DNA of 64,000 nucleotides from positions 62,001 to 126,000 of IMG/VR virus record IMGVR_UViG_3300036770_008715. One strand, given 5' to 3'. The DNA comes from a virus. A model generated the notes under the pieces. It was not told where the DNA came from. It made no database searches and was given only the letters and a program-made list of their open reading frames with translations. Numbering within the stretch: position 1 is the stretch's first letter; each line of letters starts with the position of its first letter. Positions 1 through 64,000 of this stretch are shown one piece after another. Both the position numbers and the translations under genes were made by a program.

Positions 1-3000
1 ATGCATTACCAGATCCTGTCTGATTGATTCGCAGAGCATCAGTTGCGCTATCAACTTGTATAGTTAAATCTGTATATATTTTTGTCTTAGCGATATCATT
101 AGAGTTTTGGTATGTGGCTAGTGTTTCAGTTCCATTAATATAAAACCGATGCCCCAAAGACCCCGCAGTTATCGGTGTTGTATTGGTGTCACATTTATAT
201 TTCGTAAATTTCGCATTATTGTTTGCTGAAATTGAAATATATTCTGGCCCAGCCGCTCCTGTATTTTCTAGTATTGAATATTGTGTGCTATTTCTTTTTA
301 ATATTAGTGATCCGCCAACATCGTCAGCAACTTGCGTTATTGATACATTTCCTTTAATATCTACTGTGTCCGCCCAATTTGAAGCGTCTGTAGTATCAGT
401 TTCTCCATATCCTACTCTAAATGTATTAGCAACATATAAGTTACCATCAGTCGTAAGCGCCATCGCACCTTGCGCACTAGTGTGGCTAGAATCTCCCCAC
501 CAAAAACCTCTATCTGAATTATTACTAAATCTAAATGTCATTGCCCAGTTATTCAGAGGGCCGAAGGTTATAGCACTAACCATTCCTATGCCAAAAGACG
601 CTTCCGTTCCATACAATGTAAATTTCGTATAACTTGAACTCAACGTTGATGCAAACTGTTCAGAATATACATCCCTCCATAATCTGGTAGAAGAACCAAG
701 ATCATATGTTAAGTTTGCTGATGGGATTATACTTGCTGCAGCTGCACCAACGTTATTGTCGTTCCATACTTTAGCATTATTAGAAAAAATATCTCCGTCT
801 CTAAAAACGTAAGTGTCCCAACTAACTAAGCCACCAGCTGTGACTGGTCCATCTTGTACGAAAAGTTGAAATCCTGTTCCACTTCCACCATTTCTGAAAG
901 CAAATGCACCATCTTGGGTATTTTTAGCTTCCCATCTTGTGTCGACACCATCATAGTATGCATTAAATCCAACATATCCCCCAACCGCAAAATCAGCTGT
1001 GGTTGTTGCAGTCCCACCCACTATCAAAAATTGATCTATATCATACCCATCTAACAAATCAGCATTTAGGTTGTTAACCTTTGTTGTCGAAGAAACAGCA
1101 AATGGTGTAGTGTTTTGGAACAAAACAGTTTTGTTTGATTGGAAAAATGTATTTGAATTTAATGTTGTAGTTGGAGAAGTGATATTTACATTTCCACCAA
1201 CATTCAATCCCCCAGCAACACCCACACCACCAGCTACTTTCAGAGCACCTGTTGTTGTGCTTGTGGAATTGGTATTACCAACAATATTAACATTTTCAAA
1301 ATAATTGATGCTATTTCCAACTGAAGCGTTATATTGATCAGTTCCAGTTGACCCAACAGTGGCGCCATTTTCATACGTTATTGTATGGGTTCCATTAACT
1401 GCATAACATTCAATTACAAGATGATATTCTCTAAATTGAGCTTCGTTTTGAATTTGGATTTCATAGTTGCCTGTTGATGTTTTGACTGCACGAATTCTAT
1501 CTCCTGGTCCGCGAACAACACAAAGATCTGGAGTGTTTGTAGTAGTGCTTTCTGTACGAACGCAGGCAACCATATATGTTTCAAAATCTGAATTGACAGA
1601 TCCTTGTATTGCGTGCGACCAATTTGGATCTGTTACAATTATCTTGAACCCAATCGTTGAGTACAAGACGTCTGCTAGAGAAGCAACAATAAATCTCCTC
1701 CATGTGCCTGCAACAGCACTACCAAAATCTATATTCAGTTTAAATGTTGGTTGAGCCTCATAACCATGGTTCACTCCGCCCAAAAACCTACCAATTCCAG
1801 CAGCTTGTAACACATTAGTAGTTTTATCAAACGTTAAATTGGCATTGGCACCAACAGAACCACCATCATTAAAAAGTATTTGAGTGGTTGATCCTGGTGT
1901 TGTTAATGTTCCTGTTGCGCCTTGGACTCCTTGGAATCCTTGAGAACCAACTGCGCCCTGCCTGCCCTGTTGACCTTGTACTCCTTGGAATCCTTGAGGC
2001 CCAGCTGAACCTTGTACTCCTTGAAATCCTTGAGGCCCAGCTGAACCTTGTACTCCTTGAAATCCTTGTGGACCGACAGCGCCTTGTACTCCTTGGAATC
2101 CTTGTGGACCAGCTGAACCTTGTCGACCTTGAAATCCTTGTGGACCAACTGCTCCTTGGACTCCCTGGAATCCTTGAAATCCTTGAGCTCCAACAGCACC
2201 TTGTACTCCTTGGAATCCTTGAGCCCCGACAGCACCTTGTCTGCCTTGTTGACCTTGAACTCCTTGGAAACCTTGAGCTCCAACTGCACCTTGCGGTCCT
2301 TGAGTTCCTGGAGTACCCGCTAGGTTAATCGTCCAAAAAGTGAATGTGCCAGATCCACTAGTTGAAGTTGCATTGATATCTAGAGAGCCAGTACCAGAAT
2401 TATAGCTGGTAACAGTACCCTCAACATAGTTCGTTGATGTGTTAGCTGCTCGAACAGTCTGGGAAGTAGAATATGCTAGTCCAGTTGCAACAGTGAATAC
2501 TTTCGAGCCAGTTCCAATAGTAATAGATGTTGTACTAGTGGTTGCATACTTATCGCCAGCGGTTCCTTGAATTCCCTGATGACCTTGAAATCCCCGTTGG
2601 CCCTGGATACCTTGAAACCCTTGAGCCCCGACAGCACCTTGTCTGCCTTGTTGACCTTGAACTCCTTGAAATCCTTGAGCTCCAACAGCACCTTGTACTC
2701 CTTGGAAACCTTGTGGACCAGCTGATCCTTGTCTGCCTTGTTGACCTTGAACTCCTTGGAACCCTTGTGGACCAATATCACCTTGAACTCCTTGGAATCC
2801 TTGTGGACCAATATCACCTTGAACTCCTTGGAATCCTTGAGGCCCAGCTGAACCTTGTCGACCTTGAAATCCTTGAGCTCCAGCGGCTCCTTGAATACCC
2901 TGGAATCCTTGAGGCCCAGCTGAACCTTGTCGACCTTGAAATCCTTGTGGACCGACAGCGCCTTGGACTCCTTGGAATCCTTGAGGCCCAGCTGAACCTT

Positions 3001-3397
3001 GTACTCCTTGGAATCCTTGCGCACCAACAGCACCTTGGACTCCCTGGAATCCTTGAGCCCCGACAGCACCCTGTCTGCCTTGTTGACCTTGCGCTCCAAC
3101 TGATCCTTGTCTACCTTGAGAACCTTGAACACCAGTTGCAGTAAACTGAATATTGGCATTACCACCAATACCTGCAGTCACTGATACTGTGACTGTTGCG
3201 CTATTGCGGAAGTTAAGGCTATCAGCTGTAACTGTCGATGCGCTATCAACTGAAACTGGAATATCAGCTAGGCCACCGCCTCCACCAGAACCAGCATAAT
3301 TATCTGTGCGCCAAGAGAATCCGTCCCAAGTCCAGACAGTACCGTCTTCGGCTGTAAATGTATTTCCTACTACTGGTGAACTTGGAAAATCTGCCAT
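1..3397 (-). CDS. Collagen-like tail fibre, partial (C-terminus off the left edge)
   Basis: I read an open frame from the ATG at 3397 through base 1 without a stop, at least 1132 residues. The N-terminus (MADFPSSPVVGNTF, then WTWDGFSW) matches the start of the 899-aa fibre at 18025-20724 and the 318-aa protein at 25825-26781, suggesting a common attachment module. Two Gly-X-Y arrays follow (about residues 93-276 and 363-497), split by an 85-residue module that also occurs twice in the 899-aa fibre. The distal part is non-collagenous and has the fibre motif NNLNADLLDGYDIDQF (near base 1050), common in phage tail fibres, plus beta-rich repeats. Likely a trimeric receptor-binding fibre. The receptor and the C-terminal tip are not visible. 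It starts 4 bases after the stop of the 344-aa gene. Confidence 0.85.
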   Translation of the reverse strand, partial: MADFPSSPVVGNTFTAEDGTVWTWDGFSWRTDNYAGSGGGGGLADIPVSVDSASTVTADSLNFRNSATVTVSVTAGIGGNANIQFTATGVQGSQGRQGSVGAQGQQGRQGAVGAQGFQGVQGAVGAQGFQGVQGSAGPQGFQGVQGAVGPQGFQGRQGSAGPQGFQGIQGAAGAQGFQGRQGSAGPQGFQGVQGDIGPQGFQGVQGDIGPQGFQGVQGQQGRQGSAGPQGFQGVQGAVGAQGFQGVQGQQGRQGAVGAQGFQGIQGQRGFQGHQGIQGTAGDKYATTSTTSITIGTGSKVFTVATGLAYSTSQTVRAANTSTNYVEGTVTSYNSGTGSLDINATSTSGSGTFTFWTINLAGTPGTQGPQGAVGAQGFQGVQGQQGRQGAVGAQGFQGVQGAVGAQGFQGFQGVQGAVGPQGFQGRQGSAGPQGFQGVQGAVGPQGFQGVQGSAGPQGFQGVQGSAGPQGFQGVQGQQGRQGAVGSQGFQGVQGATGTLTTPGSTTQILFNDGGSVGANANLTFDKTTNVLQAAGIGRFLGGVNHGYEAQPTFKLNIDFGSAVAGTWRRFIVASLADVLYSTIGFKIIVTDPNWSHAIQGSVNSDFETYMVACVRTESTTTNTPDLCVVRGPGDRIRAVKTSTGNYEIQIQNEAQFREYHLVIECYAVNGTHTITYENGATVGSTGTDQYNASVGNSINYFENVNIVGNTNSTSTTTGALKVAGGVGVAGGLNVGGNVNITSPTTTLNSNTFFQSNKTVLFQNTTPFAVSSTTKVNNLNADLLDGYDIDQFLIVGGTATTTADFAVGGYVGFNAYYDGVDTRWEAKNTQDGAFAFRNGGSGTGFQLFVQDGPVTAGGLVSWDTYVFRDGDIFSNNAKVWNDNNVGAAAASIIPSANLTYDLGSSTRLWRDVYSEQFASTLSSSYTKFTLYGTEASFGIGMVSAITFGPLNNWAMTFRFSNNSDRGFWWGDSSHTSAQGAMALTTDGNLYVANTFRVGYGETDTTDASNWADTVDIKGNVSITQVADDVGGSLILKRNSTQYSILENTGAAGPEYISISANNNAKFTKYKCDTNTTPITAGSLGHRFYINGTETLATYQNSNDIAKTKIYTDLTIQVDSATDALRINQTGSGNA
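2575..3120 (-). repeat. Collagen-like G-X-Y codon repeat (partial fibre, proximal array)
   Basis: Tandem Gly-X-Y codons such as GAQGFQGVQG and GPQGFQGRQG in the 1-3397 fibre. A second array lies at about 1905-2310. Between them is the shared 85-residue linker (about 2311-2565). Boundaries approximate. Confidence 0.8.
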
Positions 3398-3400
3398 CTA

Positions 3401-4435
3401 TTATACCATGTAAATTAAAACTACTAATCCTGGATTTCCATTTGAACCTACAGAGTTGTTTCCACCAGGTCCACCTTGGCCTGCAGTTCCATTATAATCT
3501 ATATCACCAGTGTTTGGTGGGTTTTGTGTTGATGCGTTTCCGTTTGTACCAGTTCCGCCTTGCTGACTATCAGTTAAAGTTCCGCTGACATAATTGGAAC
3601 CTCCGCCGCCTCCGCCGCCGCCTTCACCACCAGTACCTGTTTGACCTGATTCACCACCACCACCGCCATAATAACCTGCACCGCCACCACCGCCTGCACC
3701 AGAGTCGTTGTTAGATGTACCTGATCCTACTCCTGAGGCTCCGCCATATGGACTTCCGCCTGGTTCGCCACCGCCAGTTCCTCCGCCAGCTACGTTTCCA
3801 CCATCCCCACCGTTAAATCTGCCGTCAACTTCTCCATTCTCACCGTCGCTTCCTGTTCCTTGTCCACCAGAACCACCAGGTCCACCAGCAGATTGAGTGC
3901 CACCATCTCCGCCGTTACCTCCGTTACCAGAGGCTCTTGCTCCTGAAGCTCCTGTATCTCCTCCTCCACCGCCTCCAACTCCACCGTCTTCGTTGGCAGC
4001 GTCACCGTTTCCTCCGCCTCCACCACCAGCACCAGCAAGAATTAATTCTGCACCTGAAGTGCCGACTGTTCCTCGAAAGATTCCAGTCAATCCGCCACCA
4101 GAACCTCCCATGTCACCGCCACCAGCAGACTGAGAAGTTCCACCAAGACCACCACCACCAACACAAACGTTTAATGTTTCGCCTGGAGTTACTGTAATTG
4201 TGCCCTGAGCATATCCACCACCGCCACCATCACCACCAATACCACCATTAACAGAACTAAATCCACCACCACCACCAGCACCCCATGCTTTAACAGTAAC
4301 AGAGGTGACACCAGCAGGAACCGTCCAAGGAGTGCTATTTGTTTGAGTATCAAATACTTCTTTAAATTCTTGCGTAGTGACTGCTGGCGCACCGAATCCA
4401 TGCACATGGGTTGCAACTGACAGCAAATAAGACAT
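3401..4435 (-). CDS. Glycine-rich adhesin-like protein
   Basis: 344 residues. A short N-terminal part is followed by WTVPAGVTSVTVKAWGAGGG, the usual opening of phage and bacterial glycine-rich tail domains. About 250 residues of poly-glycine blocks follow (GGGG, GGNGGDGG, GGGGGDTG) and a hydrophobic end (PGLVVLIYMV). The pattern fits a bundle of polyglycine-II helices, as in the Salmonella phage S16 gp38 adhesin, but similarity to gp38 itself is not evident. Probably a receptor-binding tip or adhesin. It lies between a collagen-like fibre and a small possible chaperone gene, so it may be a fibre-tip component. The long antisense proline-rich frames here are shadows of the glycine codons. Confidence 0.75.
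   Translation of the reverse strand: MSYLLSVATHVHGFGAPAVTTQEFKEVFDTQTNSTPWTVPAGVTSVTVKAWGAGGGGGFSSVNGGIGGDGGGGGYAQGTITVTPGETLNVCVGGGGLGGTSQSAGGGDMGGSGGGLTGIFRGTVGTSGAELILAGAGGGGGGNGDAANEDGGVGGGGGGDTGASGARASGNGGNGGDGGTQSAGGPGGSGGQGTGSDGENGEVDGRFNGGDGGNVAGGGTGGGEPGGSPYGGASGVGSGTSNNDSGAGGGGGAGYYGGGGGESGQTGTGGEGGGGGGGGSNYVSGTLTDSQQGGTGTNGNASTQNPPNTGDIDYNGTAGQGGPGGNNSVGSNGNPGLVVLIYMV
3905..4435 (-). repeat. Glycine-codon-rich low-complexity stretch
   Basis: On the plus strand the sequence is a run of CCACCA/CCGCC triplets, the complement of GGN glycine codons. It is coding low complexity within the 344-aa adhesin, not an intergenic repeat. Boundaries are approximate. Confidence 0.6.
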
Positions 4436-4436
4436 T

Positions 4437-4805
4437 TTAGATCAGATCTCTAATTTTAATTTTGTATTCTTCAAGAGTAATTGTTGGTTGTTGCTCAAGA
4501 GTTAGTAATCGATTTTCTTGATTGAACAATGCAGTCATCACGGCTCTTTCGATGGAATTAACCCAACTAGTTTTTCTGCTTAATATTTCTTCAGGCGTAA
4601 AATCAACAATTATCCAACCGCGAAGAACCTGAGTTTCTTGGACAGTAACTGTTCCGATAGCATTCTGCAGTTCTGGATTGTATGGTGGTCTTTCTTCATC
4701 AACAACAGGAAGCCATCTCCAGCCTGGTTTTGTTTGAACTTCTGGATCGACATTTGATTGAATTCGATCCACAGTATCTTCTGGACTAATTAGAGCGTAT
4801 AACAT
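4437..4805 (-). CDS. Small protein, possible tail-fibre assembly chaperone
   Basis: 122 residues with no signal peptide or membrane segment. The middle has RPPYNPELQNAIG and GWIIVDFTPEEILSRK. The C-terminal third is a charged helix rich in Gln and Glu (ERAVMTALFNQENRLLTLEQ). Proteins of this size with a Trp/Pro N-terminal part and a helical tail commonly sit next to phage tail-fibre genes and act as fibre-folding helpers. I infer that role from shape and position, not from a firm family match. Its start codon overlaps the stop of the 1133-aa fibre gene (TAATG), so the two are probably translated together, and the 344-aa adhesin follows one base after its stop. Confidence 0.6.
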   Translation of the reverse strand: MLYALISPEDTVDRIQSNVDPEVQTKPGWRWLPVVDEERPPYNPELQNAIGTVTVQETQVLRGWIIVDFTPEEILSRKTSWVNSIERAVMTALFNQENRLLTLEQQPTITLEEYKIKIRDLI

Positions 4806-7800
4806 TAGGTGTCGTCCTGTGCATCTGTTGTTACAAATAACGTTATACCAATCAATCTTGCATCTACACCAAGTGTATCGTTACCATCACCAGTCACTCG
4901 AGAAACCTGAAAGAAAGTAATATCTTCGGGAGTCGGAGTTCCTGCTATTGTCACAGCACCAGATATTGGAGATACATGTATATCATCGGCAGCTATGAAT
5001 GTGTCTTGAACGTTGACCGCAGTTCCAAATGCTGTATCAATTGGATCATCATCACTCAATGAAACGCCAGCAAGGCTCCAAGTTACGCCACCTGATCCTG
5101 ATGCTGCTGTCCATGCTGCTTGATATGTGATAGTACCCTCGTCCCAAGACTTTGGCATTCGAATTGAAAACTGAACAAACTCTTGGGTTGTTGTATCAAA
5201 ATCATATGTTTTGACCATAACATTATTTGTTGTTGATTCTGTTGTGGTTGAACCTGCACCAGCTGTTGTTCTTGGTAGCATTGTCTGAGCTGGAACCCAG
5301 ATAGTTCTTAGGCCAACACCACCAGCTGAGCCTTGGATACCTTGGAATCCTTGAGCACCAACAGCACCCTGAATACCTTGGAACCCTTGCGCTCCTGCTG
5401 CTCCTTGAATACCTTGTGAACCTTGAGCGCCTACTGCTCCTTGAATTCCCTGGAACCCTTGCGCTCCAGCAGCACCTTGAATACCCTGGAACCCTTGCGC
5501 TCCTGCTGCTCCTTGAATACCTTGTGAACCTTGAGCGCCTACTGCTCCTTGAATACCCTGGAAACCTTGAGCACCAACAGCACCCTGGAAACCTTGAGCT
5601 CCTTGCACACCCTGTGCGCCTTGAGCACCACCACCACCGCCACCAAGATTGGGTACAATATCTACACCAGCAACGATCAGATTGCCAGAGATATTGACAG
5701 TGTTGGCGTAAAACTCAACGTTGGCATTGCCGTCAGTTGGTCCAATGATTATATTTGTTTTAGACCCAGCAGTTCCGTCAGTTCCTATTCTAACGTTTTT
5801 GGTTGCTGTTGCTTCAGTGGCGCCAAAGGCAATGTTTGCTTCTGTATCACCAACACCACCGCCGATTTCTATTCTAGCGTTACCAGAAGTTCTATATGCT
5901 TGCGATGCTGATATAAATGGAGCAGATAATGTAGCAGTTGACCCACTCACTGTGACACTTCCGCTGGTTGTGACAGTACCAGATGATGTTACTGTAAATT
6001 GCTGCGTACTACCAACTTGCAATTCATTAGAGACAACTCCTTCTGTTACAATGACATCACCCCAAACAAAAACATCGTCTTTAAAGGAACCTTTTCCTGT
6101 CACTGAAAATTGTTTGGCATCAACTGTAACACCATTTATTAAATACTCAATAATATCATCAGTTTGGGTTCCAACAAGATACATTCTATTGTTTGGATAT
6201 GCGACATATATGCCAGTGACGCTGCCTTCAGAAGAATAGACTGCTTTCACATCTCTTATTCTCTTTCTGTTTTCAGTGAAAACTGCACCAGATATATTCC
6301 ACGCAGTTGGTAGAAAGAATTCATAGATATAATCGTTGGTTATTCCAACCAGATACATATATTTTCCATCTGGGGAAAATGACAATGATTGAAGAGAAGT
6401 ATCTACTCCAGGAGTTAGTGAAATTGAATCGTAGGTCAAAGAAGCTGCTGTCAAATCCCAAGGAGTTGACATAGTAAATTGCCAAATTATAGATGTAGAA
6501 CAAACCCACAATTTAGTCCCATCAGGTTTGAAATACATTCCTGATGGAGAAGTAGTTTGAATTGCACCAGAAACTGTATTGGAGTTGGTTGTGAATGTTG
6601 CAGTTGTAACATCCCAAGGAGTGCTTAGATCATACCAAGTGATGTCATTACCAGTATCACCAAGAACATACATCACATTGCCTTCAGGAACTCTGAATGC
6701 TAAATCTACAACAGCTGTTTCTTGAGCACTAATATTATAGGATGTTGTTGTTGTTGCCGTCGCTAAATTCCATGCTTCACTCAGTTCTATTTGATATACT
6801 AACTCTGGCGTTTGATCTGAAACATATAATCTAGTACCGCTAGTGTTGGCAAAAATTCCAGAAGGAGTTCCATTACCAGCTGGTAGAGGATAAATATTAC
6901 CATCTCTATTATGGACCCATTCTAACATTCCTCCAGTGGTTTCAATTTTGGTATTATCACTGGTATATAATGCATCGGATACAATAATATTACTGGATGC
7001 GATTAGATTACCAGTAACATTTGCTCGGCCACTCACAGTAAGCGATTCAGTACTGGAACTTCCAGTTACTGTAATTGAAGTAGAAATGATACCACCACTT
7101 GATTGAATTGTAGTTTGACCAGTGCTCCCAAACCTCGAAACGCCAGTGACTCGAAGGTCATCTTCTACTACAATTTCTCTATAAAATTTTACAGTGTTTG
7201 CAAAGGAAGCTGCGCCATTTACGTGCAATTTTCTAGACTCAACTGTCATTCCACCATATAAATCAAACTCAGCAACATCATCTGCAACAGAACCGACAAT
7301 ATAGAGCCTATTATTTGGGTAGGCAAAATACATTCCTGCTGGTATAATTTCTTCATATGGAACTGATACTGATGTATCAGTCGCAGATAATCTTTTTCCT
7401 GTTGGTGTTGCACCAACAATATTCCATGCAGTCGGCAATGTATATTCTATGATCTTATCAGCACTTTCACCAAGGACATACAAAAGTTTACCATCGGGCG
7501 TCAATGATATTGAATATGGAGTGGTTTCTTGGCTAGTTGTAATTACGTTTTGTAGGACGTTAGTTGTTGCAGTTGCCACGTTCCATGGAGAAGACATTGT
7601 ATATTGGTAAACGTTTGCTGCTCCTGTTCTAGTAACCGCAAAAAACATCGTACCATCTGGTTTGAAAAAGAACCCTTCCCAATTTCCTGTTCCAAGAGAA
7701 TAATTATTTGATGTTGATACAGTTGCAGTTGCTACGTTCCATGGAGTGCTCAAATCATATGTGGTTATATCATCTCCACTGTTGCCAAGAAGGTACATAA

Positions 7801-8206
7801 CATTACCTTCTGGCCTAAAGAATACATCAATAGGAGTAGCTTCTTGAGAGGCGACGTTTAATGTTTGTGTTAGAGTTGCTGTTGATATTTCCCATGGTGT
7901 GGATAGTTCCAGCTGATGAACAACATCCACAAGACCAGCAGCTAAGGCACTATTTTGATCGACAACATATACTCTTGTTCCATCAGTATTAGCAAAAACG
8001 CCACTTAATTGACCATTAAGAATACTTAATCCTGCTCTAAACGACGCCTCTTCTATACCATATGTCGTTTTAAGTCTTGCATTGGCACTAGTGTGGAATG
8101 CATCAGTTGCAATGATATTACTGGATCCGATTAGGTTCCCAGTAACGGTTGCACCACTGCTTACATTAAGCGTTCCAGTTACTGTGGTTGAAAGTAAATC
8201 AGCCAT
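4805..8206 (-). CDS. Tail fibre with duplicated beta-propeller and collagen-like stalk
   Basis: 1133 residues. An N-terminal TGTLNVSSGATVTGNL beta-repeat is followed by two related blocks of about 300 residues. Each has propeller blades of the form F.PEGNVMYLLG, FKPDGT and LTPDGKLLYVLG, alternating with STPWNVATAT-like strands. A Gly-Ala-Gln-Gly collagen-like array follows (about residues 860-960). The C-terminal beta-sandwich contains FVQFSIRMPKSWDEGTITYQ, a domain often found at the end of phage fibres. The two propeller blocks look like an internal duplication. Predicted trimeric receptor-binding fibre. A late-promoter-like box lies 28 bases upstream of the ATG, and AAGAG precedes the start. 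Its stop overlaps the start of the 122-aa gene. Confidence 0.85.
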   Translation of the reverse strand: MADLLSTTVTGTLNVSSGATVTGNLIGSSNIIATDAFHTSANARLKTTYGIEEASFRAGLSILNGQLSGVFANTDGTRVYVVDQNSALAAGLVDVVHQLELSTPWEISTATLTQTLNVASQEATPIDVFFRPEGNVMYLLGNSGDDITTYDLSTPWNVATATVSTSNNYSLGTGNWEGFFFKPDGTMFFAVTRTGAANVYQYTMSSPWNVATATTNVLQNVITTSQETTPYSISLTPDGKLLYVLGESADKIIEYTLPTAWNIVGATPTGKRLSATDTSVSVPYEEIIPAGMYFAYPNNRLYIVGSVADDVAEFDLYGGMTVESRKLHVNGAASFANTVKFYREIVVEDDLRVTGVSRFGSTGQTTIQSSGGIISTSITVTGSSSTESLTVSGRANVTGNLIASSNIIVSDALYTSDNTKIETTGGMLEWVHNRDGNIYPLPAGNGTPSGIFANTSGTRLYVSDQTPELVYQIELSEAWNLATATTTTSYNISAQETAVVDLAFRVPEGNVMYVLGDTGNDITWYDLSTPWDVTTATFTTNSNTVSGAIQTTSPSGMYFKPDGTKLWVCSTSIIWQFTMSTPWDLTAASLTYDSISLTPGVDTSLQSLSFSPDGKYMYLVGITNDYIYEFFLPTAWNISGAVFTENRKRIRDVKAVYSSEGSVTGIYVAYPNNRMYLVGTQTDDIIEYLINGVTVDAKQFSVTGKGSFKDDVFVWGDVIVTEGVVSNELQVGSTQQFTVTSSGTVTTSGSVTVSGSTATLSAPFISASQAYRTSGNARIEIGGGVGDTEANIAFGATEATATKNVRIGTDGTAGSKTNIIIGPTDGNANVEFYANTVNISGNLIVAGVDIVPNLGGGGGGAQGAQGVQGAQGFQGAVGAQGFQGIQGAVGAQGSQGIQGAAGAQGFQGIQGAAGAQGFQGIQGAVGAQGSQGIQGAAGAQGFQGIQGAVGAQGFQGIQGSAGGVGLRTIWVPAQTMLPRTTAGAGSTTTESTTNNVMVKTYDFDTTTQEFVQFSIRMPKSWDEGTITYQAAWTAASGSGGVTWSLAGVSLSDDDPIDTAFGTAVNVQDTFIAADDIHVSPISGAVTIAGTPTPEDITFFQVSRVTGDGNDTLGVDARLIGITLFVTTDAQDDT
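5325..5630 (-). repeat. Collagen-like G-X-Y codon repeat
   Basis: Tandem codons for GAQGFQGIQGAVGAQG-type triplets within the 1133-aa fibre. On the plus strand they appear as reiterated CCTTGGAAACCTTGAGC-like units. No sequence interrupts the Gly periodicity. Boundaries approximate. Confidence 0.85.
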
Positions 8207-8233
8207 GGGTATCTCTTGAGAATAGTTGTTTAG

Positions 8234-8241
8234 TATTTATC
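8234..8241 (-). promoter_or_regulatory. Late-promoter-like box GATAAATA
   Basis: The minus strand reads GATAAATA, one mismatch from the T4 late -10 consensus TATAAATA. The box ends 28 bases before the ATG at 8206 and overlaps the stop codon of the 699-aa gene. AAGAG sits just before the start codon. The placement matches three other boxes in the window (13736, 28009, 59028). Confidence 0.5.
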
Positions 8242-10339
8242 ATACTTCTTTGAGCCCACCAACCCATATATCCGAGTTTGCATGGACTTTCATCTGGGCC
8301 AATAGTTCCTTTTCGCTGAAATAGCCAGCCTGTATCGTGCCGTCTTCAAATATCTGCATGACTTTTCTTTGTGGAGTTGGGTTCAGATCAACAGCATAGA
8401 AATTGTCGCCTTTTGATGTGTTTATGTTTCCTCTATTATAAAATATACCAGGCTGACCTGAAGTTATAGCAGTATTAGAAACTTGATCGATCTGGACTCC
8501 ATTTTTATATGCTGTAAGCGTAGAACCTTGCACTCTTAATTTTATAATATCACCAGCCACGAATGTTATATTAGTTGTTCCTATAATTATTTTTGTGGAA
8601 TTATCTTTAATATATGCAATTCTTCTATCACTATTATTAGTACCATCAGAACTAATAGCATAACATCCATTTGCAATTATTCTAACAGCTGGACCTAAAG
8701 AATCAAAAGTTGCTCTAGTGGCTATTCTTATTTCAGCTTCATGATCATCGGAAAAATTTACAGTGGCTTCGGCAACCTTTGCGTATGAATCTGAAGTTAC
8801 TGCATCAAATGTATTGGCAGTTATTCTGAATCCGCCTCTAATTATTTCCCAATCTGGACCTAATTCTCCATAATTAGCATTTGCTAACGTGGCATATGCT
8901 TCTGTATTTGCTCGATTGAAATTATCTGAGAAACTCTGGTAGATCCCAGTCTCTTTGAATCTCTCAGCTTGTAGTATGTATTTTGGTGCTTCTTTGATTG
9001 CGAATGCATAGGATGCAACATAATTTATTGTTCCACTGGCTGTAATATTAGATCGCCTTGATCCTGTATTACCTGCAACTGGCCTTCTCTCATAAGCTAT
9101 AGCTGCCCCTACAGCTGCATATGACACTCTAGTTCTTTTATATAAAATCTGAGTAGTTTCTGGCGCGGATGCGAATACATCATTAGCAGCCAAAAAATTA
9201 CTATCTTTTCCTGTAGTATAATACATCACCAGAGAATTATTATAATTTGTAGTTATTCCCGAAATAGCTTGAGTATCAGTTGTATTTGTTAATTTCGTAT
9301 CTATTGGGTTGTTCTTGTCAGCTCCAATCACACGGAACATCCAACCAACATCATCTTCATTATCTTGAGGTGCACTAAAAGAATAACTTACTGGCTCATT
9401 ATTTGCTATTCTGTATCCAACCCAAGTTGCAATGTTGAAGTTACCATTGAGGTTTTTATCCCAATTTGTAACTAGTGTAGTCCAATTAGTTGGGGGTGTT
9501 CCAACAAATGGGTTATTGTCAGTCGATCCAAAAAGAAATGCTAGTAATAGATCACCATCCATTGTATTTGCTGGGACATTGATAGTTAATGTCGCGTTGT
9601 TGGAGAAATTAGTAACGCTAGCATAAGTATATCCATTGGCAGTAAGATCAAGTTCAACTCTTTCGCGAATCCATGGATTGAACACGAGCAAATTGCTATA
9701 GAAAAGTGTACTGGTATCTCCAGTGACAGTTAGCCTTTCTTCTTTGACGTCATTATCATACACTTTATCAAATATACCAAAACTAAAATCGTTTAAAGAG
9801 TTAACATAATCTCTTCTTATTGTCCAACCAGAAGTTGCAGAAAATGGTGGTGGAGATGGGCTATTTGATGTTAATGTTGCTATAGCAAAACTGCCGCTTC
9901 TAGCCTTTACTGTAAATGGTACTGATACTGTTAAAGCTGGTGATGCACTTTTAGTGTTTAGATATATTGGATTTTCTTGATCAACACCAGAAAGGGTGTA
10001 TAGTGTAATTGCTCTTCCTCCACCTGCTTCGTTTGGAGTTGCACTAAATGTTATTGACTGAGATCCTGCTGGTATATCCTTTTCTAGAAGATAGAAAACC
10101 AAATTAACAGCAAGTCCAGATCCTGTTTGTGGACCTCTTAATGAAGATGATGCCAGAGTAAACTGCGCAGATCCCATCGAAAGAGTAAATGTAGGTGTAT
10201 CATAATATGAACCACCTTCATATCCCATAACAGCAACAACAACTCTACTTCTACCCGATTCTGCAGTATATGTTGTTGGAACATTATTAGCTGAAAATGG
10301 AGTACCAAGAATTTGTATTTTATTATTATAAATTGGCAT
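8240..10339 (-). CDS. Adhesin-like tail protein with beta-sandwich and lectin-like domains
   Basis: 699 residues. The first about 430 residues contain two beta-sandwich modules with the pattern seen in many phage and bacterial adhesins: a short Y-L-D-DIPAGSQSITFSAT strand, then YTLSGVDQENPIY in the first and VIGADKNNPID in the second. Residues about 465-660 look like a concanavalin-A/LamG-type domain (DNFNRANTEAYATLANAN, then GDIIKLRVQGSTLTAYKNG). The C-terminus has VMQIFEDGTIQAGYFSE, also present in altered form in the 505-aa beta-helix protein. Likely binds a surface sugar or serves as an accessory fibre. Its ATG overlaps the stop of the 824-aa gene (TAATG). Confidence 0.7.
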   Translation of the reverse strand: MPIYNNKIQILGTPFSANNVPTTYTAESGRSRVVVAVMGYEGGSYYDTPTFTLSMGSAQFTLASSSLRGPQTGSGLAVNLVFYLLEKDIPAGSQSITFSATPNEAGGGRAITLYTLSGVDQENPIYLNTKSASPALTVSVPFTVKARSGSFAIATLTSNSPSPPPFSATSGWTIRRDYVNSLNDFSFGIFDKVYDNDVKEERLTVTGDTSTLFYSNLLVFNPWIRERVELDLTANGYTYASVTNFSNNATLTINVPANTMDGDLLLAFLFGSTDNNPFVGTPPTNWTTLVTNWDKNLNGNFNIATWVGYRIANNEPVSYSFSAPQDNEDDVGWMFRVIGADKNNPIDTKLTNTTDTQAISGITTNYNNSLVMYYTTGKDSNFLAANDVFASAPETTQILYKRTRVSYAAVGAAIAYERRPVAGNTGSRRSNITASGTINYVASYAFAIKEAPKYILQAERFKETGIYQSFSDNFNRANTEAYATLANANYGELGPDWEIIRGGFRITANTFDAVTSDSYAKVAEATVNFSDDHEAEIRIATRATFDSLGPAVRIIANGCYAISSDGTNNSDRRIAYIKDNSTKIIIGTTNITFVAGDIIKLRVQGSTLTAYKNGVQIDQVSNTAITSGQPGIFYNRGNINTSKGDNFYAVDLNPTPQRKVMQIFEDGTIQAGYFSEKELLAQMKVHANSDIWVGGLKEV

Positions 10340-12813
10340 TAAAATCCACCAACTTTTACTTTCTTTGATTTATATGGTTTAATTGAAACAACAGCAAGAT
10401 ATTTGTTTCCTTCTGTTCCAGTCGATGTTGCAGTAATTGTTTTAGATCCGCCTGTATATTGAATCTTATCTGCAGTTGCTATTCTAAAGTCAGTTTCTTC
10501 AACTGGCTGCGCTCGGTCAACAACTACATCATAATTCCATCCCCATGTTCGAGCAGGCGAAGAGCTGACTGCAGTTGCTAGAACCATTGAACCTTCGCTA
10601 ACAGTAATTGTATTAGATACAGTTGTCACCACAGCCGTTGTTGTAACATTACCAAAGGCTTCAAAATCTCCAGGTTCAGCATTATTTAATTGCCATGCTT
10701 GCCAAGAGCAGACGTTGGTGCTAGCAATAGTTTCCATGGATATTTTCTTTGTTCCAGCTTCAGAAGCATCCATGAATCTCAGATTTTGTATGGTTGCTGT
10801 TACTGTTGCTGCTGTTCCAGTAGCATATCTACTAGCAATATAACAATATCTAAACGATGAGACTTCAGTTAGATCTATAGATAATGTTGTAACTAGATTA
10901 GAATAGTTTGAATCTTTATATATCTTACAATATGCGACTAAACCAATTCTACTCAACTCAATATAAAAGGGATTATTTAAATATATTTCTGGTCCATCGT
11001 ATGTTGAAATCTTAGTTGGAGATGTTACGATTGTTGCCGCAGAATCAAATTGAACTAATTGTAATTGTGCATTTGTGGAAGAAGTAGTTCTATTCCATCT
11101 TACTTGAATTGAAGGTTTTTCATTGTTCCCAACACCACCACCAATTGTTGTTTGTAAAGATATTGGAGTAAATACTGATGTGCTAGCAGTTGCTGCTGTT
11201 ATACTTATTGGCCCAATTTTGACTCTGAAATCTCCAGTTTTCCATTGTTCTCCGCAATCCAATCGATACCCAGTTTCTCCAGAACCAGCACCGCTCATTG
11301 TATTGATATTAATTTGATTATTGCCAGTCAATGTCAAGTCTGAGCCTGGATCAAATTCAACAAAGTCCTTGGCGAAATCCATTAGCTGACCGCCGCTATC
11401 TGGCACGTCATAATACCAAACAGAAAATGCATCAGTAATTAATGGCGGTCGAAGCGAGAGTTTCGGTGTCATTGGGACGCCATCAAATCGGCAGTTTGCC
11501 ATGGCTACTGTTTGGTCCTCAGAATATCCCATCACAACAATCTTTCTACGTGTTCCAGGATCAAATCTAAAATCGCCAGAATGTGATGTGCCAGAAACGG
11601 TATTGTTGAAATATCCAGCTGAAGAGATATGGAGTTTTCTTGGATTTCTTACTGGAGCAAAAACTGTATATGGATTGACAGCAGTAGTGGAATTAGTCCA
11701 AGTTGAAGCGAACCCAAACGATCCATTTAATGTGGATACTCTTGTGGCAGTATCGCCGTTATATCCTGCAACAGATAATCTCAAATTAGTTGCAGATTTT
11801 GTGCTCCAAGCAACAGCATATGTTTTATCTTTGATCAATTTAATTGGTGGATAAAATGTATTTCTATATACTGCAGTTGGACCTACATTTACTGAAGCAG
11901 TTCCTACTAATGGCGCCGCTGAAAAAGTATCACTTACATCATAAATTGCAATATCTAACGGCGAACCATCACCATAAATTGTAGTTGATCCTGTGCTGCA
12001 ACCAACTTCTCCAATTTCTTCATCTTCCTTGGCAAGAAATAATGGAAGAAATCTAGTTGGATTTCCGTAGTTCATAAATTGGCCAGTATTTCTTGTTATA
12101 TCTATGCCAGCTGCTCTAAAATAACCTCCGCCATAGTGACCCACAGCTTCTGTGTTTGGGACAATACTGAAAGTTAATGCTCTTTTATTATCTAATGTTC
12201 TGCCCCATAATATATTACCATAACTAGTATTTGTGCCAGGCCTGTCTTGATAGGAAACAATCAAAGAAGTTCGGTTTGTATTCGCTTTGGCAATTAAAGT
12301 CGTTCCGCTTGGGATATCGCTATCACTAAATGCAGTATTACTTTGGGAAGCGCAAACTGTCATTAGTAAAAACCCATCTCCACCACTAGGTGTTTGAGTT
12401 GGGTTACCAGAAGTTATTGCTGCTATACCATCAACGCTGGTATTACTAATAAAGGCTGAGCAGGGAGTAATTCTATGAGCACCCTCAACTCTCATTGCGA
12501 TAACGCAAAACTCTGCATCTGCAGTTGTACTAGTGGTTCTAATCCTGGCTACAGTTTCTTGGCCATTAGATATTTTTGTTCCGACATATATGTTTCCATA
12601 AAATGTACCAGCCTCATTAGTAGACAAAAATTGTTGATACCCATGAATATTTGCTGTATGGCCAGTTGTTGTTGTATTTCCTGATGCTATAAGGATTATT
12701 GTGTCGCCCTTTTTTCCAGGAGGTATTGGAAATTCAAAACTTCTTAATCCGCCATTAGTATTGGCAACAGTATATCCAACATTCAACGTGTTGTTAAACT
12801 TAACAACAGCCAT
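10339..12813 (-). CDS. Large adhesin-like tail protein
   Basis: 824 residues, beta-rich throughout, with no signal peptide or membrane segment. The N-terminal module (FPIPPGKKGDTIILIASGNT, later FCVIAMRVEGAHRITPCS) resembles the sandwich modules of the neighbouring 699-aa and 635-aa proteins. A middle part has RKIVVMGYSEDQ. Residues about 500-650 have a concanavalin-like look (YRLDCGEQWKTGDFRVKIG, then NPFYIELSRIGLVAYCKIYK). It ends with a basic tail (SKKVKVGGF). Probably an accessory receptor-binding or decoration protein. I do not recognise a named family. It is transcribed with its neighbours: 4 bases separate it from the upstream fibre and it overlaps the 699-aa gene. Confidence 0.65.
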   Translation of the reverse strand: MAVVKFNNTLNVGYTVANTNGGLRSFEFPIPPGKKGDTIILIASGNTTTTGHTANIHGYQQFLSTNEAGTFYGNIYVGTKISNGQETVARIRTTSTTADAEFCVIAMRVEGAHRITPCSAFISNTSVDGIAAITSGNPTQTPSGGDGFLLMTVCASQSNTAFSDSDIPSGTTLIAKANTNRTSLIVSYQDRPGTNTSYGNILWGRTLDNKRALTFSIVPNTEAVGHYGGGYFRAAGIDITRNTGQFMNYGNPTRFLPLFLAKEDEEIGEVGCSTGSTTIYGDGSPLDIAIYDVSDTFSAAPLVGTASVNVGPTAVYRNTFYPPIKLIKDKTYAVAWSTKSATNLRLSVAGYNGDTATRVSTLNGSFGFASTWTNSTTAVNPYTVFAPVRNPRKLHISSAGYFNNTVSGTSHSGDFRFDPGTRRKIVVMGYSEDQTVAMANCRFDGVPMTPKLSLRPPLITDAFSVWYYDVPDSGGQLMDFAKDFVEFDPGSDLTLTGNNQININTMSGAGSGETGYRLDCGEQWKTGDFRVKIGPISITAATASTSVFTPISLQTTIGGGVGNNEKPSIQVRWNRTTSSTNAQLQLVQFDSAATIVTSPTKISTYDGPEIYLNNPFYIELSRIGLVAYCKIYKDSNYSNLVTTLSIDLTEVSSFRYCYIASRYATGTAATVTATIQNLRFMDASEAGTKKISMETIASTNVCSWQAWQLNNAEPGDFEAFGNVTTTAVVTTVSNTITVSEGSMVLATAVSSSPARTWGWNYDVVVDRAQPVEETDFRIATADKIQYTGGSKTITATSTGTEGNKYLAVVSIKPYKSKKVKVGGF

Positions 12814-12817
12814 AGTT

Positions 12818-13708
12818 TTATCCTAGGAAAGTAAAGTCGATTGATTTGGTCGACACGTTGTAGGTTATTGACATATTGGAATTGGCAATATTATTGTTTG
12901 CCTGATCTCCACCAAAGTATATTCCATTATTGGTAGATAGTTTAAGGTTTGCATTTGCACTTATTAGGCTGGCTGAGGTGTTGTATGTGAAGTTTGCATT
13001 GCCAGCAAACGTTCCATCGTTATTGTATTGTATGTCAGTATTTGATCCGCCAGGAGTTCCGCTTCCACTAGAAGTGAACTGAATATTCGCATTGCCTTCT
13101 ATTCCAGAAGTGACAGTAACTGTTACTGTTGCGCTATTGAGGAAATTAATTCCATTGGCAGTTACAGTCGAAACGCTGTTGGCCGAAACAGGGAATGTAC
13201 CAGAACCGCCACCGCCAGAACCAGGTGCACCTTGAACACCTTGAGCTCCTTGTACCCCAGTTCCAATTTGGCCTTGAACACCTTGGAATCCTTGAGCACC
13301 TACTGCTCCTTGAATTCCCTGGAACCCTTGCGCTCCAACAGCGCCTTGTACACCCTGAAATCCTTGAGCACCTACTGCTCCTTGAATTCCCTGGAACCCT
13401 TGCGCTCCAACAGCACCTTGGAATCCTTGTGCTCCTTGTACGCCGCTACCACCAACAACAGTTATTGCAATATTAGCATTACCATCTGTCGAATCAGTTA
13501 CTGCGATTGTCGCCGTTGCAGTGTTGACAAAGTTGAGTTGTTTGGCTGAAAGAGTAGATTCACTGTTTTGAGAAACGCGAACCGTGTTGGCCGCACTGGC
13601 TAGGTTTGCATTAAAAATAGAACCCGTAACAGTAAGATTCCCAGAAACCGTGGTATTCTGGGTTACAATTAGATTTCCAGTTACATTACTGTTTAATAGC
13701 TGGGCCAT
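12818..13708 (-). CDS. Short collagen-like fibre
   Basis: 296 residues. The N-terminus has TVSGNLTVTGSIFNANLASA and a FVNTATATIAVTDSTDGNANI strand pair. A Gly-X-Y array follows at about residues 93-170 (GAQGFQGAVGAQGFQGIQG). The C-terminus (PGGSNTDIQYNNDGTFAGNA, then a TFLG end) is nearly the same as the C-terminus of the 899-aa fibre, which ends LDFTFLG. So two genes share a tip module. Likely a short trimeric fibre or a spare tip variant. A late-promoter-like box lies 28 bases upstream of the ATG, and GAGAA precedes the start. Confidence 0.8.
   Translation of the reverse strand: MAQLLNSNVTGNLIVTQNTTVSGNLTVTGSIFNANLASAANTVRVSQNSESTLSAKQLNFVNTATATIAVTDSTDGNANIAITVVGGSGVQGAQGFQGAVGAQGFQGIQGAVGAQGFQGVQGAVGAQGFQGIQGAVGAQGFQGVQGQIGTGVQGAQGVQGAPGSGGGGSGTFPVSANSVSTVTANGINFLNSATVTVTVTSGIEGNANIQFTSSGSGTPGGSNTDIQYNNDGTFAGNANFTYNTSASLISANANLKLSTNNGIYFGGDQANNNIANSNMSITYNVSTKSIDFTFLG
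13205..13440 (-). repeat. Collagen-like G-X-Y codon repeat
   Basis: Tandem Gly-Ala-Gln-Gly-Phe-Gln codons inside the 296-aa fibre, in near-identical DNA units. Boundaries approximate. Confidence 0.8.
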
Positions 13709-13735
13709 TTTGATTCTCGGATATAGATTACTCTG

Positions 13736-13743
13736 TATTTAGT
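13736..13743 (-). promoter_or_regulatory. Late-promoter-like box ACTAAATA
   Basis: The minus strand reads ACTAAATA, two mismatches from TATAAATA, ending 28 bases before the ATG at 13708. It overlaps the stop codon of the 505-aa gene, the same placement as the boxes at 8234 and 28009. It is the weakest of the four. Confidence 0.35.
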
Positions 13744-15256
13744 CTGGTGGCACTTCAATAAACTCAGCCGTTTGTACTGCTCCATTGGCAAATAATCGAA
13801 GAGAAGGAGTTAATGCTTCTTCGAATAATTCTCCCATTTGGATAGTTCCATTGGCAAAAATTCTGAGAACATCGCTTGATGGGATTGATATTGTGTTAGG
13901 GATGCCGACATTTGCTGTATTGACTCCCATGTCTGAACCATTTTCTGCTGCAGAAACCCCTATCGAAGAAGAATCTAATTTAAACCCTGATATTGAACTT
14001 GGGTATGTTCCGCCAGAAAAGACTATCGCTCCATTCACAGAACTGGCGTCTTGTCCATAAAAAGTTTGCCAGCCAGATAAAGTATAAGATATGCTATTAT
14101 TCCAAATTGCACCTCCATATCCATTATAATTGGTTGTTGTAAAATGTGGCGCAGAATTATACCTATGTATCTCTGTAGTGCCTAGAATAATGTTGTTTTT
14201 GACGATATTCCCTATGGCGCCGTTTGCGGCTGGCGGATCATCAGGATCTGTAGCCCAGAGCAACGTTATGTTATTTGCTATTGTATTATATTGAATATCG
14301 TTGTAATCTCCACCAGCAACACCATTAGATTCATTTATAACTAATGATACATTAGATGCAAAAATATTATTAATAATATTTGCATAGTTGGTATTAAAAA
14401 ATGAAGCGAACCTATCCGTATCTTTTATGTAATTTCCCGAAATCGTAATGTCTGTATTTGATAGGTTGGACTCATTGGCATGTTTAAAATAAATCCCACA
14501 TGGAGAGTTGGACATAATGTTGTTTCTTATGACCAACTTTCCTACTCTAAATGCAACTATATTCCCTGTGTTATTATGAATTCCACTAGCATTAGATCCA
14601 GGACCATTGAACGTATTGTATTGTATGGTTGTATAATTGCTTAACGTTCCACCATTTATCTTAATGGCGCCCGAATTATCGCCCCCATATTCTTGATTAA
14701 TAGTACACCATTGGATTGTGTTATTGCTACTATCTACGTTCGTGCCTAGCTGAAATGCTACTGAAGTATTCGCAAATTCTAATCCATGAAATCTCCAATA
14801 TTGCTTTCCTTCGAGCATCATAAACATATTATTTGTTGTGCCGCCACCACTGACTCCAACAGTATTAGCGCAATTAATTATAACTCGTTCGCCAGGATAA
14901 TTTCTAACAGTAATTGGTTGTGATGCAGTTCCTGTTTGTGAATTGACTGTTGCTGATGGATTTCCTCCATATGTCTGGGAATAAAATGTTCCTCTAAGAT
15001 GAAGGAGAAAATCTAGATTATATGTTCCACCTCTAATCAACAGAGTGTCATTTGCGTTAAGATTATACACTCCTTTTTCAATCGTAAGCCATGGTGTGTT
15101 TGGATTATTTGGAGTGCTAGAAGAATCGCTACCTGTTAATGACACATATTTTAAGTTAGCACTCATACCAAATGTTGATTCATCGGTATTACTATCAACT
15201 TCAGTGCGTCCAGTCTCAATAAATTGTTCTGCTTGGAATACGAATTCGTTTGGCAT
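13739..15256 (-). CDS. Right-handed beta-helix protein (pectate-lyase-like fold), possible depolymerase
   Basis: 505 residues. Near residues 31-70 is KYVSLTGSDSSSTPNNPNTP, typical of the start of pectate-lyase-like parallel beta-helices. Asn-rich turns with a helix-coil rhythm follow (IQWCTINQ, IQYNTFNGPGS, ISGNYIKDTD, IINNIFASN, IQYNTIANNI, VKNNIILG). The C-terminus carries two copies of a tip-like motif (LRIFANGTIQMGELFEE and LRLFANGAVQTAEFIEV). The start (EFVFQAEQFIETGRTE) resembles YILQAERFKETG in the 699-aa protein. The fold is clear; whether it cleaves polysaccharide is not. No catalytic triad can be assigned by eye. Confidence 0.75.
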   Translation of the reverse strand: MPNEFVFQAEQFIETGRTEVDSNTDESTFGMSANLKYVSLTGSDSSSTPNNPNTPWLTIEKGVYNLNANDTLLIRGGTYNLDFLLHLRGTFYSQTYGGNPSATVNSQTGTASQPITVRNYPGERVIINCANTVGVSGGGTTNNMFMMLEGKQYWRFHGLEFANTSVAFQLGTNVDSSNNTIQWCTINQEYGGDNSGAIKINGGTLSNYTTIQYNTFNGPGSNASGIHNNTGNIVAFRVGKLVIRNNIMSNSPCGIYFKHANESNLSNTDITISGNYIKDTDRFASFFNTNYANIINNIFASNVSLVINESNGVAGGDYNDIQYNTIANNITLLWATDPDDPPAANGAIGNIVKNNIILGTTEIHRYNSAPHFTTTNYNGYGGAIWNNSISYTLSGWQTFYGQDASSVNGAIVFSGGTYPSSISGFKLDSSSIGVSAAENGSDMGVNTANVGIPNTISIPSSDVLRIFANGTIQMGELFEEALTPSLRLFANGAVQTAEFIEVPPD

Positions 15257-15269
15257 TATACTACTCTAC

Positions 15270-17177
15270 TTATCTATAGATGACTTCAACGTTATCAATA
15301 TATCTTGTTTCACTAGAAACTGGTGCACCACCTGATTCCCATCCACCAATAGCAAATTGATGGAATGTATAATCATTACTACTGCCTCTTATATTAATAT
15401 TACTAGCAGAACCCATTAATTCGCCATCTCTCCACAATTTTATCCAACCATCAGAATTACCTATAGAATTTAATTGAATTTCAACAGCAATAGTATACCA
15501 TTGTTCTCTATTCATGTTCCAATCGTTGTCAATAACAAAATTTGAACTAGTTCCTAATCCTTGACCAAATACAATAGCTCTTGTTGAATTTCCAGGAGTT
15601 CCGCTGCCCTCAAGTCCAAGTAAAACATCTAATGTGACATTACCATTAGATAATCTACCAACAATTCTACAGGATTTATCTGCCTGGAAATCCCAGTTTG
15701 CGTCTCTATACTCATCCCATTGTAATCTAATATAAGTTTTTCCTGTACTAACATCACCATTAATAGCGCCAGGAAATCTATAATATAATAAAGTCCGTGA
15801 TTCATTTTGAGTCCATGTTGAAGTATATCGATTAGATCCCTGGAATAGGCTAATAGAATGAGTTCCACCGTTTGATGTATCTTGACTATCCCATGGACCA
15901 TTAATAGCATCAGTTATTGTTGAATATGTTTCGAAACTTTCAAAAAAATCTCTAACTACTCTGATATACATTTTAATCTTATTGGAGATTTTCGTCAATC
16001 CGCTGGCTGTGAATGTTCCTGCTTCTCCCCAAACATAATATAGATCAGAGTATATTCTATAGTCAAACGAGTCTGTTGTATCATTAGGAGAATTAATCTC
16101 AATGAATCCTTGCGAATCAACATATAAATCATTTCCAAGATTAGTTTTAGTTGGGAGATAGAATTTATCCCCTACAGAAACTGCTGGTGATAGTCCATAA
16201 TATAAAGAATATGTATTTGCGGCCTGGGATATATCTGTAACTGTGTGTATATTATAGAATGTATTTGTGGTAAGAGTGCCAGAAATACTTGCTGTTGCAA
16301 CGTTAAATGTCACATTACCAAATCCAACATTTGATGCGAATAATTGTTCAGAATATGGAACATCAAATACAATAGCTGATGCATTAGTAGTTGTTGGAGC
16401 TACATTGATGCTTCTTGTTTGATATACTATTTGTACTGCAGTTTGGCCACTTAAATTATAACCAGATAGAATAACTCCAGGCTGCCCAGCATATACAGTT
16501 TCGTCCGTATCAACATCAATTATTGATACATCTGTTGATGCAATAGAAAGTGCTATATGAGTAGTTTGACCTCCTCCTCCGCCAACAGTCCAGGACATTA
16601 TAGAATTAGATGAAGAATTTCCATCTTCAATGGAAGAAGCTATTCTTGCGGAATTTCCACCTGCTCCTGCAGATCCAATAAAGTTGCTAAGTTGTGTTTG
16701 ATTCGCATCAGCAGTATATGTTGTACTGTCGCCACTTCCAGTTCCAATTGCATCAAATACAATAAATCCAGTTCTAGAAGCAATACTTACTGAATTGCTA
16801 GTTGATGTTCTGAAAGTAAAAGGTGGAGTTACTAATTGAGAAACGTTTGCAAAAGATGTTGCAATTATCCCACCTCTGGTAGTTGATGCTGCCCAACGAA
16901 CAATTACAGTATTATTCCCTGTTGGAGGATTAACCATGTAATATGTTCTTAGATATACACCGCCATTAATTACTGTGTTGGCAAATGTCATTGCGGCATT
17001 ATTATAATACACATATGACGGATCTGTTGGCGCACCCGCACTAGTGGTCACTATATTAACAACTAAAAATCTATCTTCCCCCGAACATGTATGATAAAAA
17101 AGTGAATTTGTTCCAGAGTTAACTCCAGCTCCAGACAAAGAAAGAAAGGTATTTGCATTAAGAGTTACTGCAGGCAT
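15270..17177 (-). CDS. Adhesin-like protein with C-terminal lectin-like domain
   Basis: 635 residues. The N-terminal sandwich (FLVVNIVTTSAGAP, TYYMVNPPTGNNTVIVRW, TSFANVSQLVTPP) has the same layout as the modules in the 699-aa and 824-aa proteins. A middle beta part follows. Residues about 430-635 resemble concanavalin-like domains (YIRLQWDEYRDANWDFQADK, WYTIAVEIQLNS, WIKLWRDGELMG, RYIDNVEVIYR). Several Trp residues could form a sugar site. It sits directly upstream of the beta-helix gene, 13 bases away. Role: probable carbohydrate-binding accessory fibre. No specific family named. Confidence 0.65.
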   Translation of the reverse strand: MPAVTLNANTFLSLSGAGVNSGTNSLFYHTCSGEDRFLVVNIVTTSAGAPTDPSYVYYNNAAMTFANTVINGGVYLRTYYMVNPPTGNNTVIVRWAASTTRGGIIATSFANVSQLVTPPFTFRTSTSNSVSIASRTGFIVFDAIGTGSGDSTTYTADANQTQLSNFIGSAGAGGNSARIASSIEDGNSSSNSIMSWTVGGGGGQTTHIALSIASTDVSIIDVDTDETVYAGQPGVILSGYNLSGQTAVQIVYQTRSINVAPTTTNASAIVFDVPYSEQLFASNVGFGNVTFNVATASISGTLTTNTFYNIHTVTDISQAANTYSLYYGLSPAVSVGDKFYLPTKTNLGNDLYVDSQGFIEINSPNDTTDSFDYRIYSDLYYVWGEAGTFTASGLTKISNKIKMYIRVVRDFFESFETYSTITDAINGPWDSQDTSNGGTHSISLFQGSNRYTSTWTQNESRTLLYYRFPGAINGDVSTGKTYIRLQWDEYRDANWDFQADKSCRIVGRLSNGNVTLDVLLGLEGSGTPGNSTRAIVFGQGLGTSSNFVIDNDWNMNREQWYTIAVEIQLNSIGNSDGWIKLWRDGELMGSASNINIRGSSNDYTFHQFAIGGWESGGAPVSSETRYIDNVEVIYR

Positions 17178-17178
17178 T

Positions 17179-18018
17179 TTATGTACCTATAAATTTCCTG
17201 CGGCCTGAATCTGATCTATATGGCGGACTAACATTTGTAGCAATAACAATATCGTCAAGATATGTGTCGTTATTTGGAGGAGTTTCATTATTCCAATAGG
17301 TGAACCAATATAAACTAGTCATAATATTGGTTGCTTCATTCATTGTTCCAGTATCAGCTGCTGTGCGTTCTTGGACGAGATTACCATCAACCCAGAAACG
17401 GAAAAGGACTCCTGATCCACCCATAGATTCTTTCACATCTAGTTTACAATACACTTCATATGTTATCCATTGATCTCGAGGGATAGGAACTAGAGAATAT
17501 TTCCATATATTATTATTATCAAATTCTCTGATTGTCCCATAAGTCCAAGATCCCCAGCTCGCTTCTTCATTAACATACAAATCCATATACCCAGCATTAA
17601 CAGCAGATTCAGCTGCGCTCTTAAACATCCTAAGTCGTAGAAATTTCATTGCTGGAGTTGCACTGAATGTAAATTCACTTGGCCAGTATTGCCTCCATCT
17701 AACCCAAATCTCATCACCTCTTACCAAGTTAGTAGGTAAGGCATATGTCCCACCCCAATTACCAAATCCACCACCATCTCCAGTTCTAATTGACATTAAT
17801 GCCGATGCGCCACTTGTTCCATATTTCGTTGTTGTATTTGCTTTGGTTCTTCCTGCAGTACCAAAAACAGGACCATTCAATGAAACCCCATCAGCATAAG
17901 AATTAAAATTCTGAGTAGAAACAGGAGTGTATGTTCCTCCTGTTGGGTATTTGCTGTATCGTATGCCATCTTCTGATGGTATTATTCTAAAAGAACGTTT
18001 AGTGCCATTGATAGCCAT
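17179..18018 (-). CDS. Concanavalin-like domain protein, possible polysaccharide-binding or lyase fold
   Basis: 279 residues, essentially one beta-jelly-roll domain. Recognisable strands are GDEIWVRWRQYWPSEFTF, KFLRLRMFKS, WITYEVYCKLD, FRFWVDGNLV and TYLDDIVIATN. This series resembles the heparinase/alginate-lyase-like and LamG-like sandwiches in environmental phage adhesins. The C-terminal half of the 635-aa neighbour has the same order of strands (WYTIAVEIQL, WIKLWRDGEL, RYIDNVEV), so the two are probably related. A lyase activity is possible but I cannot see conserved active-site residues. Gaps of 1 and 6 bases tie it to its neighbours. Confidence 0.65.
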   Translation of the reverse strand: MAINGTKRSFRIIPSEDGIRYSKYPTGGTYTPVSTQNFNSYADGVSLNGPVFGTAGRTKANTTTKYGTSGASALMSIRTGDGGGFGNWGGTYALPTNLVRGDEIWVRWRQYWPSEFTFSATPAMKFLRLRMFKSAAESAVNAGYMDLYVNEEASWGSWTYGTIREFDNNNIWKYSLVPIPRDQWITYEVYCKLDVKESMGGSGVLFRFWVDGNLVQERTAADTGTMNEATNIMTSLYWFTYWNNETPPNNDTYLDDIVIATNVSPPYRSDSGRRKFIGT

Positions 18019-18024
18019 ATTAAA

Positions 18025-20724
18025 TTACCCCAAGAACGTAAAGTCTAACGATGTCGCACTCGCGTTATATGATACTCTGAATTTAGAGTTTGAGAATTGG
18101 TTGTTAGACTGTTCGCCACCAAAGTATAGATTACTTGTTCCTGGCAATCTTAGCTGAGAACCGACAGAAACAAGGTTAGCGGCAGTATTGTAGTAGAAAT
18201 TAGAATCGCCACCAAAAGCGCCATTGTTATTGTACTGTATTTGAGTATTTGCTCCGCCAGGAGAGCCGCCTGATGTAAACTGGATATTTGCATTGCCTTC
18301 TATTCCTGCTGTTACTGTAACAGTTACTGTTGCGCTATTAATAAAATTCAGAGCATTGGCTGTTACTGTTGAACCGCTGTTGGCTGAAACAGCAAAGTTT
18401 GCAATTCCAGAAGATCCTGGAGCTCCTTGGACACCTTGATGACCTTGCACTCCAGTTCCAGTTTGCCCTTGAGCGCCCTGAGATCCTTGAATCCCCTGGA
18501 ACCCTTGCGCTCCAACTGCACCTTGAATACCTTGGAAACCTTGGGCACCTATTGCTCCCTGGGCACCTGCTGCGCCTTGAATACCTTGAAAACCTTGTCT
18601 ACCTTGGGCTCCCTGAATACCTTGGAAACCTTGTGCCCCAACAACTCCCTGAGCGCCAGCGGCTCCTTGTATTCCCTGGAAACCTTGGGCACCTACTGCT
18701 CCCTGGGCACCAGTTGCTCCCTGTGGTCCTTGGGTTCCTGGAGTACCTGCTAGGTTAATAGTCCAAAAGGTAAATGTGCCTGAACCACTAGTGCTAGTAA
18801 CATTAATATCAAGAGAACCAGTTCCACCATTATAAGTGGAGACTGTTCCTTCCATATAGTTTGTTGAGTTATTAGCCGCTCGAACAGTTTGAGAAGTAGA
18901 ATATGCTAGACCAGTATCTACTGTAAATACTTTTGAACCAGTACCTATGGTTTGGCTAGTAGTACTGGTGGTGGCATATTTGTCGCCAGCAATACCTTGA
19001 ATACCTTGAGAACCTTGAGCACCAGTTGTTCCTTGAAATCCTTGTGCGCCTTGGATACCTTGAAACCCTTGAGCCCCAACAGCTCCTTGAGCACCAGTTG
19101 TTCCTTGAAATCCTTGTGCACCCTGAATACCTTGAGACCCTTGAGCCCCAACAGTTCCCTGTGCCCCAACAACACCTTGGGCGCCAGCGGATCCTTGTAT
19201 CCCCTGGAAGCCTTGGGCACCTACTGTTCCTTGCGCCCCAGTAACTCCTTGCGCACCAGTGGCACCTTGAATTCCCTGAAATCCTTGTGCGCCAGTAGCT
19301 CCCTGGGCACCAGCATCACCTTGAATACCCTGGAACCCTTGCGAACCCTGAATACCTTGAGAACCTTGAGTTCCTGTTGCTCCCTGAAATCCTTGTGCTC
19401 CCTGAATACCTTGAGAACCTTGAGTTCCTGTTGCTCCCTGAATACCTTGAGAACCTTGAGTTCCTGTTGCTCCCTGGAACCCTTGCGAACCCTGAATACC
19501 TTGAGAACCTTGAGTTCCTGTTGCTCCCTGAAATCCTTGTGCGCCCTGAATACCTTGGAATCCTTGAGCTCCAGCAACTCCCTGGAATCCTTGTGCACCA
19601 ACAGCACCTTGGACTCCTTGGAACCCTTGTGGACCAGCTGATCCTTGAATTCCCTGGAATCCTTGTCTACCCTGAGCGCCTTGTATACCTTGGAAGCCTT
19701 GAGCTCCAATAGCACCTTGAGCGCCAGTTGCTCCCTGTGGTCCCTGGGTTCCAGGAGTTCCAGCAAGGTTAATTGTCCAAAAGGTAAATGTTCCGCTTCC
19801 GCTGGTTGACGTTACGTTAATATCAATAGAACCAGTTCCACTGTTGTATGTGGATACGGAACCTTCCATATAATTTGTTGCGGTATTCGCAGCACGAACA
19901 GTCTGGGAAGTAGAATATGCTAGTCCAGTTGCAACAGTGAATACCTTAGATCCAGTACCAATCGTTTGAGATGTTGTACTAGTGGTTGCATACTTATCGC
20001 CAGCAATACCTTGAATTCCCTGAGAACCTTGGGCTCCAGCAACTCCCTGGAAACCCTGAGAACCTTGAATACCTTGGAAACCTTGGGCTCCAACAACACC
20101 CTGAAACCCTTGTGAACCTTGGATGCCCTGGAATCCTTGTCTACCTTGTGCTCCCTGAATACCTTGGAATCCTTGTCTACCTTGTGCACCCTGAATACCT
20201 TGAGAACCTTGAGTTCCTGTTGCTCCCTGGAACCCTTGCGAACCCTGAATACCTTGGAAACCTTGGGGTCCAGCGGCTCCTTGAATTCCTTGAGAACCCT
20301 GAATACCTTGGAATCCTTGGGGTCCAGCGGCTCCTTGAATTCCCTGAGAACCTTGGGCTCCAGCAACTCCCTGGAAACCCTGAGAACCTTGAATACCTTG
20401 GAAACCTTGGGGTCCAGCAACACCCTGAAATCCTTGTGCGCCTTGAATACCTTGGAAACCTTGTACTCCAGTTGCTCCTTGAAATCCTTGTGCGCCAGGT
20501 AGACCAATTGGACCTTGATCGCCCTGATTACCTTGAACCCCTTGGGCACCTTGTACGCCTTGAGATCCTTGGACGCCCTGTTCGCCCTGAACTCCAGGAG
20601 CTCCTTGTGGGCCAACAGTATTGGTTGCGAAAGATACCCAGGATGTACCATTCCACTTCCAAATCTTTCCGTTGGAAGTGAAAATCTCATTAAGAGCTGG
20701 ATTATCTGGGAAATTGATTGCCAT
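18025..20724 (-). CDS. Large collagen-like tail fibre (three G-X-Y stalks)
   Basis: 899 residues. The N-terminal module (FPDNPALNEIFTSNGKIWKW) matches the start of the partial fibre at 1-3397. Three long Gly-X-Y arrays, mainly GAQGFQGIQG and GPQGFQGIQG, are split by two near-identical 85-residue modules (TGSKVFTVATGLAYSTSQTV, then TFWTINLAGTPGTQG). The C-terminus is a beta module (GGANTQIQYNNNGAFGGDSN, then LDFTFLG) shared with the 296-aa fibre. Likely a long trimeric stalk. Proline occurs mostly before Gln (GPQG), so few prolines are in the Y position. It directly abuts the upstream 1355-aa propeller gene (ATG at 20724, no gap). Confidence 0.88.
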   Translation of the reverse strand: MAINFPDNPALNEIFTSNGKIWKWNGTSWVSFATNTVGPQGAPGVQGEQGVQGSQGVQGAQGVQGNQGDQGPIGLPGAQGFQGATGVQGFQGIQGAQGFQGVAGPQGFQGIQGSQGFQGVAGAQGSQGIQGAAGPQGFQGIQGSQGIQGAAGPQGFQGIQGSQGFQGATGTQGSQGIQGAQGRQGFQGIQGAQGRQGFQGIQGSQGFQGVVGAQGFQGIQGSQGFQGVAGAQGSQGIQGIAGDKYATTSTTSQTIGTGSKVFTVATGLAYSTSQTVRAANTATNYMEGSVSTYNSGTGSIDINVTSTSGSGTFTFWTINLAGTPGTQGPQGATGAQGAIGAQGFQGIQGAQGRQGFQGIQGSAGPQGFQGVQGAVGAQGFQGVAGAQGFQGIQGAQGFQGATGTQGSQGIQGSQGFQGATGTQGSQGIQGATGTQGSQGIQGAQGFQGATGTQGSQGIQGSQGFQGIQGDAGAQGATGAQGFQGIQGATGAQGVTGAQGTVGAQGFQGIQGSAGAQGVVGAQGTVGAQGSQGIQGAQGFQGTTGAQGAVGAQGFQGIQGAQGFQGTTGAQGSQGIQGIAGDKYATTSTTSQTIGTGSKVFTVDTGLAYSTSQTVRAANNSTNYMEGTVSTYNGGTGSLDINVTSTSGSGTFTFWTINLAGTPGTQGPQGATGAQGAVGAQGFQGIQGAAGAQGVVGAQGFQGIQGAQGRQGFQGIQGAAGAQGAIGAQGFQGIQGAVGAQGFQGIQGSQGAQGQTGTGVQGHQGVQGAPGSSGIANFAVSANSGSTVTANALNFINSATVTVTVTAGIEGNANIQFTSGGSPGGANTQIQYNNNGAFGGDSNFYYNTAANLVSVGSQLRLPGTSNLYFGGEQSNNQFSNSKFRVSYNASATSLDFTFLG
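18410..20600 (-). repeat. Collagen-like repeat tract with duplicated linker modules
   Basis: Three blocks of tandem Gly-X-Y codons (roughly 18410-18740, 18996-19750 and 20006-20600) are separated by near-identical linkers at about 18741-18995 and 19751-20005. The same linker recurs at about 2311-2565 in another gene. Such long DNA identity would favour recombination between fibre genes. Confidence 0.85.
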
Positions 20725-23700
20725 TTAGTCTACCGTTCTCGTGGCTTTTAGTGTCTTACCAGCATCAAAGTGAATATAGAATCCATCTTCAGGCGAAGTC
20801 CAAGAAGCATCAGTATATCCGCCAATCAGAATATTATCACCATCAAGAGCGCAGCAGGATCCAATATCACCACCAGTTGTGCCAGTCTGGTATCTAGCGA
20901 AGTTTCCAGTATTTAGGTCGCAAATGGCTACAAGCAAATCAGATCCACCAACCGAAGTTCCAACACCAGAAACAACACCAGCCGTTGATCCTACGATAAC
21001 AACTGTATTGGACTCAGGCAAAAATGTTGATACTCTACCATTAGTATCAAGAATTTCCGAAGAAACAGTACCTGTTTGGTATGCAACGTTGAATGTATTT
21101 GATCTGTAATTATAGATCACAACACCAATATCATCTGCTCCAGCAGATGTAGTTATAATTGGAGTCAAGTTATCTGTTGTCTGGTATACTAGAGCAATCT
21201 GGCCGCCACCAATATCGTGCAAGTTAACTGCTTTATCGTCACCATCGCCGCCGATCTGATTATGCTTAAAGGTATTTGATGTTGTATCAAGAATAGAAAC
21301 TAGAATGTCATAAACACCATATTGCGTTCCGCCAATATTACTGGTTGTTCGACCACAAACTGCAACGTTGCCGTCTTCAAGTTTTGTGATGGCATAATAT
21401 TCTTCGTCTAGATTAGTTCCTGTCTGGTAGAATTCAAATTCTCTGCCTGCAGGCTTGCTTTCGTCGAATCGAATAATTAGACCATCATATACTCCAGAAC
21501 CTCCAGTGTTTTTCTTACCAACATCGCCTGAGGTCTGGCAGATAAAGTAGAATACATTATCTGAATATTGCACTAGGTCATATCCGAAAATATTACCATC
21601 GTCAGCAATAGAGTCGCCGACTGTTCCGACAACATAGAACTTTGTAAATGCTTCGCTATCATACATTGGCAGATAGTCACGATGCTCAGCATGTTCTGGA
21701 TCATTCATATGCTGCTGAGCTTTGTCTAGGTCAAAGACAGCAAGAACAAAGTTCCACAATCCGCTTGATCCATCAAATATGGATTGCTGTATTGTTTCAA
21801 TTGAACCTACTGTGTGAGATGGCGTAGTAATAGCCAGTGTGCTATTTGTTATTGATGGTGCTATACCAACAGGCGATGCAGTTCCAGCAAAACTTTCTTG
21901 TGGATAGGTGTCATACAAGAAGTTAAATGTAATATCCAGATCTAGGTGGCAAACACCAGTACCAAATCCTTTACGCCAGAATCGAGTTAATAGACCGTTC
22001 TCCTGGAAGAATGGATCTTGGGCAAAGTTAGTGCCGCAAACATAGATGTTGTCATTCAGATGATCCATCGTACAACCAAGGAAATTAGTATCATATACAT
22101 CCATCGATGGATTGAAATACTTTAACCAATTTTTCCAGAGCGAAGTTCCCGATTGATCGAATCCAAATATGAATCCTCGGTTCTTCACTTCGCTCATCAT
22201 ATGATGTTCTATTCGAGAAATCTGATTCTCATAACCTACAGCATAGATGTAATTCTCATTATCTACAGTAACTCCAGTAAATTGGGAATCAATATTAACT
22301 GACTGAACCCACTGTTGAGTACCAATAGAATCAAACTTAATAATAGTTGCATTTGGCGTGGTATTGGCGCCGACAGCAATTACGTTTCCGCCAGCATCAA
22401 CAGCAAGACTATTGTAATTAATTGTGCTAGATTCTCTGGCCCATACGAGCGATCCACTGCTGGTTAATTTGAATACTTTATTATTACCAGCTGCATATAC
22501 ATTATTTGACGAATCAACTGTTACTTGTTTTAGCTGGAAATCTGGAACTTTCTTTTGCCAAACTTGAACGCCATTAGTTTCAAGTTTAACAATATAACTA
22601 TTATTAGTTTCTTTGAGGCCAAGGTACAAATATTCGCCAGAGGCTTTGATGCTTTCAATTTGTTGATCGCCGCTCGTATCAATAGTACGTGTCCAGACTG
22701 GCTGGCCATTACTCAAAAATTTAGCATACAATCCAGCTTTACCCGAACCTTCTGTCGTCGATCCGCCAACATAAATTGAATCTGTTGAATCAATTGTAAC
22801 TGCAAATCCTGAATCAATACTAGAATTCTCTAATGTTTTAGTCCAATCGATTTCAAGATTAGCTGTGAACTTAGTCAAAACTAATTTATCGTCTGCCGAA
22901 GAACCGACTGTTACAACAAGACCATTACTGTCTACTGCAACACCGCGATATATTGTATTGGCGTCGTTATAATATGTGGTTCGAACAAAAGGATGAACTC
23001 TTGTTTCTTTTAAATCAATTAACTGGCTCTTGGTGTAGCCAGTGAGATATATTAAGTTTGTATTGGCTCGTAGCTGCATTCCAGTAAAATAGTCTTGACC
23101 TGGACCGCCTGCGCAATAATAATCGCCGCCACCTTGTTCTTCGTCGCCATTATAAATGGTAACCATAAAATCATCGAAACCAAGGTTGCCTTCATTCTCT
23201 TCTATCTTACCGCAGAATACCATTCGACCATCATTCAGAGCAAGAACGTCATAGAAGTATTCACCGCCGCCAACACCAGCAGTTGATTTCTTTTTATAGA
23301 ATTGAGGAGATGCCAAATCATACTGGAAAACTGCATTTCCTGTTGGAATTGGATCTGGCTCTTCTTCATTAATTCTTCGCCAAGTCTGAGATTCTAATTC
23401 ATATTGGACATAGCCAATTGTACCTGCTGGCCTTAGAATAAAAGCATTATTGGCAACATCAAAATCAAAGTGTGGGTATATTTGTCTAGTGAAGTTAATT
23501 TGAAAACCATAAACTCCTTGGCCTTGGTATGTTCCAGTAACGTCTTTATCGCCACTTAATATGGTATAGAATCTTCTTTCCGATGCTCTATATGAAATGC
23601 CATGTACTCTGAGTGGATTACTACCACTTCCATTGGTTACTATTTGACCTTCGTCAATCCACTCAGCGCCATCAAATCTGTATAAACTAACACCATCAGA

Positions 23701-24792
23701 TTCTCCGACAACTGCATATAATTCATTACTAACCACTATTAAATGGCAATCGGGTTTAATTGTAACTCCTGTCTGAATAGTTGATACTACAATTGTACCA
23801 GCAGCAAGAGTATCAGCTGAAGTGATCTCCCAGATTTTGAGATCATATCCGCTGGATGGATTATTATAGATGACTGGAATATAAAGTTTGTCTGCTATTA
23901 ATTCTCCGCAGGAAGCTCTGAATGGATACTCAGCAATGTTAGTGTTGTTGACATAAATTGGATCTGCTAAGTCATAAGTTCCTAGGCTGACTTCGGCAGT
24001 AAATGTTCTTGTCGATAGCACATATGTTCTACTATAGACTTTCCATTGAGTAGAATCTGCTGCAATATAAAACGCATGGTATCTATTGGAAGAACCTTTA
24101 TGCATCCCGCCTATGATATGATTCTGCACTGTATTAGCTGGTAGAATTACATCTAGGTGTGAAGAGTGCGCACCACCAACGCTTGGCTGGTGAATTCGAG
24201 CCAGAACCGATTGATATTCTGTCATACCAGAAGTAGTTTCTGTGTAGATCAAATATCCATAATGCGGATCGGCATCACTAATAAACTTTCCGTCTGTAAA
24301 TGTAATTCTTCCATTTGAAAAATCATTTTCATATGCATCTGGATTATGTTGGTGGTATTGGAAATAACTCCAGTCTTCACCTTCGTTTTGCAGCAATCTG
24401 TCCCAGTAAAATGGCGTATCGTCTTGGGCACTTCTAATAGTTCCAAGATGCGCAAAGAACATTGCGTCTTCTTCGGTAAGGCCAGTCACTTCGTTGATAT
24501 TTGGGCCAATGTGAGAAACTGAAGAGTTGTGATATTCTCTTACCACTCCATCCCAAGTTTCAGTTATAATCTCAAAAGAACCGTTCATTGGCAACGATTC
24601 TAATCCTGGAGTTATTGGCAGCTGCTCATTGAATCGATATGGTATTACTTCGTCGTCGTCTTTATCAGTGTAACTTCCTGGTAATGCTTTAATCCAGTAA
24701 CCAGCACTCATTCCTGGAATAGCAGGATGGCTTAATACTTGGCTGGCCAAATTTACTGATTGGATTACTGTCGAAGTATTAACTGTTGCCAT
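20725..24792 (-). CDS. Very large beta-propeller tail protein
   Basis: 1355 residues. The middle and C-terminal parts repeat units of the SBBP/delta-60 type: DSNGLVVTVGSSADDKLVL, DSTDSIYVGGSTTEG, DSSNNVYAAGNNKVF, DNENYIYAVGYENQ and DDGNIFGYDLVQYSD. These read as blades of one or more beta-propellers. The N-terminal 500 residues are a different beta-rich part with its own repeats. No catalytic motif was seen. Its start overlaps the end of the methyltransferase gene by 14 bases. Possibly a receptor-binding propeller on the outer tail; a similar role is plausible for the 1133-aa fibre. Confidence 0.8.
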   Translation of the reverse strand: MATVNTSTVIQSVNLASQVLSHPAIPGMSAGYWIKALPGSYTDKDDDEVIPYRFNEQLPITPGLESLPMNGSFEIITETWDGVVREYHNSSVSHIGPNINEVTGLTEEDAMFFAHLGTIRSAQDDTPFYWDRLLQNEGEDWSYFQYHQHNPDAYENDFSNGRITFTDGKFISDADPHYGYLIYTETTSGMTEYQSVLARIHQPSVGGAHSSHLDVILPANTVQNHIIGGMHKGSSNRYHAFYIAADSTQWKVYSRTYVLSTRTFTAEVSLGTYDLADPIYVNNTNIAEYPFRASCGELIADKLYIPVIYNNPSSGYDLKIWEITSADTLAAGTIVVSTIQTGVTIKPDCHLIVVSNELYAVVGESDGVSLYRFDGAEWIDEGQIVTNGSGSNPLRVHGISYRASERRFYTILSGDKDVTGTYQGQGVYGFQINFTRQIYPHFDFDVANNAFILRPAGTIGYVQYELESQTWRRINEEEPDPIPTGNAVFQYDLASPQFYKKKSTAGVGGGEYFYDVLALNDGRMVFCGKIEENEGNLGFDDFMVTIYNGDEEQGGGDYYCAGGPGQDYFTGMQLRANTNLIYLTGYTKSQLIDLKETRVHPFVRTTYYNDANTIYRGVAVDSNGLVVTVGSSADDKLVLTKFTANLEIDWTKTLENSSIDSGFAVTIDSTDSIYVGGSTTEGSGKAGLYAKFLSNGQPVWTRTIDTSGDQQIESIKASGEYLYLGLKETNNSYIVKLETNGVQVWQKKVPDFQLKQVTVDSSNNVYAAGNNKVFKLTSSGSLVWARESSTINYNSLAVDAGGNVIAVGANTTPNATIIKFDSIGTQQWVQSVNIDSQFTGVTVDNENYIYAVGYENQISRIEHHMMSEVKNRGFIFGFDQSGTSLWKNWLKYFNPSMDVYDTNFLGCTMDHLNDNIYVCGTNFAQDPFFQENGLLTRFWRKGFGTGVCHLDLDITFNFLYDTYPQESFAGTASPVGIAPSITNSTLAITTPSHTVGSIETIQQSIFDGSSGLWNFVLAVFDLDKAQQHMNDPEHAEHRDYLPMYDSEAFTKFYVVGTVGDSIADDGNIFGYDLVQYSDNVFYFICQTSGDVGKKNTGGSGVYDGLIIRFDESKPAGREFEFYQTGTNLDEEYYAITKLEDGNVAVCGRTTSNIGGTQYGVYDILVSILDTTSNTFKHNQIGGDGDDKAVNLHDIGGGQIALVYQTTDNLTPIITTSAGADDIGVVIYNYRSNTFNVAYQTGTVSSEILDTNGRVSTFLPESNTVVIVGSTAGVVSGVGTSVGGSDLLVAICDLNTGNFARYQTGTTGGDIGSCCALDGDNILIGGYTDASWTSPEDGFYIHFDAGKTLKATRTVD

Positions 24793-25453
24793 TGAAATCT
24801 AACCAAGTATGGGTTGGTTCTAAAGCTCGCCAAGCTGATAATGGCTTAACATTGAATTCAGGAAACGCTTCTTGCGCTACAATATGTATTACATTTGTTG
24901 CTATTCGTTCGCAGTTTCTTAAAAAAGGATCTAATTCATTATCAGCATAGGAGGTTAATACATCTTCAGTTATGATATAATCGAATCGATTTATTTTCGT
25001 TTTTCTTTGAACGTCATTCATAAACCTCGGCGAACCAAGATCAATATCATGCACTGCGATAGTAGATTCAAGACGTTTTTGTTGCTGAATATATCTTGAG
25101 TTATCAAATCCCCAAGCATTCATTTCTAGTTTGTTTAATTCTTCGACAAGGAATCCAAATGCGCAACCAGCAACTAGAATAGTTGAACCTTCTGGTAAAT
25201 TTAATCCGTTAACTATATTGGCAGCTCTTGTAGTAAACAGTGGATAATCCTCGAAGAATAATCGAGAATATGTCATATTATATCTGTCGTCTACTTGGGC
25301 TCGACTTGGCTCTGGTCTGGTTGGTGGATTCTGGCATTTGCAATAGAGCATTTCAGCTTTGGGGCAACGAGTCCACCCACTAGGATAAATGGGATCATAC
25401 CTATGTTTTTTATAGGACCGCTTAAATCCCAACTCGTCCCAGTCGTATGCCAT
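24779..25453 (-). CDS. Class I SAM-dependent methyltransferase
   Basis: 224 residues. Motif I is visible at about residues 91-104 (TILVAGCAFGFLVEE), the acidic motif II residue at D117 (WGFDNS), and the motif IV-like FDYIITEDVL at 157-166. Cys30, Cys38 and Cys40 sit in a short cluster and might bind zinc. The C-terminus (EPTHTWLDFNGN) is aromatic. The substrate is unknown. Such enzymes are often found inside phage tail-fibre or carbohydrate clusters, so it may modify host sugars, a fibre protein or a small molecule. It lies between a 122-aa protein and the 1355-aa propeller gene, whose start it overlaps by 14 bases. Confidence 0.82.
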   Translation of the reverse strand: MAYDWDELGFKRSYKKHRYDPIYPSGWTRCPKAEMLYCKCQNPPTRPEPSRAQVDDRYNMTYSRLFFEDYPLFTTRAANIVNGLNLPEGSTILVAGCAFGFLVEELNKLEMNAWGFDNSRYIQQQKRLESTIAVHDIDLGSPRFMNDVQRKTKINRFDYIITEDVLTSYADNELDPFLRNCERIATNVIHIVAQEAFPEFNVKPLSAWRALEPTHTWLDFNGNS

Positions 25454-25455
25454 GA

Positions 25456-25824
25456 TTATTGACCTGAGATTACTATGCCAGGTCTAAACAAAAGAGTTGT
25501 TGAATTTAGGGCAAATCCAACATATAAAGCTCTAACTGTTGAGGATGGAGTTGGCGCTGAGGCAGTTAATGACCCATCAGCTCCAAGAAAATATGCCGAT
25601 GATGCAGTTAATCCAGTAAATCCAGCAACAACACCTTGGGCATAATAGACATTATTTTGTTTGAGAAGAATAGAATTTAATTGGGCCACTGAGTTATTAT
25701 ATGAGGCATCAACAACAGTATTACTTGTTGTAACTCGAACAATTCTACCATTAGTACCACCAGATAATCCTGGTACTGTAATTGCACTTGCTGTAACTAA
25801 TGCAGTTGATTTGACGAATGCCAT
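25456..25824 (-). CDS. Small beta-rich protein, possible tip or decoration protein
   Basis: 122 residues of short strands and small polar residues, no long helix, with a GLTASSAYFLGADGSLTASAP segment and a hydrophobic end (FRPGIVISGQ). This composition resembles small trimeric decoration or tail-tip proteins. I cannot assign a family with confidence. It is tightly packed between the 318-aa C1q-like protein (adjacent, no gap) and the methyltransferase (2 bases away). Proteins of this kind in such cassettes often cap a fibre. Confidence 0.55.
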   Translation of the reverse strand: MAFVKSTALVTASAITVPGLSGGTNGRIVRVTTSNTVVDASYNNSVAQLNSILLKQNNVYYAQGVVAGFTGLTASSAYFLGADGSLTASAPTPSSTVRALYVGFALNSTTLLFRPGIVISGQ

Positions 25825-26781
25825 TTAAATTCCTACCCTTGTTACTGTTATGTATGAATCAGAAGATATTGCGCCTGCCGATCCAGATTCTGCTGCTTCT
25901 ACTCTTAGATAATCGTTAGTATTTAACTTAATAATTTCATCATATGAAATGAAATCATTTGGGCTAAGAGTTATAGACTCTAGAGTCGAAGAATTATTCT
26001 TTCTAAGATTAATTGTATACGAATCAGTAGAACCGCCAGATTCAGTTGCAACATACAGCTGGACTCGATAATATCCTGTTGTATATATTGAGACATTTGT
26101 CGATTGCTCAGAAGTCCAATATACGTTTCCTGAAACATCAGCATTAACATTAAACTCAGTATTATCCCATTGTATTGCAGTATTAACATTGGTTAAATTT
26201 TCAACTGAGTTTAATTTGGTCTTGACACCGCTGAATAGGTTATATGTATTAAACGTTGTTGTCGATGCTGCAGATCCAAATAGTGTAAACTCACAGATTG
26301 TATCTGTAGTTATAACGCCAGAAGCAGTCGACTCAGAAACAAATATTTCAACATAATCACCCAACCCAAAAAAGACAATTTCATCATAGACTGTAGCTTG
26401 GTTGGGGCCTGAGTTTGTGGTTGATATTACTGTCGTTCCATTCTTTTTAATTTCAATAGTATAGCTGTTACCAGAACCAGTCGATCCAGTAAAAAGATTT
26501 AGATGCACATTATAAAAGCCAGCATCTTTGGCTGTAAATCTAGTTGGGTTTAATGTAGAAAATAATTCGCCTTGATTATATTCAATTGAGCTCCAGCTAA
26601 TAGCAGATGGAGTTGCGGCCAAATTAAGATTAGAAAGCAATTCAACTTTAGCTCCATTAAAGATTCTAAAGCTAGAACCTAGATAAGGCTCCCAGCCGAA
26701 GCCATTATATTTCCAGACCGTTCCGTTCTGATCAGAATATTGTTGGCCAATAGTTGGAGAAGCAGGAAATGACAGTGGCAT
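25825..26781 (-). CDS. Fibre tip-like protein with two C1q/TNF-like jelly rolls
   Basis: 318 residues. The N-terminus (LSFPASPTIGQQYSDQNGT, then WKYNGFGWEPYLG) is the attachment module shared with two collagen-like fibres. Two copies of a C1q/TNF-like jelly roll follow, around residues 45-175 and 185-318: FTAKDAGFYNVHLNLFTG with YTIEIKKNGTTV, then IYTTGYYRVQLYVATESG with YTINLRKNNSS. So the second half duplicates the first. Likely a trimeric receptor-binding tip. The start overlaps the stop of the 288-aa gene (TAATG). Confidence 0.75.
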   Translation of the reverse strand: MPLSFPASPTIGQQYSDQNGTVWKYNGFGWEPYLGSSFRIFNGAKVELLSNLNLAATPSAISWSSIEYNQGELFSTLNPTRFTAKDAGFYNVHLNLFTGSTGSGNSYTIEIKKNGTTVISTTNSGPNQATVYDEIVFFGLGDYVEIFVSESTASGVITTDTICEFTLFGSAASTTTFNTYNLFSGVKTKLNSVENLTNVNTAIQWDNTEFNVNADVSGNVYWTSEQSTNVSIYTTGYYRVQLYVATESGGSTDSYTINLRKNNSSTLESITLSPNDFISYDEIIKLNTNDYLRVEAAESGSAGAISSDSYITVTRVGI

Positions 26782-27647
26782 TATGCTCTCCTGAAATAGA
26801 AAGTTATTTTTAAACCAGTGGCATCTGTGGCACCATCGTCAATATCAATTGTAAATCTGTCGTCTTCAACTACAGTAGCATCAACAACTGTACTTTGAAC
26901 TGCAGCATTATAAGAGCTCCAGTCACCTGGATCGATTGTTATTTTATTGGCGCCAAGAATAGAAGTGCCGTTTTTATTTACATCGACAGTTACAGTGCCC
27001 GATGTTGCAACGTTTGTTAGTGTAACCTTTGGGACCTGAGTCAGAATAAAATCAAATGGTGGCCTAAGAGTTGCTACATCTGTTCTGGCTGTTAATGGAG
27101 TTGTTTCATCAGACAAAGGATAGATAAAGAACTCGGGATAAAAAACTTTTGCAGTATATGTATTATTCAGACTATCAACAATTGATATTGCTGAGTTAAC
27201 GTTAGACCAAGTAAATGATACAATGTTTGCGCCAGGATCGCCTTTGTTTACTGGGTCTGAGAATAGAACCCAGGAGTTTGAAACTCCGTCGCTATAATAG
27301 ATGTAGGACTTGGCTGTATTAGAATTAAACCAGACTTCACCGACTTTTGGCGAAGCTGGAACAGAATTGGCAATGGTGAACTTACCATTATCGCCTGCTG
27401 GGCCTTGAGGTCCAACCGTTGTTGTAAACGCATCAACCCACTGATTTGATGTTCCATCGCTATAATAGATTTTTAGAACACCTTCGTTGCTTGAATACCA
27501 AAGTGAATTGGCCGAAACGTTGGCTGGAACTATGTCAGAAACAATGATATTGGCAGATCCTGTTCCTCCGCCTCCAAACACACCAATGCCGCCTGTTCGG
27601 ATTTTTACCAATCCGACATCGGTTTCTGTCGAGACAGTTACCTTCAT
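26781..27647 (-). CDS. Fibre protein with W-motif repeats and beta-sandwich end
   Basis: 288 residues. Two repeats of an NSLWYSSNEGVLKIYYSDGT and VGEVWFNSNTAKSYIYYSDG pattern (residues about 48-75 and 103-133) end in GTSNQWVDAF and VSNSWVLFSD. One collagen-like GPQGPAG precedes the second repeat. The C-terminal part (FDFILTQVPKVTLTNVAT, then DDRFTIDIDDGATDATGLKI) is a beta-sandwich. Probably a short fibre linking to a tip protein. The gene overlaps its neighbours at both ends by TAATG, in an apparent translational chain from 27976 down. Confidence 0.6.
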   Translation of the reverse strand: MKVTVSTETDVGLVKIRTGGIGVFGGGGTGSANIIVSDIVPANVSANSLWYSSNEGVLKIYYSDGTSNQWVDAFTTTVGPQGPAGDNGKFTIANSVPASPKVGEVWFNSNTAKSYIYYSDGVSNSWVLFSDPVNKGDPGANIVSFTWSNVNSAISIVDSLNNTYTAKVFYPEFFIYPLSDETTPLTARTDVATLRPPFDFILTQVPKVTLTNVATSGTVTVDVNKNGTSILGANKITIDPGDWSSYNAAVQSTVVDATVVEDDRFTIDIDDGATDATGLKITFYFRRA

Positions 27648-27976
27648 TAGCGACTAACCTGTGGAGTAACTGTAATTATCCCTTCAATAATTCTAGTTGT
27701 GGTATTACCTGATGTCATCTTAAGATCGTAGAGATAACGGCCAGCCTTGATATTAGCTGTCTGTTCAGCTGGCAGCGATAAAGAAATTTTTGCATTAGCT
27801 TGGCTAACAACAGAAACTATAAGATTCGCAGTAGCTGAAGTGGAATAATAAGACTTTCTTATTTGAGATTGGAACGTTGCATCAGCTATATTTACTGGAG
27901 TGCCATCGTCATTTGCAAGATCCAGTGATGCTAGAAACGTTGCGCCTTGGTCTAAAGTTAGCTCTGCATAAGCCAT
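27647..27976 (-). CDS. Small immunoglobulin-like fibre-base protein
   Basis: 109 residues: ELTLDQGATFLASLDL, then a strand with FQSQIRKSYYS, then ISLSLPAEQTANIKAGRYLY and TRIIEGIITVTPQVS. The order of strands resembles the N-terminal adaptor domains of phage receptor-binding proteins such as BppU-type modules. This is an inference from pattern. It is the first gene after a perfect late promoter box at 28009 and overlaps the 288-aa gene by TAATG. It may be the base of a small fibre cassette that continues to 25825 or beyond. Confidence 0.6.
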   Translation of the reverse strand: MAYAELTLDQGATFLASLDLANDDGTPVNIADATFQSQIRKSYYSTSATANLIVSVVSQANAKISLSLPAEQTANIKAGRYLYDLKMTSGNTTTRIIEGIITVTPQVSR

Positions 27977-28008
27977 TCTGCTTCTCTGGGATGATTATAA
28001 GATATTTC

Positions 28009-28016
28009 TATTTATA
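28009..28016 (-). promoter_or_regulatory. Perfect T4-type late promoter box TATAAATA
   Basis: The minus strand reads TATAAATA, ending 33 bases before the ATG at 27976. The expected transcript start is around 28002. AGAGAAG lies just before the ATG as a ribosome binding site. The box sits directly against the stop codon of the oxygenase gene, so it can start transcription of the fibre cassette independently of upstream genes. Confidence 0.65.
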
Positions 28017-28610
28017 TCACCTGAACTTTGGGCCTGCAATCCAAACAACCAAAGACCGTCTTGTTCCTGCTGTCACTGGGGTTACCCTGTGCATTAAATA
28101 GCTAGGAAACGCATATACTAGTCCACGTTCTTTTTTGGCCACAGTAGATTCATTACTCGTAAAGAACTCTAAATCTCCACCATCATATTCTTCAGGGTCG
28201 GATAATTGCAATATAAGCGATAACTTTCTTGGGGATGTATTTTTAATACCCATATCCATATGCCAAGTGTAATGATCATTAGATCCAGAAGAATATACAG
28301 TATATTGCAAATCTTCAACAAACCCAAAAAGATCAAAATCAAAAAACTGTCCATTCAATTGATTGGCAATATAGGATAAACGATCATACACATATGAAGT
28401 TTCATTTGTGCATGGAATCCAAGAAATTGTAGATTTTCGTAAAGCTGGATCTTCAACTCCATTATCGGTATATGCATCAAACTTATCGAAAGTTTCGCAT
28501 ACTGTTATGATTCTATTGAGCTCGAATTCTGAGAATCCACCTTCCCAATAAGCAAATCCATTTTGCAACCCTAAAACGTCAGGCGAAGGAACCATTTTAT
28601 ATACTGACAT
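28017..28610 (-). CDS. 2-oxoglutarate/Fe(II)-dependent oxygenase (PKHD/prolyl-hydroxylase type)
   Basis: The facial triad is visible: HMD (His and Asp) in YTWHMDMG and a second His in FPSYLMHRVTP, with an Arg pair (GTRRSLV) placed to bind the 2-oxoglutarate carboxylate. A double-stranded beta-helix order fits: LSLILQLSD, GGDLEFF, KERGLVYAFPS. I prefer the ATG at 28610, which overlaps the preceding stop (TAATG) and follows GGGAGAG, giving 197 residues. An in-frame ATG at 28625 lies before that ribosome site. Substrate unknown. Prolyl hydroxylation is attractive because collagen-like proteins surround it, but other targets are possible. Such oxygenases are common in marine phages. Confidence 0.82.
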   Translation of the reverse strand: MSVYKMVPSPDVLGLQNGFAYWEGGFSEFELNRIITVCETFDKFDAYTDNGVEDPALRKSTISWIPCTNETSYVYDRLSYIANQLNGQFFDFDLFGFVEDLQYTVYSSGSNDHYTWHMDMGIKNTSPRKLSLILQLSDPEEYDGGDLEFFTSNESTVAKKERGLVYAFPSYLMHRVTPVTAGTRRSLVVWIAGPKFR

Positions 28611-29326
28611 TATTTTCTCTCCCATATTGTATCTCGATAATGAGATTCGTGTGATTGTAATTTTCTGCGAGTTTTTGATAAAACTTCGTTGTCTTTATCG
28701 CTGAGTTTGTTACATTTATGTTTTTTAATTGCTACATCTCTTTTGTATGGAATAGCCTGGACTAGTGGTGTTCCTGCTCTTATGATCCCAGTGTAGTTTG
28801 GGATATTAAATAAAAATGGGAAATTGACATATTCAAAATACCCATCAACATCAACTAAACCAGACATACAAGTAAATCGATAATCAGGCCTATTTAATGG
28901 TGGAACAAATAAAACTGAGTATCCCTTTGGTACTCGTATCATCCAATGATTTATAAATTTCATTGGAGGTTTTGGAAGTTCTGGGTGCGGAACTTTATCT
29001 GATGAGATTTGAGTATATGAATGGTTCTCTATTAGATTTTTATAGAATGTCCATGTGTAGGTTACGCCACTAACATCATCATTACTTGTTATTTCAACAT
29101 CACCAGCTAATGGAATAATCCAACCTATTGACATAGCATCAAGAAAAGGTGGACATCTTTTTATTGTGCTATTCTTTAATTTTTGCTTACCATCAACTTT
29201 TGGTGGTAGAGCTTTGTACCATTCAGGTAAAAGTTTTCGAGAGGGATATGGTTCAGGAATTACACCATAATCTTCTTCTGCACACAAAAATTCAATCTCA
29301 GGCGTCTTGATAAAAGACTTAAACAT
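28610..29326 (-). CDS. Hypothetical protein, possibly DUF6065-like
   Basis: 238 residues, aromatic and proline-rich. The N-terminal part has FLCAEEDYGVIPEPYPSRK and LLPEWYKALPP. A middle part has CPPFLDAMSIGWIIPLAGDV, then INHWMIRVPKGYSVLFVPPL and FTCMSGLVDVDGYFEYVN. The basic C-terminus is KTRRKLQSHESHYRD. No signal peptide. I recall such proteins (DUF6065-like) in phage and bacterial clusters with unknown function, but cannot confirm the family. It is coupled to the oxygenase by TAATG, and lies 10 bases after the 983-aa glycine-rich gene, so a shared role with the oxygenase is possible. Confidence 0.6.
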   Translation of the reverse strand: MFKSFIKTPEIEFLCAEEDYGVIPEPYPSRKLLPEWYKALPPKVDGKQKLKNSTIKRCPPFLDAMSIGWIIPLAGDVEITSNDDVSGVTYTWTFYKNLIENHSYTQISSDKVPHPELPKPPMKFINHWMIRVPKGYSVLFVPPLNRPDYRFTCMSGLVDVDGYFEYVNFPFLFNIPNYTGIIRAGTPLVQAIPYKRDVAIKKHKCNKLSDKDNEVLSKTRRKLQSHESHYRDTIWERK

Positions 29327-29336
29327 AATGCCTCCA

Positions 29337-32288
29337 TTATTGACTTGCCCAACTCACCGTCACAGATCCTCCGCTAGCACCAGTACCAACAGTAATAGCT
29401 AAAAGTGCCCCAACGCTTATAGTCTTATTTATAGTTCTAATTCCATTACCTGGAGCCCCAAAGTCACCAACTCCTCCAGCACCACCAACTGTTGCGCCAG
29501 TTCCATTTGCACCAGCAGTACCAGCAGTGCCAGCAGCACCAGCATTACCAGCTTGACTCGGCCAACTAGTTGGTGCCGCTCCACCTGGGTTTCCTGGTGT
29601 GGCACCAGTACCAGCTGCGCCATTTGTACCAGCAGTACCTGCAGTACCTGCTACTCCAGCTTGACTTGGCCAAGTTGTTGGAGCAGCACCACCTGAGTTT
29701 CCTGGTGTGGCACCAGTACCAGCTGCGCCATTCGTACCAGCAGTACCTGCAGTACCTGCTACTCCAGCTTTACCAGTCCAGTTTGTTGGTGCTGCTCCTC
29801 CTGGATTACCAGAAGTTGCACCAGTACCAGCTGCTCCGTTTGTGCCAGCAGTACCTGCAGTACCAGCAACTCCAGCTTTACCAGTCCAGTTTGTTGGTGC
29901 TGCTCCTCCTGGATTACCAGAAGTTGCTCCAGTACCAGCTGCGCCATTCGTACCAGCAGTACCTGCAGTACCTGCTACTCCAGCTTTACCAGTCCAGTTT
30001 GTTGGTGCTGCGCCCCCAGAAGTTGCTCCAGTACCAGCAGCACCTGTTGTTCCAGCATTTCCTGGACCTCCTGCTCCGCCAGAACCCCCTGGGTTGGCTG
30101 AACCAGGACCAACTGCACCAGTGCCAGCTCCACCAGCAGATCCAACATTTGATCCACCAGTACCAGCAGTTCCAGCTACTCCGCCACTTCCAGAGAAATA
30201 AGATGTTGTGGGTGTAGGAAAACCTGTGACAGATATACCATAACCACCGCCTGCGCCGCCACCACCTCCACCGCCACTACCAACTCCCCCTGAGGTTCCA
30301 ACTCCTCCTGGATTTCCAGCAGTTCCAGCGTTCCCGCCAGGTCCAAAGGCACCGTTGGTTCCTGCTGTTCCTGGGTTACCAGCAGCACCTTTAGTTCCTG
30401 GATTTCCAGCAGCACCAGCAGTTCCAGCATTACCTCCTGGACCAAACGCCCCATTGGTTCCTGCTGTTCCTGGGTTACCAGCAGCACCTTGAGTTCCTGG
30501 ATTTCCAGCAGCACCAGCAGTTCCAGCGTTCCCGCCAGGTCCAAAGGCACCGTTGGTTCCTGCTGTTCCTGGGTTACCAGCAGCACCTTGAGTTCCTGGG
30601 TTTCCTGCTGCACCAGCAGTTCCAGCAGTTCCACCAGGTCCAAATGCTCCATTGGTTCCAGGATTACCAGCGTTTCCTGCGCCACCTTGCGTTCCTGGGT
30701 TTCCTGCTGCACCAGCATTACCTGCTGTACCTCCTGGACCGAAAGCACCACCTTCCCCATTATTTCCTGGATTTCCTGGGTTTCCAGCAGTACCTGGGTT
30801 GCCAGCATTACCAGCATTACCAGCAGCGCCGCCTGCACCGCCAAAAAAAGTTATACTAGTTAATGTTGTTCCTGTAGATTGAACTACTGATGATGGATTT
30901 CCTGGGATACCAGCCGTTCCTGCACCCCCAACACTTCCATCTTTACCGCTCCAAGAAGTAGGAGCTGCTCCTCCTGAGGTAGCGCCAGTACCAGCAGTAC
31001 CAGGGCTACCACTAGCTCCTACGCTACCAGCAGAACCAGCAGATCCAGATTGACTTGGCCAAGTTGTTGGAGCAGCACCACCTGGGTTACCAGAAGTTGC
31101 TCCAGTACCAGCTGCGCCATTTGTACCAGCGGAACCAGCAGTACCTGCTACTCCAGCTTTGCTTGGCCAAGTTGTTGGAGCAGCACCACCTGGGTTACCA
31201 GAAGTTGCTCCAGTACCAGCTGCGCCATTTGTACCAGCAGTACCTGCAGTACCAGCAACTCCAGCTTTACCAGTCCAGTTTGTTGGTGCTGCTCCACCTG
31301 GGTTACCCGAAGTTGCTCCAGTACCAGCAGTTCCATTTGTTCCTGCAGAACCTGCCGATCCTGCTGCACCAGCTTTGCTTGGCCAATTAGTTGGTGCTGC
31401 TCCTCCTGGATTACCAGAAGTTGCTCCAGTACCAGCTGCTCCGTTTGTACCAGCGGAACCAGCAGTACCTGCACCCCCTGGGCTGCCTGCTGTACCAGTA
31501 CCACCGCCTCCTCCTCCGCCGCCTTCACCACCGCCACCGCCAGACCATGGCCCCCCATTACCAACGCTACCACCAGGTCCACCATTTCCACCACGGCCAC
31601 CACCTGGAGTTCCTGCATTTCCTGCTGTGGATCCACCAGCACCGCCTGCACTAGTGTTCGAAGTTAGCCCTGATGCGCCAGCATTACCTGGATTTCCTGA
31701 CGGCGTGGCACCAGCGCCACCAGTGCCTCCGCCACCACCAGATCCTGCTCCTCCTACAAATCCATTACTTCCAGCTGAACCGCCATTCCCACCACTGCCG
31801 CCCGAGCCTCCAGCACCGCCAGCGCCGCCTGCACCGTTAGTTCCTGGGTTACCTGCAGCTCCTTGAGTTCCTGGATTTCCAGCAGCACCAGCAGTTCCAG
31901 CAGTTCCACCAGGTCCAAATGCTCCATTGGTTCCAGGATTACCAGCATTACCTGCAGCTCCTTGGTTTCCAGGGTTACCAGCAGCACCAGCAGCACCAGC
32001 AGTTCCACCAGGTCCAAATGCACCGTTGGTACCAGGATTGCCAGCATTACCTGCAGCTCCTTGAGTTCCAGGATTGCCAGCGTTGCCTGCAGACCCAGCA
32101 TTTCCACCAGGGCCGAAAACGCCATTAGTTCCTGGAGTTCCTGGGTTTCCAGTTCCTCCTCTTCCTCCAGTGCCAGAAATAGTAACTTTTCTAACACCAA
32201 AAGGCACTACCCATCCAGTGCTACTATTAAAAGTTTGAGACCCCGCTTTGACTCGCGTTCGAAGCAGAGTGGAGGAACCTAACGGCAT
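29337..32288 (-). CDS. Giant glycine-rich collagen-like adhesin
   Basis: 983 residues. A short start (TRVKAGSQTFNSSTGWVVPF, then GVRKVTISGTGG) is the usual opening of glycine-rich tail domains. About 880 residues of Gly-X-Y-like blocks follow: GNAGNPGTQGAAGNPGTNG and repeated GTAGTNGAAGTGATSGN, GGAAPTNWTGKAGVAGT and relatives. More than 20 GNPG segments place proline in the Gly-X-Pro position favoured by prolyl hydroxylases. The end (SVGALLAITVGTGASGG, then VTVSWASQ) is a short beta part. Could form polyglycine-II or collagen-like triple helix. It lies near the oxygenase gene. Long antisense frames here are shadows. Confidence 0.8.
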   Translation of the reverse strand: MPLGSSTLLRTRVKAGSQTFNSSTGWVVPFGVRKVTISGTGGRGGTGNPGTPGTNGVFGPGGNAGSAGNAGNPGTQGAAGNAGNPGTNGAFGPGGTAGAAGAAGNPGNQGAAGNAGNPGTNGAFGPGGTAGTAGAAGNPGTQGAAGNPGTNGAGGAGGAGGSGGSGGNGGSAGSNGFVGGAGSGGGGGTGGAGATPSGNPGNAGASGLTSNTSAGGAGGSTAGNAGTPGGGRGGNGGPGGSVGNGGPWSGGGGGEGGGGGGGGTGTAGSPGGAGTAGSAGTNGAAGTGATSGNPGGAAPTNWPSKAGAAGSAGSAGTNGTAGTGATSGNPGGAAPTNWTGKAGVAGTAGTAGTNGAAGTGATSGNPGGAAPTTWPSKAGVAGTAGSAGTNGAAGTGATSGNPGGAAPTTWPSQSGSAGSAGSVGASGSPGTAGTGATSGGAAPTSWSGKDGSVGGAGTAGIPGNPSSVVQSTGTTLTSITFFGGAGGAAGNAGNAGNPGTAGNPGNPGNNGEGGAFGPGGTAGNAGAAGNPGTQGGAGNAGNPGTNGAFGPGGTAGTAGAAGNPGTQGAAGNPGTAGTNGAFGPGGNAGTAGAAGNPGTQGAAGNPGTAGTNGAFGPGGNAGTAGAAGNPGTKGAAGNPGTAGTNGAFGPGGNAGTAGNPGGVGTSGGVGSGGGGGGGAGGGYGISVTGFPTPTTSYFSGSGGVAGTAGTGGSNVGSAGGAGTGAVGPGSANPGGSGGAGGPGNAGTTGAAGTGATSGGAAPTNWTGKAGVAGTAGTAGTNGAAGTGATSGNPGGAAPTNWTGKAGVAGTAGTAGTNGAAGTGATSGNPGGAAPTNWTGKAGVAGTAGTAGTNGAAGTGATPGNSGGAAPTTWPSQAGVAGTAGTAGTNGAAGTGATPGNPGGAAPTSWPSQAGNAGAAGTAGTAGANGTGATVGGAGGVGDFGAPGNGIRTINKTISVGALLAITVGTGASGGSVTVSWASQ
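29430..32160 (-). repeat. Imperfect Gly-rich tandem repeat tract
   Basis: Imperfect units such as GTAGTNGAAGTGATSGNPGG and GNAGNPGTNGAFGPGG recur throughout, in near-identical DNA. The tract lies wholly inside the 983-aa coding region. Boundaries approximate. Confidence 0.75.
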
Positions 32289-32306
32289 TTTTTACCCTAC
32301 TGGAAA

Positions 32307-32630
32307 TTATACCAGATGTTTATTGGCAATCAGAGATGAATTTCTAAGCTCATCAATACCAACTGCACATTCAATATCAACTTCAAAATCGTCATAGCAA
32401 TTTTTCCAGGTTACAATTGGGAAATTGGAAAATGTTTTTTGACCATCTTTCCAAGTCCAAGTACCAAGAGCATCGAAAACGCCAGAATGTTGGCTGTTAT
32501 CAAAATATGCTAGAATTGAAGCAGTGATTCCACTTGATTCTAGTAATTCTTTAGCTTGGTAACACTCATAGGCTTTATCAGTAAAGCCCATGTAGATGTG
32601 AACCTCTTTAATTTTGACTAAATTAGCCAT
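32307..32630 (-). CDS. Hypothetical protein, possibly thioredoxin-like fold
   Basis: 107 residues. The order VHIYMGFTDKAYECYQAKEL, then SGITASILAYFD, then FSNFPIVTWKN with a Pro before a strand, resembles the beta-alpha-beta, cis-Pro layout of thioredoxin/glutaredoxin folds. No CXXC motif is seen, so redox activity is unlikely. Two Cys residues sit in the second half. This is a weak resemblance. Position between a 137-aa fibre-related gene and the glycine-rich gene suggests a tail or fibre assembly role. The previous gene ends 13 bases upstream. Confidence 0.5.
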   Translation of the reverse strand: MANLVKIKEVHIYMGFTDKAYECYQAKELLESSGITASILAYFDNSQHSGVFDALGTWTWKDGQKTFSNFPIVTWKNCYDDFEVDIECAVGIDELRNSSLIANKHLV

Positions 32631-32643
32631 TTAATTAGACCCC

Positions 32644-33057
32644 CTATTTTCCGAGATTTGCTAATGAGTGAGAAGCGTAATAAGTTTGACCACCATCGAA
32701 AGTGATCAGATTAATCACATCAGCATAATTAGATTTTTTTGCGAGCACTGGTACTTCGTTAAAAGACCAGAGCACGTTTTCAGGAAACACGACTTTACGG
32801 TTTCCAACATGATCTTGTTTAATCACGAGAACAGCAGAATAAGAATAGTCTGGTTCAGGTAGATTATCAAAAACGATATTCACAACACTATTTCGAAGAG
32901 TAATATTAAAGATATTCGAACCACTCAGATCTAAAACCAGATAATTATCATCTGCTGATAGTTTCTGAATTTTTTCGCGATATGATTTAAGAACGCCATC
33001 GAATTCTTCATTTTTAGAATTCTTTCTAAATTCGACAACGTTATCTACTGTTTTCAT
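32644..33057 (-). CDS. Stand-alone copy of a fibre C-terminal domain
   Basis: 137 residues. From FNITLRNSVVNIVFDNLPEP through ADVINLITFDGGQTYYASHS to LANLGK it parallels the C-terminal end of the 576-aa collagen-like fibre next door: FDITLSRSGG, LTNVPVAG, NTVYWSGGETPVLATG, YAIAGSSYFLGAHSLADVG. The parallel covers about 90 residues. Both also share the short stretch NVLWSFNEVPVLAKKS / NTVYWSGGETPVLATG. So a fibre tip domain also exists as its own gene, beside its full-length relative, 13 bases downstream. Could serve as a competing tip, a chaperone-like piece or a remnant of duplication. Confidence 0.65.
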   Translation of the reverse strand: MKTVDNVVEFRKNSKNEEFDGVLKSYREKIQKLSADDNYLVLDLSGSNIFNITLRNSVVNIVFDNLPEPDYSYSAVLVIKQDHVGNRKVVFPENVLWSFNEVPVLAKKSNYADVINLITFDGGQTYYASHSLANLGK

Positions 33058-33069
33058 TTAACTTCTCCA

Positions 33070-34800
33070 TTAGGGTAGAGGTGCTGGGCCAACATCAGCC
33101 AAAGAGTGGGCTCCCAGAAAATAAGAAGATCCCGCTATAGCATATATAGTCACTACATCCAACTTACCAGAAGTTCCTGTAGCTAGCACTGGAGTTTCTC
33201 CTCCTGACCAATATACTGTATTGGCCCAAGTTACTGTATTGGCTACAGTACTGGATTGTCTGAATACAAATGTTGCTGGTGCGCCAGTTCCTGCAACAGG
33301 AACGTTAGTTAACGTTATTGTCGTAGAAGAGCCGCCAGATCTAGATAAAGTTATATCAAATATATTTGTTAGTGCCAAGTTAGCAGAATATGCTCCGCTG
33401 GTTACGTTGGCAAACGTGATAGCTTCCGTATAGGCTTTGAGCGTTGTACTCGTATTGCCTGTTACCCGTAAATCGCCAGAAGATGCGTTGAAAAATAATT
33501 TTGGAGTGGAAATCTTTGGTCCCTGGGTTCCAGTTCCAGGAACTAACACAGGATAGAGCGTTGTTGTAGTTGTATCGTCATTAGTTGTTATCGACGATCC
33601 AACGCCAGGTGCACCTTGTGCGCCAACAGCTCCTTGCCTACCTTGAGACCCCTGGGCACCAGAAGCGCCTTGAATGCCTTGGAATCCTTGAGCTCCAAAT
33701 CCACCTTGAATACCTTGGAATCCTTGGGCTCCAATAGCACCTTGAGCGCCAATAGTTCCTTGTCTACCTTGAGATCCTTGAGCGCCAATAGCACCCTGCC
33801 TTCCTTGAGATCCTTGAGCACCAATAGAGCCTTGCGCCCCAGCTGCCCCCTGAATTCCCTGGAATCCCTGGGCTCCAATAGCACCCTGCCTTCCTTGAGA
33901 TCCTTGAGCACCAATATCTCCTGTTCTATAAAAATCGATCGCAACATCATTTCCATTGATAAAGAAGTCGCCAGCTGCTCCAGAAACAGTCAAAGTGACT
34001 ATTCCAGTTGTTGGATTGCTAGATAATGAGTCTAGTGTAAATGTAGAAACTAAATTATCACTATATTGTTTAAATACCAAAAAACCTTTTATTGCAGATC
34101 CGCTATCATCCCAAGCTGTTAAATATGATGCAACATTATTACCAAATTTATCGTTTCTATTAATTGCAATAGTTGTTACGCCACTAAATGGCGGGAGATT
34201 TACGTTATATCGGAAATTACCAGAAGCTGGATCGCCCGTCGTAGCGTTACTGAATGTATATGTTAATCCACTATAACCCAGTGCTCCTTGAATTCCTTGG
34301 TGTCCCTGCCTTCCTTGGTGGCCTTGTGCGCCAGAGCCAGGACTACCTTGAATACCTTGGAATCCTTGGGCTCCAATAGCACCTTGAGCGCCAATAGTTC
34401 CTTGTCTACCTTGAGATCCTTGAGCGCCAATAGTTCCTTGTCTACCTTGAGCTCCCTGTACCCCTTGCGCTCCTGGTACTACAGCCGCAACAATGAATTC
34501 AATATCGGCATTTCCACTTGTAAAATCATTTGTTACTACAACATTAAGTGATGCGGTATTTTTAAAATTTAACTGGCTTGAATTTGCTCTTACTATTCCA
34601 TCAAGAGAAACTCTAACTGTATTTGCAGATTTAGCAACATCTCCAAGAACATCAGCAAAATCAGCTCCACCAACAGTTAGTTTGTTTGCAACAGTTAAAT
34701 TTCCCGTGGAAACGTTTCTTGATACTACAACGTTACCAAGAAAATCAGATTCACCGACTACTAATAATCCATTATCAACTTTAAAACTGGTATTTGCCAT
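33070..34800 (-). CDS. Collagen-like tail fibre
   Basis: 576 residues. The N-terminal part (NVVVSRNVSTGNLTVANKLT) is a beta repeat, then FKNTASLNVVVTNDFTSGNADIEF is the strand pair also found in the 296- and 899-aa fibres. Two Gly-X-Y arrays (about residues 110-172 and 293-400: GAQGSQGRQGTIGAQG) flank a beta module (YTFSNATTGDPASGNFRYN and onward). The C-terminal jelly-roll-like tip (FDITLSRSGG and onward) is paralogous to the 137-aa neighbour. Likely a trimeric short fibre. RQG repeats differ in sequence from the FQG repeats of the large fibres. Confidence 0.82.
   Translation of the reverse strand: MANTSFKVDNGLLVVGESDFLGNVVVSRNVSTGNLTVANKLTVGGADFADVLGDVAKSANTVRVSLDGIVRANSSQLNFKNTASLNVVVTNDFTSGNADIEFIVAAVVPGAQGVQGAQGRQGTIGAQGSQGRQGTIGAQGAIGAQGFQGIQGSPGSGAQGHQGRQGHQGIQGALGYSGLTYTFSNATTGDPASGNFRYNVNLPPFSGVTTIAINRNDKFGNNVASYLTAWDDSGSAIKGFLVFKQYSDNLVSTFTLDSLSSNPTTGIVTLTVSGAAGDFFINGNDVAIDFYRTGDIGAQGSQGRQGAIGAQGFQGIQGAAGAQGSIGAQGSQGRQGAIGAQGSQGRQGTIGAQGAIGAQGFQGIQGGFGAQGFQGIQGASGAQGSQGRQGAVGAQGAPGVGSSITTNDDTTTTTLYPVLVPGTGTQGPKISTPKLFFNASSGDLRVTGNTSTTLKAYTEAITFANVTSGAYSANLALTNIFDITLSRSGGSSTTITLTNVPVAGTGAPATFVFRQSSTVANTVTWANTVYWSGGETPVLATGTSGKLDVVTIYAIAGSSYFLGAHSLADVGPAPLP
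33600..34470 (-). repeat. Collagen-like G-X-Y codon repeats of the 576-aa fibre
   Basis: Two arrays (about 33600-33925 and 34285-34470) of GAQGSQGRQG and GAIGAQGFQG codons flank a beta module. Boundaries approximate. Confidence 0.75.
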
Positions 34801-34812
34801 TTAAAATTAACC

Positions 34813-36924
34813 TTACTTTATTAAATTTGCCACTACTTTTGTGGTACAACTAGCAAAACTTGTGGTTAAATAAATTTCAACATTTCCGCCAACGACAGCA
34901 GTAGAGAAATTTCCTAGTAGAGAACTTCCTTGGGTTGTTGATGGCGGTGATGAGACTGTAGCATATACAGTCATATGCGAATTACCATTTACTTGAGTGA
35001 CAATAGCTTCAGACATTTGGGTTGCTGGTACATTAGAACCAAATCCCACATCAGTGCTTTGAACTTCAATTAAAAGTTTGGCGCAAGAGTATTGGGATGT
35101 TGGGAAATAGTAAATTCTTCTTGTTCCAGCAGCTCCAATATTACTATTGGCTAAACCTTCGATTACATGGAAATCCTGCATGGTGGTTGTTCCACCAACA
35201 GTCAGAGCACCGCCAACGCCAAGAGTAGAACCTACATTGGCAAAAGTCCCAACTGAAACGTTTCCGCCGATGCTCGAATTTTGAGCTACTATCAAGTTGG
35301 CATATAACGTAGTGTTTCTTCTCACCTCTAATGTTGAGCCAACGTTAAGAGTTCCAGCAATGTTAGCTCTAGATCCTATCGAAACATTTCCAGTTACTGA
35401 GGCATTTTGGGATATGATTAGGTTGGCATAACCAGTAATGTTTCTGCGCACCTCTAATGTTGAGCCAACGTTAAGAGTTTCAGCAATATTAGCTCTAGAA
35501 CCAATAGAAACGTTTCCTGTCACTGAAGCGTTTTGTGATATAATCAGGTTTGCATAACCAGTAATGTTTCTACCAACTTCCAGTGTAGAACCAACATTAA
35601 GAGTATCAGCGATATTAGCCGCTCCACCAACAGTCAGATTCCCGCCAACCCCTAGATTTGTACCAACGTTGGCAAAAGATCCAATTGAAGTGTTTCCTGC
35701 TATTGAGGCGTTTTGGCTTATTATTAAGTTTGCATAACCAATAATATTTCTAGAGACTTCTAATGTTGATCCAACATTGAGAGTTCCAGCAATGTTAGCT
35801 CTAGAACCTATAGAAACGTTACCAGTAACTGAGGCATTCTGTGATATGATTAAGTTTGCATAACCAATAATATTTCTAGAGACTTCTAATGTTGATCCAA
35901 CATTGAGAGTACCAGCAATGTTAGCTCTAGAACCTATAGAAACGTTACCAGTAACTGAGGCATTTTGGGATATGATTAGGTTGGCATAACCTGTTATATT
36001 TCTACCAACTTCCAGTGTAGAACCAACATTAAGAGTATCAGCGATATTAGCCGCTCCACCAACAGTCAGATTACCACCAACGCCAAGATTTGTGCCAACA
36101 TTAGCAAACGATCCAATAGAAACATTTCCAGTTACTGAGGCATTTTGGGATATGATTAGGTTGGCATAACCAGTAATGTTTCTTCTAACCTCTAATGTGG
36201 AACCGACGTTTAAGGATCCAGCAATATTAGCTCTAGAACCAATAGAAACGTTTCCTGTCACTGAAGCGTTTTGTGATATAATCAGGTTCGCATAACCAGT
36301 AATATTCCTAGCTACTTCTAATGTTGAGCCAACGTTCAAAGAACCAATAATATTAGCTCTTGATCCAATTGTAACATTTCCAGAAACAGTGACGTTTTTT
36401 GATACTGATAAATTCGAAGATATTGCAACGTTACCCAATCTAATAGTATTAGCAACAGTTAAGTAGTTAGCAACGTTTAGTATTAGACCATTATTTGACT
36501 GAAGACCATCCGTTTCTAGCCAACCAGAAGCATATACGTTAGCCAGAGAAGAAATTACGTTATTAAATAACCTTACTGTTCTAGTGTTACCCATGGCATG
36601 GAAATTCAATGAATCATTCGTAAATTTAATATCATTTGCTGCAGCATATATGAAGTTAGTTGTGCCTATTTGATCGATCTTAGCTGCAGTCAATTTACCA
36701 CTAGAAATGGTCGCATCTCCATATGGTACTCGGAGAGCTGTAAATCCACCTGTCACGTTAGATAATTCAATATAGCCAACAGCAACGTTGATACTCCCTT
36801 GGGGCTTCAGAAAATCTCCTCGACAAACCTCGTTAATATCATTGACATTTAGGTTTGTTTGAATTCTCCAATTCTCAAAAGTATTTGCAGTTGTAACTGT
36901 TGAGATATTAGCCGTACTTGCCAT
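34813..36924 (-). CDS. Repeat fibre with 42-residue tandem units
   Basis: 703 residues. The start (TANTFENWRIQTNLNVNDIN) is typical of T4-like aquatic phage tail proteins. About residues 200-590 consist of a 42-residue unit with the core LNVGSTLEV.RN, GYANLIISQNASVTGNVSIG and SRANIA. I count eight LNVGSTLEV cores. Two have a 24-residue insert (SFANVGTNLGVGGNLTVGG and onward). The unit probably forms stacked beta-turns of a trimeric shaft. The end (HVIEGLANSNIGAAGTRRIY, then TSFASCTTKVVANLIK) is a different tip domain. A shaft of this design is expected for a short or long tail fibre. Confidence 0.82.
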   Translation of the reverse strand: MASTANISTVTTANTFENWRIQTNLNVNDINEVCRGDFLKPQGSINVAVGYIELSNVTGGFTALRVPYGDATISSGKLTAAKIDQIGTTNFIYAAANDIKFTNDSLNFHAMGNTRTVRLFNNVISSLANVYASGWLETDGLQSNNGLILNVANYLTVANTIRLGNVAISSNLSVSKNVTVSGNVTIGSRANIIGSLNVGSTLEVARNITGYANLIISQNASVTGNVSIGSRANIAGSLNVGSTLEVRRNITGYANLIISQNASVTGNVSIGSFANVGTNLGVGGNLTVGGAANIADTLNVGSTLEVGRNITGYANLIISQNASVTGNVSIGSRANIAGTLNVGSTLEVSRNIIGYANLIISQNASVTGNVSIGSRANIAGTLNVGSTLEVSRNIIGYANLIISQNASIAGNTSIGSFANVGTNLGVGGNLTVGGAANIADTLNVGSTLEVGRNITGYANLIISQNASVTGNVSIGSRANIAETLNVGSTLEVRRNITGYANLIISQNASVTGNVSIGSRANIAGTLNVGSTLEVRRNTTLYANLIVAQNSSIGGNVSVGTFANVGSTLGVGGALTVGGTTTMQDFHVIEGLANSNIGAAGTRRIYYFPTSQYSCAKLLIEVQSTDVGFGSNVPATQMSEAIVTQVNGNSHMTVYATVSSPPSTTQGSSLLGNFSTAVVGGNVEIYLTTSFASCTTKVVANLIK
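35170..36390 (-). repeat. 126-base tandem repeat coding the 42-residue fibre units
   Basis: Eight imperfect copies, some near-identical at the DNA level, of the unit containing codons for LNVGSTLEV and NASVTGNVSIG. Units differ mainly at one variable residue (A/R/G/S in EV.RN). Boundaries approximate. Confidence 0.75.
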
Positions 36925-37137
36925 TTAGTTCAATCTCTGGATGATTTGCTGAAGAAGGGTTTTTATATCCGAAACATCTTGCTTCAGCATATTTATTTCA
37001 TTTTTTTGGGATTCTTTTTCGCTCAACTCCCTCATTTTTTGATTGTGCCTCAAAACAGCGTTCTTATTGACGCACAATATTGCATTAGTAGATGTATCTC
37101 TAACTAAAGTTTCATTTTCTTTTACTTTAATTTTCAT
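36925..37137 (-). CDS. Small coiled-coil protein
   Basis: 70 residues from the ATG at 37137. A longer frame from 37218 overlaps the 1056-aa gene by 76 bases and lacks a ribosome site, so I reject that start. The protein opens with MKIKVKENETLVRDTSTNAI, then a basic patch (RHNQKMRELSEKESQKNE), then a heptad-like helix (MLKQDVSDIKTLLQQIIQRL). Small proteins of this shape are widespread in T4-like phages without known function. It sits between a large structural gene and the repeat fibre, so it may act in fibre attachment or assembly. Confidence 0.65.
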   Translation of the reverse strand: MKIKVKENETLVRDTSTNAILCVNKNAVLRHNQKMRELSEKESQKNEINMLKQDVSDIKTLLQQIIQRLN

Positions 37138-37142
37138 AATTA

Positions 37143-40100
37143 TTATCCAGCTGGGACTGCACTTATTCGAATATTGCGAATATAGGGTACAACAGCCAAG
37201 TCTGAAGATGTCAAACAAACTTTAACAGCAAAAGACTTAAACACTCTTCCAATAGGATATTCTACCCCGTCAAGGACATAGGAAAGTTCGTTTTTAGTGA
37301 AACTTGGCCTATATTCAAACTCTCTAATTGAGTTCGAATCTTTGGAGAAAATATCTGATCTTCTCTCCATTCTAACCCAGGTTTTTTCCCAAAATTTTTC
37401 AGTATCATCAATACCAAGAACTTTATAATATACTTGGATATCTGTCCCTACTGGTCTTATTGCATCCATGAATACGATTAAATCGCCAGCTTCAAATCCT
37501 TCCAATAAAGCAATTTGTCTGGTTTGGTATCTTGCTTTAATATTTCCTCCCCACTTACCAGTCTCTCCTCTAGCAATAATTAGAGCCTCTTCTTGACCTG
37601 AGAGATCTTCAGGAGGAGCCAAAGTTATTGTTGGAGTTTCATAATAACCGCTGCCTTCAGATACCATAAAGATAGAATCGATTCTATTTGTTCCATCAGT
37701 ATTAGCAACAGCAAATCCTTTAGCTCCAGAACCAACGGTTGAATTTATCACTAAACCATAATATGCAATATTTGCATCACCATCATAATATGTGGTTCTA
37801 TGAGCAGTTGCTGCAGCATTTAACGTTGTATAATCGGTTGCAGTATAAAGAGTAGAACCAACAAGATTCCCATTTGGAACCTTTTTATATCCAAGCCCCT
37901 TTGTTGCTATTGATATAATATTGTTAGAAAGTTCAGCATTATTAATCACATACTCAGAAACTGCAACTGAAATTGATTCCTTATTAATTATAGGTGAAAT
38001 GTTTGGATCAGTTGTAGTTAAGTCTGCTCTTACGACGATACTATCTCTTTTACCTTTATTGATAAATCTTGTGTTGGTGAGAGAAGCACTTTTATCTGCA
38101 AGCTCACCATATCTAAGCATTTTATGTGGCTTAATATCAGTGTAATTAACTTCTTCTGTTGCAACATTTGTGCTTGGATTCTTTCTATAACTTTTTATTG
38201 TATAGTCTGTGACTGCATTGCCAAACCCAAGATCATTTGTATGAAGAATTACCTTACCGACATCTAAGTTGGCTTTGGGGGGATCCTTCATTTTAAATAA
38301 TGCATAACCGCTGCTGGTATTGAATACAGCCTTGTTAATAACAAACATCAAATCTTGATTTTGATATGCAGTCCAAGTAGAACTATTTTGCGACTTGAAT
38401 AATGATCCAGCATATGGTTGATCACTGATTCTTCTAGGAGGGCTAGCATTAAGAACATCTTGTCCAAGCTCGGCGATCCAAAGTTCATACTCTGGCGACT
38501 CTGAGCCAACTGTTAATGCATATTCAGTATCTGGCTCCAGGTATACTGGATCTCTAAATCTAAATGTGGTTTTTGTTTTTGCATTTGTAACGTCAGGCTT
38601 AGTAGAAACTTTCACATCACTTGCATCAACTTTAGTTCTAGCGATGTAGTTTTTAGTTGGGTATCCATTAACTACCTGTGCAATTCTTAAATTCACAGGC
38701 AATTGCATAGAACCTCTAGCTTTACTTGGTTTTGATTTGAAAAATAAATCTACTGAAGTTACGAATATTCCTCTATTGACTTTATTTGAGCTAGCTTTTG
38801 GTGTGAAGAAAGTTTGGGATAATCCATTAACGAATTTTGGTCGTACGATTGAATCAGCATTAGTTCCCAATGACGGAGATCCTGCAGCATCAGCATCTTG
38901 CGTTAGATTGCTTGGAGCAACAGGATTATCGCCAGAAAATTCAGGGAGCGGCTGAGATACTGGAGTTGATGTTATTCTTTGGGTGATATTTAATAAACCA
39001 GAAGCCGTAAATTTGGCTGACGCTTTCATGGTAAAGTTGGGATTATCAACTTTATCAGTGTCAGTTATCGTAAATATTCTCTCCCCAGTTTTAAATTTAT
39101 ATTCTGGTTCCTCTGGGAGATTAAATATTCCAGCAAGACCACCATTTTCATCAACAACTAAATCGCCTATGCTATAGTGCGATGTGCTACCAACTTTTAA
39201 ATCTGATACTCCAGTATTAACACGAACAGCATTATCAAGAATAGCAACAATTCTCTTGGTTTGTATTGCTCCACGGCCAGAAGTTATATGGATAAGCCTA
39301 CCATCTAATTCTTGACCAACATTAGCTGATAGTTGTAAAACTGTTCTATCTTCGTTAGTCCATAATCCAGTATATTTTTGTACTGTATTTGCAATGACAC
39401 CAGAATAATGTTTTCTTGATGTTACTTGGAGCCTTTTTCCTGTATCGATAGAAACAAGCGTATCGCCTGCGCCATAATTATTAAGTCTGGTGTTTAGAAC
39501 TTTAATAACAGGAGCACTTGGGTTCGATTCATTACGCAAATTTATTCTATTATTTGCTGTATTGAAGTTTGTTCTTAGTATACCAGATATGGGTTCAATT
39601 GTAAGAACATTAGCCGAAGCCTGGGGTTGGAAATATTTAACTTTACCAATAAAATTAGCTTTCTCGAAAGGGGCACTTCCGCTTGCTGTCTGGTATACCA
39701 AATCTCCATCTTGGAAATGCGTTGTCGACAGAGATGTTGTTGTGGAGATTACGTTACAATAGATAAAGTTTTCATTTAAATATACAATATTTTCCCCAGA
39801 AGTCCCAACAACAACCATATATGCATTGGTTCTTTGTACATAAACTTCTTCGTCTTGAGAGAATGTTGATGCGCTGTTTTGGCTTTCAGAATCTAAAACA
39901 GTAGCAGTAACCTTTAAAGTGGCACCAGTACTATTGCTTATATACAGAGGAGCGCTTTCGTCAAAGAAACCAGATATATCTGCAACTATAAGAACTTTTG
40001 TTGAGCTATTGTAAGAAGCAACAACAGAAGAAAATGTTTTATTAGTAAATGAACTTCCTTGCCAGGCAACGTCTGTGGTTACTGCTGTATATGATTGTGT

Positions 40101-40313
40101 TGTGCTGATAGAAATTTGTTTTCTGGCATTAACTTCAATTAAATTGGCTCTTTGCGTTACATGGTTGACAGCAATATCATCAAAAAATACAGACGCTTTA
40201 CGATATGGACGAAGATTATCAGCGTCGAACATAATTTTTTGTCGACGAATATATGGTATCAGCGAACTGTCGGCAATTAAAGTGCCTTGTGTTACATAAA
40301 TCGGTTCAGCCAT
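37143..40313 (-). CDS. Large baseplate/tail-fibre structural protein
   Basis: 1056 residues. The start (IYVTQGTLIADSSLIPYIRR, then QKIMFDADNLRPYRKASVFF) resembles attachment parts of phage baseplate proteins that accompany DUF4815. Residues about 490-660 form a beta-sandwich (RGIFVTSVDLFFKSKPSK, MQLPVNLRIAQVVNG, PVYLEPDTEYALTVG) similar to DUF4082-like domains. Later a GSGYYETPTITLAPPE repeat piece is shared with gp6, gp7 and gp8. It follows the 1413-aa gene and precedes the coiled-coil gene. Probably a peripheral baseplate or proximal fibre component; no precise T4 counterpart claimed. Confidence 0.72.
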   Translation of the reverse strand: MAEPIYVTQGTLIADSSLIPYIRRQKIMFDADNLRPYRKASVFFDDIAVNHVTQRANLIEVNARKQISISTTQSYTAVTTDVAWQGSSFTNKTFSSVVASYNSSTKVLIVADISGFFDESAPLYISNSTGATLKVTATVLDSESQNSASTFSQDEEVYVQRTNAYMVVVGTSGENIVYLNENFIYCNVISTTTSLSTTHFQDGDLVYQTASGSAPFEKANFIGKVKYFQPQASANVLTIEPISGILRTNFNTANNRINLRNESNPSAPVIKVLNTRLNNYGAGDTLVSIDTGKRLQVTSRKHYSGVIANTVQKYTGLWTNEDRTVLQLSANVGQELDGRLIHITSGRGAIQTKRIVAILDNAVRVNTGVSDLKVGSTSHYSIGDLVVDENGGLAGIFNLPEEPEYKFKTGERIFTITDTDKVDNPNFTMKASAKFTASGLLNITQRITSTPVSQPLPEFSGDNPVAPSNLTQDADAAGSPSLGTNADSIVRPKFVNGLSQTFFTPKASSNKVNRGIFVTSVDLFFKSKPSKARGSMQLPVNLRIAQVVNGYPTKNYIARTKVDASDVKVSTKPDVTNAKTKTTFRFRDPVYLEPDTEYALTVGSESPEYELWIAELGQDVLNASPPRRISDQPYAGSLFKSQNSSTWTAYQNQDLMFVINKAVFNTSSGYALFKMKDPPKANLDVGKVILHTNDLGFGNAVTDYTIKSYRKNPSTNVATEEVNYTDIKPHKMLRYGELADKSASLTNTRFINKGKRDSIVVRADLTTTDPNISPIINKESISVAVSEYVINNAELSNNIISIATKGLGYKKVPNGNLVGSTLYTATDYTTLNAAATAHRTTYYDGDANIAYYGLVINSTVGSGAKGFAVANTDGTNRIDSIFMVSEGSGYYETPTITLAPPEDLSGQEEALIIARGETGKWGGNIKARYQTRQIALLEGFEAGDLIVFMDAIRPVGTDIQVYYKVLGIDDTEKFWEKTWVRMERRSDIFSKDSNSIREFEYRPSFTKNELSYVLDGVEYPIGRVFKSFAVKVCLTSSDLAVVPYIRNIRISAVPAG

Positions 40314-40324
40314 TTTATTTTACC

Positions 40325-43300
40325 TTATTTAAATCTACCAGTTACGTCTCTATCGATACCACCGCCACCAGATGGGGGTGCATATGTTGGTTCAGTGTAT
40401 GCAACCTGATCATAATTTATTGTTGTAGCTGTACCTGTGGATGGAACAAACATCTGGAATTCATTTGTTGGCATCCATGGTAGGAATCCAGCGCCAAAAT
40501 CAAGTATTGGCATCGGGAATATTATCCCATTCAATAAAGATTCATCGATACCAGTCCATTCATTAGGTGGAGTTGTTGTGATAATTTCAGGATCGTCGTT
40601 ACTCGAAGGCGGAACTGCCACAACAGGATCTGGATTTCTGGGATCATCAGTTGTAATTGGGATTATTACATCATTTGGCAGATTTATCACATCAACTGGA
40701 TTTCCAGTACCAGCATCAGTTCCTGGACCTTCTGGCTGAGTTTGAGTATTTGTATTTGCAGATGGTATAACAATAATTGTCTCAGTTGTTTTAACTTGGG
40801 TAACGATTTCTCTAACAACCTCTTGTATTCTAGTCTCTCTGAAAACCTCAGCTGGAGCCTTGATAATTTCAGGCCTCAATTCTTCGGATACCCAATAATC
40901 TATCTCAGGAGATAGGCTGATATTACCAATAAAAGAAGCAAACAAAAATGGTTGTACTGAAACTGCAGTGTTACTCGCCAATGGCTGAGATATTGCAGCT
41001 TGTTCTGTGAATGCTAATGATAAAGTTTTACCGTTTCTTTTGGTATTTGTTAAAGAATATGGTCTGATATCATAAATTCTTGTTTTAGTTTTTGCTGTAA
41101 TTCCTTTTGCAGTCTTAGAGACAGAAAAGTCTCTATTCTTATAATCTGCAATATCATAATTTTGAAAACTTTCTCCGACAAGACCATATTTTTCTTTTTT
41201 AGTATTGTCATTATAAAACGCTGGATCAGCAAGAGTTCTATTTTCAATATTATTCAAAGAAGTATAGTATTCCACTCTTTGAATTCTTTTATCCAAAGCA
41301 GCAAGATCTTTCATAGTGTATCTTTTTGCTTCATTATATTTTAGTCCAATATCACTTATCCTGTGCACATATGGAGGTAGATAAATTGTATACAAAGTCA
41401 TTGAATCAGAATCGTCATCTGGTGGCACTGGTGCTACTGCGCTAGTTCCCTTCAGAATCTTGAATTCTTTTGTTTTCGTTAAAACCAACTTATCTATTCT
41501 AGATAACCAATATTTAAATGTAGCTACAACGATTGAATCTGGATCAGAAATTTTTCCACTAATAATAGAACCAGAAGGATCTCCTATTTTTCTTGTTGGT
41601 CTAAAATCAATACTATCTCTTAAATTAAACCTACCATACTTTCTTGAGTAATGTATTGGAATAGTGCCAGACTCATATTCTTCTTGGGTGTATGAATCGA
41701 CACTAAAGAAAGTGTTAGAAGAATCTTCAGAATGTTTGTAATAATCTAGATGAATTAAGAGCTTAGCATTTGGAGTTGGATAACCTTGCTTTAAGGTTAT
41801 AGTAGCATGATCATAAATTTCATCCTTTTGGCCACCATCAAAAGTAAAGTGGTCTGTAACGTCAAAATAATTTGTTGACGATGGCCAAAGATCACCATTA
41901 CTCTTGAGAATTCTTCTAACTCTCAGAACATCTGGCACATATAAACTTAAACTATCACCTGGTCCAATATTAGTTACAATTTCCCTCAGCATAACAATAC
42001 CATTATTGGCATCAATTCTAGCCACAGTTTGCGGAGTTGAACTAAATGGATCAACATCGCCCATAGCTCTTTGTACATCTAACCAAGATGCATCTGGCCC
42101 AGTTGGGTATGTGTATAGAGGAGAAACTGTATATGATGTGTTCGATACTAAAGTTTTTCTTCGAATATTTGTTTCAACATTATCCTGTCTAACAACAACA
42201 TAAGCAGATACTTCTGAAACACCAGTTGCCAGGTTATTCGTACTCAAATCAACAATTATGCCGTCGCCCAATCCATTTAAGTTAACATGATTGGAATTCA
42301 GCCTTAATATCTCACCATTTGAAACAGTGGTTGATGTTCCCTTATTTCTTACAACTACAATCAAATTATCTTCAATATTCGAATTTGTTGGTAACCAATC
42401 GATTCTTTCTGATCCAGAAGTTAAATACCCACCAGGTTCAATTGTAAATGAATTACTAACAACTGAAATGCTTTGAATATATTTGTTATGGTAATAATCT
42501 ACATTTTGTAAAGAAATGCTACCGCCAAAAGATCTCTGGACATACTCTTGCGGTAATCTAAATATTAGAGATTTATAATCGTTTTCTTTAAGCCAAACAT
42601 CTCCTAATTGGTTCTTTGAGCTTTGCGCCACGTTAGCTGACATTGTCACATTTGATGTTGTCATATTACTAAAATCTAGTTTAATAAATGATTCAACATC
42701 TTTAAACTTGGGATTTATTTGTACTACAGCATTCTGAGTTGGAACTGAATTTTCATCAAATGGTAAATCCAAATATGCAGTTCTACTAGAACCATCATAT
42801 CTTGTTATAGTTCTCGTTTGATTAACAACATTAGAAGTTATTGGCAGCTGCTTTTCAAGATACCTGTCTCCATATAAATTACCGCTGGTAAATGCTTTCG
42901 ACCATGGCCGATCAGCAACTATAAAAGTTGTGGTCACTTTAGTTGCAATTCTAGTTTCGCCATTAAATCGTATAGTATCTCCAACATTACATCTTGTTCT
43001 TAAATTAGTTGTATTTGCCCCATGCCTATGAATCCATCTAGTTGCCGAAATGTTGACGTTAGCATTAGCAACAACATCCAGCCTAAAAGGCATCATAGTT
43101 ATAGTCATATTTGTATATGCACCATCTATTGAAGGTGCAGTTGTTGGTAAAACGATTGTATTTGAAGTGCTACCTGTTGATAACTTATACAACATAGGCT
43201 TAATATCGATATCAGTAACATATAGATTATAGGTTCCATTACTATCACCAGAAGGCAAAACAGAAGTATTTGCGCCGTCAACAGTATCGATTCCTTGAGA

Positions 43301-44566
43301 TTGATATCTCTTGAAATTTCTTATTCTAGCTGTTCCGATTTTGGTATTAGAATAAGAACCGAAATTTGCGCTAGTTCCTCCTCTAACTCCAGCAGCAACG
43401 CTTTGTGATGCTACGCAGTGCAGATCAACTTGATCGATATTGTTAATATCAAGAAATCCGCTCGGAGAAGTATTACCAAATACTCTTTTTACTTGTACAT
43501 AATTCCCATATGAGGTGTCGATACCAGCCTCAAACACCGTTCTTTCGTCTTCTGAGCTCCGAGGTTTATCGACCTCTAGTTTTAATTTTCCAATTGTCTC
43601 AAATTCATATCCTTTGACATAAGCCTTGCCAGGTTCTATTTCTAATGTGAATTTAGAAACATCAGCTGAATTCGCTGTGCTGACTTTGAATGGTACAACA
43701 GTATAATCACCAGATTCATCATAAGTCCTTCTGGCTAACGTTTTTTCCAATTCACTGTATATTGGGTAACGAATTTGTTTTGTTACGGCGCCATTCTCAA
43801 CTCGCATTAATTCAAAAAACGAAGACTCGTCAACAGCTGTTGCTAATGGTCTTGTTGATAGGTTCAAGTTAATCTGGTATCGATCTGATCCAGGTGCCTG
43901 ATAATTAAATGAGTCTTGGGCTGGATCGAGAAGGGATGTATCGATTAGATGATCAACAATCTCATCAGAAATTTCAAGTCCAACTTTAACATTAGCATTT
44001 TGGCTGTATGCATCTAAAACAACGCTCTGAGACTGAACCTGTATGAAATACCCATCGACATAAAAAATACCATCATTAATAAAAGCCGCAGAACCTTTTC
44101 CAGTTGCATTGCTTGCAATTAGTTTAGCCTGCTTATTAGTTCCTGCTATTGTGAAGATTTCTCCTTCTTGGAACTCATTCCCAGTTAGATACTTAATCAG
44201 AAGCGTTGGCGTTCCACCAGAAGGGAAATATGCAGCAATAGTTTTTGCTTGGACTAGAGAGTCAGGAGACCTAATAATTACCTTATCAACAAACTCATCA
44301 AGTTCAAGATCTTGGTTATTGAAAGTTTCTTCTAGCTTTATGTATGTTACAGAATTATCAAAACTGATATTCCCACCAATTACTGGACTTCCATCTTGAA
44401 AAACATGATCTGCAAAAGACTTAATTTGATTTTGCAGTAACGATTGAATTTGAGTTAATTCTCTGGCTTGTACTGCATAACCAGGCCTGAATAATAATCT
44501 TAGATAATTATTCTCTTTGGCGTTCGAATCAAAATCGTCATAATATGGTTGTACGTTAAATTCCAT
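40325..44566 (-). CDS. DUF4815-type large baseplate structural protein
   Basis: 1413 residues. The N-terminus has the DUF4815-like signature: FNVQPYYDDFDSNAKENNYL, then RLLFRPGYAVQARELTQIQS and LLQNQIKSFADHVFQDGSPV. The middle is long and beta-rich. The C-terminal 200 residues are disordered and proline/acid-rich (PSANTNTQTQPEGPGTDAGT, then DDPRNPDPVVAVPPSSNDDP), ending YAPPSGGGGIDRDVTGRFK. Proteins of this type are virion baseplate components in marine T4-like phages, of unknown exact role, sometimes compared to gp10. Located just after gp8, where T4 has gp9 to gp12, so it may connect fibres to the baseplate. Confidence 0.8.
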   Translation of the reverse strand: MEFNVQPYYDDFDSNAKENNYLRLLFRPGYAVQARELTQIQSLLQNQIKSFADHVFQDGSPVIGGNISFDNSVTYIKLEETFNNQDLELDEFVDKVIIRSPDSLVQAKTIAAYFPSGGTPTLLIKYLTGNEFQEGEIFTIAGTNKQAKLIASNATGKGSAAFINDGIFYVDGYFIQVQSQSVVLDAYSQNANVKVGLEISDEIVDHLIDTSLLDPAQDSFNYQAPGSDRYQINLNLSTRPLATAVDESSFFELMRVENGAVTKQIRYPIYSELEKTLARRTYDESGDYTVVPFKVSTANSADVSKFTLEIEPGKAYVKGYEFETIGKLKLEVDKPRSSEDERTVFEAGIDTSYGNYVQVKRVFGNTSPSGFLDINNIDQVDLHCVASQSVAAGVRGGTSANFGSYSNTKIGTARIRNFKRYQSQGIDTVDGANTSVLPSGDSNGTYNLYVTDIDIKPMLYKLSTGSTSNTIVLPTTAPSIDGAYTNMTITMMPFRLDVVANANVNISATRWIHRHGANTTNLRTRCNVGDTIRFNGETRIATKVTTTFIVADRPWSKAFTSGNLYGDRYLEKQLPITSNVVNQTRTITRYDGSSRTAYLDLPFDENSVPTQNAVVQINPKFKDVESFIKLDFSNMTTSNVTMSANVAQSSKNQLGDVWLKENDYKSLIFRLPQEYVQRSFGGSISLQNVDYYHNKYIQSISVVSNSFTIEPGGYLTSGSERIDWLPTNSNIEDNLIVVVRNKGTSTTVSNGEILRLNSNHVNLNGLGDGIIVDLSTNNLATGVSEVSAYVVVRQDNVETNIRRKTLVSNTSYTVSPLYTYPTGPDASWLDVQRAMGDVDPFSSTPQTVARIDANNGIVMLREIVTNIGPGDSLSLYVPDVLRVRRILKSNGDLWPSSTNYFDVTDHFTFDGGQKDEIYDHATITLKQGYPTPNAKLLIHLDYYKHSEDSSNTFFSVDSYTQEEYESGTIPIHYSRKYGRFNLRDSIDFRPTRKIGDPSGSIISGKISDPDSIVVATFKYWLSRIDKLVLTKTKEFKILKGTSAVAPVPPDDDSDSMTLYTIYLPPYVHRISDIGLKYNEAKRYTMKDLAALDKRIQRVEYYTSLNNIENRTLADPAFYNDNTKKEKYGLVGESFQNYDIADYKNRDFSVSKTAKGITAKTKTRIYDIRPYSLTNTKRNGKTLSLAFTEQAAISQPLASNTAVSVQPFLFASFIGNISLSPEIDYWVSEELRPEIIKAPAEVFRETRIQEVVREIVTQVKTTETIIVIPSANTNTQTQPEGPGTDAGTGNPVDVINLPNDVIIPITTDDPRNPDPVVAVPPSSNDDPEIITTTPPNEWTGIDESLLNGIIFPMPILDFGAGFLPWMPTNEFQMFVPSTGTATTINYDQVAYTEPTYAPPSGGGGIDRDVTGRFK

Positions 44567-44577
44567 TGCTTAACCCT

Positions 44578-46422
44578 TTAGAACGAAAATACCATTCTGA
44601 TTTGTTCGGTTTGATTTACATTCCTAATAATAGGCAATCTATTCTCAATATATAGCGTATCCCCAGAGAAGATATCTATTTCTGGGTTTGTCACAGAAAG
44701 AATAGCGCCAGCTGCAGCACTAGAAGCTCCTTTTAACTCAGATCCAATAGCATTAGATATGTCACCATCAACATTAATAATGTATAACAAGTTCTGAGAA
44801 ACGTCAAACGATGCAACCGTTCCAGTTAAAGTTGCATTTTCTAGCGAATTTCCAATATAAACAGTCTCGTCGTTGGAATAGTTCGAGCTACCTGGATCTG
44901 AAACATTAATTTTATAGGATGAGATATATGTTTCTCCAGAAGAAAATATGCCATTAGCAAACAATGGATCCCTTATTAACGAAATCTGTCTAAAATCGAA
45001 ATTGCCGCCATACGCAGCTCCAGAAACTGGAATTTTATTATCATCTGTATTTAGTTCAACAGAAATCATAAATGTGTAGCATCCAAGTTCTTTTGCTGGA
45101 TTAGAACCATGTCCACCAGGAGGCCCAATTACAACATCAAATGAAGCTGATGTTCCTTCAGCTAATTGGAATGGGTCGGATATTGTAACGTTGGCTTTCG
45201 TATAATCTCGACCGCCAGATAATATGTTTAATTCAGTTATTTGTCCAGATTCAACTTGAGCAGTAGCAGTAGCACCAGTACCATCTCCAGTTATGGTGAC
45301 AATTGGATATGACGCATTATTTCCACTTTGACCGTTTAGGTAATATCCTGATCCTTGGTTCGTAACGTCAATAACATCAATCCTACCATCAACAGAAGAA
45401 CCTAAAACTGAATTATCAGTTACAACAGGCATCCATTTGGAGGTGAAGAATTTTTGTTTTAGTCCATATGGTATAGTATAGAGATACTTCCATTTATAAA
45501 GATCTCCAGTTTCAATATATGGATCTTCTGGTAGCTGACCGTCAATATCAATTGTTGGTTCTATTGTAGAAACAATCAGATTATCATTTTGGTCTTTTGG
45601 GGTATACAAACATTTAAATACTTGATCTCTACTATTTCTTGCAAAGAAATTATTTGCAAACAGAGGATACCTGTTAACTAGTTTTATTGTTTGGCCTTCA
45701 GTTTGAGAAGTTGAAATTTTAGTGTTTACAACAAAAGCATAATTCCCTTTAACTTCCACAACTTCTTTTTGTTCTCCAGAAATCGAAACAACTACCCCAA
45801 CATCAACATTTCCCAGAAAAAGTCCAGCTGTATTCTTGACTATTCTGTTATTTGAGACTGCAATAATTGTATTAGATATACCAGAAAATATAAAATTAGA
45901 ATTTACAGTTAGATTGGTATTATCTGTAATGGTAACTACTGATCTTGTTTGATTATTTACTGTAACTAAATCACCAATTAATAATGCTGTAGTAAATGTA
46001 GTGTCAACTCCACTAACAGTCGAAGACCCCGAAGTCACATTAACTGTGCCAGAAATAGTTACATTTGAATTGGCAATAGAATTGCCTATAAAAATTTCTT
46101 TTTCGTGTTCGAACATTTCTAAGTGGTCGTTATATTGTTCATAAACTAAACCAGAAACCCAATCGTTCCTAGGAACAACTAATGCAATATCTGATGGTGC
46201 AACTTTTTTCAAAACCATCATATTTCTTCTAGATTCATCGATATAGTTGGTTGATAGAAATACTTCTCCAACTTCTTCTTGAGTTTCAGAAGATGCGTTG
46301 TCACCCCAAAACAATGGCCTACCAATAGAAACGTAAGTATTCGATCCAACAGTTAAAATAGAATTCTTCATAAACTGAACAATTTCATATTTTAGTAAGT
46401 TGGTTTTATTAAATTTCATCAT
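44578..46422 (-). CDS. 8: Baseplate wedge protein gp8, enlarged
   Basis: 614 residues; T4 gp8 is 334. N-terminal gp8-like features include YVSIGRPLFWGDNASSETQE, IDESRRNMMVLKKVAPSDIA and VVPRNDWVSGLVYEQYNDHL. A GDLVTVNNQTRSVVTI-type insert lies near residues 118-180 and a GSGYYLNGQSGN and NILSGGRDYTKANVTI repeat pair near residues 355-430. In T4, gp8 dimers link gp6, gp7 and gp10 in the wedge. A second Met directly follows the first, so the start may be one codon later. It lies 4 bases from gp7. Confidence 0.85.
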   Translation of the reverse strand: MMKFNKTNLLKYEIVQFMKNSILTVGSNTYVSIGRPLFWGDNASSETQEEVGEVFLSTNYIDESRRNMMVLKKVAPSDIALVVPRNDWVSGLVYEQYNDHLEMFEHEKEIFIGNSIANSNVTISGTVNVTSGSSTVSGVDTTFTTALLIGDLVTVNNQTRSVVTITDNTNLTVNSNFIFSGISNTIIAVSNNRIVKNTAGLFLGNVDVGVVVSISGEQKEVVEVKGNYAFVVNTKISTSQTEGQTIKLVNRYPLFANNFFARNSRDQVFKCLYTPKDQNDNLIVSTIEPTIDIDGQLPEDPYIETGDLYKWKYLYTIPYGLKQKFFTSKWMPVVTDNSVLGSSVDGRIDVIDVTNQGSGYYLNGQSGNNASYPIVTITGDGTGATATAQVESGQITELNILSGGRDYTKANVTISDPFQLAEGTSASFDVVIGPPGGHGSNPAKELGCYTFMISVELNTDDNKIPVSGAAYGGNFDFRQISLIRDPLFANGIFSSGETYISSYKINVSDPGSSNYSNDETVYIGNSLENATLTGTVASFDVSQNLLYIINVDGDISNAIGSELKGASSAAAGAILSVTNPEIDIFSGDTLYIENRLPIIRNVNQTEQIRMVFSF

Positions 46423-46426
46423 TTAT

Positions 46427-49400
46427 TTAACTCGTTAAAATAATTGAGTATGGATAGTCTTTAGTATCGTATTTCGGAACAACGAAATAAACCAAATTAG
46501 ATATTGTATTTGTTGCAACGAAATCAATATTAGTTGTAATTGTCGATTGGTCAATTGCAATAACATTTGCATCAACTACATTCAACCTTTTATATAAAAA
46601 TTCTCCATTTGAAGTTGTTGTAAATGCCGTATTGACTATCAATGCAGTCCCGTTCACATTAACTACAGTCCTATATTGATTATTTATCATAATAACATCA
46701 TCTTTTTTAACCACCACATTCAGCACAACTGTACCTCTAGCATTAGCAATAGATGATCCTGAAACTATGTTCATAGACAAATTCCCACCAGTCACCTGTA
46801 ATTGTCTCGGAAACTCATTAATTGAGGCTACATTAATTTTTATAGTGTCTCCAACAGAAACGGAATTAGCAACAATATCTTGATTATCTGATACGCTTAG
46901 TGCGGTGGTCTGTAGTTTATCAATCCACTGTGAAGTTGTAGTATATGAGAATGGTGCGTTAGTCTCAGCATAATTAGTTTCTAGTCGAATGATCCTTCTT
47001 ATTTCATTATTAACTGATACTATATCATTAACCTTAAATGCAGTGGCTATCGCATCTCCAGAATTGCGATATAGGTATCTTGTTGCAACAGAACTGTTGG
47101 CTTTAAAATAGGTTGCAAAATTATTCTTAGAACTAAACTCACTGTCAACTATGATATATTCTGGTGACAATATTTGAGTAATTTTTCTCTCTTCGTTATT
47201 AGTATACAATATATCATTAACTGTAAATGTTAGCAGGTTAGAAGAAAGTTTTCTTATCTTAACATTTGTTGAATTTGCAGAAAAATTACTATTAACTGTC
47301 AATTCAGTATTTGATGTGTTTGCAACAACAACTCTAATTTCATTGTTAACCGAAATTAGATCTCCGACTAATATATTATCCAGGAATATTGTATTAACTC
47401 CTGAAACTGTAGCATTTATACTATAAACAGAAACAATACCATTTAATAGCGTGTTTGTAGAAAACACCCGAGTATTTAAATCTGAAACTCTAATTAAACC
47501 AGATCTTGGCTCATATCTACCATAGACATATCCTTCCAATCCAGAGTTAGCGATATTCTGAGATTGAGAGTTAATATATCCTTGGCCAGTCATAATGAAA
47601 TTGCCCTCAACATTCAAGCTGGTAGGACTAGTCACAGCTGTAACAACCTTGGAGAATGATCTGCCTGGTGCTGTTTGATCTATTAGGTTAATCAAATTAC
47701 CAACAAGGTTGGCTGTAAATGTAGTAGAATTGCCAGTAACAACATTAGATAATGCATTGGCAACCTGTATATTTGATGTTGTTGATATTGGAGGAAGTAT
47801 GTATACATATGGATCAATAGCAATACCATCATTTTCAGTATCAACATAAGATATAGTTTTAGACAACATCGATGTGCCAATTGGATGAACTGTATCTTTG
47901 ATTATATTCTCATAATCGACTAAAGATTTTTCAGATTGTATCACATATGAATAATTATGGTATGTTTTGGAATCTTGTATCTTTTTATCTGCGCTCAAGA
48001 AACCATCTGTATTAACATAAAAGCCGTCAAATTTGATTAGTCCATTGAAGAACTCAGCTACAGCTTTAGCCTTACCGTTTCCATAAAATACAGGATTTCC
48101 TAATGTTGCTCCTGCAGGATATTGATCTGGTACAGGAACTGTCGCAGTTGGGCTTATAGTTACTGTTGCGAGATACTGTTCTGTTTCTATGTCATCAGTT
48201 ATAACTGTTTTTCCAACTTTTATTGTATTAAATCTGTCAAAATTTCCTGAGTAATTAAAAGTTCTCAGTAAACCATTCGAAGAATCATATTTCTTAATTA
48301 TTGAGTAGAAAGATGGGAAATCAATATCGCCTTGATAGATATAATTACCTTCTGCTAAGTTCGGTATATCTATTTCTGGGATAGGAATAATCATAATATC
48401 TAATACTTTAAGAGAAACTAGAGGAATAGAAATATAATCATAGCCTCTATTTGTCAATTTTATACTTTTAATTCTACCGATAGCTCCAGTATCAATTGCA
48501 TATTCAACTCCATCATTAAATTCATATGCAGTTAATGTTGCACCAGAACCTCCAGATGTAACTATCGAAATATTTTTATCTATGTAATATCCTTCTCCTC
48601 TGTCAATTATATTTGTTGAAACTATTGTTCCATTAGCCCCCACATTAACATTGCCAACAAACCCATAACCTCTTCCTGTTATTATAATTTGATCTCCGTT
48701 AGCATAACCACTTCCGCCGTTATCGATATAGATGTGGGATATTTTACCATAGTTTTTCACAGATTGTCTTGTTGCAACATAATCTGGATCAGTTCTTGAA
48801 GAACCAATTAACTCAGCTTCCGACCAATAAGTGTCATGATAAGATGATATTTCAACTCTCGGAGTCGATCTAAACCCATAGCCTCCATTTAGAATAGTAA
48901 ATAGTTGCACTCCACCAGTCTCTAAAATCTCGTAATTCAAAGTTTGTTTTATTTGAGAATTTGCATTTGCTGGAACTTCAGCATTAACAACAGAGTTAAC
49001 GTTTATAACTGAACCAACGTTTGGAACAAATAGTTTATTAGTTCCAACTAAAAATCCAGTTGTTGTTAATGCTCTTGTATTTGCAACAGAATATAACACT
49101 ATATTTGTTGCAGTATCTGCAATTAAATTTGTTGTACTTAATATTCTTCCAATAAAATTTGCTGATGATAAAGATACACCGTTGGCATAAACATAATCGC
49201 CTTCAAATAGAGTTAGATTCTGATTTTCCGTAACGTTTAAAACAACGTTTCTATTATTTTGAGTGAATAAAGAATAATTCGTCGCTCCAATACCAACACT
49301 CTTAATATATTCTATTGGCATTTTATCTACAGGCAAATACTCTAAAAATGAAGATTGGCTCGATCCACTAACATTAGCAAGTTCTAGGGCGGAAACTAAT

Positions 49401-50365
49401 ATAGAAGTGCTTAGGTTAGAATTAGGATCATCTACTCCAATAGTTCTTAATACAGTAACAACAGAGTTTGGTTCTGTTCTATACCCGTATCCTGGGAAAT
49501 TTATGTTTATACCTTCAATAGAACCAGAGGTAACATCTTCAACATAAGCAACTGCATCTCTGGCTTGAGGTGTATTATCTAAACCACCAAAAACAACTAT
49601 TGGGTCTCCGACGTTATAGAGCAACCCTCTTCTTTTTTGTTGAGGGTCTGTAATTATATTCGAGTCAACTTTTATATTGGAAAGGGATCCGATAATTTTT
49701 TCTTTAAATGGATTCTCGGCAGTGTATCCCTCGACATTTTGAATTATCAGAAACTCCCCATTAATAAAGTCTTTAACAACGTTAGACACATAGATTTCTA
49801 ATACTTCATTTCCAAAATTTTTGTCTACTGTTTTATTGGCAGATTCAATAACGCAGGTGGCTGTTGAGATCGATCCTTCCCCTTTCAATTTTTCTAGAAG
49901 GTTTGGATCAATATCTTCGTTTTCAGTACTCAGCGTTATTCTAAACGCCAAAGGAAGTTTCCATTTCCCATCTGAAACTTTTAATATTTGTTTTTTGGGG
50001 TAGAACAGCTCGACTTCCTGGTCGAACAATACTCTAAACAACCACTTAACAGATTCCTCACTACCCTTCCTAGCATAAAATTCTCTAGACCTTTTTAAGA
50101 TTTTAACCACATCTAATGCAGTTTTTTCTGGGAAATTTGGCAGAAATTCTTCTTTGAAAAGCCTGATAAATGGATCTAGAGTCTCATCGATATCACGATA
50201 AGAATCCGAATTCATTATATGGAATACAGTATTACCCCCTTCAGGATCTTCAAGCCACTTATAATAATATTCAATAAACAGCTTAAACTGTGGGTGATCT
50301 GCATTAACAAAATCTGGTAATTGCCTTTTTACTAAACTCGATATTGTTTTATGAATTGTACTCAT
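46427..50365 (-). CDS. 7: Baseplate wedge protein gp7-like
   Basis: 1312 residues; T4 gp7 is 1032. The N-terminus (LPDFVNADHPQFKLFIEYYY, KWLEDPEGGN, SREFYARKGSEESVKWLFRV, LFDQEVELFYPKKQILKVSD) matches the opening of gp7 in T4-like aquatic phages. GSGY-type repeats occur around residues 540-620. About residues 865-1250 hold five or six beta modules of the kind VSVNNEIRRIIRL, ISVNNEIRVVVAN and IMINNQYRTVVNV, also seen in gp8. gp7 is the wedge scaffold that binds gp10, gp8 and gp6. It abuts the gp6 gene with no gap. Confidence 0.85.
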   Translation of the reverse strand: MSTIHKTISSLVKRQLPDFVNADHPQFKLFIEYYYKWLEDPEGGNTVFHIMNSDSYRDIDETLDPFIRLFKEEFLPNFPEKTALDVVKILKRSREFYARKGSEESVKWLFRVLFDQEVELFYPKKQILKVSDGKWKLPLAFRITLSTENEDIDPNLLEKLKGEGSISTATCVIESANKTVDKNFGNEVLEIYVSNVVKDFINGEFLIIQNVEGYTAENPFKEKIIGSLSNIKVDSNIITDPQQKRRGLLYNVGDPIVVFGGLDNTPQARDAVAYVEDVTSGSIEGININFPGYGYRTEPNSVVTVLRTIGVDDPNSNLSTSILVSALELANVSGSSQSSFLEYLPVDKMPIEYIKSVGIGATNYSLFTQNNRNVVLNVTENQNLTLFEGDYVYANGVSLSSANFIGRILSTTNLIADTATNIVLYSVANTRALTTTGFLVGTNKLFVPNVGSVINVNSVVNAEVPANANSQIKQTLNYEILETGGVQLFTILNGGYGFRSTPRVEISSYHDTYWSEAELIGSSRTDPDYVATRQSVKNYGKISHIYIDNGGSGYANGDQIIITGRGYGFVGNVNVGANGTIVSTNIIDRGEGYYIDKNISIVTSGGSGATLTAYEFNDGVEYAIDTGAIGRIKSIKLTNRGYDYISIPLVSLKVLDIMIIPIPEIDIPNLAEGNYIYQGDIDFPSFYSIIKKYDSSNGLLRTFNYSGNFDRFNTIKVGKTVITDDIETEQYLATVTISPTATVPVPDQYPAGATLGNPVFYGNGKAKAVAEFFNGLIKFDGFYVNTDGFLSADKKIQDSKTYHNYSYVIQSEKSLVDYENIIKDTVHPIGTSMLSKTISYVDTENDGIAIDPYVYILPPISTTSNIQVANALSNVVTGNSTTFTANLVGNLINLIDQTAPGRSFSKVVTAVTSPTSLNVEGNFIMTGQGYINSQSQNIANSGLEGYVYGRYEPRSGLIRVSDLNTRVFSTNTLLNGIVSVYSINATVSGVNTIFLDNILVGDLISVNNEIRVVVANTSNTELTVNSNFSANSTNVKIRKLSSNLLTFTVNDILYTNNEERKITQILSPEYIIVDSEFSSKNNFATYFKANSSVATRYLYRNSGDAIATAFKVNDIVSVNNEIRRIIRLETNYAETNAPFSYTTTSQWIDKLQTTALSVSDNQDIVANSVSVGDTIKINVASINEFPRQLQVTGGNLSMNIVSGSSIANARGTVVLNVVVKKDDVIMINNQYRTVVNVNGTALIVNTAFTTTSNGEFLYKRLNVVDANVIAIDQSTITTNIDFVATNTISNLVYFVVPKYDTKDYPYSIILTS

Positions 50366-52432
50366 TTAACTTTCCGAGTTACTAACCTGAACTTCAATAG
50401 CAGTAGGATCAGTATTATCTAGGGTTAGAATACAATTCCTTTTTGTTGAGAACGCATTAGTTGCAGGAAAAGACTTTAATGTCATTGTTCCATATGCATC
50501 ATTGACTGAAATTGGTTTAAAGTTCAATAATTCTACTCTACCTTCATCATAGTATATGATTCCAGCTTCATTATTCAATATAGTCTTGATTAAATTACTA
50601 TCATAATAGTATGATCTAATTTTTCCTATTTTACCTTCCATAATTGCTATAGCTCTGGCGCCTACGCCACCGCCGCCAGTAATCGTTACGATTGCAGAAG
50701 TGTACCCAGAACCATTTTTGGTAATTCGAATAGATCTTATTGTCCCATTGACAATAATTGCTGCGGCTTCGGCACCTTCTCCATCGCCATTGATTGTTAT
50801 ATCTGGAATATCAGTATAGCCAGAACCTGGGTTAGTAATTTCAATCGACTCAACGCCAGAGAATGATTGAGGAATTTCTTCTAGATACGATTCGCGTTCA
50901 ATGTTCAAATCATCTAGAAGCACAAAAGATGGCTGACTAGTCAATCTTTGTATTGAAGTTCCACGAAGTAATGGAACATTAAAATCTATAGTATAGTTGG
51001 CAGCCTGACCCAATTTGGGCCTAAACCGTTTTTCAATGAAGACATCAAGTAAATTATTTTGAATTGATGGGTCAGCATCATCAATAGCTCTAATCAATCG
51101 AGATATTTTAAAAGAACCATTGAATGTATTAAAATATTGATTGCTAAAGTTGATTATAGCATTATATACTACTGTTTGGATTTCTCCAGCGGTTCTGCTG
51201 GTTTTCCGTTGGTCATATGTTACAAATGATTTAAACACCAAATAGTTGTAGTCTGCTGGAACGTATTCTGGCGTCACTGTTAATATGCTGATAGGAGAAA
51301 GGACTTCTTCTTTGACATATTCTATTTCAGTTTGAGTGATCTCATAATTTCCGCGAGGTTTGGCTGAAAAGAATATCTTTCCATATTGCGGTGGGTTATT
51401 CTCTTCTCCGCCCCAAACAGTAACAGAATCAAAATAAGGGTAGTTCTTATTTAAAAGTGCAATATAATCATTCTTGGTCACAGCTCTGTTTTGGGCGATG
51501 TATGACTTAGGAGCTACAAATTTGATAGAATCAATGTCCTCTTCTTTTTTACCTGAAAAAGACTCAGACTTAACTGTAATTGTTACAGGAGAACCTGGTT
51601 TGATATTATCAGCTAATCTGAAAGATCTAATGCCATTAGCATCTGTACCAGAAGTCACAATGTATGTGACAATAACAATATTACCGTCAACTAATGCTTT
51701 TCCTATAATATTATCACCAAAATATATCTGGTATTTTCCATTTCTATTCTCTTCAAGATAATAGACGGCAGCATCTGTAGAAACTTGAGTAGATAAATCA
51801 GTTACAAGTTCGAATCTTTCTAGCGTCGCATTTAATGCTGAAGTTTGAACCTGTACCTGAATGGTTGAGGTGTCGATGCCAATATCAGGTAATTCGAATA
51901 CTTGTTTTGCATTTGTGGCTTGATTGAATACAAAGGTATATACCAGTGGTTGCCCTTCTTTAATTATTAAATCTGTAAAATTAAAATATCCTGCTGTGTT
52001 TCTACTCGCCACTCTTTGATCTACGTTAACAAACGTATAATTAATTCCATCTTTTGCTGATGTGGCAAATCGAGTGAATCTAGGTATTGTCATTGCGCTA
52101 TTCGAGCCGCCAGGCACTTCTTGGAAAGAAACATCAACAAGTGCTTGTGATGCCACCCTAGATCTAGGAGTGTATCCAAGAAGTTTTGCATGAGAAACTA
52201 CTGAGGGTCTTGAAATGGCGCTGTCAATAAACATCTCATTAGCCACCATATTTAAATAGTAGCCCATATAATGTGTATTATAAGCCAGTACATCTAATAG
52301 AACAGAAAGCCCTGATCCTTCAAAATTATAGTCAGAAAACTCAGTTTGACTTTGTAGAAACGTCCTTAGATTTTGTTTGATTGTATCAAAATCTAGTTCA
52401 GATACTTTTAATTTAGCATCTATATTTGCCAT
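50366..52432 (-). CDS. 6: Baseplate wedge protein gp6
   Basis: 688 residues; T4 gp6 is 660. N-terminal gp6/gpJ-family features: FEGSGLSVLLDVLAYNTHYM, GYYLNMVANEMFIDSAISRP and HAKLLGYTPRSRVASQALVD. The baseplate wedge gp6 forms the continuous inner ring that changes shape on sheath contraction. Residues about 525-610 hold two GSGY-type beta repeats (SIEITNPGSGYTDIPDITIN, then SIRITKNGSGYTSAIVTITG), absent from classical gp6. It directly follows gp25 with no gap. Confidence 0.88.
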   Translation of the reverse strand: MANIDAKLKVSELDFDTIKQNLRTFLQSQTEFSDYNFEGSGLSVLLDVLAYNTHYMGYYLNMVANEMFIDSAISRPSVVSHAKLLGYTPRSRVASQALVDVSFQEVPGGSNSAMTIPRFTRFATSAKDGINYTFVNVDQRVASRNTAGYFNFTDLIIKEGQPLVYTFVFNQATNAKQVFELPDIGIDTSTIQVQVQTSALNATLERFELVTDLSTQVSTDAAVYYLEENRNGKYQIYFGDNIIGKALVDGNIVIVTYIVTSGTDANGIRSFRLADNIKPGSPVTITVKSESFSGKKEEDIDSIKFVAPKSYIAQNRAVTKNDYIALLNKNYPYFDSVTVWGGEENNPPQYGKIFFSAKPRGNYEITQTEIEYVKEEVLSPISILTVTPEYVPADYNYLVFKSFVTYDQRKTSRTAGEIQTVVYNAIINFSNQYFNTFNGSFKISRLIRAIDDADPSIQNNLLDVFIEKRFRPKLGQAANYTIDFNVPLLRGTSIQRLTSQPSFVLLDDLNIERESYLEEIPQSFSGVESIEITNPGSGYTDIPDITINGDGEGAEAAAIIVNGTIRSIRITKNGSGYTSAIVTITGGGGVGARAIAIMEGKIGKIRSYYYDSNLIKTILNNEAGIIYYDEGRVELLNFKPISVNDAYGTMTLKSFPATNAFSTKRNCILTLDNTDPTAIEVQVSNSES

Positions 52433-52825
52433 TTATCGTACTCTTTGTAAATAGAAACTAACATTTATTGGCTCTGGATCATTTTGAATGAAAAAAGTTA
52501 AAGATACCAGATAAGAATTTCTATCATAGTCTGGCTCGACTTCTATAGCTTCAATTGATACTCTTGGTTCATAATTTTTAATTGTATTCCTAATATCATC
52601 AGCTATAGCATTAGTTGTAAAAGCATCTATCGGCTCAAATAAAAGCCTTCTTAAATTCGATCCAATTTGCGGTTGGAAAGGCCTCTCATAGAAATTAGTA
52701 TATAGAAGGTTTCTAACCGAACCAATTATTGCATTAATATCTTTGTTTTTAGTAACATCACCAGTTACTGGATGTGCAGTAAAATTTAAATCTAAATCTT
52801 TATATGTTCTTTTGGTTATTATCAT
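52433..52825 (-). CDS. 25: Baseplate wedge protein gp25
   Basis: 130 residues, like T4 gp25 (132). Recognised by the fold pattern and the EPR motif near residues 86-88 (IKNYEPRVSIEAIEVEPD), with INAIIGSVRNLLYTNFYERP and QPQIGSNLRRLLFEPIDAFT before it. gp25 joins gp6 and gp53 and contacts the first sheath ring. It overlaps the 520-aa gene by 4 bases (ATGA), and its stop is immediately followed by the start of gp6. Confidence high. Confidence 0.93.
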   Translation of the reverse strand: MIITKRTYKDLDLNFTAHPVTGDVTKNKDINAIIGSVRNLLYTNFYERPFQPQIGSNLRRLLFEPIDAFTTNAIADDIRNTIKNYEPRVSIEAIEVEPDYDRNSYLVSLTFFIQNDPEPINVSFYLQRVR

Positions 52826-54384
52826 TGTAGTTGATTTTTTACCGAGTCATTTAAGGTCAAATCTAATAAAGACTTTGCCTTTGGGTCGTTGTAATTTGCA
52901 GATATTGCAAAAACTGCACTAGCCGATTCGATCTTCTTACTAATTTCCTGTTGGGCTGCAATATCAGCATCTATAGATTCTTGCATAGATTTAGATATTG
53001 TATTTATTGTGTTTGCATAATTTCTTATATACTGATCTTTGGCCTCAATACTTAAAGAATTGAATTCAATACTGTTTAATTTAGATGTCAATTGCGAGAC
53101 ATAATCATTAAGAAACGATGCAGATTCGCTATATAAGCTCCCAGCTTGCATTCTCACATAATCTGTGTTATCATCAGGATAGAACCCAGACATAGTTTTC
53201 GCCGACTCTAAGATCTTTTCTTGTGTGATCAATTCTTTGGATGCTGCAGTTGTTGCTACTTCTAACTTTATTCCATAGATAACTAGATCGGTATTTGGTA
53301 ATGCTGTATTGGCCAATACTTTAACTCTATCGTTCTCGAATTGAGAGGTAAAAGATATGAAAGGGTCTGCAGTATAAATCAAATCGACTTCCCTGGTGTA
53401 CACTCGGGTGTTATCATGGATAACAAAAACCTCAGAGGTTTGATGTTCTACCCCAGCAGATCCTTGTATAAAGTATTTTGCAGATCTAAAGTCTTTGGCT
53501 GAAAAGCTGATAACTGATTGCCAAGTGTTGGGAGTCATATCATAATAGTATAAGGTTTCAGGACCCGATTCTTTACTCTCAGAATAGTCGCTATCAGCAG
53601 AAAGAGTGATACCAGAAATCCTATCAGTATGATCTTTAAATGAGTTGAGCTGCGAAATAGCTCCCGTCAGTCCATCTGCACCACCAAGAGATAACTTCAA
53701 TTGTGTATAGGCATTAGCCAGCTGGGGTTCTGCCGATATGGAAGGCACTGCCGCATCCAAAGCAGAATAATTGTTAACAGCATAATTTGTTAAATTTGTT
53801 TTTGTAGTAGTTATTGTAGATTCTAGAGGATTCTTTGATATCAATGATAGCCCTTGTTGTAGTCCGCCCCCAAAAGAACCAACTTGACTTGCTAAGTCAA
53901 TTAACGAATTGACTCTTCTACTAGAACTATCAACTTCTGTGAATTTAGTATTCAGCCCCGTAAGCCCATCAAATAGATTAGTGTATTGCTGAGAGAGATC
54001 GTTATTTAATGATAGCGAGCTAATAGAACCTAATTGTTCGGTGAGCTGAGTTAATTGGCCGACCTGATCAAATACACTAGAAAAAGCAGAGGCAGTCATG
54101 CCAGCTGATAATGCTGAATTGAATTGCTCAGTAAGATTAGTTAAATCATTAAATAACCTGACATTACCAGCCATTGAAGCTAAAGATGCTGCTTGGCTTG
54201 CGATACTAGCAGCTTCAGAAGCTAATCCTGTTAATTGACTTGCCAATCCAGAAAACCCACCAAACCCAACTTTAATAGCAACTGGTTGCCCACCAACTGT
54301 TGTAGTTGGTACTTGGAATAATGGATTACCACCAATATAGGATAAAATTAATTGTATGCATGCAGATTTCGAAATACCAGCCAT
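52822..54384 (-). CDS. Unrecognised baseplate/hub-region structural protein
   Basis: 520 residues. The N-terminal stretch (LASQLTGLASEAASIASQAA) and onward to about residue 240 is Ala/Ser-rich and helical. Residues about 265-375 are a beta domain (ETLYYYDMTPNTWQSVISFS, SAKYFIQGSAG, TREVDLIYTADPF, NTDLVIYGIKLEVAT). The C-terminal 140 residues are helical again. The start lies in gp5 overlap (TAATG) and its end overlaps gp25. Position between spike and wedge suggests a baseplate or spike-tip role, but I recognise no family. The beta part resembles small domains of DUF-type structural proteins. Confidence 0.6.
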   Translation of the reverse strand: MAGISKSACIQLILSYIGGNPLFQVPTTTVGGQPVAIKVGFGGFSGLASQLTGLASEAASIASQAASLASMAGNVRLFNDLTNLTEQFNSALSAGMTASAFSSVFDQVGQLTQLTEQLGSISSLSLNNDLSQQYTNLFDGLTGLNTKFTEVDSSSRRVNSLIDLASQVGSFGGGLQQGLSLISKNPLESTITTTKTNLTNYAVNNYSALDAAVPSISAEPQLANAYTQLKLSLGGADGLTGAISQLNSFKDHTDRISGITLSADSDYSESKESGPETLYYYDMTPNTWQSVISFSAKDFRSAKYFIQGSAGVEHQTSEVFVIHDNTRVYTREVDLIYTADPFISFTSQFENDRVKVLANTALPNTDLVIYGIKLEVATTAASKELITQEKILESAKTMSGFYPDDNTDYVRMQAGSLYSESASFLNDYVSQLTSKLNSIEFNSLSIEAKDQYIRNYANTINTISKSMQESIDADIAAQQEISKKIESASAVFAISANYNDPKAKSLLDLTLNDSVKNQLQ

Positions 54385-55826
54385 TAACCACCTTCCTTCA
54401 GTATAAAGTCAGTTTTTGGGTATAATTGTTTAGCAACTTCATATTCCATTTTACCCGCAACTTGTTGAGCAGGTATTAATGGTTGAGACAAGTTAATATC
54501 AATATTCTGTTCCTTGGCTCCAAGATAAACGCTATATGCCCCGTTTTGTACTTGATTCAATTGATTGGTGGGGAGACTCAAAACATCGCCGACCAAACTA
54601 TTAATTTTAGTTTCAAATCCAAGCATTGAAGAAGTCAACTCTCCTGTTGGCAATCCAGCTGCCAAATCCTTAGTTGCACTACCAATAGCATCCATTGCAT
54701 TTGTGAATGTAGGATTATTTAATAAAGTTTTAGAATCAAGAGTTTTACCGTCAACAACTGTTCTTGTGTTACTTGTATTTGCTGCAGTTGTTGCAGCAGC
54801 ACCAGTTAAAGAGGATACTGACCCGAGCCCTGTTCCAATAGGTGGAGTTGCATATCCAGCTTGCATATTCACTTGAGCTCCTGCTAAATCTATCTTATTA
54901 GCTTGTAATGTAACCGTAGCAGAAGCAGATATCGAAGCAGACTTACCGCCCCCAGCATTAAACGCTGATGCTGATTTTAAATCCATTGATCCTGTTGATT
55001 CTATTTTAACTTTTGAACCTTTAATCTTAACTTCGCCAGAAGAATTCATATTTATTTCTGAGGCTTCAACATTTATCTTTCCGCCAACCTTTAGATTACA
55101 ATCGCCTGCTACTGTCACAGAACAAGTACCTTCAACATAAACAAAGTCTTTACCCATTACAAGAGTGTAATTATCTTTTTTGACTTTCTCGATTCTATCT
55201 CCGTTATAGTCCATCTCAATAAAAGTCCCAGAATTATGGGCGAGATGAACTCGCTCTTTTCCTGGCGTATCATCAAGTTCAAATGCATGACCCGACTCAG
55301 TTTCGTGGGCATAGTTATATGGATATTTTGGGGCGAATGATGGAGTTGGTTCACTCCAATCGACTCCACCTGCTGATTTAATTCCTTTCTTTTGGGCTCT
55401 ACGGCGCTTCTCGATAATAGTTTCTTCTGGTCTGTTTCTTGCCAATCTAGATGTCGTTGGTTCATTGATTCTTTTGGGGTATTTTCCTTTTGGATCATTA
55501 AATCCAATAGTAGTATCAGCTTTTGCTATAGGAATACCAGGAAGGACTCCCATAACAATTGGATTCTGCGCTGAATCTCCATCCATGAAAAACCCAAACA
55601 CCATATCTCCTTCTTTAGGCGTATATGTTGCAGGCAGATTGGTAGGAAATACTGTATGAGCCCAGGGCAATGCATCGGTAGGTATTAGTTCTTTATTTTC
55701 TGTATGCCAACCAAAACATCTAACTCGAACTCTACCTAATAAGTCTGGATCATTGCGGTCTTCGACGACTCCGATATACCAGACGAATCCTTCAAGGCCA
55801 AAGAAATTCTTACGAGCGCCTGGCAT
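54384..55826 (-). CDS. 5: Baseplate central spike gp5-like, without lysozyme domain
   Basis: 480 residues. Residues about 10-105 form a gp5/VgrG OB-fold (YIGVVEDRNDPDLLGRVRVR, then EGDMVFGFFMDGDSAQNPIV). Residues about 165-300 give a triple-stranded beta-helix needle (SGTFIEMDYNGDRIEKVKKD, VYVEGTCSVTVAGDCNLKVG, VKIKGSKVKIESTGSMDLKS). T4 gp5 has a lysozyme domain between the two; here the link is only about 55 residues, so it is absent. The C-terminal 150 residues are Ala/Ser/Leu-rich. Overlaps gp27-like by one base (TAATG). Confidence 0.88.
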   Translation of the reverse strand: MPGARKNFFGLEGFVWYIGVVEDRNDPDLLGRVRVRCFGWHTENKELIPTDALPWAHTVFPTNLPATYTPKEGDMVFGFFMDGDSAQNPIVMGVLPGIPIAKADTTIGFNDPKGKYPKRINEPTTSRLARNRPEETIIEKRRRAQKKGIKSAGGVDWSEPTPSFAPKYPYNYAHETESGHAFELDDTPGKERVHLAHNSGTFIEMDYNGDRIEKVKKDNYTLVMGKDFVYVEGTCSVTVAGDCNLKVGGKINVEASEINMNSSGEVKIKGSKVKIESTGSMDLKSASAFNAGGGKSASISASATVTLQANKIDLAGAQVNMQAGYATPPIGTGLGSVSSLTGAAATTAANTSNTRTVVDGKTLDSKTLLNNPTFTNAMDAIGSATKDLAAGLPTGELTSSMLGFETKINSLVGDVLSLPTNQLNQVQNGAYSVYLGAKEQNIDINLSQPLIPAQQVAGKMEYEVAKQLYPKTDFILKEGG

Positions 55827-57124
55827 TATCTAGAGTTCCTCAATGTTCCAGCAATATCAGCTGCATCTGGAATTGGCTCAGCAAAAGAATCAGTTGAGAA
55901 TTCTGTTATGGAATTAAATGTATCCTCGGTAAATACATGATTGATTGCAGTAACTAGGTATTTACCTGTTCGATATTCGTCAAGCTCTTTTCCCGATTCA
56001 TCAGCTGCTACGAATTTAGGAAAATCAAAATTGACAACATCACCGACGTTCATTGAAGTATCACCTGGTAATGTCGCTTTGAATTTAAATGAATTAATTA
56101 ACGACATATGCAATGCTCTTGGCATCAACCATTTATCAATTGAATTGTCTTTTTCAGATTTGGTGTCGTTAATTAGGGCATATGTGCTATAGTATGAATC
56201 ATAAGCATCATATACAGATTGACCAGCCAAATCTTTCATGGAATTTAATAATTTATATTTGTTCAATAGTAGGCTTTTCTTTTCAGCATTGGCTGCGCTA
56301 TAATCAAATGTCCTAAATGTTTGATTGTAAATATCGACTGTTAATAACCTTGATGCAAAAGAACCATTAGTCTTTGACGTTATGACATCGAAGTCATTAA
56401 TGATCCTGAATTTATCTATTGAGTCTCTATTCAAAGCTGGATCTTGTTCTTCAGAATTCTTAATTTCATATTTCAACTTCTTGACATCTTTATTTTTATA
56501 GAGAGTTTGTAAGGATTGGAAATTATATCCTTTGGTTGTCTCAAAGAAAAAGTAACAGAACTTTGGAGTATCGCTATATGATCTTGCAACTGCCCACTGA
56601 ATCGCCTCAAAAGGGCGATAGCCAGGTACGACAAAGTCATATACGCCAGTTGTTGGCTCGAAGTTATGGATATCATCTTTTGTAATAGAGAGATAATTCT
56701 CTAATACATCCATCACAATATCTGATGCCTTTCTATTTTTATATGCTTTACTTACCCTGAGTGAGTTTGATAATATAAATGAGTCAGAGCAAAAATGTAA
56801 CACATACCCTTGGCTAGAGTTTCCAGTCTTGGTTCTATTGGTTGCTTTATAAATTCTAAACGTTTTTTGAATCGGCTCATCCAAACTTGGTTTGTCAATA
56901 TCAATTACAATATATTCATTACCGCAAAATGAAAAGTTGTTAAATAAATCTCTAGCGTCATTAACCAGAACGCTACCATTCATAACGCTGGAATATAAAT
57001 CTTGGCGTATTTGCAGCTGTGTAAAGATGTATTTAATATCAACAGACTGCCCAGTAGAAGCTATTATTTCTAGCTTCCTAATATCATAATCTTTACTTGT
57101 TAAAACGCCAGGTTTATTAGCCAT
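55826..57124 (-). CDS. 27: Baseplate hub protein gp27-like
   Basis: 432 residues; T4 gp27 is 391. The opening YDIRKLEIIASTGQSVDIKY, then DLYSSVMNGSVLVNDARDLF and later GYRPFEAIQWAVARSYSDTP, fits the hub protein that forms the gp5-gp27 torus. The order gp27-like, then gp5-like with one-base overlap supports the call. The 8-base overlap with gp53 upstream and TAATG with gp5 downstream suggest one coupled operon. Confidence 0.8.
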   Translation of the reverse strand: MANKPGVLTSKDYDIRKLEIIASTGQSVDIKYIFTQLQIRQDLYSSVMNGSVLVNDARDLFNNFSFCGNEYIVIDIDKPSLDEPIQKTFRIYKATNRTKTGNSSQGYVLHFCSDSFILSNSLRVSKAYKNRKASDIVMDVLENYLSITKDDIHNFEPTTGVYDFVVPGYRPFEAIQWAVARSYSDTPKFCYFFFETTKGYNFQSLQTLYKNKDVKKLKYEIKNSEEQDPALNRDSIDKFRIINDFDVITSKTNGSFASRLLTVDIYNQTFRTFDYSAANAEKKSLLLNKYKLLNSMKDLAGQSVYDAYDSYYSTYALINDTKSEKDNSIDKWLMPRALHMSLINSFKFKATLPGDTSMNVGDVVNFDFPKFVAADESGKELDEYRTGKYLVTAINHVFTEDTFNSITEFSTDSFAEPIPDAADIAGTLRNSR

Positions 57125-57803
57125 CGATCATCAATTTTTTAAATTCTTGTTCAACAGCTTGAACATATTTGGCATCAAGTAATTTTATTACTCTTCTTTC
57201 TTCATTAAGAGCGAATTCATATTCATAAACTGAAACTGCCTTATACACTGTGGCTTGCTGCAATAAAATAGTTCCAGCATCATTCAATTCAATGATCTCT
57301 GTTCCACCATCAATAGAAATATCAATGCTGGGTAAATTTCTTTGGGTCAAAACTCCAGTAGAAAAATTGGCAGAATACTCTGATATCGTATATCTATCTA
57401 CATTCGTCTCTGATATATTTCCATTATAAATGGTTGATCTTGTTATTTCTTGTTCAAAATGATGAACGGTATTTCTAGCCACTTCTGCTGTATAACCATA
57501 TTTTTTTAAAATCATATCATCAAGTTCTGAATCATTTAACGGGAACTCATAATACGGGTTTACAATATTATTAAATAACAAAACAATCCAATGGCGATTT
57601 ACATCGCCATACAATTTGTCTGCTATAATCTCAGGAGTTTCCCCTTCTTTAATTTGATAAGGATAATATAAAGCTGTATTTTCTGTTATCTCACGAAGAA
57701 ACTTAGAACGATGAAGAATATTGGTAACTAATTGGAGATTTGCTCTTGGATCATCACTTAACGTGTATGGCGTTTTTTGAAAATATGAAAAATACCCAGC
57801 CAT
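57117..57803 (-). CDS. 53: Baseplate wedge protein gp53
   Basis: 228 residues; T4 gp53 is 196. The middle contains EIIADKLYGDVNRHWIVLLF and NPYYEFPLNDSELDDMILKK, the LysM-like/gp53 wedge signature found across T4-like phages. gp53 clamps gp6 and gp25 in the wedge. Starts at the overlap TAATG with the tube-cap gene and ends inside gp27-like by 8 bases. Confidence 0.88.
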   Translation of the reverse strand: MAGYFSYFQKTPYTLSDDPRANLQLVTNILHRSKFLREITENTALYYPYQIKEGETPEIIADKLYGDVNRHWIVLLFNNIVNPYYEFPLNDSELDDMILKKYGYTAEVARNTVHHFEQEITRSTIYNGNISETNVDRYTISEYSANFSTGVLTQRNLPSIDISIDGGTEIIELNDAGTILLQQATVYKAVSVYEYEFALNEERRVIKLLDAKYVQAVEQEFKKLMIDG

Positions 57804-59002
57804 TAGTAACCGTCCGCAATAAGTTTCTTGTGGAGGATTTCGACTTCCATAAATCTAAGAGTCATACCAATCTCGACAGGTATACCATCGTCGTATGTCG
57901 CAAAGTTTCCATTTGAATAGTTGACATCAATACCTTCAAGAACGCAGGTAGAAAACTTATGGAGTGCTTTGTTTGGTTGCCCTTCAAAACAATATTCAAT
58001 ATCAAACTCTGATGGCGGAATAAAATATCTTCCGCCACCTGCACCCTCAACTACTTCTGGGGCGGCATGGTATCGAAATGCTTTGATAATATCAAGAACC
58101 ATTACAGCTTCATTCTGCGATTTTGGCGTAAACTTAAAATCAAATTGGAACGTTCTGTTATCAACAGAATCGAAAAGAATTTCAATCTGAGGGTTCTGTG
58201 CATAGCCAGCAGAGGCCATCATAACTCTTTCAATACCAGAGCCATAGGCGCCAGAAGCAGCAGCCGCTTTTCCTGCGATTTCTCCTGTTAACCCGCCAAT
58301 AGCACCAGCCTCGCTATTTCTTCCTGCTGATAATTTATTGGCCAATCCTTCTTTCGATAACATTTCTTCCAGATTGGCAGAAGCACCTGCTTGAGTGGCT
58401 TGTGCTGCTAATCCAGCAGCACCCAACGCTTCAGTCAGAGAAACTCCAGTCCACTTATTGGCTGTTGTTTGTTGGACTGTATCTGGAACATATAGACAGA
58501 TCTGTTGTTCTAATCGTTTCGTTTTTCTTTGGAGATCAATAAAACTAATGGTAGCTCCAACTATACCTGCATCAATTCCAGTACCAACAGCTGCGCCCAC
58601 TCCTGCAGCAAATGATCCTGTACCTAATGCTTTAGCTAGATTCCCAAAGTTAGAAATTACTCCAGACAAAGCTCCTATGCCTGCAGCTAAAGATCCGCTT
58701 ATTGGGTCTGCAGATCCAGATATAAATGTCCCTGGCGCAACCTGATTTGGTGCAGTTCCGCCAGCTCTATTCCTATCAGCAACTGATAGGCCAGCGTCGC
58801 CACTAATTATTGATAGCCCTTTTTTGTACTGGGATTTCTCTGGAATATTAATATTAAATCTCAGAAAATGCTTGTATGGCCCGCCGTCTAGATCCAGTGG
58901 ATAGTACAGATGTTCTTTACTTTTATATCTGTTGAGTTCTAGATTCTTTAGAGGGCCTCGAGAAAATACTCTTCCAGGCCTCTCTACTTTAATATCATCC
59001 AT
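57803..59002 (-). CDS. 48: Baseplate tail-tube junction protein (gp48/gp54 type)
   Basis: 399 residues. N-terminal part: RPGRVFSRGPLKNLELNRYK and EHLYYPLDLDGGPYKHFLRF, then an Ala/Gly-rich helical middle (residues about 90-255), then a tube-like end (NRTFQFDFKFTPKSQNEAVM, FDIEYCFEGQPNKALHKFST, VEIGMTLRFMEVEILHKKL). In T4, gp48 and gp54 have this layout and cap the hub to start the tail tube. Whether gp48 or gp54 is the nearest relative I cannot decide. It is the first gene of the minus block and follows a perfect late promoter; AGGG precedes the ATG. Confidence 0.75.
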   Translation of the reverse strand: MDDIKVERPGRVFSRGPLKNLELNRYKSKEHLYYPLDLDGGPYKHFLRFNINIPEKSQYKKGLSIISGDAGLSVADRNRAGGTAPNQVAPGTFISGSADPISGSLAAGIGALSGVISNFGNLAKALGTGSFAAGVGAAVGTGIDAGIVGATISFIDLQRKTKRLEQQICLYVPDTVQQTTANKWTGVSLTEALGAAGLAAQATQAGASANLEEMLSKEGLANKLSAGRNSEAGAIGGLTGEIAGKAAAASGAYGSGIERVMMASAGYAQNPQIEILFDSVDNRTFQFDFKFTPKSQNEAVMVLDIIKAFRYHAAPEVVEGAGGGRYFIPPSEFDIEYCFEGQPNKALHKFSTCVLEGIDVNYSNGNFATYDDGIPVEIGMTLRFMEVEILHKKLIADGY

Positions 59003-59027
59003 TTAACCGTACCCTGTGGCGACTAAA

Positions 59028-59035
59028 TATTTATA
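59028..59035 (-). promoter_or_regulatory. Perfect T4-type late promoter box TATAAATA
   Basis: The minus strand reads TATAAATA in the 32-base gap between two divergent genes, ending 26 bases before the ATG at 59002. The predicted start site is near 59021, giving a very short leader. The box touches the first base of the gp4 start codon on the other strand. I see no equal box for the plus strand in the gap. Confidence 0.75.
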
Positions 59036-59463
59036 TGGCTTATTCAGGAAGATTTGTACCGACCAACCCTAACAAATACCTCGGCAACCCCACTAATATA
59101 TGGTATCGTAGTTTGTGGGAGCGCCGAGTTATGCAGCATTTGGATAACAACTTAAATGTGATTGAATGGTCGAGTGAAGAGATAATTATACCTTATTTAT
59201 CGCCAATTGATGGAAAATATCACAGATACTTCCCTGATTTTTTTGTTCGGACAACGGCTGGGGCTATGATACTTGAAGTGAAACCAAAGAATCAGTCAAT
59301 TATGCCTGAGGCTGGGAAAAAGAAAACAAAGAAGTATCTGACTGAAATTATGACATGGGGAGTGAATCAGGCAAAGTGGAAAGCAGCTGAAGAGTACTGT
59401 GCAGATAGAAGCTGGAAGTTTAAAGTGATAACCGAAGACGAACTATTTGGAAAAAAGAAATAA
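59035..59463 (+). CDS. 4: Head completion nuclease gp4
   Basis: 142 residues; T4 gp4 is 150. Opens MAYSGRFVPTNPNKYLGNPT, close to T4 gp4. TnsA-like nuclease features: WYRSLWERRVMQHLDNN, then YFPDF (Asp68) and LEVKPK (Glu81, Lys83), consistent with a PD-(D/E)xK core. gp4 acts in head completion, probably trimming packaged DNA or acting at the portal vertex. The stop overlaps the next start by TAATG, coupling it to the 182-aa gene. Divergent from the tube-cap gene. Confidence 0.92.
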   Translation: MAYSGRFVPTNPNKYLGNPTNIWYRSLWERRVMQHLDNNLNVIEWSSEEIIIPYLSPIDGKYHRYFPDFFVRTTAGAMILEVKPKNQSIMPEAGKKKTKKYLTEIMTWGVNQAKWKAAEEYCADRSWKFKVITEDELFGKKK

Positions 59464-60011
59464 TGGCATCGCTCTACGACAAAGTAAAAAAGGATATGAA
59501 TTCGGCTGGAATTCGGCCTCGAACTCAGACAGCTCAAAATTGGTTAGCCTCAAAAGTGCGCCAATTAAAGATACCAGCCTCGAGGGTGAACCTTCTAAAC
59601 GATCCTTCTCGAGCTACAGGATTTGCTATAGTTGGTAAGATGTTCTTCTACCACTATGATCCCAAGACCAAAGATACGCTTCCTGTTTATGATAAGTTCC
59701 CTTTAGTCATTCCAATGGAACTTTATCCAGATGGATTTCTAGCACTTAATTTGCACTATCTAGATCCATATACTAGACTCTATTTGCTCGATTTGTTGCA
59801 CGATTTTATTAACAACACTAAATACGATGATACAACTCGGTTTAAGCTATCTTATCAGCTACTGAGTTCGTCAAAACGATATAGAGTAATTGAGCCATGC
59901 ATCAAAAGATATCTTTACAGTCATATCAGATCCTCAATGATCTATATCGAACCAGAGAGCTGGGACACAGCTATTTTCCTACCAAGCGCCAAAATGGTAT
60001 ATAAAAGCTAA
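59463..60011 (+). CDS. Conserved T4-like phage protein, possibly DNA end protector-like
   Basis: 182 residues. Notable stretches are IVGKMFFYHYDPKTKDTLPV, FPLVIPMELYPDGFLALNLH and YLDPYTRLYLLDLLHDFINN. The end is FKLSYQLLSSSKRYRVIEPC, then CIKRYLYSHIRSSMIYIEPE and DTAIFLPSAKMVYKS. Proteins like this follow head-completion genes in T4-like phages, and I recall similar sequences annotated as gp2-type DNA end protectors. T4 gp2 is longer, so the link is tentative. Located between gp4 and a tube-like gene, with TAATG overlaps at both ends, so virion assembly is very likely. Confidence 0.7.
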   Translation: MASLYDKVKKDMNSAGIRPRTQTAQNWLASKVRQLKIPASRVNLLNDPSRATGFAIVGKMFFYHYDPKTKDTLPVYDKFPLVIPMELYPDGFLALNLHYLDPYTRLYLLDLLHDFINNTKYDDTTRFKLSYQLLSSSKRYRVIEPCIKRYLYSHIRSSMIYIEPESWDTAIFLPSAKMVYKS

Positions 60012-60592
60012 TGGCATTCGTCGACAAATTCCTATCGCACTATGCATCTCACAATGATTTCTCCAAGGCTTCAAGGTTTGAGGTTATAATTTATCCAAAC
60101 TTTTTTTTGTCTGAATTCTTTGGTAATGTGGTTGACCTGCGCCTTCAGTGCGAAACAGCAGAACTGCCAGGATACAACTTTGATACAGTTGACGGCAGAG
60201 TTTATGGTGTGACTTATTCTGTTGCTGCTAGGCCAGCATTTTCAGATCTGCGTTTGACATTTATTTGCGCTGGAGATCTCTGGGAGAAGCAATTGTTCGA
60301 TTCTTGGCAAGAGTATATTATGCCCAAGACTGATTATCTACCAAGATACAGAGAAGAATATGTCACTGACATTGAGGTCCGCCACTACTATGAGGTTACA
60401 ACTTCAAACATTACTGGGCAAGCTACAGATGGTCGGCCCTTAGTTGGAGACGCTAAACCAGGAATTTCATATCGCGCAAAGTTCATCGAAGCCTTCCCAT
60501 ACACTGTTGATCCTATTACATTATCTTGGGCAGACGATGGTATTAATAGGCTCAATGTAGGATTTAAATACAAAAACTGGGTATCCCTGTGA
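60011..60592 (+). CDS. Tail-tube-fold protein (gp19/gp54-like)
   Basis: 193 residues; T4 gp19 is 163. The arrangement resembles T4 gp19: FVDKFLSHYASHNDFSKASR, FEVIIYPNFF, LRLQCETAELPG, DLRLTFICAGDLWEKQLFDS, WQEYIMPKTDYLPRYREEYV, RAKFIEAFPYTVDPITLSW and LNVGFKYKNWVSL. The length, the neighbours and the unusual position beside gp26 mean this could be the tube initiator gp54 rather than the main tube protein; the 399-aa gene would then be gp48. Both fit the same fold. Overlaps the previous gene by TAATG. Confidence 0.75.
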   Translation: MAFVDKFLSHYASHNDFSKASRFEVIIYPNFFLSEFFGNVVDLRLQCETAELPGYNFDTVDGRVYGVTYSVAARPAFSDLRLTFICAGDLWEKQLFDSWQEYIMPKTDYLPRYREEYVTDIEVRHYYEVTTSNITGQATDGRPLVGDAKPGISYRAKFIEAFPYTVDPITLSWADDGINRLNVGFKYKNWVSL

Positions 60593-60600
60593 GGTGAAAT

Positions 60601-61317
60601 ATGCCATTACCAAAAATTGACTATCCAATTCATGAGATTTTTCTAAAGTCGCTCAACCGTAAAGTTAAGTTTCGGCCATTTTTGGTCAAGGAAGAAAAGA
60701 TTCTTCTGGTTGCCAAAGAGTCTGAAGAACCTAATGATATCAAGAACGCAATCAAGCAGATTATTAATAACTGCTGCCTCGAAGAAATCGATGTAGAGGC
60801 TTTGCCGTTATTTGACGTTGAGATGTTCTTTGTGCATCTGAGGTCAAAGTCAATCGGTGAGTCAGCCAAACTGGCATTTACCTGCCAAAACAAAGTAGAA
60901 GAATCTATCTGCGAGCATGTAACTCAGTATACAGTCGACCTCAACAAAGTATGCTATGTTGTTCCTGAAGGCCATACCAATAAAGTCAAGATCTCTGATA
61001 AGATCGGTATGGTATTCAAGTACCCAACCATTGCAGTTGCTCTTGAGGATTATAGCGATCCATATACTGCAACCGTTGGACTATTCAGGAATAACCTAGA
61101 CTATATCTACGATGAAGATTCATTCTATTATCGAAAGGATCTGACTGACGAAGAGATCCAGGAATTCCTCGAGAACCTTAGCGTTGAGCATATTGAAGCA
61201 ATTCGAAACTTCTTTATCACAACGCCAAAGGTTGTATTAAAAGATAACATAACTTGCGACAAATGCAAGTTCGAACATGAAATTGTAGTGGAGAACCTCT
61301 ACAGTTTTTTTACATAA
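60601..61317 (+). CDS. 26: Baseplate hub assembly protein gp26 (unshifted product)
   Basis: 238 residues; T4 gp26 is 208. Pattern of the T4 baseplate-protein family: INDYPIHEIFLKSLNRKVKF-like start, PFLVKEEKILLVAKESEEPN, NDIKNAIKQIINNCCLEEID, LPLFDVEMFFVHLRSKSIGE. Four cysteines near FTCQNKVEESICEH and ITCDKCKFEHEIVV could bind zinc. gp26 is needed for hub assembly but not found in the final baseplate, fitting a chaperone. It ends at TAA just after a seven-T slip site. GGTG lies 4 bases before the ATG. Confidence 0.85.
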   Translation: MPLPKIDYPIHEIFLKSLNRKVKFRPFLVKEEKILLVAKESEEPNDIKNAIKQIINNCCLEEIDVEALPLFDVEMFFVHLRSKSIGESAKLAFTCQNKVEESICEHVTQYTVDLNKVCYVVPEGHTNKVKISDKIGMVFKYPTIAVALEDYSDPYTATVGLFRNNLDYIYDEDSFYYRKDLTDEEIQEFLENLSVEHIEAIRNFFITTPKVVLKDNITCDKCKFEHEIVVENLYSFFT

Positions 61318-61514
61318 CTTTTGGCCATGATGATCTTGCAAATTTTATGCGAACCAATTTTGCATTAATGCAACATCATAAGTATGCATACAGTGACCTG
61401 GAAAGTATGCTATCTTGGGAACGACAGATTTATGTTGTATTGTTGAACAATTATATTAAGGAAGAAAACGAAAAGATTAAACTTCAAGAGCTAGCAAGAA
61501 AAAGTAGGCGATAA
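60601..61514 (+). CDS. Predicted gp26 -1 frameshift extension product
   Basis: Reading on in the -1 frame after the T-run (61305-61311) replaces the last Thr of gp26 with YITFGHDDLANFMRTNFALM, QHHKYAYSDLESMLSWERQI and YVVLLNNYIKEENEKIKLQE and ends LARKSRR at 61514, adding 68 residues. No ATG with a ribosome site opens this segment; the first ATG is at 61347 and lacks one. The stop overlaps the start of the tape-measure-like gene (TAATG). In lambda, a -1 shift makes gpGT, a tape-measure chaperone. I infer the same design here; the product itself is not proven. Confidence 0.65.
61305..61311 (+). promoter_or_regulatory. Slippery heptamer T TTT TTT, candidate -1 programmed frameshift site
   Basis: The zero frame reads AGT TTT TTT ACA TAA. 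The heptamer T TTT TTT fits X XXY YYZ for tandem tRNA-Phe slippage, 4 bases before the zero-frame stop. The -1 frame is open to 61514. Downstream, ATGATG (61327-61332) could pair with CATCAT (61374-61379) and TTGCA (61336) with TGCAA (61369), a possible stimulatory hairpin, plus a 14-base palindrome TTGCATTAATGCAA at 61360-61373. Confidence 0.65.
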
Positions 61515-64000
61515 TGGCAGAAAAACCTAAGAATAAGCCAACAAAGAAAACCAAGAAACTTCTTGAGGATCTTGAATCGCTCAGCACAATGGATTTCGCA
61601 AAAGAAAGATATCGCGAAACCAGAGGAGCAGGCGGAAGCAGAATTAGCGCACTACAGGCTAGCGTCAAGCGTTATGGCGAAGCTGGCGAGGCCAAGCGCA
61701 CACTAGCCACTGGTAAAAAAGGTGGCGCCGAAGAATTCTTCAAATATGCTGGATTTGAAAACCTTGGTATGATTGCTGGCGCTTTGTTTGATCGCAAGGC
61801 AACCAAAGAAGAAACAGAAGCTGCTCGCCAGACTCTTGGTATGAATAGTCAGGAAGAAGAGAAAAAAGAAAAGAAAGAAAAGGGTGGAGTTGATTCTAAG
61901 AAAGTTGATTATATTGTTAAGTCATCTCAAGATATAAAAGCTAAAATGGCGTCGATCTATGGTGCAATTGCACAGATTGATAAAAACGTATCTTATATTG
62001 TTGATCGGGTTGCGCCCAAACTTCTTGAAGCCAAAGAAGAAGGCGGCGAAGGCAGGAAACTATTACAGTTCGATCCACTAGCTCCAGCTGGCGAACAGTT
62101 CAGGCAAATAGCTGATTCTGGTAAAGCAACAGTAGCAAAGGCACCAAAAGAATACATGAAGTCTGCTACAATGAAAGCAGCACTTATGGGATCAATGCCA
62201 CCTCCAGCTGCAGCGACAACAGGCACATTCCAAGATCCAACCGAAAAAAGTTTTACCGAAGAATTTGCAAAGGAAGATCCAATTGCTATTCTTCGTCAAG
62301 ATATGAATACTAACTTTGAGAAGCTATTCAAGATTCTGGAAGAACAAAAAGAACAAATGGATAGTATGAACACTCCTTTGGGAAGTTTGTTGAGTATGGT
62401 TCCAACCGTAGTGGGGCTCGGATCGCTCGGTCCCATGCTAAAGAAAGTTGGAGGGGTTATACCAAAACTTGGTAAATTCTTGGGCCCAGCTGGTGCAGCT
62501 GCAATGGCAGGTTATATTGGTTATGAAGTTGGTAGTTGGCTGAATGAGAAATTCAAACTATCCGATAAACTTCTCAATCTTATGCCAGATCCAGATATCA
62601 CTCCTGAGCAAAGAAAGAAAGCTGCCGAGGAATCGAAACTTCCAGGGCAAGACGAAAGGCTGGCAGAAATTGGCTGGAAACAAGAAACAGACGATGAAGG
62701 GAATAGAATCTATACAGATTTGAAATCTAATAAAACATATAGATTCAATGAACTGACAAAAGAACAGCAGAACGCTATTGTTGATGCTAGAATGGCCGTT
62801 CCAAAAGAACCAAGCGGAATGCGAGGCGCACCAATTCCAGCGCAGTATGAAGAGCCATATGATTCTGTTCGGAATCCAATGCCTGGAACAGAGGGGGCGA
62901 AAAAGCCTGCTGCAGCAGCATCATCAACTCCATTGATGACAGTAGAACAGGCGCTAACTCCAACAGGAAAAATATCTGAGGCTGCACCAAACTCTGGCCC
63001 TCCATTAATGATGAAGTCTGCTGCTAATAAAGAAGGTGGAATTCCTAACGTTGCTCCAACACCACCCAAGAAAGTCAGCAATCAGCAGGGAAAGAACTCA
63101 ATGATCAAGGCTCTTGATAAAAAAGGAGTCACTGATCCAAAAGCCAGAGCTGCTATTATGGCGCAGGTTGCCCATGAATCTGGTGGATTTACTCAATTGT
63201 CTGAGAATCTGAAGTATTCTCCACCAAGACTAAAGCAAGTATTCTCATATTATAAGAGAAATCCTGAAGAAGCTGCAATCGATGCAGGCAATCCAGTTGC
63301 AGTTGCGAGTAAGGCATATGCAAGTCGACTTGGTAATGGTCCACCTCCAACAGGTGACGGCTGGGAATATCGTGGCCGTGGATTTATTCAGCTAACTGGT
63401 AAATCCAACTACAATCGATTTGGCGTCAATAACCCTGACGATCTACTCAGTCCAGATAAAGCCGCCGAGAATGCAGTTAATTATATGCTTGGATACAAAG
63501 GCGATTGGAGCGATGTAGCTGGTGTTACCAGATATGTCAATGGTAATGCTATGCTTGGCCTTAGCGAGCGAGCTGGATACTTTGATTCATTCCTGAACGA
63601 TCCAGAAGTAACTCAAGGAGGGAGCGCTGAAGCTGCTGCTGGTGGCGATACCAGTTCTTCCGCAGCTGCTGGAGCTGGTGGAGGTGCAATTGGTGTAGCT
63701 GCAGCGCCTGTAGGTGATACGGGAAATCAAGAAATACAAAGTGCACTTGGATCATTGACGTCAATGGCTGGAGCAGCCGAAGCAGTAGCGGGCGAAACTG
63801 CACTACAACAAAGCGGAGTTGTGTCGGGCGCACCTGGTGGTCCAGTCATACCAGCGGCAACAGGAGAGGGAACAGTACCTTCTGAACAAGGAGAGGGGAT
63901 TACCAAATCACAAACAAATGCCTTGTTAGATATCGCCGCCCAGAACAGAGCAAAGAATTCTGGTATCAGCGTAGAACAAGCAAAATCTGAATTATCTTTT
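61514..64000 (+). CDS. Tape-measure-like tail protein with GH19 hydrolase domain, partial
   Basis: At least 829 residues, open to the window edge. A basic N-terminus (KPKNKPTKKTKKLLEDLESL) and a coiled-coil region (EEEKKEKKEKGGVDSKKVDY, then KASIYGAIAQIDKNVSYIVD-like) come first, then a hydrophobic stretch at about residues 292-343 (SMVPTVVGLGSLGPMLKKVG, LGPAGAAAMAGYIGYEVGSW). Residues about 535-700 form a GH19-type glycosidase domain: AQVAHESGGFTQLSENLKYS with the two catalytic-type Glu residues and WEYRGRGFIQLTGKSNYNRF. An Ala/Gly-rich linker follows. Hub-side tape measure, likely aiding peptidoglycan crossing. Follows the gp26 frameshift gene by TAATG. Confidence 0.78.
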   Translation, partial: MAEKPKNKPTKKTKKLLEDLESLSTMDFAKERYRETRGAGGSRISALQASVKRYGEAGEAKRTLATGKKGGAEEFFKYAGFENLGMIAGALFDRKATKEETEAARQTLGMNSQEEEKKEKKEKGGVDSKKVDYIVKSSQDIKAKMASIYGAIAQIDKNVSYIVDRVAPKLLEAKEEGGEGRKLLQFDPLAPAGEQFRQIADSGKATVAKAPKEYMKSATMKAALMGSMPPPAAATTGTFQDPTEKSFTEEFAKEDPIAILRQDMNTNFEKLFKILEEQKEQMDSMNTPLGSLLSMVPTVVGLGSLGPMLKKVGGVIPKLGKFLGPAGAAAMAGYIGYEVGSWLNEKFKLSDKLLNLMPDPDITPEQRKKAAEESKLPGQDERLAEIGWKQETDDEGNRIYTDLKSNKTYRFNELTKEQQNAIVDARMAVPKEPSGMRGAPIPAQYEEPYDSVRNPMPGTEGAKKPAAAASSTPLMTVEQALTPTGKISEAAPNSGPPLMMKSAANKEGGIPNVAPTPPKKVSNQQGKNSMIKALDKKGVTDPKARAAIMAQVAHESGGFTQLSENLKYSPPRLKQVFSYYKRNPEEAAIDAGNPVAVASKAYASRLGNGPPPTGDGWEYRGRGFIQLTGKSNYNRFGVNNPDDLLSPDKAAENAVNYMLGYKGDWSDVAGVTRYVNGNAMLGLSERAGYFDSFLNDPEVTQGGSAEAAAGGDTSSSAAAGAGGGAIGVAAAPVGDTGNQEIQSALGSLTSMAGAAEAVAGETALQQSGVVSGAPGGPVIPAATGEGTVPSEQGEGITKSQTNALLDIAAQNRAKNSGISVEQAKSELSF

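Follow-up and report, generated by a model that had tools for sequence, protein, structure and literature searches.

Distal fibre genes of T-even phages, as Tetart and colleagues are said to have described in 1998, recombine between conserved motifs and thereby swap adhesins. The locus described here is like those genes in that repeated fibre-gene sequence can act as the substrate of exchange; it differs in that adhesins are swapped between phages there, whereas here a single tract would have passed between two genes of one phage. The EPclB fibres of E. coli prophages have a Col-Pf2-Col order with several Gly-X-Y arrays that differ in length, and their authors consider them modular, consistent with recombination between prophages (PMC3368898). 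Col domains are likewise separated by another domain in the two genes studied here, A and B, but the EPclB separator is Pf2 (PF03406; PMC3368898), whereas in our uncultured T4-like phage it is a predicted 84-residue barrel. A literature search brought up no title or abstract opening that describes this module, which does not prove that a description is absent. Modular fibre evolution as such is thus already known, from the EPclB fibres and from the motif exchange reported for T-even phages.

The window, that is, the whole stretch of DNA analysed, comprises 64,000 nucleotides (positions 62,001 to 126,000 of IMG/VR record IMGVR_UViG_3300036770_008715) of a virus sequence of 140,073 bases in full. 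Gene A (18025..20724, minus strand) encodes a collagen-like tail fibre of 899 amino acids with two copies of the module, and gene B (2..3397 in the window, minus strand, running past the window edge) encodes another, of 1998 amino acids in total, with one copy. The Pfam Collagen model (PF01391) reaches 303.5 bits in gene A, where it covers 11 stretches, and 174.7 bits in the in-window part of gene B, against a curated cut-off of 27.2; tail-fibre PHROG families are matched by both. The setting is that of a tail and baseplate, a match to a baseplate wedge protein lying at 50366-52432 and one to a tail tube cap at 57803-59002. The wedge protein resembles those of T4-like phages, and among the matches listed that to Methylophilales phage Melnitz is the best (40%, with 70% of the wedge protein covered).

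Gene A is laid out as array-module-array-module-array. Read along the minus strand, a first Gly-X-Y array (20002..20613) precedes copy A1 (19750..20001, gene A residues 242-325), a second (18988..19749) leads from A1 to copy A2 (18736..18987, residues 580-663), and a third (18451..18735) follows. Gene B, on the same strand, is laid out as array-module-array, with copy B (2306..2557, gene B residues 281-364) between arrays at 2558..3133 and 1904..2305. All five arrays were delimited from the translation and the Gly-X-Y runs, and the A1-to-A2 array also from its tandem repeats. The module itself spans 84 codons, from GDKY to TPG (GDKYATTS...TINLAGTPG), and every copy has Gly-X-Y arrays on both sides. 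A preliminary description had already placed three copies on this strand between such arrays, with positions that are right to within 8 bases. Across the whole 140,073-base record there is no fourth copy at E 0.001. No close relative that has an orthologue of gene A was found; a pattern search of contigs with the gene at 20725-24792 gave no match, and the best relative in a gp6 search, at 77%, lies on a 9-kb contig.

The three module copies are near-identical as protein, and not as DNA. When 91 codons are aligned, identical residues number 85 for A1/A2 and 83 for each of A1/B and A2/B (91-93%), a likeness beyond chance; identical nucleotides number 217, 218 and 213 of 273 for A1/A2, A1/B and A2/B (78-80%). 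The near-identical linker of the preliminary description thus holds for the protein; the high DNA identity over 250 bases that was attributed to it does not, the sole really high stretch being codons 0-34 of A1 and B. In the same pair order, the proportion of silent differences (pS) is 0.58, 0.53 and 0.58, dS is 1.12, 0.94 and 1.11, and dN/dS is 0.061, 0.083 and 0.079. The pairwise DNA and synonymous-site comparison proposed at the outset finds silent sites near saturation (dS 0.94-1.12), which comes close to the outcome named there as refuting recent copying, with the first third of A1/B as the exception. At agreeing residues, A1 and B use the same codon in 42 cases out of 75, against 28.1 expected from independent draws (z 3.4), and A2 and B in 39 out of 75, against 27.9 (z 2.7). 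For A1/A2 the count of 35 out of 76, against 28.7, is not clearly above independent draws (z 1.6, P 0.07).

A recent copying of the whole module from one fibre to another would yield protein identities of 91-93% such as these, and a younger instance does exist in another phage record, G042, where two modules in different open frames share 74 of 84 residues with a pS of 0.25 and a codon sharing z of 5.1. Judging by its codons, this G042 pair is an independent, younger cross-gene copying, as first pictured for the window. In the window copies, however, such copying fails: silent sites approach saturation (pS 0.53-0.58), DNA identity is only 78-80%, and A1/A2 codon sharing, at z 1.6, is not clearly above random; we find this explanation hardly credible. 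The idea that codons are scrambled to avoid repeats, giving protein-identical copies with unlike codons, was also considered and was rejected on repeat counts and codon sharing. Exact repeats are far above codon shuffles in six of the seven repeat-bearing genes and about equal to them in the seventh (3401-4435), and codon sharing over 57 within-record module pairs has a mean z of +1.04, the lowest value being -1.89.

The "linker" would be a folded 84-residue beta barrel that breaks the collagen-like stalk of the tail fibres. The AlphaFold2 model, computed for the monomer, predicts a single beta barrel domain of six strands (mean pLDDT 90.9, pTM 0.80). Most likely there is one module per chain around the trimeric stalk axis, and the resulting globular node may set the register, break up a flexible rod and perhaps touch the host surface. 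At E <= 0.001 the fold is matched by 25 predicted viral proteins, and 15 of these carry the name "Collagen triple helix repeat". Two proteins of uncultured Caudovirales in BFVD, A0A6J5M145 and A0A6J5KM52, contain the same module (TM 0.96, 46-52% identity over 84-85 columns), and their record names, again "Collagen triple helix repeat", denote the protein rather than the module domain; nothing about copy number or exchange was seen in these records. Foldseek gives no match at E <= 0.001 among solved structures. By VIA-align, the module superposes on 8rk3_b of the JBD30 baseplate with a Z of 8.0 (79 residues, rmsd 2.8, 14% identity), and on HerA, Upf1, V1-ATPase and the Chi tail tip (8vjh, 10% identity) with Z values of 7.9, 7.0, 6.7 and 6.5. 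The strand arrangement loosely resembles that of the JBD30, HerA, Upf1, V1-ATPase and Chi barrels, with Z values that lie near one another across unrelated proteins, and no function is deduced from the likeness.

For window copy A1, no Pfam family matches above its curated cut-off (best E 0.34, 10 bits against 27), and no NCBIfam family matches at E <= 1. When 32 modules were compared with Pfam at E <= 1, 20 families came up, and PF03406 is not one of them. No listed family in these scans is found in more than two of the 32 copies; the best, bla_class_C, reaches E 0.00058 in one copy, a figure that is an E-value and not a comparison with a cut-off. Twelve of the 32 copies match PHROG 31840, a family of unknown function.

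Collagen-like fibres of uncultured phages often contain the module. A scan of viral contigs with it gave 101 relatives, and 80 loci were retained from these; many of these contigs are near duplicates, so the counts are not independent. Default HMMER filters miss some copies: with them on, 76 of the 81 sources yield 107 domains, and with them off all 81 yield 117. Among 115 near full-length copies, Gly-X-Y sequence lies upstream of 110 and downstream of 103. Thirteen copies lack Gly-X-Y sequence on a side: in nine the array has a short break, in one the upstream array is missing, and the rest are a degenerate copy outside any array in three near-identical contigs (L012-L014). The module also occurs in 14 genome contigs, 12 of them from Bacteroidota, with Gly-X-Y sequence beside most copies. 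Whole records were searched for 30 of the 80 module loci, and 35 phage records were taken from 80 gp6 loci; 10 of these 35 gp6 relatives contain the module, some copies being weak or partial. When 50,697 phage records were searched, the window module gave no match at E 1e-5 and a consensus-like query none at E 0.1. Two other natural modules match the same three records, two of which belong to a 735-kb uncultured phage. The third is Aphanizomenon phage CL131, where the match is weak (E 0.05 and 0.1) and a profile finds two divergent copies; in this search, BLAST low-complexity filtering may conceal further relatives. Being widespread, with a confidently predicted fold and a window copy that matches neither Pfam nor NCBIfam, the module is a worthwhile candidate for a name of its own and for structural study.

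The N-terminus of gene B recurs in records G005, G002 and G036 (55, 55 and 51%), and the counterpart genes of G005 and G036 contain the module. As fibres are modular and mosaic, a shared gene B N-terminus is no proof of an orthologous module position, but the position in gene B is likely equal to that in the related phages. The modules of G002, G004, G005 and G036 are 48-65% identical to the window copies, and no outside module found comes closer than about 65%. For the trees, 126 distinct modules were reduced to 105 rows, then to 92 and finally to 42 for the clade test. In the 105-row tree, the window copies do not form a clade of their own, and long Bacteroidota branches lie among them; because long branches drew together there, 13 long rows were removed, and the long Bacteroidota branches are excluded from the 42-row tree. 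On these 42 rows, A1, A2 and B come out as a single clade (100/97). A tree in which the gene B module is forced to group with its G005 and G036 counterparts has a lnL lower by 35.2 and is rejected (p-AU 0.0102); this grouping was chosen for testing after inspection of the 105-row tree.

These relationships also bear on whether genes A and B acquired the module independently from outside. Supply would not be lacking, as the module is widespread in viral contigs and present in Bacteroidota genomes. However, the three copies are 90-93% identical and form one clade, against about 65% for the nearest outside module, and the search brought up no outside module that resembles any one copy more closely than the copies resemble one another; separate acquisition is thus very improbable. 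Duplication within the phage lineage would instead have brought the module to its three places, two in gene A and one in gene B, at a date so distant that silent sites have since come near saturation, and purifying selection (dN/dS 0.06-0.08) would have held the module proteins alike. Taken together, the near-saturated silent sites, the single clade and the A1/B mosaic suggest an ancient spread or homogenisation of the module within the lineage, followed much later by one partial exchange. As for homogenisation, one clade and saturation also fit a plain old duplication with none afterwards.

The later exchange would have left its trace in the first third of A1 and B. The longest exact run between them is a tract of 50 bases, at 19895..19944 in A1 and 2451..2500 in B (both minus strand). 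A wider A1/B-like part of the mosaic, delimited by codon alignment and MaxChi, runs from codon -1 to 34 (19897..20004 in A1 and 2453..2560 in B, both minus strand). Over codons 0-34, the two copies are identical at 97 of 105 nucleotides. All 8 differences in this stretch fall in codons 11-18, and codons 19-34 are identical at 48 of 48 bases; over codons 35-90, pS is 0.77. A run of 50 bases is equalled in only 2 of 10,000 codon-order shuffles, with three pairs tested, and for A1/A2 and A2/B the permutation P values of 0.66 and 0.65 point to no conversion-like run. Of the 80 informative sites, 26 lie before the break, which is at codons 32-35, and 54 after it; A1 equals B at 18 of the former and 7 of the latter. 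The mosaic is significant by MaxChi (P 5e-5), and with silent sites alone (59 informative) it is reached in 0 of 20,000 shuffles. The same test gives P 0.16 for A1=A2 and P 0.045 for A2=B, the latter with its break also at codon 32. Elsewhere in the viral contig collection there is no exact match to the 50-mer. In a set of 50 within-record pairs, several of whose records have fibres in common, 1000 shuffles give P <= 0.003 for three: the window pair A1/B, L050 2218/3811 (41 nt) and L032 828/1410 (25 nt).

The A1/B tract seems to reflect a partial exchange between the two genes that took place after the duplications. It may have covered some 50-110 bases, and gene conversion by homologous recombination would be the simplest mechanism. 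Given how short this A1/B-like stretch is, and that its 8 differences cluster in codons 11-18, a single clean conversion is not its sole possible history. That patchiness, along with silent sites elsewhere that are saturated or nearly so, would also suit old duplications without any conversion, the first-third match being a leftover or a chance likeness. This is unlikely, given the sharp break on silent sites alone (0 of 20,000 shuffles) and the contrast between 48 of 48 bases at codons 19-34 and a pS of 0.77 at codons 35-90. The account we favour as probable is that of an old, duplicated barrel in the stalk, conserved as protein, whose first third was later exchanged between A1 and B. Copying or gene conversion between fibres, as first proposed, is supported by the cross-gene tract, the single clade and the rejected grouping with G005 and G036, although for the module as a whole it is not recent.

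Copies could also stay alike through a common task, such as binding the same ligand or partner, and change in step without DNA exchange. Repeated modules in other records bear on this. In six fibres of another phage group (L243-L248), silent sites track position and not fibre (290 orthologous, 72 crossed and 15 concerted, from 15 overlapping quartets), and the sign of conversion is absent. Amino-acid sites in the same fibres are concerted in 30 cases, crossed in 7 and orthologous in 32, and it is this reversal (30 concerted to 7 crossed, against 15 to 72 at silent sites) that a common task would produce. It would likewise fit copies 2 and 3 of L069, which are alike at 80 of 84 residues with a pS of 0.73, and which both have Ser at residue 45, in different codons, where the five other fibres compared have Cys in both copies. 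Conversion of L069 copy 3 by copy 2 was considered and rejected, as silent sites follow the positional orthologue (pS 0.27 against 0.73). However, the same quartet counts can arise from branches of unequal length and from residues retained from an ancestor, and parsimony on the fixed six-fibre tree finds 3.5 coincidences against 1.8 expected, which is not significant for parallel change of the protein (P 0.085). For the window copies, plain purifying selection suffices, and a common task is an improbable reason for their likeness. More generally, and only as a tentative and doubtful proposal, the repeated modules of a virion might be functional repeats for the same partner or receptor, kept in step as protein while their DNA saturates, with conversion tracts that are rare and cross genes at the module, almost the only long DNA that fibre genes share.

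The collagen-like fibres of these uncultured phages combine folded modules with fast-changing Gly-X-Y arrays. Five collagen-like fibre genes of the window were compared for exact matches (A, B, 4805-8206, 12818-13708 and 33070-34800), 3401-4435 and 29337-32288 being left out. Within these genes, in the same order, there are 11, 6, 1, 1 and 2 exact matches of at least 40 nt, the longest being 79, 50, 68, 56 and 89 nt, against 41, 32, 32, 32 and 32 nt for the longest in 100 codon shuffles. Recent turnover is located in the Gly-X-Y arrays, mostly inside single genes, and is on the whole quick. Between any two of the five genes, no exact match other than the A1/B module tract reaches 40 nt, and this tract is hence the longest DNA common to two of them; the array matches between genes all fall short of that length. 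A route for fibre shuffling, which the module had been thought to offer, finds no backing here, as no recombinant fibre was seen, array matches are mostly within genes, and silent sites follow position in L243-L248. The module and its history on two clocks, old for modules and young for arrays, are a further case of known modular fibre evolution, and they separate quick change of fibre length from a possible recombination bridge between fibre genes. A slight exchange of arrays across genes is possible as well, since a 39-nt array match between 4805-8206 and 12818-13708 exceeds the longest found in 100 shuffles (32 nt).

Besides the 84-residue module, the fibre genes have a second, shorter module of about 40 residues (SANS.STVTA..LNF.NSATVTV), which adjoins Gly-X-Y arrays in gene A (18025-20724), gene B (2-3397) and the collagen-like fibre gene at 12818-13708, with 48-74% identity. 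It lies at residues 776-818 of gene A, at residues 45-87 of gene B, with a further copy beyond the window at residues 1624-1663, and twice in 12818-13708 (residues 38-82 and 171-212). The end of 12818-13708 is also matched by the final 123 residues of gene A (64%). The Gly-X-Y arrays of 12818-13708 and of another fibre gene, 4805-8206, have 39 identical bases in common, while the longest match in 100 codon shuffles was 32. A small exchange of array DNA between these two genes is therefore possible.

Variants of the main module are found elsewhere. In some fibres (L239, L241 and L242, from records G038, G064 and G057, respectively), a shortened relative is at the extreme N-terminus, before the collagen-like part. 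In a Bacteroidia protein (L178), one ordinary module is accompanied by seven that belong to a divergent subfamily (GYQATS...GLAYTAGARVRV). Aphanizomenon phage CL131, the sole isolate phage with the module among the searches made here, has two divergent copies in gp035 (L264), followed by collagen-like sequence. In fibres L243-L248, four of which are also represented by L069, L045, L052 and L072, module copies of the same fibre are in parallel amino-acid states with differing codons, and in one example residue 45 is Ser in both copies, by different codons. This is suggestive of parallel amino-acid change among same-fibre modules, without reaching significance.

Adjoining the fibres, the product of 15270-17177 weakly matches the polysaccharide lyase family PF14099 (31.4 bits in Pfam, with a cut-off of 29.9), and may be a depolymerase. 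The 1355-residue product of 20725-24792 matches a beta-propeller PHROG, and a pattern scan of viral contigs returned zero relatives of it. The collagen-like fibre gene at 33070-34800 has a folded-looking module of another kind (YTFSNATTGDPASG...) flanked by two Gly-X-Y arrays, and these arrays hold an 89-base exact repeat. The 983-residue product of 29337-32288 is very glycine-rich and contains repeats of about 30 residues (GTAGTNGAAGTGATSGNPGGAAPTNW), with exact DNA repeats reaching 83 bases.
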